IMG/VR virus record: IMGVR_UViG_3300030107_004197
Coordinates: 1-21,743 of that record
Length of the DNA stretch: 21,743 bases
Origin: a virus
Strand: one strand, 5' to 3'
Shown here: in pieces, positions 1 through 21,743 of the stretch
How the letters are laid out: every line of letters begins with the position of its first letter
Numbering within the stretch: the stretch's first letter is position 1
The notes under the pieces: generated by a model
Database searches by the model: none
The model's input: the letters and a program-made list of their open reading frames with translations, nothing else
What the model was told of the DNA's origin: nothing
Translations under genes and position numbers: made by a program

Positions 1-179
1 AGGTAGCAATTCTTTTACCTGTAATAAGAGCAGGGTCAAATGATGTATCAGAAAAAGACGTAGGTGAAATGGTATATCAGGCAGGAATAGCCGACACCCT
101 AAAAGCTATTGGAGATGTAGTTACTATTGTTATGTCAGCAGGACAAGATGAGGGAAACGTACAAGAGGTGGTGGAGTAA
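1..179 (+). CDS. Tail assembly chaperone, upstream (G-like) frame, 5'-truncated
   Basis: The window opens inside this gene. Codons run from position 3 to a TAA at 177-179 and give the last 58 residues of a small protein ending in an acidic tail (DEGNVQEVVE). It lies directly before a TAC-type ORF and the tape measure gene, the place held by lambda G and the GTA gp10-type tail chaperone, which guide tail tube assembly around the tape measure. A GGGAAAC heptamer near its end is in the right register for -1 slippage into the next ORF. The assignment rests mainly on gene order and the frameshift arrangement, because the N-terminal part is outside the window. It could instead be the end of another small tail-completion protein. 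Confidence 0.6.
   Translation, partial: VAILLPVIRAGSNDVSEKDVGEMVYQAGIADTLKAIGDVVTIVMSAGQDEGNVQEVVE
152..158 (+). other. Programmed -1 frameshift site, G GGA AAC
   Basis: The heptamer GGGAAAC is split G GGA AAC in the frame of the upstream chaperone, the X XXY YYZ register needed for -1 slippage. Lambda G-T uses GGGAAAG. The downstream ORF is exactly in the -1 frame, is open from just after a TGA at 149-151, and has no ATG, GTG or TTG before residues of the conserved domain. A weak Shine-Dalgarno-like AGGA lies at 140-143, slightly upstream. The fused product would continue from GGA-AAC into CGT at 158. Confidence 0.8.
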
Positions 180-379
180 AAATAGACAGATTCCCCTATG
201 ACGAATGGATTAAAACAGTTGTAGGAAAAATGGGGTTTACCCCAGACATATTCTGGCAAATGAGTTTTGAGGAACTATATTTAGCTATAGAGGGATTTGC
301 AGAGTTTCATTCTGGTGGTAAGCCACCACCACTCACAAAGGATGAACTAAATGAATTGATGGAGTTGTACCCAGACTAA
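158..379 (+). CDS. Tail assembly chaperone, downstream (T-like) frame, TAC family
   Basis: This reading frame encodes a stretch with the hallmarks of short phage tail assembly chaperones of the GTA type (phage_TAC): a conserved Trp within FTPDIFWQMSFEEL, followed by a basic and proline-rich GGKPPPLTKDEL segment and a C-terminal ELMELYPD. The frame has no usable start codon. Between the in-frame TGA at 149 and the conserved Trp the only near-start is ATA at 182. It is therefore best read as the C-terminal half of a frameshift fusion with the preceding ORF, as with lambda gpGT, where only a small fraction of ribosomes make the long form that recruits the tape measure. The TAA overlaps the tape measure ATG as TAATG, which suggests translational coupling. 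Confidence 0.75.
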   Translation, partial: RTRGGGVKIDRFPYDEWIKTVVGKMGFTPDIFWQMSFEELYLAIEGFAEFHSGGKPPPLTKDELNELMELYPD

Positions 380-2073
380 TGGCTACTGAAGTTGATAAAC
401 TACTGATACGGATTGATGCCGACCTTTCTGGGGTTAGGCGACAATTAAATACGTTAGACAAGCAGGTACAGCAAAAAACTCGTTCTGTTAGCAAAGGCTT
501 TAATAGGATTGCAAGCGTTGCAAAGGTTGCTTTAGGTGCAGTAGTTGTGCAACAAGCAGGCAGAGCAGGAATGGCTTTAATTAATATGGCATCTGAAATT
601 GAGGAAATGCAAGGCAAGTCCTCAGTTGTTTTTGGAAGATTTGCCAATCAAGTAAGGTCAGAACTTCAGAAATTTGGAGATGAAGTAGGTAGGAATAAAT
701 TTGAATTAGAAGGTATGGCGGCAAGTATTCAAGATACTTTTGTGCCTATGGGTTTTGCGAGAGGTGAAGCGGCAAAACTATCAATAGAATTAACTAAACT
801 GGCTACAGATGTTGCCTCTTTCAACAACGCATCAGACACAGAAACTATGAATGCGTTTCAAAGTGCTTTAGTTGGAAACCATGAAACAGTCAGACGTTTT
901 GGGGTGGTGATTACAGAAGCCACTTTAAAACAAGAATTACTGAGAATGGGCATAAAAAGAACAGGTGATGAGGTAACGAATGCAGAAAAGGTACAGGCAA
1001 GACTTAATTTAATTTTAGCAGGTACAACAGATGCACAGGGAGATGCGGCTAGGACTTCTAATAGTTATGCGAATGAAGTGAGAGCGTTACAAGGTTCATT
1101 TGCAGAGTTGAGCGTAGCATTAGGTGAAACAATGTTGCCAACATTAACGAAAGTGGTAGACACTCTCGATAGAGTTGTTAATGGATTTAGGAAATTTTTA
1201 GTAGCTGTAGGTCTGGTGGAAGGAAGGACAGAAGAACAATTTATGAAGATGGCTACAGAGTCAGCTAAGTTGTCGGAACAATTAGAAAAAGCTAACAAAG
1301 AACTTAATGAAATGTTTGCTATGCGTATGACAACACCAAAAGGCATAGAAGGAAGAGCAAAAGAAATTGAAAGACTTAATAACCTTATTGATGAACTTAC
1401 AGGAAAACAGGAAGAGTTAAGAAGTCAAGCAGGTGATTTGTTAATGGGTATGCCTACATTTGAAGGTTATATTAATGAACTTAAGGGTGTCAAAGATGAG
1501 GTCACAACTACAACAGACAATATAGCCAAAGACCTTGATAAGGTAACAGATAAATTTTCAGAAACAGAACAGACAATAGTTTCAGCAGGTCAGGGAATAT
1601 CAAACGCACTTGCAGATATGTTAGTTGAAGGAAAGTTAAATTTATCAAGTTTGGCGAATGTATTTAAAGATACCATGAAAAAAATTATTGCTAGTTATAT
1701 TCAGACTCAAATGATTGTGCCATTTCTTAGGGGCATGGGTGTGCCTGTAGGTGTGGATAAATTTGGTTCTGTAGGGTTTAAAGGTTTTGCAGGTGGTGGT
1801 GCAGTATCACAACCCACTATAGTAGGGGAAAGAGGCCCAGAGTTATTTGTACCACACTCAGCAGGAGTTATAAAAAACAACATGGACACAAAGAATATGT
1901 TAGGTGGCAGTCCTGTAGTAGTAAATCAATCAATAAATGTTGATGCAGGGGTAGCACAAACAGTAAGAGCAGAAATATTAACAATGATGCCAATGTTCAA
2001 GGAACAAGCAATGTCAGCAGTATTAGATGCAAGACGTAGGGGTGGTTCATTTGCCGCCACATTTGGAGGGTAA
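379..2073 (+). CDS. Tail tape measure protein
   Basis: This 564-residue protein sets tail length and occupies the tail lumen until DNA ejection. The N-terminal 60 residues are helical and basic (DADLSGVRRQL then KGFNRIASV), followed by an Ala/Val-rich hydrophobic segment around residues 48-75. Charged heptad-like helices lie near 285-350 and 365-395. The C-terminal region has the typical tape measure signature FAGGGAVSQPTIVGERGPELFVP at about residues 470-492. If the usual rule of about 1.5 angstrom per residue holds, the tail is some 80 nm long, short for a siphovirus (inference). It starts inside the TAATG overlap with the chaperone, and the Dit-like gene follows after two bases. No lysozyme or peptidase domain was recognised. 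Confidence 0.92.
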   Translation: MATEVDKLLIRIDADLSGVRRQLNTLDKQVQQKTRSVSKGFNRIASVAKVALGAVVVQQAGRAGMALINMASEIEEMQGKSSVVFGRFANQVRSELQKFGDEVGRNKFELEGMAASIQDTFVPMGFARGEAAKLSIELTKLATDVASFNNASDTETMNAFQSALVGNHETVRRFGVVITEATLKQELLRMGIKRTGDEVTNAEKVQARLNLILAGTTDAQGDAARTSNSYANEVRALQGSFAELSVALGETMLPTLTKVVDTLDRVVNGFRKFLVAVGLVEGRTEEQFMKMATESAKLSEQLEKANKELNEMFAMRMTTPKGIEGRAKEIERLNNLIDELTGKQEELRSQAGDLLMGMPTFEGYINELKGVKDEVTTTTDNIAKDLDKVTDKFSETEQTIVSAGQGISNALADMLVEGKLNLSSLANVFKDTMKKIIASYIQTQMIVPFLRGMGVPVGVDKFGSVGFKGFAGGGAVSQPTIVGERGPELFVPHSAGVIKNNMDTKNMLGGSPVVVNQSINVDAGVAQTVRAEILTMMPMFKEQAMSAVLDARRRGGSFAATFGG

Positions 2074-2075
2074 AG

Positions 2076-2708
2076 ATGGCCGCTCCAACATATCCAATTA
2101 ATCACCCAACAACGCCTAATTTTAAAACGGCAAGGTGGCAGTTAGTAAGACAAGTTGCAGTATCAGAAAGTCCTTATTCTGGAGTTCAACAAGTTTACGA
2201 ATATGATTATGCTTTGTGGGGTGCTACTCTTTCATTGCCACCAATGCGAAGGGAGCAAGCAGGGGCATGGACTGCGTTTTTTGCAACACTACATGGCAGA
2301 AAAGGAACTTTTACATTAGGTGACCCAGATAGAATTATTCCATTGGGTGCGGCTACAGGAACGATTACATTAGCGTCAGGGGCATCAGTTGGGGATTATT
2401 CTTTGTCGTTAACAGTTGGGGCATCTTTGTCTGGTGTGTCAAATATTTTTAAAGCAGGGGATTATATACAGTTAGGAACATCAGCCGCAGATTACAAATT
2501 ACATCAGGTGATAGAAGATTGTGACGCATCAGGAACAGCAGTCACAGCAAAAATAGAACCTGCCGTTAAAGTTTCAGTAGGTACTGGTCAGCAAATAACA
2601 TACAACAGCCCTAAAGGGGTATTTAGAATGGATACAGATGAGTTAGGTTGGCAAACAAACGAAGTGTCTGTTTATGGAATATCATTTAGTTGCACTGAGG
2701 CTTTGTAG
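2076..2708 (+). CDS. Distal tail (Dit-like) protein, putative
   Basis: A 210-residue protein directly after the tape measure gene, the slot normally held by the distal tail or tail-tip adaptor protein. The N-terminal half is beta-rich and contains LPPMRREQAGAWTAFFATLHGRKGTFTLGDP. This resembles the segment of DUF2460/Dit-like proteins in which the region is judged by its tight turns and the closing GTFTLGDP. The middle (residues 95-125) is a Gly/Ser/Thr-rich beta segment, followed by a C-terminal strand pattern ending SVYGISFSCTEAL. The start follows GGAGGGTAAAG, a good ribosome binding site. The family call is tentative and supported mostly by position. No further tail-tip, hub or fibre gene follows in this window. 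Confidence 0.55.
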   Translation: MAAPTYPINHPTTPNFKTARWQLVRQVAVSESPYSGVQQVYEYDYALWGATLSLPPMRREQAGAWTAFFATLHGRKGTFTLGDPDRIIPLGAATGTITLASGASVGDYSLSLTVGASLSGVSNIFKAGDYIQLGTSAADYKLHQVIEDCDASGTAVTAKIEPAVKVSVGTGQQITYNSPKGVFRMDTDELGWQTNEVSVYGISFSCTEAL

Positions 2709-2941
2709 TGGAAGAACAAGCTATGATAAATATTCTTGGGGGTTTGGTTGCCGCTTTGATTGGTTGGTTTGTCAGGGTGCTATGGGATAATCAGGCTAGA
2801 GTTGCAAAAGAGGTAAAAGAAACAAACAGGGATATAGTAAATAATTATATCAGGCGAGATGACTATAAAGACGATATTTCAGAAATTAAAAGTATGTTGA
2901 GTTTGATATTTCAAAAACTGGACGGAAAGGCAGATAAATGA
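2708..2941 (+). CDS. Small single-span membrane protein of the lysis region
   Basis: This 77-residue protein has one N-terminal membrane segment (about residues 9-26, INILGGLVAALIGWFVRVLW) followed by a charged, helical, Lys/Asp-rich cytoplasmic-type tail (KEVKETNRDIV to KLDGKADK). The shape resembles type II/III small holins, pinholins or i-spanin-like proteins and also XhlA-type hemolysin proteins. The gene sits immediately upstream of the endolysin, overlapping it by ATGA, so a role in lysis is likely but unproven. The start may be the GTG at 2708, overlapping the preceding TAG. An ATG at 2723 is an alternative, with GGAAG well placed upstream of it. The exact start is uncertain. Confidence 0.65.
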   Translation: MEEQAMINILGGLVAALIGWFVRVLWDNQARVAKEVKETNRDIVNNYIRRDDYKDDISEIKSMLSLIFQKLDGKADK

Positions 2942-3477
2942 AAGAGAATTGGAAAACAGCCTTTGAAATGATGATACACCATGAGGGGGGCTTCACAGCA
3001 GATAAGAGGGACTCAGGTAATGATGGAGATGGGCATGGAAATCAAGGGTCAACAAATCTGGGGGTAACTGCAAAAGTGTGGGCAGAATGGACAAAAAAAC
3101 CTGCACCTATTGATGTAATGAAGGAATTAACTATTGAAGATGTAGAGCCATTATATAAGAAAAATTATTGGGATAGATGTAAATGTGATGACCTTGTGGG
3201 TGGTTTTGACCTTTCGGTATTTGATATGGCAGTTAATGCAGGAACAGGTAGGTCAGCAAAATTTGTGCAAAAAATATGTGGGGCAGAACAAGACGGAGCA
3301 ATAGGCAAAAAAACGCTTGCATTGTTGCAGGGTTTAGGTTCGGAGTATTGTATAAATGAATTTGCAAAAATAAGATTAGAATATTACGCAAGTTTATCAG
3401 CGTACAAGCATTATGGCAGAGGTTGGGATAGGCGAACTGAAGAAACCAGACAAAAATCACTTAGTATGGTGCAATAA
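2938..3477 (+). CDS. Endolysin, GH108-type N-acetylmuramidase
   Basis: A 179-residue peptidoglycan hydrolase. The N-terminal domain matches glycosyl hydrolase family 108: HHEGGFTADKRDSGN with the catalytic Glu of the EGG motif at residue 16, then GSTNLGVTAKVWAEW (the G-x-T-N-x-G-I/V-T motif). The C-terminal half (about residues 85-179) contains LSVFDMAVNAGTGRSAKFVQKICGA and DGAIGKKTLALL, typical of the peptidoglycan-binding domain attached to this family. No signal peptide or membrane segment is visible, so export would depend on a holin. The family cuts the MurNAc-GlcNAc bond. The gene is translationally coupled on both sides: ATGA with the upstream membrane protein and TAATG with the holin. 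Confidence 0.9.
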   Translation: MKENWKTAFEMMIHHEGGFTADKRDSGNDGDGHGNQGSTNLGVTAKVWAEWTKKPAPIDVMKELTIEDVEPLYKKNYWDRCKCDDLVGGFDLSVFDMAVNAGTGRSAKFVQKICGAEQDGAIGKKTLALLQGLGSEYCINEFAKIRLEYYASLSAYKHYGRGWDRRTEETRQKSLSMVQ

Positions 3478-3872
3478 TGATTACAAGCCTAATAGAGCCA
3501 GTTACAGGGCTGTTAGATAAATTTATAGAGGATAAAGACCAGAAAGCTAAATTAGCCCATGAGATAGCCACTATGGGCGAGAAACACGCACAACAACTTA
3601 GTCTGGCACAAATAGAGGTCAACAAAGCAGAGGCGGCATCAGGTTCATTTTTTAAAGGTGGTTGGAGGCCGTTTGTGGGATGGGTATGTGCTGTGGCATT
3701 TGCTTATCATTTTGTAATTCAGCCGTTGTTGATATTCATATTTAGCTACATAGGGATAGAGCCACCAGATTTACCAGAATTTCAGATGAATACACTTTTA
3801 ACTGTTTTGGGCGGCTTATTAGGCATCGGAGGTTTGAGAACCTATGAAAAGCAAAAACAACTCACAAAGTAA
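3477..3872 (+). CDS. Holin, GTA-type three-segment family
   Basis: This 131-residue protein has an amphipathic, charged N-terminal half (residues 1-55, KLAHEIATMGEKHAQQLSLAQIEVNKAEA). It is followed by FFKGGWRPFVGWVCAVAFAYHF, the conserved GWRPFVGW entry into the first hydrophobic segment, then further hydrophobic segments at about 82-95 and 105-121. This is the arrangement of the GTA holin family (Holin_3TMs). It would form membrane lesions that let the upstream muramidase reach the wall. It starts within the TAATG overlap with the endolysin gene, and the end overlaps the next ORF by 29 bases. Confidence 0.85.
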   Translation: MITSLIEPVTGLLDKFIEDKDQKAKLAHEIATMGEKHAQQLSLAQIEVNKAEAASGSFFKGGWRPFVGWVCAVAFAYHFVIQPLLIFIFSYIGIEPPDLPEFQMNTLLTVLGGLLGIGGLRTYEKQKQLTK

Positions 3873-4116
3873 ATTAAAAAAAAAGAAACCTGTTTTATCT
3901 AACAAACAGAATATTAGGTTAGGTGGTTTAATAGCCGTATTATGCGACAGAGAGCCGTATCCAAACATTATGAAGGATTTAGAGGAGGGTGGGTTTATTA
4001 GCTACTCAGAGGGCAAAATTTCGCTTACAGAAGGTGGTAACAGGGAGATAGATAGACTATGCACCCTGTCTGGTTTAATGGTAGCTAGAGAGTCAATTAA
4101 AAATCAACCTGCCTAG
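3844..4116 (+). CDS. Small basic protein, possible winged helix, function unknown
   Basis: I do not recognise this 90-residue protein. The N-terminal 18 residues are very basic (KSKLKKKKP-like). The rest alternates helices and a short beta hairpin: LGGLIAVLCDREPYPNIMKDLEEGGFISYSEGKISLTEGGNREIDRL. The pattern helix, helix, LxxxGFIxxxxGKIxLTxxG is what a winged-helix domain looks like, so nucleic acid binding is possible. It overlaps the holin gene end by 29 bases and is the last gene of the rightward tail and lysis operon. Its end overlaps the end of the convergent leftward gene by 20 bases. A rightward hairpin with a T tract lies about 200 bases downstream. Confidence 0.6.
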   Translation: MKSKNNSQSKLKKKKPVLSNKQNIRLGGLIAVLCDREPYPNIMKDLEEGGFISYSEGKISLTEGGNREIDRLCTLSGLMVARESIKNQPA

Positions 4117-4306
4117 ATAGTTGTGAGGCGTTCAGTAAAAAAACACCCATGTTATCAAAACGCACAGAATAAGCTATTTTGGGTGAATCGACACTGTCAT
4201 AAGGTAAATAGTGAATCTTTTCTACTAACCCATGCACCTTATGAACAACATTAAATACAGGGTCAAATCCAAAAACTTCATCTCCAATTTTAAATTTATC
4301 TTTCAT
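4097..4306 (-). CDS. Small beta-rich protein, function unknown
   Basis: This 69-residue protein begins MKDKFKIGDEVFGFDPV and reads as a small SH3/Tudor-like barrel (KIGDEVFGF, KVHGLVEKIHY, KIAYSVRFDNMGVFLLNASQL). Such folds are common in small phage host-modulating proteins. The start is set by GGAGG seven bases upstream of the ATG at 4306. An upstream in-frame ATG has no ribosome binding site and would run through the hairpins. It is the second gene of the P1 operon. The GGAGG lies in a palindrome that may hide it from ribosomes. I cannot name a function. Confidence 0.65.
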   Translation of the reverse strand: MKDKFKIGDEVFGFDPVFNVVHKVHGLVEKIHYLPYDSVDSPKIAYSVRFDNMGVFLLNASQLSRQVDF

Positions 4307-4311
4307 GTTTA

Positions 4312-4324
4312 CCTCCGTAGGAGG
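4312..4324 (-). promoter_or_regulatory. Shine-Dalgarno enclosed in a CCTCC-TAC-GGAGG hairpin
   Basis: On the minus strand the ribosome binding site of the 4097-4306 gene is the 3' arm of a perfect 5-bp palindrome with a 3-base loop. The 5' arm overlaps the C run of the neighbouring GGGGG/CCCCC hairpin (4322-4339), so the two stems cannot form together. This could make translation of the downstream gene depend on which stem forms. It is visible directly, but function is inferred. Confidence 0.45.
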
Positions 4325-4342
4325 GGGAGTTACCCCCCTTTT
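4322..4342 (+). terminator. G/C-run hairpin with T tract, possible rightward terminator
   Basis: AGGGGG-AGTTAC-CCCCCT forms a 6-bp stem with a 6-base loop, followed on the plus strand by TTTTG. It lies downstream of the rightward tail and lysis operon, inside the leftward operon between two genes. On the minus strand it is an intercistronic hairpin without a U tract. The rightward T run is short, so termination may be partial. Confidence 0.45.
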
Positions 4343-4343
4343 G

Positions 4344-4841
4344 TTAAGTGTTAGGAAATAAGTCATTTGTTATCGGTGTTCTAGCATCGCCTTCTATTTG
4401 AAGGATACAGGTTTGGGTTATTAGGTTATCAACCCATCCTATAAACTGTCCTGCTAGGTGAGAAAATTTAGGGTCATCTTTAACCCTGTTTCCTGCTATA
4501 TAACCTCGCTTTTGAAACCATACACCCTTAGAGTTTTTCTTTAACTCTGTCGGTACATAAAGAGTATCCCATCCATTTGGGTCTTGCTCTTTTTGAGATT
4601 TAACAAATTCAGTATCTTCATTATCAGCGAGGATATACCAATTTGCAATATATGATTTATAATGGTCATTATCACAATTAATGAAAGGAGTAACTTCCTT
4701 AATAATAGTGTCAATGTTGTTAAATTCAATATTGTTGACAACGTAGGTTGTACCGATTTTATATTTCCATCTGTATTCCCCTGTGAAGCCTTCATGTGCC
4801 GCATAATTTTCTTCATCCTGCATTTCAATAATTAATTTCAT
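4344..4841 (-). CDS. Hypothetical protein, first gene of the P1 operon
   Basis: I do not recognise this 165-residue soluble protein. It starts MKLIIEMQDEENYA, then GEYRWKYKIGTTYVVNNI and DTIIKEVTPFINCDNDHYKSYIANWYILADNE, and ends with a beta-rich segment around LQIEGDARTPI. It is rich in aromatic residues and acidic, without membrane segments or metal-binding Cys clusters. The start at 4841 follows AGGAG at a good distance and the shared leader ending GAATAAAATG. It has a strong promoter of its own (P1) with a palindromic operator, and is followed by a G/C-run hairpin and a small second gene. A host-interaction or regulatory role is only a guess from the early-type promoter. Confidence 0.7.
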   Translation of the reverse strand: MKLIIEMQDEENYAAHEGFTGEYRWKYKIGTTYVVNNIEFNNIDTIIKEVTPFINCDNDHYKSYIANWYILADNEDTEFVKSQKEQDPNGWDTLYVPTELKKNSKGVWFQKRGYIAGNRVKDDPKFSHLAGQFIGWVDNLITQTCILQIEGDARTPITNDLFPNT

Positions 4842-4851
4842 TTTATTCTCC

Positions 4852-4901
4852 TAATTTGTGTATACGAATCACTTTAAGCTATCTGTTTACAAGTGTCAAC
4901 A
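4852..4901 (-). promoter_or_regulatory. Promoter P1 with palindromic operator, GANTC site and leader box
   Basis: Read on the minus strand: -35 TTGACA (4899-4894), a 17-base spacer, -10 TAAAGT (4876-4871), then GATTC (4870-4866) and an ACACAAATTA box (4861-4852) before AGGAG. The -35 lies in an imperfect palindrome TGTTGACA-CT-TGTAAACA (4901-4884). It drives the 4344-4841 gene. The same arrangement recurs at 6618-6669 and 21294-21344. Confidence 0.8.
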
Positions 4902-4907
4902 ACAATA

Positions 4908-5174
4908 TTAACCATATTTAGATTTCCCTTTTTTCCTACTACTTATTTGTTTGGTTTTTTTGTTTTTTATTTTAGGGATTGGTTTTAGTTTAAATTGCTC
5001 TGCAATAGATTCCAATCGTTGACGTTGATGCTGTTCTTTATTCCATTTTTCTTTTAAAGCCTCGAATTGTTCTTCCAATGATAATGGTCTTGGATTCCAT
5101 TTATTTTTCATCCTCTCATATTCGTCATTTAACATATTTACATAATGTTCTGCATTAGGGTGTTTTAACTTCAT
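4908..5174 (-). CDS. Basic coiled-coil protein, function unknown
   Basis: An 88-residue, strongly basic and helical protein. The N-terminal half is a long charged helix (NAEHYVNMLNDEYERMKNKW, then LEEQFEALKEKWNKEQHQRQRLESIAEQF). The last 25 residues are a Lys-rich tail (KIKNKKTKQISSRKKGKSKYG). This would suit nucleic acid binding, but no family was recognised. It is the last gene of the P2 operon and is coupled to the preceding gene by an ATGA overlap. Promoter P1 starts only a few bases after its stop. Confidence 0.6.
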   Translation of the reverse strand: MKLKHPNAEHYVNMLNDEYERMKNKWNPRPLSLEEQFEALKEKWNKEQHQRQRLESIAEQFKLKPIPKIKNKKTKQISSRKKGKSKYG

Positions 5175-5362
5175 TTTTCTTCCTCATATATTTCTATTTT
5201 TGTGCAGTTGGGTTTTTTAACAATAGGGTCTTTTGTCTGGTCAACTAAGTTAGCGACAAACATACAACCCTCTTTGTCTGGGAAATCAATCCTGTGAAGT
5301 GTTATGTCCTCTGTGAGATAATCATGTACGAGTATCACATAAAGGACATATACAACTTTCAT
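5171..5362 (-). CDS. Small protein with hydrophobic N-terminus, function unknown
   Basis: This 63-residue protein starts MKVVYVLYVILVHDYLTEDITLHRIDF and contains two cysteines (KEGCMFVANLVDQ and KKPNCTKIEIYEEEK). The first 13 residues are hydrophobic and could be a short signal or membrane anchor, with the two cysteines forming a disulfide outside the cytoplasm. The start at 5362 is chosen because its ATG overlaps the preceding stop as ATGA, as throughout this operon. An upstream in-frame ATG at 5392 lies inside the previous gene and has no ribosome binding site. Function unknown. Confidence 0.6.
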   Translation of the reverse strand: MKVVYVLYVILVHDYLTEDITLHRIDFPDKEGCMFVANLVDQTKDPIVKKPNCTKIEIYEEEK

Positions 5363-5520
5363 AATCCAAATAGTTGAAGCGGCATAATACAACTGCTTGT
5401 ATCATTCCACATGGAACTATCCCAAGTCTGACAATTAAGTATCAAATTGATACCTAAAAACATTATAAGGTATGCCATAACACACCCTACAACTATCATT
5501 GTTAAAGTATTTTTAATCAT
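5359..5520 (-). CDS. Small single-span membrane protein, function unknown
   Basis: A 53-residue protein with one clear membrane segment (about residues 6-29: LTMIVVGCVMAYLIMFLGINLIL), then a short polar tail with Trp and two Cys residues (QTWDSSMWNDTSSCIM). The start at 5520 overlaps the lipoprotein stop as ATGA, with AGGAG about nine bases upstream. Together with the lipoprotein before it and the two-cysteine protein after it, this makes three consecutive envelope-directed small genes. Superinfection exclusion or a spanin-like lysis role is possible, but nothing in the sequence decides it. Confidence 0.6.
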   Translation of the reverse strand: MIKNTLTMIVVGCVMAYLIMFLGINLILNCQTWDSSMWNDTSSCIMPLQLFGL

Positions 5521-5738
5521 AGTCCTGCTCCTATTATTGAATGCCCTCTGCCCTCTAAACAATCTTCCACTAGTAGTTTGTGGTTATATAAAAAAGACAT
5601 TGGTATATTGTTGACTATTCGTTTGCACTCAAACAAATCCCTCTCATAGTATTGGGCATTTGCTCCTGATGCTCTCAAATCTACTGTAGGGTTGCTACAA
5701 GCAGATAAACATAAAAAAGCTATAACTAAGTACCTCAT
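5517..5738 (-). CDS. Small lipoprotein
   Basis: This 73-residue protein has a short signal peptide and a clear lipobox: MRYLVIAFLCLSAC with the lipidated Cys at residue 14 and a +2 Ser. The mature part is about 60 residues with Cys residues in the contexts FECKRI and VEDCLEG. These could form a disulfide, consistent with an outer-membrane or periplasmic location. Small lipoproteins of phages include o-spanins and superinfection-exclusion factors such as T5 Llp. This one lies in an early-type leftward operon, not the lysis region, which slightly favours exclusion over lysis (inference). ATGA overlaps link it to both neighbours. Confidence 0.7.
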   Translation of the reverse strand: MRYLVIAFLCLSACSNPTVDLRASGANAQYYERDLFECKRIVNNIPMSFLYNHKLLVEDCLEGRGHSIIGAGL

Positions 5739-5971
5739 TGGCTCATCTCGTACAGTAGATTTGAGAATATACCATTGTCCTTTTTAGCTCTGACAATTTG
5801 TATTCTATAAGTGATTTGTTGTGTTGCTAATTCTATCATTTTAGTGATTGGACGTTTACCATTTTCTAACAAACAGATTGAACTTCTATTTTTTAGGCCT
5901 AGAAGTTGAGCGACTTGAGATTGTGTTAACCCCAAATTGTTTCGCCATTCTTTAAATTCATTCGGTGTCAT
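5735..5971 (-). CDS. XRE-family (Cro/C1-type) transcriptional regulator
   Basis: A 78-residue single-domain helix-turn-helix protein. Residues 5-42 give the classical pattern: FKEWRNNLGLTQSQVAQLLGLKN then SSICLLENGKRPI, with the TQ.QVA.LLG first helix and the recognition helix ending at the ENGKR motif. It lies in the middle of the P2 operon and is a candidate repressor or autoregulator of promoters P1, P2 and P3, whose -35 boxes sit in a shared TGTTGACA palindrome. That link is inferred. The start at 5971 lies 11 bases upstream of the preceding stop, with GGAG placed before it. Confidence 0.85.
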   Translation of the reverse strand: MTPNEFKEWRNNLGLTQSQVAQLLGLKNRSSICLLENGKRPITKMIELATQQITYRIQIVRAKKDNGIFSNLLYEMSQ

Positions 5972-6164
5972 TTGTGTTTCTCCAATTCTTCAAAAGTCCA
6001 TTAAGATGATTTTCTAATAACCTATGAACCTCTTTAGCAAAGTCTAAATCATAGGTTTCTGGGTTAGACCTGTCTGCAATAATGTCAGCTAGGTCTACTG
6101 CGTTGATGTAGCGAAGGTCAGATTTTATCCGACCTATCGCCAATTTTCTGGAAGTATCTGTCAT
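5958..6164 (-). CDS. Small hypothetical protein
   Basis: A 68-residue, mostly helical protein starting MTDTSRKLAIGRIKSDLRYINAVDLADIIADRS. It has a second helix DLDFAKEVHRLLENHLNGLLKNW. No membrane segment, metal site or known domain is visible. The start at 6164 is set by an ATGA overlap with the preceding gene. Longer in-frame starts upstream would read far into that gene. Its end overlaps the XRE regulator by 14 bases, so the two are likely translated together. Position directly before an HTH gene in a small-gene operon is the arrangement used to find anti-CRISPR-like genes, but that alone proves nothing. Confidence 0.6.
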   Translation of the reverse strand: MTDTSRKLAIGRIKSDLRYINAVDLADIIADRSNPETYDLDFAKEVHRLLENHLNGLLKNWRNTNDTE

Positions 6165-6367
6165 CTGAATACCCCTTGCAACTTTGGAGGCAAACCAATA
6201 GTCATGTGTTTTTCTTTTATGGGAAAATGAACATTGCCTATGCGAACATTCCAAATACCCTCAAAATCGCTTTTGGAAACAATCGTAGCTTTTTTCTTAT
6301 AATAAAAGCTATCTCTATCTCCTATCCAAATTTCGGTATTACCCATGTAAGTATTTTGTGCAGTCAT
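6161..6367 (-). CDS. Small beta-rich hypothetical protein
   Basis: This 68-residue protein alternates short strands: NTEIWIGDRDSFYYKKKATIVSKSD, GIWNVRIGNVHFPI, HMTIGLPPKL. This suits a small barrel similar to SH3-like host-modulating proteins. The start at 6367 follows AAGGAG and the leader box ACACAAATTA (6388-6379) shared with the promoter-proximal genes, although no -35/-10 pair stands directly before it. It may therefore be an operon-internal gene with a strong translation start. Function unknown. Confidence 0.6.
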   Translation of the reverse strand: MTAQNTYMGNTEIWIGDRDSFYYKKKATIVSKSDFEGIWNVRIGNVHFPIKEKHMTIGLPPKLQGVFR

Positions 6368-6378
6368 TTTATTCTCCT

Positions 6379-6388
6379 TAATTTGTGT
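6379..6388 (-). promoter_or_regulatory. Operon-internal ACACAAATTA leader box
   Basis: The sequence before this gene start (CATAACACAAATTAAGGAG) matches the transcribed leader of P1 and P2, but the -35, -10 and palindrome are missing. The box therefore seems to work at mRNA level, near the Shine-Dalgarno, and not as part of the promoter. A variant box precedes the annealing-protein gene (8531-8541). Confidence 0.45.
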
Positions 6389-6396
6389 TATGGGAA

Positions 6397-6606
6397 TTAG
6401 TTACCCCACATATCCTGTGCAATTGTTTCAGGTGTTTGGTTTGGGTTTTTGATTAACTTATCAGAAATTTGCAATAAATCATCTCCGTCTTTTGCGTAGA
6501 TACCTACATAGCCAGTCGCATGATGATACACTCCGTAGCAATCATCACCAAAATCTGCGATAATGTTTGCAGTGTTATATTCTATTGTAGTCAATCCTAA
6601 AAACAT
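6397..6606 (-). CDS. Small acidic hypothetical protein, first gene of the P2 operon
   Basis: A 69-residue acidic protein: MFLGLTTIEYNTANIIADFGDDCYGVYHHATGYVGIYAKDGDDLL, then a helix ISDKLIKNPNQTPETIAQDMWGN. The first half suggests a beta-sheet mini-domain and the second half a helix. No family was recognised. It is the promoter-proximal gene of the P2 operon and so should be the most strongly expressed of the eight. Small acidic early proteins are often host inhibitors or nucleic-acid mimics, which is a possibility and not a call. The ribosome binding site is the weaker AAGGGA. Confidence 0.6.
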   Translation of the reverse strand: MFLGLTTIEYNTANIIADFGDDCYGVYHHATGYVGIYAKDGDDLLQISDKLIKNPNQTPETIAQDMWGN

Positions 6607-6617
6607 TTTATTTCCCT

Positions 6618-6669
6618 TAATTTGTGTCTATACGAATCATATTATGGTATTTGTTTACAGGTGTCAACA
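6618..6669 (-). promoter_or_regulatory. Promoter P2 with palindromic operator, GANTC site and leader box
   Basis: On the minus strand: TTGACA (6667-6662), a 17-base spacer, TAATAT (6644-6639), GATTC (6638-6634), then ACACAAATTA (6627-6618). The -35 is inside TGTTGACA-CC-TGTAAACA (6669-6652). It has the best -10 of the family and drives the eight-gene small operon down to 4908. Confidence 0.82.
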
Positions 6670-6686
6670 CATTAATTAAATAAACA

Positions 6687-6711
6687 TAAAAAAAGCCTCA
6701 ATTAAGAGGCT
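6687..6711 (-). terminator. Rho-independent terminator of the recombination operon
   Basis: On the minus strand AGCCTC-TTAATT-GAGGCT (6711-6694) forms a 6-bp stem followed by a run of T. It overlaps the last codons and stop of the AlpA-like gene and separates the recombination operon from promoter P2, which starts about 20 bases further on. Confidence 0.85.
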
Positions 6712-6908
6712 GAGTTTTTAACAGGGAGGTTATTCTGACTTGTTTTTTCAGTTTCTATGAAAGTATCCAAATCAGATACATCCCAGAGTACTCGCTTTTT
6801 TCCAATTCTCAAAGAAATTAATTGTTTTTCTTTAGCAAGTTTTAAAAAAGTAGACCTGCCGACTCCTAAATATTGTCCTGCTTCTAATGCTGATAATAGT
6901 TTTTTCAT
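6702..6908 (-). CDS. AlpA/excisionase-like helix-turn-helix protein
   Basis: A 68-residue MerR-like/excisionase-type DNA-binding domain. It reads LLSALEAGQYLGVGRSTFLKLAKEKQL, then LRIGKKRVLWDVSDLDTFIE: the helix-turn-helix, a wing, and the W-D-x-x-D-L-D-x-F-I close typical of this family. The start at 6908 is set by an ATGA overlap with the preceding gene. Such proteins serve as excisionases or as transcription activators. No integrase is in the window, so a regulatory role is the safer reading. It is the last gene of the recombination operon, just before the terminator. Confidence 0.82.
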   Translation of the reverse strand: MKKLLSALEAGQYLGVGRSTFLKLAKEKQLISLRIGKKRVLWDVSDLDTFIETEKTSQNNLPVKNSAS

Positions 6909-7228
6909 ATCTTTGTCGCTCTCATATTTGCACTTTGCGTTTGCCATGCCATAATTTTGGCTTCTGCCGCTTGTCGTTTGAACTTGTGTTGTTCATCTAA
7001 ATGGATAGCATTTCTTAACGCACCCAAATGCTTTTGATAGCGTTCATCTGCGTAGGCTTCACGCTCTTGAGCAGTCACAGGTTTATCCAAATGCTCCTTC
7101 ATTATTAGAGCCTTTAAAGACTTTCTAAACTCATCTAAATATTTTCTATTAGCTGTAGCAACAGCCGCTTCATTAGAAGAGTCACGCAGGTAATCAACAG
7201 CTTTTTCTACGTCAGTTTCATTTATCAT
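6905..7228 (-). CDS. Helical phage protein of the recombination operon, function unknown
   Basis: This 107-residue, almost entirely helical and highly charged protein contains VEKAVDYLRDSSNEAAVATANRKYLDEFRKSLKALIMKEH, then TAQEREAYADERYQKHLGAL and a C-terminal coiled stretch HKFKRQAAEAKIMAWQTQSANMR. Similar helical proteins often sit beside phage recombination genes, but I cannot name a characterised family with certainty. It overlaps the HNH nuclease gene by 11 bases and the AlpA-like gene by ATGA, so it is co-translated with both. Confidence 0.65.
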   Translation of the reverse strand: MINETDVEKAVDYLRDSSNEAAVATANRKYLDEFRKSLKALIMKEHLDKPVTAQEREAYADERYQKHLGALRNAIHLDEQHKFKRQAAEAKIMAWQTQSANMRATKI

Positions 7229-7532
7229 GTGGCGAGTTCTCCCATAGGTATTTTGCTATCTGTTGACCGAACAATTCATCTCCTGTCGCTTCTTTAAAAT
7301 ACGCAAATTCATTACCTCGTTTGTGTAATAAATAGTGATGTTTATAACACAAAGGAATTACGTTTTTGTCGTTGGCTCGTAAGCCCACCCCCCTAAACCC
7401 CTCAAAGGGTTTAAGGAGATGGTGTGCCTGTATGTAACCTTCACATAACGCAGGAAAGTGTGCCGACAAACAACAGGGTTGTTCTGAAACCCACATCAGA
7501 TGCTTTTTATTTTGGTATCGTTTCTTTTTCAT
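7218..7532 (-). CDS. HNH-type nuclease, DUF968/Ref-like
   Basis: A 104-residue protein with the hallmarks of small phage HNH recombination nucleases. An early Cys pair region (EQPCCLSAHFPALCEG) is followed by IQAHHLLKPFEGFRGVGLRANDKNVIPLCYKHHYLLHKRG. The AHH at about residues 36-38 and the IPLCxxHHxxLH segment would hold the metal and catalytic site, as in DUF968, YbcO and P1 Ref-type proteins. Such enzymes cut DNA during recombination or recombination-dependent replication. It lies downstream of a strand-annealing protein and nuclease, which fits. The start overlaps the preceding gene by 26 bases. Confidence 0.78.
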   Translation of the reverse strand: MKKKRYQNKKHLMWVSEQPCCLSAHFPALCEGYIQAHHLLKPFEGFRGVGLRANDKNVIPLCYKHHYLLHKRGNEFAYFKEATGDELFGQQIAKYLWENSPHDK

Positions 7533-7728
7533 ACGGATAAAACTTTACACCAAAATATGGCGAACCTTTTTGAGTTGTGTTGTGGAAAAGACGCATTCGT
7601 AATCTGGGTTTTGTAACCATGTCCTCGACCTGTTGCCTTACAGATAAAACAGCGGCTTCATCTAATTCTACTATGCCATCTGGGGCTTTTACAAAAAGCA
7701 TATTGGCAAAATCTTTATCATTCTCCAT
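7507..7728 (-). CDS. Small hypothetical protein of the recombination operon
   Basis: A 73-residue protein: MENDKDFANMLFVKAPDGIVELDEAAVLSVRQQVEDMVTKPRLRMRLFHNTTQKGSPYFGVKFYPYEKETIPK. I read an N-terminal beta-turn-helix part and a C-terminal beta hairpin with basic residues. No known domain was identified. It starts 11 bases inside the end of the HTH gene, with AGGAG upstream, and overlaps the HNH nuclease start. Its place suggests an accessory of recombination or ssDNA metabolism, without direct evidence. Confidence 0.6.
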   Translation of the reverse strand: MENDKDFANMLFVKAPDGIVELDEAAVLSVRQQVEDMVTKPRLRMRLFHNTTQKGSPYFGVKFYPYEKETIPK

Positions 7729-7942
7729 TTATTTCTCCTCTATAAAAATATCGTTTAAATTTTACTGGTTCACCAAACTTGTTTTTTGATTTCTGATATT
7801 CACCATCTATGATATGGTTTTCTCTTAATCTGTGAATTGGTGTGCTTAATTTACTAATACCGAACAAGTCCTTTGCTTCATTCTGTGTTAGTCCTCTAGG
7901 ATTGTTTTTTAAATAATCCAATACTCTTGATTGACCTCTCAT
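7718..7942 (-). CDS. Small helix-turn-helix protein (HTH_39-like)
   Basis: This 74-residue protein contains RVLDYLKNNPRGLTQNEAKDLFGISKLSTPIHRLRENHIIDGEY, the pattern of helix-turn-helix domains in phage proteins that regulate or assist recombination (VLxyLk...glTqxEA...fgIxxLxxxIxxLRxxxhxI). A basic tail with alternating aromatic residues follows (VKFKRYFYRGE). The start at 7942 is chosen because AAGGGG precedes it and because it lies two bases after the upstream stop. A longer in-frame start at 8002 would overlap the annealing protein. DNA binding is likely; the target is unknown. Confidence 0.75.
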   Translation of the reverse strand: MRGQSRVLDYLKNNPRGLTQNEAKDLFGISKLSTPIHRLRENHIIDGEYQKSKNKFGEPVKFKRYFYRGEINGE

Positions 7943-7943
7943 A

Positions 7944-8519
7944 TTAGAACCCCTTTGGTTGAGAGGGTGGTGTATCCCTCCATTGTGGTTTAATGTGGTC
8001 ACCCTTTTTTACATCAGAACCTGTAAACTCCTGTTTGTAAACTTTACCAGAACTTACAACCTCTTCTTTTTTTGGTTTCCATTTGCCCTCATAAATACTC
8101 ATTCCAAGTCCGAGCATGGCAATACACTTGACCAAACACCTCATCTTGGTGTCAGAGATATCTCTGGCATCTGGATTTTTGATTGCGTTGTTTTGATAAT
8201 TCATAACAGGCAACCACATCTCTTGATGTTTATCGCCTATGCTCACAGTACAATGAACTGTAGCCGTATTATCAATATGATACTGACAATCTTGTGGAGT
8301 ATCATTTACAATAAATCTTTCAAACCGATAAGTGGCATGAGGATAAACTTGTAAGAGTTGCCGCCAAGCGACAGACCATTTTAAATAATATAAATAGTAA
8401 GTTCCCTTTTTCCCAGTTTGTTCACGCTTATCAACGTCAGCGTCATCAATAGCAATATTATAGAGTGTATTAAAATCCCACTCTAGCTTTTTTGCTTTGG
8501 GTTCTTTTGGTTCAGTCAT
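7944..8519 (-). CDS. Single-strand annealing protein, DUF1071 (Sak3-like)
   Basis: This 191-residue protein resembles the DUF1071 family of phage recombinases. Diagnostic stretches are GTYYLYYLKWSVAWRQLLQVYPHATY, the ATVHCTVSIGDKHQEMWLPVMNYQNNAI block, and TKMRCLVKCIAMLGLGMSIYEGKW (the Ala/Gly-rich helix before G-x-G-x-x-x-Y-E). These proteins bind ssDNA and anneal complementary strands, in the role of Red-beta or Erf, usually with an exonuclease. Here the PD-(D/E)XK gene lies just upstream. The start at 8519 follows AAGGAG in the common GAATAAAATG leader. A longer in-frame reading has no ribosome binding site. The last 40 residues are a basic, Pro-rich tail. Confidence 0.82.
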   Translation of the reverse strand: MTEPKEPKAKKLEWDFNTLYNIAIDDADVDKREQTGKKGTYYLYYLKWSVAWRQLLQVYPHATYRFERFIVNDTPQDCQYHIDNTATVHCTVSIGDKHQEMWLPVMNYQNNAIKNPDARDISDTKMRCLVKCIAMLGLGMSIYEGKWKPKKEEVVSSGKVYKQEFTGSDVKKGDHIKPQWRDTPPSQPKGF

Positions 8520-8520
8520 T

Positions 8521-9360
8521 TTATTCTCCTTTGACTTGTGTTGTGCCACCCAATAACTGTGAAGCGGCTTTTTTGTTTTTTTCCGACCAAAGATACATAT
8601 GGTCGAAGTATGGTAGTTTCTGGGCAAAAACTTCAAAAATATCATTTGAGAAACTTAAATAGGTTTCCATTTGCTTTGCTATTTGAAGCACATGGTCAAT
8701 ATAAGGCACATTGTGATATGGCTCACAAACATCCATCTTAATCGCTTGATGTGGGCTAGACTCTGTTGGCGTAACGTAATCAAAAAAAACAGTTTTGTTT
8801 GTTACTTCACGATATATAGCCGCTTGTCGTTGATGGTCATTACTTGGTTTGTTAACTCGTCTGCCACCTGTTTTTAAATCTCTAACATGATTTTTATATT
8901 CAAAATCTAGATAGCCAACAAAAGGAATTGGAACATCTCCAAGAAATGCCTCGATTTTACGTTCAATAGCTAAAGGCTCTGTAAGATATGTGCTTTCATA
9001 ATAAGTAAAAGCATTGTACCACATCCTTCCAGAATTGCGTTCTGCTAATGCAATTTGCTTTTCGTCAAAGCCACAATCGTTTGCTTTAAATTTATCGTCA
9101 ACCCATTCATATTTTAGTAAATCTCTTAACTCGTATGGTGCAGGGTTGTCGTGCATATGCCCATCAAGATTGTTTTGTAATGCTCTGTGGACAGCCGTTC
9201 CCATGTGAGCAGAAATTCCAACTGAGTTGTCAAACTCAACAAGACCATTCCGACCCATTACCTTGAAAACCCAATAACTAGGGTCATGTACAAATTGATT
9301 AATACTAGAAGCACTTAAATGCTCTATATTATATTTTTCAAAAACGCTTTTATTTCTCAT
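8521..9360 (-). CDS. PD-(D/E)XK exonuclease, RecB/Cas4-like
   Basis: A 279-residue nuclease with the ordered RecB-family motifs. LSASSINQFVHDPSYW (residues 15-30) is followed by GTAVH with the metal-binding His at 58, an ERKIE stretch near 133, GYLDF with Asp152, DLKTG (Asp161 to Lys163), and QAAIY (the QxxxY motif, 179-183). The whole active site appears intact. There is no Cys cluster, so it is not an iron-sulfur Cas4-type enzyme. Next to the DUF1071 annealing protein it forms a two-component recombination system, like Red-alpha with Red-beta. It is the first gene of the leftward recombination operon, starting after AGGAG and the shared leader. Confidence 0.88.
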   Translation of the reverse strand: MRNKSVFEKYNIEHLSASSINQFVHDPSYWVFKVMGRNGLVEFDNSVGISAHMGTAVHRALQNNLDGHMHDNPAPYELRDLLKYEWVDDKFKANDCGFDEKQIALAERNSGRMWYNAFTYYESTYLTEPLAIERKIEAFLGDVPIPFVGYLDFEYKNHVRDLKTGGRRVNKPSNDHQRQAAIYREVTNKTVFFDYVTPTESSPHQAIKMDVCEPYHNVPYIDHVLQIAKQMETYLSFSNDIFEVFAQKLPYFDHMYLWSEKNKKAASQLLGGTTQVKGE

Positions 9361-9437
9361 TATATTCTCCTATAATAATTTGTGTAAAACACAGATAAAC
9401 TATAATAAACCATAAATCAATAGGAAAGATAAAAAAA
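9361..9437. promoter_or_regulatory. Divergent promoter region
   Basis: This 77-base gap separates the leftward recombination operon from the rightward genes. Minus strand: TTGATT (9420-9415), a 17-base spacer, then TATCTG; a TATAGT-like element also overlaps. This precedes the ACACAAATTA box (9385-9376) and AGGAG. Plus strand: TATAAT at 9401-9406 with TTTGTG about 16 bases upstream. The small palindrome TGTGT-AAA-ACACA (9381-9393) lies in the leader. The TGTTGACA operator of P1-P3 is absent. Confidence 0.5.
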
Positions 9438-9602
9438 ATGTTATTTACCTGTAAATATAAAACTGAAACTGAAGAAGCTGAAATTAAATTTCACGAGGAA
9501 TTTGAAAATATGGACATAGTTTTAAAAATGGATTCGTTGCAGGATGCTCTAGCTATTTTAACAGAAAAATATGAAAGTATGTTTAAAAGTGAACAAGTAT
9601 AA
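9438..9602 (+). CDS. Small acidic hypothetical protein
   Basis: A 54-residue acidic protein starting MLFTCKYKTETEEAEIKFHEEF and continuing VLKMDSLQDALAILTEKYESMF. It has one Cys near the N-terminus and two probable helices; no family was recognised. The start follows AGGAAAG at a suitable distance. It is the first rightward gene after the divergent promoter region and overlaps the DUF1064 gene by 14 to 32 bases, depending on which start that gene uses. Confidence 0.55.
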   Translation: MLFTCKYKTETEEAEIKFHEEFENMDIVLKMDSLQDALAILTEKYESMFKSEQV

Positions 9603-9909
9603 AAATATTAAAACAGTTGTTGATGGAATTACTTTTGATTCTAAAAAAGAGGCGGCACGATACTCTGATTTAAAATTGCTTGAAATAGCACACCATATTA
9701 TGCACTTGGAAACACAACCCAGATTTCCCTTAATGGTAAATGGGAAACAGGTTGCAACGTACATTGGCGATTTCAAATATTGGTCACCTTTAGAAAATGA
9801 TTGGATAGTTGAGGATGTTAAATCCGAAGCAACAAAAACTTCCACATACAGACTAAAAAAGAAGATACTTGAAGCACAAGAGCCACCTGTTATAATAACT
9901 GAAATCTAG
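9571..9909 (+). CDS. DUF1064-family endonuclease (predicted PD-(D/E)XK fold)
   Basis: This protein of up to 112 residues matches the DUF1064 pattern: NKYKNIKTVVDGITFDSKKEAARYSDL with FDSKKEA (FxSxxEA), then THxPRFPL-like LETQPRFPLMVNGKQVATYIGDFKYW, VEDVKSEAT and STYRLKKKILEA. The Glu of KKEA, the Asp of IGDFKY and the EDVKS pair give a plausible PD-(D/E)XK site like that of phage Holliday-junction or T7-endonuclease-like enzymes. The start may instead be the GTG at 9589, giving the common MNKY beginning. The ATG at 9571 overlaps the preceding gene by 32 bases. It probably processes recombination intermediates of the adjacent operon. Confidence 0.83.
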   Translation: MKVCLKVNKYKNIKTVVDGITFDSKKEAARYSDLKLLEIAHHIMHLETQPRFPLMVNGKQVATYIGDFKYWSPLENDWIVEDVKSEATKTSTYRLKKKILEAQEPPVIITEI

Positions 9910-9948
9910 TCATAAGACTAACATAGCCCATTTGGGTTTAGGAATATA

Positions 9949-10437
9949 ATCATAGACCCACTTACAATTTCTGCGGCTATCTCAACGGCTACTGCGGCTT
10001 TTGGGGGAATAAAGAAAGCATTTTTAGCAGGTAGAGAACTGGAAAGTATGACCTCCGATTTGTCAAGGTGGATGGGAGCAGTTTCAGACGTATCAAACAT
10101 TGAAAAAAGAGCAAAGAACCCTAGTTTATTTTCTAAAGTGTTCAATGGACAAAGTATAGAGCAGGAAGCTATAGAAGCCTTTGCCGCTAAAAAAAAATTG
10201 GCACAGCAACGAGATGAACTTAAAACTTTCATAATGTTCACTCATGGAACAAAAGCGTGGGACGAACTAATCCAGATGGAGGGTCAAATTCGTAAGCGTA
10301 GACAGAAAGAGGTATATGAAGCACAAGAACGTAAAGAAAAAATTATTATGTGGACTGTCCTTACTATTACCTTCGGTATTGGTATTGCTGTGCTTGTTGG
10401 GCTTGCTTACATTCTCTGGCTTGTTGACCGCTCATGA
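9949..10437 (+). CDS. Membrane-anchored helical phage protein with apparent non-AUG start
   Basis: The conserved-looking reading frame is open from 9922 and gives IDPLTISAAISTATAAFGGIKKAFLAGRELESM, then a long charged helical region (FAAKKKLAQQRDELKTFI, IRKRRQKEVYEAQERKEK) and a C-terminal membrane span (about residues 138-158, MWTVLTITFGIGIAVLVGLAYIL). Related marine phage proteins, as I recall, start M-I-D-P. Here the codon in that place is ATC (9949), flanked by ATA at 9946 and 9952, with AGGA at 9940-9943. The first ATG (10048) would drop 33 residues including an Ala-rich helix. So it uses a rare start codon, or a base error replaced ATG. Function unknown; the protein should face the cytoplasm with a C-terminal anchor. 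Confidence 0.65.
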   Translation: MIDPLTISAAISTATAAFGGIKKAFLAGRELESMTSDLSRWMGAVSDVSNIEKRAKNPSLFSKVFNGQSIEQEAIEAFAAKKKLAQQRDELKTFIMFTHGTKAWDELIQMEGQIRKRRQKEVYEAQERKEKIIMWTVLTITFGIGIAVLVGLAYILWLVDRS

Positions 10438-10699
10438 ACATTACTACAGACCCAGTTTAGAAAATGGTGATTTAACAATATGTCGATTAAAAAAAGTAGA
10501 AAAAGCACATCAGAACGCAAATGGTCAGGATGCCCATGCTTGGTGGTGTCTTTATGAGGGAGCAAATGGTAGTGGGTTTCTTGAACTTGTGGACAGTTAT
10601 AAACTATGTCCAAAGCAGGTGGTATGTGAGTATGACCCCAAAGAAAAACCACCCAGTATTAAAGATATGTTACAAGCAATGAAGGATGCATTTAAATGA
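10316..10699 (+). CDS. Exported small protein with signal peptide
   Basis: This protein of up to 127 residues has a positively charged start (KHKNVKKK), a long Leu-rich segment (residues 10-37), and a probable cleavage after LTA before HEHYYRP. The mature part has SLENGDLTICRLKKVEKAHQ, AWWCLYEGANGSGFLELVDSYKLCP and VVCEYDPKEKPP with four Cys residues, consistent with periplasmic disulfides. No family was named. The first 122 bases overlap the C-terminal membrane span of the previous gene in another frame. A TTG at 10379 is an alternative start giving a shorter signal peptide. It ends within an ATGA overlap with the EF-hand gene. Confidence 0.65.
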   Translation: MKHKNVKKKLLCGLSLLLPSVLVLLCLLGLLTFSGLLTAHEHYYRPSLENGDLTICRLKKVEKAHQNANGQDAHAWWCLYEGANGSGFLELVDSYKLCPKQVVCEYDPKEKPPSIKDMLQAMKDAFK

Positions 10700-11010
10700 A
10701 ACAACTGGAGTCAGATAGTAAATTAAATCCTTATGATTTTGACAATGACGGAATCGTAACTGATGCAGAAATTGACAAGGCTAAAGAAATCAGAGAGTTT
10801 GAGGATAAAAGCAGGAAGCATTTAGCACAATTAAGGTTAGCAAGATATAGTCTTATCGCTATAGGAATATATACTTTGCTTTTGTTTATGCCTTTTATTC
10901 CAGACGAAAGAATTGCACAGATAACAAAAATATCTGACCTGTTTTATATTAGTCTCTGTTCGGTGGTGGGTGCTTATATGGGTTTTACTTCTTGGGCATC
11001 AAGAAAATAA
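10696..11010 (+). CDS. EF-hand membrane protein
   Basis: A 104-residue protein with one perfect EF-hand loop at residues 14-25: D14-x-D16-x-D18-G-I-V-T-D-x-E25, followed by a charged helix KAKEIREFEDKSRKHLAQL. Two membrane segments follow, at about 53-67 (IAIGIYTLLLFMPFI) and 82-98 (LFYISLCSVVGAYMGFT). It would be a calcium-binding inner-membrane protein with the EF-hand at the N-terminal, probably cytoplasmic, side. It is the third of three co-translated membrane or secreted genes (ATGA overlap). The role in infection is unknown; calcium sensing or binding to a partner helix are options. Confidence 0.72.
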   Translation: MKQLESDSKLNPYDFDNDGIVTDAEIDKAKEIREFEDKSRKHLAQLRLARYSLIAIGIYTLLLFMPFIPDERIAQITKISDLFYISLCSVVGAYMGFTSWASRK

Positions 11011-11012
11011 AT

Positions 11013-11058
11013 TTGACTTTTTTAATCGTATAGTATTAAAGTCGATTCACACAAATTA
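11013..11058 (+). promoter_or_regulatory. Promoter P4 for the replication operon
   Basis: TTGACT (11013-11018) lies 17-18 bases before TTAAAG/TAAAGT (11036-11042). GATTC (11044-11048) and ACACAAATTA (11049-11058) follow, then AGGAG and the initiator ATG. It shares the GANTC site and leader box with P1-P3, but lacks their TGTTGACA palindrome, so it should not be under the same operator control. Confidence 0.75.
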
Positions 11059-11074
11059 AAATTAGGAGAATACA

Positions 11075-11704
11075 ATGAGCATCGAAGCTATTAATTACGC
11101 TTTTAAATGTCAGACAAAAAACGCTACACAGAAAGCAGTGTTGCTTGTTTTGGCAAACTACTCTAACGAAAACAATCAATCATATCCCTCTATTTCTACA
11201 ATATCCAGACTATCAACTTGTCAGAGTAGAACAGTTATTAGGGCATTAAAAGAACTAGAAGAAAGTGGGTTTATTCAAAAGATGCCCAGATTTAATGATA
11301 AGGGTCAAACGTCTAATCTCTATACTGTAGGGGGTGACAGAAACGACATGGGGGGGGTGACAGAAACAACACCCAATACTAAAGAGGATACTTCTATTAA
11401 TATAAAGATAAGGGGTGACAAAAAAGACACCCCCTATACATCTCAATTTAGGCAATGGTGGGAGTTGTACCCCAGAAAAGCAGGTTCTAAGAAAGAGGCA
11501 TTTAAAGTATTTCAAAAGGTATTACAAAAAGAAGATTATGGGAAGATTTATAAGGCGACAGATATTTTCTCACATAATATTAGACTAAATAATCACACAG
11601 ATGTAAAATTTATACCACACCCTGTTACTTGGCTTAGACAGGAGAGATGGGAAACAGTAACTAAAGAAGAAAACAACACAAATTTAAATCGATTGGCAGG
11701 ATAA
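11075..11704 (+). CDS. Replication initiator, lambda O-like, with HTH domain
   Basis: A 209-residue initiator. Residues 1-85 are a winged helix-turn-helix (QKAVLLVLANYSNENNQSYPSISTISRLS, then SRTVIRALKELEESGFIQK), the domain that binds origin repeats in lambda O-type proteins. A low-complexity linker (residues 86-120) is followed by a C-terminal domain starting FRQWWELYPRKAGSKKEAFKVF and ending TWLRQERWETV. This end is common in phage replication proteins that load helicase. The linker DNA carries three copies of a 20-base repeat and an AT-rich stretch, as expected if the origin lies inside the gene. A run of eight G (11350-11357) is inside. It is followed two bases later by the primase-helicase. 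Confidence 0.82.
   Translation: MSIEAINYAFKCQTKNATQKAVLLVLANYSNENNQSYPSISTISRLSTCQSRTVIRALKELEESGFIQKMPRFNDKGQTSNLYTVGGDRNDMGGVTETTPNTKEDTSINIKIRGDKKDTPYTSQFRQWWELYPRKAGSKKEAFKVFQKVLQKEDYGKIYKATDIFSHNIRLNNHTDVKFIPHPVTWLRQERWETVTKEENNTNLNRLAG
11330..11438 (+). repeat. Candidate replication origin: three 20-bp iterons and an AT-rich spacer
   Basis: Three copies of a GGGGGTGACAGAAACRACAC-like unit lie at 11330-11349, 11353-11372 and 11411-11430. Copies 1 and 2 match at 18 of 20 bases. Copy 3 differs from the others at three to five positions. Copies 1 and 3 are in the same codon phase (GGDRND, RGDKKD), but copy 2 is in another phase (GVTETT), so the repeat is kept at DNA level and not as protein. 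Copy 3 is followed by the inverted GACACCCCCTATA. The 36 bases between copies 2 and 3 are strongly AT-rich, as in lambda ori. Confidence 0.7.
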
Positions 11705-11706
11705 AA

Positions 11707-13380
11707 ATGGATAAATTAAGAGAAGCAGGAATAAAACTTAGAAGTTATAGAGTTGGCGACCATAAAACAACTTGCCCACAGTGTAGTAACACCAGAACAA
11801 ATAAAACAGACCCATGTTTATCTGTAAAAGTAGGAATAGATAGTGGTTTATGGAATTGTCATCATTGTGGGTTCAAAGGGGGTTATGGGGAAGATAAGCC
11901 TGTAAGAACGATTATCAGACCACAAAATCCTATTAGAAAAAATCCAGATGATAATATCTATGAATATTTTCAGCAAAGAGGGATAAGTAAAAAGACTGTA
12001 GATGATTTTGGTATATTTAAATCGGAATATAGTTTTGGACAAGGTAAAGAGGGTTGTATTGCTTTCCCATATTACAAAGAGGGCGAGTTGGTAAACGTCA
12101 AATATCGCACCAGAGATAAAAAGTTCAGACAAGAAAAAGATTCCGAAAGAACTCTTTATAACATGGATAGGGCGTATGAAGCATTTAAGGAATCCAAGAC
12201 AATTATTTTTGTTGAAGGTGAGATGGATGTTTTGAGTTTTTATGAAGCAGGGTTTTCTAATGTAGTATCTTTACCAGATGGTGCAACTAAAACTCCGAAA
12301 TATGACGATAACGATAAAAGGTTTCAAGCCTTGCGTTCATGCAGTTGGCTCAATGATGCTGAGAAAGTTATTTTGGCAGTTGATAATGACGAAGCAGGAG
12401 AGGGCTTAAAACTAGAATTAATACATAGGTTTGGAAAAGATAGGACTTGGTTGGTTGCACATCAGCATGGTTACAAAGACGCAAATGAATTGCTAGTTGG
12501 GATAGGTGTTAAGGCATTAGAGTTGTGGGTAGAGTTAGCAGACCCACATCCCATTGATGGGTTATATTCGGTTACGGATTATCAGAAAGAAGTTTTACAG
12601 ATATATAGAGAGGAAACCAAAAAGACATTTTCCACAGGGTTTTTAAAACTCGACTCATTATATACTGTGATGCCTTCAACTTTTACAGTTGTAACAGGAG
12701 TACCAAACCATGGTAAGTCAAACTTTTTAGACCATGTTATTGTGAATATGGCGAAAAAACATAATTGGAAATTTGCAATATTTTCTCCAGAACATTCAAC
12801 AGCAATGCACATTAGGAGACTTGCAGAGAAGGTTGTAGGTCAGCCATTCGACAGAGGTGTTACTGAAAGAATGTCGGAAGATACATTGACCCAAACACTA
12901 AAGTTTTTAAACGACCATTTTTTCTTCATTGAAAGTGACGATACAGTACCTGATATTGATTGGATATTACATAAAGTAAAAGCCGCTTGTTTGAGGCATG
13001 GGGTTCAAGGGGTAGTGATAGACCCATACAATGAAATATCCTCAAGTAGAGAAAACAATAAGCGAGAAGATGAGCATATTAGGGATTTAATTAGTAAGTG
13101 TAAGAAATTTACTAGGTCACATGAACTGGCAATGTGGATGGTTGCCCACCCTGCTAAGATGCAAAGAAATCAAGATGGAATAATACCACCGCCCACACTT
13201 TACGATATAAGTGGTGCGGCACACTGGAATAATATGTGTGACGTTGGGTTAGTAGTTCACAGGGATTTTGAAACACACCAGACTAGAGTAATTACGAGAA
13301 AGGTGAGGGAGCAGGGGTTATATGGTTCAATAGGAGAAGTGTACTTTGATTATAATCTCAGCACTCATTTATATGAGTAG
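11707..13380 (+). CDS. Bifunctional DNA primase-helicase, T7 gp4-like
   Basis: A 557-residue protein with the T7 gp4 domain order. The zinc-binding domain has C23-x2-C26 and C51-x2-C54. The TOPRIM primase core has IIFVEGEMDVLSF (catalytic Glu170), then VSLPDGA and VILAVDNDEAG (Asp226, Asp228). A RecA-like helicase begins near residue 305 with Walker A GVPNHGKS (331-338), Walker B GVVIDPYNE (Asp439) and an AMWMVAHPAK segment. All expected catalytic residues are visible, so priming and unwinding should both be active. It forms an operon with the initiator. No separate DNA polymerase is seen, so host polymerase or a gene outside the window would serve. Confidence 0.93.
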   Translation: MDKLREAGIKLRSYRVGDHKTTCPQCSNTRTNKTDPCLSVKVGIDSGLWNCHHCGFKGGYGEDKPVRTIIRPQNPIRKNPDDNIYEYFQQRGISKKTVDDFGIFKSEYSFGQGKEGCIAFPYYKEGELVNVKYRTRDKKFRQEKDSERTLYNMDRAYEAFKESKTIIFVEGEMDVLSFYEAGFSNVVSLPDGATKTPKYDDNDKRFQALRSCSWLNDAEKVILAVDNDEAGEGLKLELIHRFGKDRTWLVAHQHGYKDANELLVGIGVKALELWVELADPHPIDGLYSVTDYQKEVLQIYREETKKTFSTGFLKLDSLYTVMPSTFTVVTGVPNHGKSNFLDHVIVNMAKKHNWKFAIFSPEHSTAMHIRRLAEKVVGQPFDRGVTERMSEDTLTQTLKFLNDHFFFIESDDTVPDIDWILHKVKAACLRHGVQGVVIDPYNEISSSRENNKREDEHIRDLISKCKKFTRSHELAMWMVAHPAKMQRNQDGIIPPPTLYDISGAAHWNNMCDVGLVVHRDFETHQTRVITRKVREQGLYGSIGEVYFDYNLSTHLYE

Positions 13381-13409
13381 TTGACCATTGTACAAAAAAA
13401 TACTAAAAT
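13381..13409 (+). promoter_or_regulatory. Promoter P6 before the methyltransferase
   Basis: TTGACC (13381-13386), starting one base after the primase-helicase stop, is spaced 17 bases from TAAAAT (13404-13409). The transcript would begin near 13416 and carry a structured leader of about 125 bases before the methyltransferase ATG. It has no GATTC next to the -10. Confidence 0.65.
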
Positions 13410-13415
13410 GCACAC

Positions 13416-13540
13416 ACTTGTTTATTCTCCCTGTCAAAGGACATTGACAAGTTAATTTGTGTTGTAGGGGAGAAGGTCAAAACAGTCGCCTGTTTTATAT
13501 CTGCTCGATAGTGACCTTCCCCCTATTTTAAAGGCATGAA
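13416..13540 (+). ncRNA. Highly structured leader RNA or attenuator
   Basis: The main stem pairs AGGGG-(A)-GAAGGTCA (13466-13479) with TGACCTTCCCCCT (13512-13524), 13 pairs with one bulged A. Inside it a second hairpin AAACAG-TCGC-CTGTTT (13480-13495) forms. Upstream, TGTCAA (13432-13437) can pair with TTGACA (13444-13449), or ACTTGT with ACAAGT. ATTTTAAAGG follows, so the end of the main stem lies just before the ribosome binding site. It may control the methyltransferase, act as a weak terminator, or be processed as a small RNA. A reversed copy of the ACACAAATTA box is also here (13462-13453). Confidence 0.55.
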
Positions 13541-14785
13541 ATGGAAATTGAAAAAGTTAAGACAGATGTTTTAATTCCCTATGTTCGAAATGCAAGAACG
13601 CATAGTGACGAACAGGTGGCACAGATATGTGGTTCTATTAAGGAATTTGGATTTACAAATCCTGTATTGATTGATTCAGAAAAAGTAATCATAGCAGGTC
13701 ATGGTAGAGTTATGGCGGCTCAACGTATGGGGCTAAGTGAAGTTCCATGTATTACATTAGATTATCTAACAGAAGCACAAAAGAAAGCATACATAATAGC
13801 TGACAACCAATTAGCATTAAACGCAGGTTGGAACGAAGAACTGTTAGCACTTGAGATAGAAGAACTTAATGACTTAGATTTTAATTTAGACCTGTTGGGA
13901 TTTGATGACCCACTTAAATTTCTCCCAGATAAAGAGGGGCATACTGATGAAGATGAAGTTCCTGATGTACCAGATAATCCTGTAACTAAGGAGGGGGACT
14001 TGTGGGTATTAGGTAATCACAAAATACTGTGTGGTGACAGTACAAGTGAGAAGGTGCTTTCAATATTAATGCAAGGCAAGAAAGCAGATTTAGTATTTAC
14101 AGACCCCCCATACAATGCTGATTACAAGTCTAGAGGAGCAGATGAACTTTTAAAAAAGGGCATAAAAAATGATAATATGTCAGATGATGAGTTTCAAAAC
14201 TTTATTGAAAAGGTGTTTTGTGCAATTAAACAAAATATTTATAAAGGAAGTTCTATGTATGTCTGTTGTAATTGGAAAGATTCTTATCCAAGATTTTATT
14301 TTATTGCAAAAGAAAATGATGTAAACGTGTCGAACTGTATTGTGTGGAACAAAGAAAGTGCAGGTATGGGATGGCAAGATTACAGGTATCAGTTTGAATT
14401 TATACTTTATGGTTTTGAAAATAGTAAAACACATAACTTTTATGGTGACAGAACAAATACAGACCTTTGGTCACTGAAAAGAGAAGCAAGACAAAAATAT
14501 GTGCATCCAACGCAAAAACCTGTAGAGCTTATTGAGAAAGCAATAAAGAACTCTAGTTTACCAGAGCATACTGTTCTTGACCTGTTTTTAGGGTCAGGAA
14601 GTACACTAATTGCATCACAAAAAAATAATAGAAAGTGTTTTGGAATTGAGTTAGACCCAAAATATTGTGATGTCATAATAGAGAGATGGCAAAACTACAC
14701 ACAGGAGAAAGCAATACTAGAGTCAAATGGAAAAACCTTTGAAGAATTAAAAAATTCTGTTATGAGTGAAAAAACAACAAAGTGA
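13541..14785 (+). CDS. ParB-like nuclease domain fused to DNA adenine/cytosine-N4 methyltransferase
   Basis: A 414-residue fusion. Residues 1-100 are a ParB/Srx-type N-terminal domain (VRNARTHSDEQVAQICGSIKEFGFTNPVLID, then IAGHGRVMAAQRMG with GHGR at 53-56, and ADNQLALNAGW). From about 150 an amino-methyltransferase follows: LVFTDPPYN with DPPY at 188-191, a target-recognition part, HPTQKP, and the SAM site VLDLFLGSGSTLIA, then CFGIELDPKYCDVIIERW. The DPPY-before-FxGxG order is beta class, like CcrM. No restriction enzyme is adjacent, so it is an orphan that may protect phage DNA or alter promoters. Specificity is unknown; GANTC would be a natural test. It starts after AAAGG next to a structured leader. 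Confidence 0.92.
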   Translation: MEIEKVKTDVLIPYVRNARTHSDEQVAQICGSIKEFGFTNPVLIDSEKVIIAGHGRVMAAQRMGLSEVPCITLDYLTEAQKKAYIIADNQLALNAGWNEELLALEIEELNDLDFNLDLLGFDDPLKFLPDKEGHTDEDEVPDVPDNPVTKEGDLWVLGNHKILCGDSTSEKVLSILMQGKKADLVFTDPPYNADYKSRGADELLKKGIKNDNMSDDEFQNFIEKVFCAIKQNIYKGSSMYVCCNWKDSYPRFYFIAKENDVNVSNCIVWNKESAGMGWQDYRYQFEFILYGFENSKTHNFYGDRTNTDLWSLKREARQKYVHPTQKPVELIEKAIKNSSLPEHTVLDLFLGSGSTLIASQKNNRKCFGIELDPKYCDVIIERWQNYTQEKAILESNGKTFEELKNSVMSEKTTK

Positions 14786-14790
14786 AATAG

Positions 14791-15342
14791 ATGGCGAAAA
14801 AAGGTCAAAAATATAGAATGACAACCGAAGCTGAAAGAAGGGCTATGGCTGATTATTATATTCATGGTTTTGTAAACGAGGAAGGTGTTTTGACGCTCCC
14901 ATCAATGGAAGAAACGTCAGAAAAGTTTGAGATTAGCCGACACACCCTTTATAAAATAGCTAACAAGGGTAATTGGAAAGAAGAACAACAGAAGTATGCA
15001 TATGAATTTCAGCAGGAAATAAGTAGAAAAAAGAAGGAAAAACTATCTAAACAAGGGGTAGAGATAGACGATAGAATATTAAATGTTGCAAAGGCACTAT
15101 TAAATAAGGTCATGATTAACGTCAAAACAAAAGAAGAGATGTCAGCACATCAGATTGACAACTTAGCATCTGCATCTTTAAAAATCCAAAAGATGACTAA
15201 ACTAGCACTTGGTGAATCAACAGAGAACCTACATATTGAAACAGTTACAGACACAGACGAAGTATTCAGAGACGCTCTTGAATTTCTCGACAAAATTAAA
15301 GGAGAGCGAACCAAAGCAGAAAGCACTTCAAACCTGCATTAA
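14791..15342 (+). CDS. Terminase small subunit, putative
   Basis: A 183-residue protein directly before the large terminase. Residues 10-75 hold a helix-turn-helix: TTEAERRAMADYYIHGFV, then LPSMEETSEKFEISRHTLYKIANKGNWKEEQQKYAYEF, the DNA-binding motif common in small terminases. A helical middle suited to oligomerisation follows (SRKKKEKLSKQGVEIDDRILNVAKALLNKVM), and then an acidic, charged C-terminus. It would recognise packaging sites and regulate the motor. It starts six bases after the methyltransferase stop and overlaps the large terminase frame, so the three are co-transcribed. Confidence 0.75.
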   Translation: MAKKGQKYRMTTEAERRAMADYYIHGFVNEEGVLTLPSMEETSEKFEISRHTLYKIANKGNWKEEQQKYAYEFQQEISRKKKEKLSKQGVEIDDRILNVAKALLNKVMINVKTKEEMSAHQIDNLASASLKIQKMTKLALGESTENLHIETVTDTDEVFRDALEFLDKIKGERTKAESTSNLH

Positions 15343-16546
15343 ATGGGCGGCTCAAGGTCGAGGAAAACAATTCACTCCACAGGAGGACTTTAATATATGG
15401 CTTATACTTGCAGGGCGAGGTTGGGGTAAAACACGCACAGGGGCAGAAGATGTTATTAAATACGGATTTGAACACCCCAATAGTTTAATAGCCGTTGTAG
15501 CACCTACATTTGGTGATTTGAGAAGGGTTTGCTTTGGTGGTGTAAGTGGTTTGATGAGTATAATACCTGAAGAATGTTTTGCAGAGGGAACGTCAGAGGT
15601 GGGGTACTCAGTAAGCAGGTCGGAGATAATTCTATTTAATGGCTCAAAAATAGTAGGCTTCTCAGCTACAGAACCCAACAGATTAAGGGGGTCACAATTT
15701 CACAGAGCGTGGTGTGATGAATTAGCGGCATGGCAATACCCAGAAACCTTTGACCAGTTGATGTTTGGGTTACGTTTAGGAGAAAACCCACAATGCGTTA
15801 TAACAACTACACCCAGACCAACAAAGATAATTACAGACCTGCTTAAACGTAAAGATGTGCATATAACAACAGGTCATACGTTTGAAAACGAAGCAAATCT
15901 AGCATCATCAGCATTAGAAACCTTAAAAGAAAGGTACGCAAACACACGATTAGGCAGGCAAGAATTATATGCAGAAGTGCTTACGGACATTGAAGGGGCA
16001 TTGTGGTCTTATAAAATGATAGAGGAGCGTAGAATAAAGCGTGAAGAAATGCCTGACCTTGAAAGAATAGTGGTAGCAATAGACCCTGCTGTGACAAATA
16101 CGGAAAACTCAGATGAAACAGGCATAGTTGTATGTGGTCGAAGTGGTAATAAATACTATGTTTTGGAAGATAAATCAGGTAAATATTCTCCTGATGAGTG
16201 GGCAAGGATTGCAATAAGGTTGTTTTATGATACGAATGCTGATAGGATTGTAGCCGAAGTGAACAATGGTGGTGACTTAGTTGAAAGACTAATAAGGACT
16301 GTTGATAGCAAAGTACCCTACACACCTGTTAGGGCTAGTAGGGGCAAGATGATGAGGGCAGAACCTGTTGCGGCTCTTTATGAACAAGAAAGGGTCAGTC
16401 ATATAGGGGTTTTTAGTCAGTTGGAGGAACAGATGTGTTCGTATACTCCAGAAGCAAGAACAAGCCCTGATAGATTGGATGCCTTAGTTTGGGCATTGAC
16501 AGAATTGAGCGATACCAGAGGGTCAGCTTATTGGAGAATTAGTTAA
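15209..16546 (+). CDS. terL: Terminase large subunit, GTA-type packaging ATPase/nuclease
   Basis: This protein of up to 445 residues has the Walker A motif LILAGRGWGKTRTGAE (GRGWGKT at 69-75), Walker B ending AWCDELAAW (Asp170-Glu171), and the coupling VITTTPRPT motif. It also has an RNase H-like nuclease with IVVAIDPAVT (Asp292) and DRLDALVWAL near the end. This is the Terminase_6/GTA-type packaging enzyme. The start is uncertain: ATG at 15209 overlaps the small subunit by 134 bases. A TTG at 15278 is the only later candidate and still leaves 65 bases of overlap. The unusual length of the overlap deserves attention. The end is coupled to the portal by TAATG. Confidence 0.92.
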   Translation: MVNQQRTYILKQLQTQTKYSETLLNFSTKLKESEPKQKALQTCIKWAAQGRGKQFTPQEDFNIWLILAGRGWGKTRTGAEDVIKYGFEHPNSLIAVVAPTFGDLRRVCFGGVSGLMSIIPEECFAEGTSEVGYSVSRSEIILFNGSKIVGFSATEPNRLRGSQFHRAWCDELAAWQYPETFDQLMFGLRLGENPQCVITTTPRPTKIITDLLKRKDVHITTGHTFENEANLASSALETLKERYANTRLGRQELYAEVLTDIEGALWSYKMIEERRIKREEMPDLERIVVAIDPAVTNTENSDETGIVVCGRSGNKYYVLEDKSGKYSPDEWARIAIRLFYDTNADRIVAEVNNGGDLVERLIRTVDSKVPYTPVRASRGKMMRAEPVAALYEQERVSHIGVFSQLEEQMCSYTPEARTSPDRLDALVWALTELSDTRGSAYWRIS

Positions 16547-18684
16547 TGCCAACATTTAGAGAACGTATAACAAACCTTTTTACACGAACAATACAAACAA
16601 AACAGTATCCACAAGTAATGATGAACGTCACAGGCTCATCATATTACAGACGAGATAACTATGAGAGTTATGCTGAAGAAGGATATAGACAAAACGCAAT
16701 AGTTTATAGATGTGTCAATGAAATAGCTAATGGTGCGGCATCTATACCATTTAAAGCATTTCAAGGGGATATAGAGTTAGATGACCACCCAATATTAGGG
16801 CTATTACGCAGACCTAACCCAATGCAGGAGGGGGTAGAGTTCTTTCAAGCCCTTTATTCTTTTCTTTTACTCTCAGGCAACGCATATCCTATACGAAATG
16901 ATATCAATGGACAGCCAAGAGAGTTGTTTTTATTACGACCAGATAGAATTAGAATACAGCCGAGCAAGACATTAATTCCCAAAAGCTACGAATATATGGT
17001 GCAGGGAACAGTTGTCAGGACTTATGACCCAGACCCAATTACAGGTCAAAGCGATTTAAAACATATAAAACTATGGAATCCGTTAGATGATTACTATGGA
17101 TTAAGCCCAATTATGGCAGGGGCAGTAGATATTGACAACCACAACGCAGTCAACAAGCACAATCTTAACCTGTTAAATAATGGGGCTAGGCCATCAGGGG
17201 CGATTATATTTAAGCCTAAAGATGATAGAGGTGTAGCTATGCAATTGACGGATGGTCAAAGGCAATCACTTAATGAGGATTTACAATTACGATACTCAAG
17301 CCCACAAAACTCAGGCCGACCCATGTTGTTGGAAGGTGATTTTGATTGGCGAGAGATGGGGTTAAGCCCTAAAGATATGGATTATTTACAGAGTAAGCAT
17401 GTTGCGGCTAAAGACATTGCTCTCTGTTTCGGTGTTCCTAGTCAATTGATAGGCATTCCAGATGCCCAGACATATTCCAATGTGCAGGAAGCAAGATTGG
17501 CTCTATATGAAGAAACAATTATCCCCCTTGCAAAACGTATAGAGAGCGATATGAACGAATGGATTAGCCCATCATTTGGCGAGGACATAAATATTAAATA
17601 CGATTTTGAAGCAATCCCTGCAATGACGGAACGTAGAAAAATGATATATGAGAATGTAACACAAGCCGTTAGGGAGGGCATTATTAGTAGAAATGAGGCT
17701 AGAGAAAGATTAGGACTAGAGCCTATTAGTGGTGGTGATGATGTATTTATAGCGGCTAACCTTTTCCCATTAGGCTCAACAGAAATAGCACCTGCGGAAG
17801 GAGAGGAGGCAGAAGATGATGGCAAAGATGCGTATGATTTTGACGAATTTAAAGAAGAAATTGAAAAAGATGTTTTCTCGACAGAAGCAGAAGCAGAAGC
17901 GAGAGCAAACCAAATAGGTTGTATAGGCACACATAGTCATAACACAGAGCAAGGTATTGTATATATGCCCTGTGAAAGCCATGAAGATTATGAAAGGTTA
18001 ACAACTGGAGAAGATGAAACGTCAAAAGCAGAAGCAGACGTTGATACAACACCCACAGATGGAATGGCAGAAGAAGCCAAAAGGGGGTTACTTTGGCGAA
18101 AAGAGTTTAACAGGGGTGGAACAGCCGTAGGTGTAGCAAGAGCAAACCAATTAGTAGCAAAAGAGTCACTTTCTCCAAAAACAGTAAGAAGGATGCACAG
18201 TTTTTTCTCCAGACATGAAGTAGATAAACGAGCCGAAGGGTTTAGACAGGGCGAAAAGGGGTATCCATCAGCAGGAAGAATAGCTTGGGCTTTATGGGGT
18301 GGAGATGCAGGACAAACATGGTCAAGACGGAAAACAGCAAGACTCGACAAAGAAAGAGAAAAAAGTTTTAACGATAGCAAGGCAGAAGTATCTGAAAAGA
18401 TTAAAAAGGCTATTAAGAATAAAGTGGAAGAACACAATGAGAAACATGGAGATAAAAAAGGAAAAAAAGTAACACAAGGAATGTTAGAAGCAGTTTTTCG
18501 GAGGGGTGTAGGGGCTTATAACACTAACCCACAGAGTGTTAGACCTAGCGTTACATCTCCAGACCAGTGGGCATTAGCTAGAATAAATGCTTTTTTATAC
18601 GCAGTACGCAACGGAAGATTCCGAAGTGGTCAATTTGATAAGGATTTATTACCAGAAGGTCATCCACTTAAAAGCAAAAAGTAA
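16546..18684 (+). CDS. Portal protein with three extra C-terminal modules
   Basis: A 712-residue protein, far longer than typical HK97-family portals of about 400-430 residues. Residues 1-425 are the portal: YRCVNEIANGAASIPF, HPILGLLRRPNP, LSGNAYPIR, FGVPSQLIGIPD, and a C-terminal YENVTQAVREGIISRNEARERLGLEP. Then come an acidic linker and three modules: A (about 441-500) with CIGTHSH and YMPCESHEDYERL; B (about 503-600) with AKRGLLWRKEFNRGGTAVGVARA, RRMHSFFSRHEVDK and GRIAWALWGGDAG; C (about 640-712) with FRRGVGAYNTNP, DQWALARINAFLYAV and a basic end. As I recall these occur as separate pieces in other marine phages. It forms the portal ring for packaging. Confidence 0.9.
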   Translation: MPTFRERITNLFTRTIQTKQYPQVMMNVTGSSYYRRDNYESYAEEGYRQNAIVYRCVNEIANGAASIPFKAFQGDIELDDHPILGLLRRPNPMQEGVEFFQALYSFLLLSGNAYPIRNDINGQPRELFLLRPDRIRIQPSKTLIPKSYEYMVQGTVVRTYDPDPITGQSDLKHIKLWNPLDDYYGLSPIMAGAVDIDNHNAVNKHNLNLLNNGARPSGAIIFKPKDDRGVAMQLTDGQRQSLNEDLQLRYSSPQNSGRPMLLEGDFDWREMGLSPKDMDYLQSKHVAAKDIALCFGVPSQLIGIPDAQTYSNVQEARLALYEETIIPLAKRIESDMNEWISPSFGEDINIKYDFEAIPAMTERRKMIYENVTQAVREGIISRNEARERLGLEPISGGDDVFIAANLFPLGSTEIAPAEGEEAEDDGKDAYDFDEFKEEIEKDVFSTEAEAEARANQIGCIGTHSHNTEQGIVYMPCESHEDYERLTTGEDETSKAEADVDTTPTDGMAEEAKRGLLWRKEFNRGGTAVGVARANQLVAKESLSPKTVRRMHSFFSRHEVDKRAEGFRQGEKGYPSAGRIAWALWGGDAGQTWSRRKTARLDKEREKSFNDSKAEVSEKIKKAIKNKVEEHNEKHGDKKGKKVTQGMLEAVFRRGVGAYNTNPQSVRPSVTSPDQWALARINAFLYAVRNGRFRSGQFDKDLLPEGHPLKSKK

Positions 18685-18687
18685 CTA

Positions 18688-18879
18688 TTGAATATCTGTC
18701 CTGTGTGTAGGCACAATATGAAAGTAGTTGATAACAAGTTGAGGTGTATGTTTTGTGAGGAGTTTTATTGTTATGATATGTCAAAAGAATGGTTGGATTA
18801 TATAGCAAACAAATCACATGGCACAACTACAGTACAAACAGAACCGAATAAGAATAGCCGCAAGAAAAGAACTCCTTGA
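18688..18879 (+). CDS. Small zinc-ribbon protein
   Basis: A 63-residue protein with a zinc ribbon: CPVC at residues 4-7 and CMFC at about 20-23, followed by an aromatic stretch EEFYCYDMSKEWLDYIA and a basic tail ending SRKKRTP. The start is the TTG at 18688, three bases after the portal stop, because the next ATG would remove the first CxxC pair. The gene overlaps the MuF gene by 62 bases. Small zinc ribbons near head genes are of unknown role and could bind DNA or a head protein. Confidence 0.6.
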   Translation: MNICPVCRHNMKVVDNKLRCMFCEEFYCYDMSKEWLDYIANKSHGTTTVQTEPNKNSRKKRTP

Positions 18880-20380
18880 GCAGAATAGATTGCGTAATGG
18901 GTTTGAAAGGAAGCTAGTAAGACAGCTTCAGAGCGGATTTAAAGCCACAGGAAGGCTTGCAAGGGAAGAATACGAGCAATTGGGTAGGCTCGTTGAAACA
19001 AGCCGTCAAAGCGAAAGAAAACTGCGTGACGTATTAGAGTCGCATTATAGGGCAGTTATAGATGCCTTTGGAACTAGAGTGCTTAGAAATCGCAAGCAGG
19101 ACTCACAGTTTGAAATACTGATTAGAGAATATATGAATACTGTGGGTGGTACACGCATCACCCAGATAAACAACACAACAATGAAAGCCATAAATAAGGT
19201 TATATCAAAAGGTGCTGTCGAAGGGTTAGGGGTACAAGCCATAGGCAAAAACATCTTTGACAAGATGGATGGTTCATTTAGTAAATTACGAAGCCAAACA
19301 ATATCAAGAACGGAAACCCATAGTGCGGCTAGTTACTCAAACGATAGGGTCAACGCATCTTTAGGCATACCAAACCAGATAAAAAGGTGGGTATCGGTAG
19401 CAGATGCAAGAACTAGGTCATGGCACGTTGCCCTAAATGGAACAGAGGTGGGTAAAGATGAACCTTTCACAGTTACAGTAAAGGGTATCAGCTATAAAAT
19501 GGATTATACAGGTGACCCAAAAGGGGGAGCAGTAAACACAATAAACTGTAGATGTGTTACCCTATACCTAGACCCAGATGATGTGATAGTTGACCAACCA
19601 GAAACAATAGTAGAAAAACCTGTTAAACCTGTAGAGCCACCAAAAGCACCAAATGTTTCTATAAGTTTGTTAATAAAAACAGGGTCAGAAAAGGTAAGAG
19701 AGGAATATGATTTGGAATTTAATTCACAACTTACTGACCAACAGAAAAGGATTGTAGCAAAATATAATAAACCATCTGTAATAGTAATAAATAAAGATGG
19801 ATACTATCAATCATGGGATAAAGAAATGTCAGCAAGACCAAATCAAAAAAACGGAAAAACAAAATCGTTTGTTATATCACATGAATATGGGCATCATATT
19901 GATTATGAGACAAGTGGTAGAACTTTAGCATGGTCAGAAACAAATGAGGAGTTTCGCAATGCAATAGACAAAGATAGAAGAAATTTTAAAGGAAAAAATA
20001 TTAAGGATAAATATTATATAGATAAAAAAGAGTTTAGCGTTTTATTTGCTAAAATTGGCAAATTAGAAAAAAAAGAAATTAAAAGCAGTAGGACAGGTAA
20101 TGTGCTTTCTACATATGAAACTGTTGAGCCACTTGATGATGGTTTTGCAAACGTAAGTGACATCATAGATGCTTTAGCAAGAGGAAAGTTTCAAAGACCG
20201 TTCCAGACTTTTGGACATGGCGAGAGATATTACAAAAGATTTGGTGCTATAGAAAAAGAAATTTTCGCTAACCTGTTTTCCTTGAAGCATAACTCAAAAG
20301 CCTATGCACTAGCAAAAACCATTGTGCCAAATACTGTAAAAGAATTTGAAAAAAGATTAGACGAACTTGAGAGGAATTAG
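18818..20380 (+). CDS. MuF-type head morphogenesis protein fused to a HEXXH metallopeptidase-like domain
   Basis: A 520-residue protein of two halves. Residues 1-255 are the minor head protein of the SPP1 gp7/Mu F family: a helical N-terminus, TISRTETHSAASYSNDR (160-176), KRWVSVADARTRSWHVALNG (189-208), and a closing NTINCRCV with NCRC at 243-246. A Pro/Val/Lys-rich linker (258-279) follows. The rest contains a zincin-like motif SHEYGHHIDYE (His355-Glu356-x-x-His359) and, later, EIFANLF around Glu481, a plausible third zinc ligand. MuF proteins enter the head, and fused toxin-like domains are known in temperate phages. This may therefore be a delivered peptidase or a head maturation factor. 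The fusion is clear; the target is unknown. Confidence 0.85.
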   Translation: MAQLQYKQNRIRIAARKELLEQNRLRNGFERKLVRQLQSGFKATGRLAREEYEQLGRLVETSRQSERKLRDVLESHYRAVIDAFGTRVLRNRKQDSQFEILIREYMNTVGGTRITQINNTTMKAINKVISKGAVEGLGVQAIGKNIFDKMDGSFSKLRSQTISRTETHSAASYSNDRVNASLGIPNQIKRWVSVADARTRSWHVALNGTEVGKDEPFTVTVKGISYKMDYTGDPKGGAVNTINCRCVTLYLDPDDVIVDQPETIVEKPVKPVEPPKAPNVSISLLIKTGSEKVREEYDLEFNSQLTDQQKRIVAKYNKPSVIVINKDGYYQSWDKEMSARPNQKNGKTKSFVISHEYGHHIDYETSGRTLAWSETNEEFRNAIDKDRRNFKGKNIKDKYYIDKKEFSVLFAKIGKLEKKEIKSSRTGNVLSTYETVEPLDDGFANVSDIIDALARGKFQRPFQTFGHGERYYKRFGAIEKEIFANLFSLKHNSKAYALAKTIVPNTVKEFEKRLDELERN

Positions 20381-20382
20381 AT

Positions 20383-20592
20383 ATGGCATTATCTGAAAAA
20401 GAAAGGTTAGATAAACTTTTAAAAGCTAACACTATGGAAAAAATAATTGCATTATACGAACAGATTTTTAAAGTAAAAGTTCCTTTAATTTATAGCATAG
20501 ACCCAAATGACCTTATTAAAGTGTTAGTTGAAGCAATAGAAACAAATCAAAGATATGAGGGCGAAACAGTACCAAATGACGTTGATACATAA
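20383..20592 (+). CDS. Small helical protein after the MuF fusion, possible partner
   Basis: A 69-residue helical protein: MALSEKERLDKLLKANTMEKIIALYEQIFKVKVPLIYSIDPNDLIKVLVEAIETNQRYEGETVPNDVDT. It has two long helices, an acidic end, and no membrane segment or Cys. It starts two bases after the MuF stop and is followed by a terminator. A small gene directly after a MuF-effector is where an immunity or cofactor protein would be, so it may protect the host cell or regulate the peptidase. This is inference from position alone; a head accessory role is equally open. Confidence 0.6.
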   Translation: MALSEKERLDKLLKANTMEKIIALYEQIFKVKVPLIYSIDPNDLIKVLVEAIETNQRYEGETVPNDVDT

Positions 20593-20627
20593 AAAAAGCC
20601 CCCCAAATTTCGCCATACAGGGGGGCT
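20591..20627 (-). terminator. Leftward terminator
   Basis: AGCCCCCC (20597-20604) and GGGGGGCT (20620-20627) form an 8-bp stem with a 15-base loop. On the minus strand the stem is followed by a run of T (complement of the A run at 20591-20597), so it terminates the leftward DUF3846-ArdC operon. It also lies just after the last rightward gene. Confidence 0.8.
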
Positions 20628-20640
20628 AAATAGTTTCTAT

Positions 20641-20663
20641 GGGGTATAAGTACCCCCTATTTT
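20641..20663 (+). terminator. Rightward terminator
   Basis: GGGGTA-TAAG-TACCCC (20641-20656) is a 6-bp stem with a 4-base loop, followed by CTATTTT on the plus strand. It is placed to stop transcripts from the head operon before they run against the leftward cassette. Together with the stem at 20597-20627 it makes a back-to-back terminator pair. Confidence 0.6.
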
Positions 20664-20955
20664 AGGTTAATCTTTGCTTACCTGTTAGAATAAGAACATT
20701 ACCAAATATGGGATATGAGCAATATTCTAAGGCTTGAAGATTTTGAGCAAAGCCATGTATTAACCCTTCTTCATTTATAATCACTTGAATGTTTGGTTTA
20801 ATTACATAGCACTCAGGCATAATTTGAAAAAGCCCTCCAACGACCTCCTGTAATTGCTTTAAATTAGGTTTATTTAAACTAGCAGGCCATTTAATTACAG
20901 TAGGAATTATTGTAAATTCATAGTTGCCGTTTATGCCTCGTTTTCGTTTAGTCAT
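20662..20955 (-). CDS. DUF3846-like protein
   Basis: This protein of about 97 residues resembles DUF3846: LKQLQEVVGGLFQIMPECYV matches the LQ-x-x-VGG start, IQVIINEEGLIHGFAQNLQALEY the central NEEG...N..A block, and YPIFGNVLILTG the closing (I/F)xGNVLxL strand. The family is found in phages and mobile elements, often beside anti-restriction genes; no biochemical role is known to me. The start at 20955 is preferred over 20961 because GGAG is then seven bases away. It is the second gene of the P3 operon. Confidence 0.75.
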   Translation of the reverse strand: MTKRKRGINGNYEFTIIPTVIKWPASLNKPNLKQLQEVVGGLFQIMPECYVIKPNIQVIINEEGLIHGFAQNLQALEYCSYPIFGNVLILTGKQRLT

Positions 20956-20973
20956 TATCATTCTCCTTTCAGA

Positions 20974-20991
20974 GTGGGGTTAAACCCCCAC
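20974..20991 (-). other. Intercistronic G/C-run hairpin
   Basis: GTGGGG-TTAAAC-CCCCAC (20974-20991) overlaps the stop of the ArdC-like gene and precedes the AAGGAG of the DUF3846-like gene on the minus strand. It has no T tract, so it looks like a stability or spacing element between two cistrons. It resembles the hairpin at 4322-4339, which has the same position in the P1 operon. Confidence 0.5.
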
Positions 20992-21279
20992 CCCATTTGC
21001 TGTTAATATTGATTCAATGTGGCTTCTTTCAAAAACTGTAAAGTAAGTAGGAACTTTTTTGGTTTCTTCTTTTTTAGTTATTTTGTTGATAACCTTTTTA
21101 GTTACAATTTTCATTAACCTTGCACATCCTTTTGCACCTTTTAGTTCTTTTCCTGTAAGGTTATAAAAAGTCTTAGCTTGCTTAAATGTGCAAAATTCTG
21201 AACCTTCTTCAAAACCTGCGTTAATAAGTTCTTCTATGTTTGAACCTTGATATTCTGCGTTTGATATAAAATTTCTCAT
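20980..21279 (-). CDS. ArdC-like N-terminal domain protein (possible anti-restriction)
   Basis: A 99-residue protein that resembles the N-terminal ssDNA-binding domain of ArdC: FCTFKQAKTFYNLTGKELKGAKGCARLMKIV matches the (W/F)xTFKQAxxxGxxxxKGxKG pattern, and after a Lys-rich stretch TYFTVFERSHIESI matches the (F)xVFNxxQI close. ArdC-type proteins protect incoming DNA from restriction. This lacks the C-terminal metalloprotease part, so only the binding part is present. The start at 21279 is downstream of promoter P3, and a longer in-frame reading would begin in the operator. I hold the family call at moderate confidence. Confidence 0.6.
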   Translation of the reverse strand: MRNFISNAEYQGSNIEELINAGFEEGSEFCTFKQAKTFYNLTGKELKGAKGCARLMKIVTKKVINKITKKEETKKVPTYFTVFERSHIESILTANGVGV

Positions 21280-21293
21280 TTTTGTTTCCTTGT

Positions 21294-21344
21294 TAATTTG
21301 CGTTATACGAATCACTTTATAGATGTTGTTGACATCTGTCAACA
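21294..21344 (-). promoter_or_regulatory. Promoter P3 with perfect palindromic operator, GANTC site and leader box
   Basis: On the minus strand: TTGACA (21342-21337), a 17-base spacer, TAAAGT (21319-21314), GATTC (21313-21309), and the variant leader ACGCAAATTA (21303-21294). The -35 lies in a perfect 18-bp palindrome TGTTGACA-GA-TGTCAACA (21344-21327), the best-matching of the three operator copies. It drives the ArdC-like and DUF3846-like genes. Confidence 0.8.
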
Positions 21345-21367
21345 GGTAAAAGGAAAATAGTTGTGTA

Positions 21368-21396
21368 TTGATAAAAAAAATATTATGGTGTACAAA
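21368..21396 (+). promoter_or_regulatory. Putative promoter for the prohead protease and head genes
   Basis: TTGATA (21368-21373) is spaced 17 bases from TACAAA (21391-21396), followed by AGAGG and the protease ATG at 21411. The -10 is weak. A promoter is expected here because the leftward cassette and its terminators separate the protease from the upstream head genes. Confidence 0.45.
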
Positions 21397-21410
21397 ATAT
21401 AGAGGTTATA

Positions 21411-21743
21411 ATGCCAATACCTAAACCTAGTGGCGGTGAAACAGAGTCAAATTTCATGGCTAGATGCATGGACAATACGACCATGTTGGCTGAGTACCCA
21501 GATAGTGACCAGAGGGTTGCCTTATGTCTTAGCAGTTACAATGATAAGAAGGAGATACAGGTGACAGAAGAATTTGAAACAAGTTCTATTGATATCAAAG
21601 CAGAGATAAAAGCCTATGAGGAAGATGAAAAAGGGTATTTCTCAGGTTATGGGTCAATATTTGGCAATAAAGATTTAGGAAATGATGTGATGGTTGAGGG
21701 TGCGTTTGCCAAATCAATCGCATCAAAAGGGGCAAAAGGTGTT
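21411..21743 (+). CDS. Prohead protease, HK97 family, 3'-truncated by the window end
   Basis: The first 111 residues of a head maturation protease. The start follows AGAGG. Residues 1-47 form an accessory N-terminal domain (MPIPKPSGGE, FMARCMDNTTMLAEYPDSDQRVALC) with two Cys and the YPDSDQR motif, found in phage proteases and related head proteins. From residue 60 the S78/U35 peptidase begins: FSGYGSIFGNKDLGNDVMVEGAFAKSI, the beta-strand and GAF-K-S region. The catalytic His and Ser lie beyond the window. It would cut scaffold-like delta regions during capsid maturation. The major capsid protein is expected next, outside the window. Confidence 0.9.
   Translation, partial: MPIPKPSGGETESNFMARCMDNTTMLAEYPDSDQRVALCLSSYNDKKEIQVTEEFETSSIDIKAEIKAYEEDEKGYFSGYGSIFGNKDLGNDVMVEGAFAKSIASKGAKGV

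Follow-up and report, generated by a model that had tools for sequence, protein, structure and literature searches.

The gp10 and TAC reading frames of a marine phage fragment very probably form a single recoded pair, in which a −1 frameshift of the lambda G/GT type would yield a minor gp10–TAC fusion. The fragment is an IMG/VR virus record, and the whole stretch analysed here, 21,743 nucleotides in length, is referred to as the window.

Overlapping frames and a slippery heptamer

The window opens inside the upstream chaperone gene (GTA-gp10, PF11836). The 3′ part of this gene is read in the zero frame from position 3 of the plus strand to a TAA stop at 177–179; the window does not include its 5′ part. 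The heptamer GGGAAAC (152–158) is spanned by the zero-frame codons GAG-GGA-AAC and is read directly as G_GGA_AAC, with 18 nt between its end and the stop codon. On the same strand, the −1 frame is open from a TGA just upstream of the slip site (149–151) to a TAA at 377–379. It encodes a linker, RTRGGGVK (158–181), followed by a tail assembly chaperone (TAC) domain (PF09550, Phage_TAC_6; 182–379). The first ATG, GTG or TTG of this frame from position 152 on is the ATG at 230, which is located inside the TAC domain; the only near-start codons ahead of it are ATA 182 and ATT 209. The first-pass annotation of this DNA had described an in-register heptamer close to the upstream stop and a −1 frame lacking a start before the TAC domain, and both descriptions hold.

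Contig L002 is identical to the window over the TAC and tape-measure proteins and contains the upstream gene in full (995–1336, 113 amino acids; PF11836, E = 5.6e-9). The −1 ORF matches PF09550 (E = 1.7e-8). Both matches exceed the curated cut-offs, and Pfam scans of the gp10 and TAC ORFs returned these two families only, in agreement with the earlier description of a GTA-type tail chaperone pair. The cut-off of TIGR02216, the rcc01693 equivalog, was missed (29.7 versus 56.1 bits). Phrog_7493 was considered as a known fused family and rejected: its match covers the TAC half only and gives no evidence for a known fusion. A profile search of the genome contigs with the TAC alignment found no relative.

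The overlapping ORFs sit between the tail tube and tape measure genes. The full order is tail tube (PF06199, taken from L002), a small ORF, gp10/TAC, tape measure protein (379–2073, with its ATG at 379 overlapping the TAC stop) and distal tail protein (2076–2708; phrog_1302, E = 2.6e-34). This arrangement comes close to that of g9–g12 in the RcGTA cluster. The gp10 protein as modelled by AlphaFold (pLDDT 82) has a fold like that of predicted tail assembly chaperones in BFVD, and a fold search of the PDB found no solved structure resembling it. The pair had initially been described as repeating the lambda G/GT layout in an unrelated-looking pair of chaperones; the layout stands, and the label 'unrelated-looking' does so only in part, given the likeness of the gp10 model to predicted tail chaperones.

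Codon-level conservation in viral relatives

A search with the TAC protein gave 80 viral loci, 78 of which extend to the junction and could be scored. All 78 keep an in-register slip site: GGGAAAC in 62, GGGAAAG in two and nine consecutive A in 14. Related phages lacking a slippery site, named beforehand as evidence that would speak against frameshifting, did not appear among them. These relatives are diverse, with 35 distinct below 90% nucleotide identity and gp10 proteins down to 28% identity. Conservation at the codon level was assessed in 33 distinct phages using codon-anchored columns, since the heptamer came out misaligned when the nucleotides of the relatives were aligned freely. Of the 23 gp10 columns in which an amino acid with degenerate codons is conserved, the GGA (32/32) and AAC (31/31) of the heptamer are the only codon-invariant ones, and the top-codon fractions of the remaining 21 columns range from 0.24 to 0.93. 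Elsewhere in the same genes, GGA makes up 17% of the glycine codons and AAC 26% of the asparagine codons. Because other sites of the same genes serve as the control, shared ancestry alone is insufficient to account for this invariance.

The −1 frame between the site and the TAC domain is conserved as Arg-x-x-Gly-Gly (Gly-Gly in 33/33, Arg in 32/33), as expected if that stretch is translated. No start codon in the TAC frame is consistent among the relatives. The proposal of a programmed −1 frameshift, made originally from the window by itself, is strongly supported by sequence comparison, the heptamer being codon-conserved in 33 distinct phages and recurring in remote ones.

The remote phages comprise five records with an in-register GGGAAAN and a TAC domain in the −1 frame: a Rhizobium phage, a Desulfofustis phage and two spring-water genomes, all annotated, and one unannotated fecal phage. 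In all four annotated records, gp10 and TAC are given as two separate genes. In both Rhizobium phage RHph_Y3_1 and Desulfofustis phage LS06-2018-MD02, an in-register GGGAAAC ends the gp10-type gene; their sequence identity to the window is low.

One clade of viral relatives (L065–L071 and L073–L079) has CGAAAAAAAAAGTCC in place of GGGAAAC at the gp10/TAC junction, with A_AAA_AAA in register. On this nine-A run, slippage of RNA polymerase is also possible.

Alternative routes to the TAC domain

TAC might instead be a separate protein, initiated at a rare start codon (ATA 182 or ATT 209) and coupled to the gp10 stop. A GGAG at 173–176, 5 nt before ATA 182, could act as its ribosome-binding site, and ATGA/GTGA overlaps are in use at related GTA-type loci. 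In the relatives, however, the position of ATA 182, which had been named beforehand as a start that would speak against frameshifting, is not a conserved start: it is occupied by varied non-start codons (for example GTA, TTA, CTA and GCA), and in many of them the zero-frame stop overlaps it. A rare start also leaves the codon-invariant GGA-AAC and the conserved −1 linker upstream unexplained, and we consider it very unlikely. Initiation at the internal ATG 230, giving a shortened independent protein, is more improbable still. This codon is in frame, and an ATG is common there among the relatives, but its use would cost the TAC domain its first helix along with P5 and G15, both conserved, and would account for neither the heptamer nor the linker.

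A change of frame by transcriptional rather than ribosomal slippage is just as improbable and was rejected for the window. RNA polymerases can slip on runs such as the nine A found in clade L065–L079, whereas the longest homopolymer in GGGAAAC is three and the conserved feature is the register of the tandem codons. Least probable of all is a fortuitous heptamer next to a second ORF that has lost its start. An in-register XXXYYYZ (Y being A or T) occurs in the last 35 nt of about 3.5% (10/289) of the ORFs of at least 80 amino acids in the same sequences, outside the gp10/TAC pair; conservation in all 78 scorable relatives and invariance at the codon level contradict an origin by chance.

Proposed frameshift mechanism

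In the proposed −1 frameshift, most ribosomes would terminate at TAA 177 and release a short, G-like gp10 chaperone. A minority would move back by a single base at G_GGA_AAC, where the tRNAs paired with GGA and AAC would pair anew with GGG and AAA. These ribosomes would go on to translate the short Arg/Gly linker and the TAC domain, giving a less abundant, GT-like gp10–TAC fusion of about 180 amino acids that contains the junction DEGN-RTRGGG. If lambda is a guide, both forms would bind the product of the tape measure gene that follows directly, the TAC part would recruit tail tube subunits, and the ratio of the two forms would matter for assembly. We infer slippage in vivo, a slippage rate that leaves the fusion in the minority and a division of labour between the two products. 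The fusion appears not to be obligatory across the family, because some distant GTA loci express the pair by a start–stop overlap and have no slip site.

No downstream stimulatory RNA structure was found, the single-sequence folds averaging a z-score of −0.10. A consensus fold was tried as a stimulator and rejected: its energy is −0.7 kcal/mol, and only a few base pairs account for its z-score against column shuffles (−3.75). The region upstream of the site is purine-rich, and a search for a Shine–Dalgarno-like stimulator in it found no element conserved at a fixed place. In E. coli, which may not be the host of the window phage, AAC in the A site is less shifty than AAG.

Relation to known recoded chaperones

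The lambda G/GT tail assembly chaperones were reportedly described by Xu, Hendrix and Duda. In lambda as in the window, two ORFs overlap directly ahead of the tape measure gene, an in-register XXXYYYZ with a GGGAAA core stands near the end of the first ORF, and the second lies in the −1 frame and lacks a start. The window differs from lambda in its Pfam families (PF11836/PF09550) and in its site, GGGAAAC rather than GGGAAAG. In lambda, about 30 gpG are made per gpGT; the tape measure protein is bound through the G part and the tail tube protein through the T part (PMC5009743). Lambda-like phages rely on the same class of site for g-t, as does the haloarchaeal virus HCTV-1, whose shift site, G_GGA_AAC, is identical to that of the window (PMC5009743); the likeness to this archaeal virus lies in the shift site of its tail-chaperone pair. 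Reporter tests of HK97-like chaperone genes gave 6–7% (PMC3711429).

RcGTA g10/g10.1 resembles the window in its families (PF11836 and rcc01693/PF09550), in their order and in their place between the tail tube and tape measure genes. Unlike RcGTA, the window, which belongs to a virus record, has replication genes of its own, among them those for a primase-helicase and a Sak-type annealing protein; it does not match a domesticated cluster without replication functions. RcGTA g10 has been named a tail chaperone with no mention of a frameshift (PMC11409702), and a further RcGTA paper mentions neither the g10 tail chaperone nor a frameshift (PMC7296036). One passage of a third paper states that Rhodobacter capsulatus phages usually show a tail chaperone frameshift, and that passage does not name the PF11836 and PF09550 families (PMC8601537). 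We found no report of frameshifting for the PF11836/PF09550 gene pair in the open-access literature. The recoding class of lambda G/GT is already known, and the PF11836/PF09550 pair is, in all likelihood, a new addition to it. Lambda-type recoding would thereby extend to a pair that public records annotate as two genes, so that its fusion product would go unnoticed in phages and perhaps also in gene transfer agents.

Gene transfer agent-type loci

PF11836 searches of alphaproteobacterial genomes gave 117 non-redundant loci with a downstream TAC; these are GTA-type and may include prophages. One of them (L091) has the make-up of a GTA-type cluster, with tail tube, gp10, TAC and DUF2460 genes, and shows the gene order described above for the phage. 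As in the window, TAC lies mostly in the −1 frame, with only 13 of the 117 loci departing from this. Within the last 60 nt of gp10, XXXYYYZ occurs in register 80 times and in the other registers seven and five times. AAACCCT is found 20 times at gp10 ends, always in register, and CCCTTTC is partly dictated by a PFPW protein motif where that motif falls in the overlap.

Many of these loci differ from the window in having a start–stop overlap or heptamers other than GGGAAAC. Across L091–L222, the 3′ end of gp10 has two main, mutually exclusive layouts: an in-register AAACCCT, CCCTTTC, GGGAAAG/C or CCCTTTG without a TAC start, and an ATGA/GTGA start–stop overlap without a heptamer. A heptamer without a start was counted in 44 loci, both in 10, a start without a heptamer in 38 and neither in seven; a TGA stop readily supplies a −1 start. 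Heptamer and start classes are associated at a Fisher p of 2.6e-11, uncorrected for kinship. Leaving out the loci with PFPW in the overlap changes the four classes to 22, 10, 38 and 1 (p = 1e-9, likewise uncorrected). A test on independent pairs for slip site versus start yielded only six supported pairs; the start is opposite in about two and does not differ in about four.

Slip sites in other letters apparently recur in many bacterial gene transfer agents. We lean slightly towards the view that GTAs make a gp10–gp10.1 fusion by −1 frameshifting at the unusual heptamers A_AAC_CCU and C_CCU_UUC as well as at G_GGA_AAG/C, and that several lineages have swapped to an ATGA/GTGA overlap, the two being exchangeable solutions across the alphaproteobacteria. 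As a pattern read from sequence, the extension of frameshifting to GTAs is a strong lead, and it is the part that a specialist might not expect. With slip-site and start-overlap versions both occurring naturally, GTA-type loci allow a direct test of whether a fused chaperone is needed at a fixed ratio.

Other genes in the window

The primase-helicase (11707–13380) has its closest match in the genome collection, at 43% identity, in Aurantimonas endophytica, and the corresponding region there also holds a gp10/TAC-like pair (L089, L093). This match hints at an alphaproteobacterial host for the window phage. A DNA methyltransferase (N6_N4_Mtase; 13541–14785) with an N-terminal ParB-like domain lies just before the terminase genes. 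The portal protein (16546–18684) has a long C-terminal extension (DUF3721, with a weak DUF5824 match), and the Phage_Mu_F-type head morphogenesis protein (18818–20380) carries a C-terminal HEYGHH motif as found in zinc metallopeptidases.

Follow-up and report, generated by a model that had tools for sequence, protein, structure and literature searches.

Eight small phage genes as one of at least three putative accessory islands behind a shared operator-like palindrome

We propose that the eight small genes described here form one of at least three accessory islands, which would hold exchangeable early cargo behind resident promoters under the control of one repressor; we give this reading a probability of about 0.6. 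The carrier is an uncultured, siphophage-like phage. The window, that is the whole stretch of DNA analyzed, comprises 21,743 nt of the IMG/VR record IMGVR_UViG_3300030107_004197 (positions 1 to 21,743). The original prediction had described one dedicated operon, a unit that was drawn too small, since the same operator serves three islands. We therefore rejected the eight-gene operon as the functional unit: the palindrome over its promoter, P2, also covers the promoters P1 and P3.

Anatomy of the gene run and its promoters

The open reading frames of the window include eight leftward ones, of 53 to 88 codons, within 4908-6606:

6397 to 6606, minus strand: P2 gene 1, 69 aa; an unrelated gene stands at this place in the relative L004
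6161 to 6367, minus strand: P2 gene 2, 68 aa; an unrelated gene stands at this place in L004
5958 to 6164, minus strand: P2 gene 3, 68 aa; an orthologue starts in L004
5735 to 5971, minus strand: P2 gene 4, 78 aa, protein of the XRE/HTH_3 type and candidate for the repressor of the operators
5517 to 5738, minus strand: P2 gene 5, 73 aa, predicted lipoprotein with lipobox LSAC (by eye)
5359 to 5520, minus strand: P2 gene 6, 53 aa, one hydrophobic stretch (by eye)
5171 to 5362, minus strand: P2 gene 7, 63 aa, hydrophobic start, two Cys
4908 to 5174, minus strand: P2 gene 8, 88 aa, basic C-terminus

The predicted anatomy, eight small genes nearly all linked by ATGA behind an operator-like promoter, was thus found, the single transcript being a prediction. 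Neighbouring genes overlap by 4 bp, as ATGA, at five of the seven junctions; the junction 5958/5971 overlaps by 14 bp, and 6367/6397 is a 29-bp gap that carries its own leader. All calls of signal peptide, lipobox, membrane span and HExxH motifs were made by visual inspection. Codon usage is core-gene-like in six of the eight genes, with 0 to 8 of 500 base shuffles scoring as high, and does not set apart the XRE and single-span genes (116 and 114 of 500 shuffles as high); for the lipoprotein gene at 5517-5738, another frame scores equally in this comparison. A terminator-like site lies inside P2 gene 6 (5493-5462, minus strand, 14 pairs, 3 of them G-C) and the scan listed none between P2 gene 8 and P1, so that the P2 unit may stop early or continue into 4344-4841.

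The P2 promoter is sigma-70-like, with TTGACA at 6667-6662 and, after 17 nt, TAATAT at 6644-6639. It belongs to the following set of elements:

6694 to 6711, minus strand: terminator-like hairpin with a T run, separating P2 from the upstream genes (9360-6702); L004 has it too
6652 to 6669, no strand assigned: operator-like palindrome O2, over the -35 of P2; same site in L004
4884 to 4901, no strand assigned: operator-like palindrome O1, over the -35 of P1 (4899-4894), whose -10 is at 4876-4871
21327 to 21344, no strand assigned: operator-like palindrome O3, over the -35 of P3 (21342-21337), whose -10 is at 21319-21314
6604 to 6638, minus strand: conserved start region and leader of P2 gene 1, GATTCGTATA, then ACACAAATTAAGGGAAATAAAATG
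6365 to 6388, minus strand: second leader copy, ACACAAATTAAGGAGAATAAAATG, ahead of P2 gene 2
11013 to 11077, plus strand: promoter and leader of the replication genes, an internal control with -10 and leader as at P1-P3 and without the palindrome

Promoter-like hexamer pairs are not clearly enriched in 3800-9700 (27, versus a mean of 23.1, sd 4.9), and the evidence is therefore carried by the common palindrome and leader. The 18-bp palindrome TGTTKACANNTGTMAACA occurs in three perfect copies in the window, versus a mean of 0.04 expected, and none of 100 shuffles held three. The promoters P1-P3, as read from the sequence, are near-identical and all leftward, and at each of these accessory promoters the palindrome covers the -35 with the same placing relative to -35 and -10. 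The replication promoter (11013-11042 in the window) lacks the palindrome in the window, L105 and L005, although it has the -10 and leader common to P1-P3. Seven leaders stand out among the 31 gene starts compared; the reference was the window copy at 6367, which gives that gene a perfect score by construction. In the same comparison the start of Sak, whose true ATG is at 8519, had been set 6 bases too far inside the gene, and that of the terminase is doubtful.

Probable gene replacement behind resident promoters

The other two islands contain the following genes:

4344 to 4841, minus strand: P1 gene, encoding 165 aa without a match in Pfam; other viral contigs carry 10 homologues (64-75%)
4097 to 4306, minus strand: probable second P1 gene, 69 aa
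20980 to 21279, minus strand: P3 gene 1, 99 aa, similar, at the cut-off, to PF08401, the N-terminal anti-restriction domain of ArdC
20662 to 20961, minus strand: P3 gene 2, 99 aa, DUF3846

The search for relatives covered 110 of 116 loci, the other 6 being stretches of the window itself; an earlier round also passed over L009 of G002 and L011 of G001, 8 of 103 loci in all. Contig copies were counted once (L108 = L007, L113 = L006, L114 = L111, L115 = L109, L116 = L110). As a separate observation, L112 and L006 may be parts of one phage.

Only one relative, L004, covers P2, and it ends 76 bases into gene 3. Its alignment with the window (84.6% over 2810 columns) runs to 2 bases past the ATG and resumes at gene 3, whose orthologue is 88% identical over 25 aa before the contig end; in between, L004 has unrelated genes in place of P2 genes 1 and 2, the promoter being the same. 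No relative turned up in the 110 loci for seven of the eight P2 genes, among them XRE: two of the seven are those seen replaced in L004, which ends before the remaining five. At P3, the window and G002 are 97% identical to 1 base past the ATG, and their alignment resumes only inside the DUF3846 gene; in L007 and L008, 1147 columns align at 98.9% and the agreement ends 5 bases after the ATG, the genes that start there being unrelated. In these P2 and P3 comparisons, the break between the kept promoter and leader and the exchanged genes thus lies at most 5 bases from the start codon.

At P1, exchange can be inferred from homologues in other phages, which have the coding sequence only in common. 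The P1 protein and its homologues, 11 proteins in all, align from M1, their similarity beginning at the ATG. A blastn search with the 119 bases upstream of the P1 gene found nothing upstream of any of the 10 homologues, whereas the same query finds the P2 and P3 promoters of relatives. Another promoter, TTGACTTGTTCTGAAAACAATG, was found by regular expression in 8 of L014-L023, a set of 10 loci, and in 5 of the 10 it immediately precedes the P1 homologue; its sequence differs, and we rejected it as the same operator. The loci L014-L023 are presumably T4-like. A PADLOC assignment of the P1 protein to 'Specificity_I' (E 0.0013) was dropped, as none of the 11 members matched in Pfam at E <= 0.5. 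The P1 model has low confidence (pLDDT 62) and gave no Foldseek match at E <= 0.001.

These comparisons also bear on the classical moron, in which promoter and gene would travel together as one inserted cassette, with no exchange behind a resident promoter. Three near-identical promoter copies in one genome and the orientation of P3, opposite to the late genes, agree with such insertion, and P2 genes 1-2 and the P3 genes are accessory genes absent in close relatives and with promoters of their own, identified by sequence only. However, the flanks are continuous through promoter and leader to the ATG in both the P2 and P3 comparisons, and the P1 homologues in other phages come without the P1 promoter. 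As to the terminator of its own and the clean insertion between neighbouring genes that would mark a moron, a terminator-like hairpin is present before P2, and no relative with an empty site was seen among those examined. We consider cassettes of this kind unlikely.

Altogether, comparison shows the islands as cargo slots, in which promoter, start region and ribosome-binding leader stay while the genes change: one relative shows this at P2 and several do at P3; at P1 it would hold by extension. As to how the exchange takes place, the short conserved leader, repeated before several genes, probably gives the homology, and the Sak-family annealing protein and the PD-(D/E)XK exonuclease, both encoded in the window, would probably perform it. 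The original prediction had named absence in close relatives as a sign against it. Two of the eight genes are absent from L004, but they are replaced there, and absence with replacement is also what exchangeable cargo predicts; absence in relatives does not, therefore, decide the matter.

A candidate repressor and the predicted role of the cargo

The XRE regulator, predicted to follow three small genes, is indeed the fourth gene: its product (5735-5971) passes Pfam HTH_3 with 27.1 bits (cut-off 23). Matches to NCBIfam antitoxin models stay below cut-off, the best with E 3.7e-5 and 23.6 bits against a cut-off of 71.65, and were disregarded. The window encodes a further HTH protein, of the HTH_17 type, at 6702-6947. 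Encoded behind P2, the XRE protein is the most likely candidate for the repressor of O1-O3. We propose that the promoters would be free on phage entry and fire strongly and early, and that a phage repressor, most likely XRE, would then occupy the operators and turn the cargo off.

On the other hand, the palindrome could be the site of a host regulator, and the islands would then follow the state of the host. The XRE gene was not seen in any relative: in IMG/VR, 13 stretches matched its peptide pattern and none was confirmed, and the 50,697 phage records gave one weak match in a Campylobacter phage. Moreover, binding of a phage protein to the palindrome is so far a prediction. A host site is nevertheless somewhat harder to reconcile with more distant phages. 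Three such contigs carry at the same place, P3, a related palindrome, GGTTTACTATTATAAACT, whose outer and inner bases differ while its position is the same, and this variation fits a phage repressor evolving with its own sites. A search with GGTTTACTATTATAAACT returned the same three contigs only, one site each, and a multi-site set was not seen in them. Furthermore, a 31-base pattern of half-site and start region had one match in 84,980 species genomes, in Paenibacillus lupini, which we took as chance, the operator scan finding no full palindrome there. We thus regard host control as improbable, and a phage repressor as the better reading.

Taken instead as an Aca autorepressor acting on P2, XRE would make the run a dedicated acr-aca anti-CRISPR operon, the arrangement originally recognized in it. 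This is very doubtful. An HTH gene does lie in a run of small genes of unknown function, with a palindrome on the promoter, and XRE weakly matches Aca3 (E 0.089, residues 2-32); but this match is the sixth of six, behind DBP48 (2.7e-4), a lambda repressor-like protein (0.013) and 434 repressor (0.064). The XRE gene is the fourth of eight, and the palindrome also stands on two islands without an HTH gene. Finally, for the seven other proteins, Pfam and NCBIfam gave nothing above cut-off and PADLOC gave no match, although these libraries need not hold all Acr families.

Below these cut-offs, and disregarded here, are matches of P2 gene 6 to Pfam DUF6095 (18.2 bits, cut-off 23.8; E 0.0029) and of P2 gene 8 to a dynamin-like helical domain (Pfam, E 0.019). 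In PHROGs, the P2 proteins match weakly and only families of unknown function. No match to virion parts was found, and that reading was set aside without being disproved. The whole window has no megablast match in the 50,697 phage records; tblastn of the 4344, 5958, 5517 and 20980 proteins found none there either (E limits 0.01, 1, 1 and 0.1, respectively), the P2 proteins searched in these records being those of 5958, 5517 and XRE. The leader pattern was found in two IMG/VR contigs, L004 and L106; the latter, in which the palindrome is missing even with 2 mismatches allowed and whose sequence looks like that of an unrelated phage, was taken as a chance match.

Superinfection exclusion, suggested originally by lipoproteins, would have the P2 lipoprotein and membrane proteins block later phages at the envelope. 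The lipobox in 5517-5738 and the hydrophobic stretch in 5359-5520, both seen by eye, are compatible with it; these are sequence features, they concern at most three of the eight genes, and no named exclusion family was matched in PHROGs or PADLOC. Such a role for the run appears quite improbable.

The best anti-defence lead is P3 gene 1, whose match to a single-stranded-DNA-binding anti-restriction domain is weak but consistent. It scores 22.3 bits against ArdcN (cut-off 22.6; E 1.6e-4), and ArdcN matches all five members compared, window included, at E <= 0.01 (best 8e-5); of the four members besides the window protein, three are near copies of each other. The ArdC-like protein of the three more distant contigs is 77-78% identical. 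The structural model of the P3 gene 1 protein is poor (pLDDT 57), with ArdC (6i89) at rank 13 (E 2.0) and no Foldseek match at E <= 0.001; in a profile search of PDB sequences, ArdC was absent from the list.

An anti-defence role of the islands is plausible as a prediction: the most likely task of the cargo is to counter host defence or to adjust functions of the host, which for the eight P2 genes would follow by association. Of the anti-defence or host-takeover cluster originally proposed, this much stands, as the replacement in L004 fits host-interaction cargo and an ArdC-like gene lies under the same operator; the acr-aca arrangement, superinfection exclusion and the single dedicated operon found no support. 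A bolder and tentative extension, which we think has a limited chance of being right, is a plug-in system: a phage-specific repressor and operator would form, with the leader, a standard socket at three or more places, and the annealing recombinase of the phage itself would join anti-defence genes from unrelated phages to it at the ATG. If so, every gene behind a socket would be a candidate defence inhibitor, and the socket sequence alone could locate new inhibitors in bacterial phages. Counter-defence genes of phages are in many cases small, quick to change and difficult to detect by homology, and a conserved socket with changing genes would offer a handle independent of gene homology. A ready test set consists of the window genes that follow P1, P2 and P3 and of the replaced genes in L004, L008 and G002.

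Comparison with known systems

In archaeal viruses of the SIRV2 type, as described in PMC11065993, a consensus early promoter heads anti-defence genes, an approach based on it has led to validated inhibitors, and a repressor has been proposed to bind the consensus; in some of these consensus sequences, inverted repeats cover the promoter. The window is similar in that one virus-wide regulatory sequence, better kept than the genes behind it, precedes many unrelated small accessory genes, several of them in one genome. It differs from that description in its bacterial-type promoter, with an 18-bp palindrome over the -35 instead of archaeal TATA/BRE elements, and in the gene replacement at the ATG seen in relatives; early expression, known for SIRV2, is here a prediction (PMC11065993). 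The logic of these archaeal viruses would thus recur in an uncultured group of bacterial phages, where a route of exchange is plausible.

A second parallel can be drawn with the SAS/ESAS of Cluster K mycobacteriophages, reported in 11-19 copies with a role not known, about half of the SAS having an upstream inverted repeat whose consensus differs between subclusters (PMC3203893). Both are short conserved sequences that contain a Shine-Dalgarno core and stand immediately ahead of the ATG in non-structural genes belonging to different families. Compared by leader reading, the 13-bp SAS repeat GGGATAGGAGCCC and the leaders ACACAAATTA..GGAGAATAnAATG are the same kind of element and not the same family; unlike the SAS as reported, the seven leaders here come with three palindromes covering a -35 (PMC3203893).

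Like the acr-aca and anti-defence islands outlined in PMC7648647, the window has shuffled runs of small genes, an HTH regulator and candidate anti-restriction genes nearby; unlike them, it has no known Acr or Aca, its HTH gene stands mid-run and one operator serves three islands. Relative to the ArdC N-terminal domain PF08401 as presented in PMC7213743 and PMC5512222, P3 gene 1 encodes a solo protein of 99 aa without the metallopeptidase part. Mosaicism through Rad52-like annealing proteins has been described for temperate coliphages, where recombination was measured (PMC3945230). Gene exchange at divergent homology is the common point, Sak and the exonuclease being in the window, while exchange here is deduced from comparison (PMC3945230).

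Palindrome and leader of the cargo promoters

The original prediction placed eight small genes on the minus strand, running from 6606 to 4908, and this layout was borne out by the open reading frames; in six of the eight, codon usage also resembles that of the phage's core genes. The -35 box of their promoter, P2, is covered by the palindrome TGTTGACACCTGTAAACA. We found three perfect copies of the pattern TGTTKACANNTGTMAACA in the window against 0.04 expected, a number reached by none of 100 shuffles, and tolerating up to two mismatches brought no extra copy. The remaining two copies are placed identically relative to the -35 and -10 boxes of two further leftward promoters, P1 and P3.

Leftward promoters with the palindrome and the genes they precede
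P1: 4344-4841, minus strand, the P1 gene; palindrome copy
P2: 4908-6606, minus strand, eight small genes, the fourth encoding an XRE protein
P3: 20980-21279, minus strand, ArdC-like gene; palindrome copy; opposes the late genes and adjoins the MuF gene

In relatives, P3 is flanked on its far side by a protease-like head gene, judging by sequence and position. P1, P2 and P3 also have in common GATTCGTATA after the -10 box and a leader close to the start codon. The promoter of the replication gene starting at 11075 has the same -10 box and leader, but displays TTGACT and lacks the palindrome, in the window as well as in the viral contigs L105 and L005. The cargo promoters thus carry the palindrome as an element distinct from the -10 box and leader. 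Three contigs retrieved through their endolysin (L069 4936-4957, L071 2420-2441 and L075 5385-5406) also hold short matches (91% over 22 bases, E 0.025) to P1, in its palindrome and -10 portion, possibly by chance.

The leader, ACACAAATTA..GGAGAATAnAATG, was scored by comparing each upstream stretch with 300 of its own shuffles. It stood out (0/300) at 7 of the 31 starts examined, namely those of the exonuclease, Sak, P2 genes 1 and 2, the P1 gene, the P3 gene and the replication gene at 11075; it was weaker at 6164 (4/300) and 11707 (5/300), and at the 0/300 level it was absent upstream of all structural genes among these starts. Ahead of the exonuclease leader (9360-9400) lies an inverted repeat, TGTGT-TTT-ACACA, which is unlike the cargo palindrome.

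Replacement of genes at the start codon

A related contig, L004 (exonuclease 92% identical), retains the terminator-like hairpin ahead of P2 as well as the palindrome, promoter and leader. Behind these stand two genes unrelated to those of the window, encoding 88 and 66 aa; the second has a leader copy of its own. The aligned block stops 2 bases past the ATG and alignment resumes from P2 gene 3; L004 ends 76 bases into that gene, so that the comparison covers the region up to there, with the XRE and later genes outside it.

At P3, five contigs of the phage group were compared.

Occupants of the P3 position
Window, L006 (contig ends inside the gene) and L007: ArdC-like gene
L008: unrelated gene
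G002: three other genes, then DUF3846

Over 1147 columns, ending 5 bases beyond the start codon, L007 and L008 share 98.9% identity; after that they diverge. The palindrome is perfect in four of the five contigs, with one mismatch in G002. Three more distant contigs, L109-L111, carry the ArdC-like gene (77-78%) at the same position behind GGTTTACTATTATAAACT, which retains the half-site core of the palindrome; a single site of this type was found per contig. Further small genes, differing from one contig to the next, lie on the other side of their P3 promoter on the opposite strand (L110 16-1181, L111 2007-2995, L109 1543-1815), and the site may therefore take cargo in both directions. In L110 (1335-1429), an insert in the P3 leader separates the -10 box from the ribosome-binding site. 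Its two arms (about 1345-1358 and 1413-1426) would pair into a long hairpin (-23.1 kcal/mol over 95 bases, computed without shuffle control); one 14-base match to the insert, with at most one mismatch, occurs in L032 and may be due to chance.

The MuF gene adjoining the P3 island encodes a head protein whose C-terminal parts are unlike between close relatives (window 18818-20380; L008 443-2266; L104 68-1540; L007 1952-2734). By eye, three of them contain HExxH motifs (HEYGH, HEFGH, HEFAH), and the L007 protein is devoid of such an extension.

The P1 protein has ten homologues (64-75%) in other viral contigs, alignable from residue 1. A search with the 119 bases upstream of its gene found P2 and P3 promoters in relatives, and no match in the upstream regions of the ten homologues.

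Altogether, these comparisons show, at the level of sequence, that palindrome, promoter and leader are common to the islands and that replacement takes place at start codons. We propose that the cargo promoters would fire early, that the XRE protein could repress them later, and that Sak and the exonuclease could exchange cargo through leader homology.

Possible function of the cargo and genome context

The cargo could serve in anti-defence. P3 gene 1 matches Pfam ArdcN at E 1.6e-4 (22.3 bits, below the cut-off of 22.6) and a PHROGs anti-restriction family at E 0.013. All five members compared, the window's included, match ArdcN (best 8e-5; three are near copies of one another). Weighing against an ArdC identity, a profile of the five members run on PDB sequences brought up no ArdC chain within E 10, the structure model was poor, and ArdC 6i89 came only at rank 13 (E 2.0) in the structural comparison. 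P3 gene 2 is DUF3846 (28.1 bits, cut-off 27.5). Among the eight P2 proteins, XRE alone passes a Pfam cut-off (HTH_3) and has a PADLOC match, none reaches an NCBIfam cut-off, and the others find only weak PHROGs matches to families of unknown function. The anti-defence role that we propose for these genes is thus inferred from shared control and exchange, and not from a resemblance of any P2 protein to an inhibitor.

The window spans a whole IMG/VR record of 21,743 bases without end repeats; such a record is often a fragment, and the genome here seems to be incomplete. Its plus strand encodes terminase, portal, MuF-type head protein, tape measure, distal tail protein, endolysin, holin, helicase-primase and a ParB-methyltransferase, and its minus strand a PD-(D/E)XK exonuclease, Sak annealing protein, DUF968 and an HTH_17 protein. 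The subset of open reading frames searched in this apparently incomplete genome yielded no integrase. Megablast against 50,697 phage records gave no match to the window, and the large terminase shares no more than 51% identity with those of named phages. The ParB-methyltransferase gene (13541-14785) fuses a ParB N-terminal domain to an N6/N4 DNA methyltransferase domain, a possible self-protection against restriction.

Relation to known systems

That accessory genes cluster in plastic regions, or are shuffled next to HTH genes, is well known (PMC4396842, PMC7648647). Topic searches of a literature library, which cannot take a sequence as query, listed no description of the palindrome/leader element. 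For the shared cargo promoter, the closest precedent comes from archaeal viruses, in which one early promoter used throughout the virus precedes anti-defence genes (PMC11065993); for the leader, the closest analogy is offered by Cluster K mycobacteriophages with their SAS/ESAS (PMC3203893).
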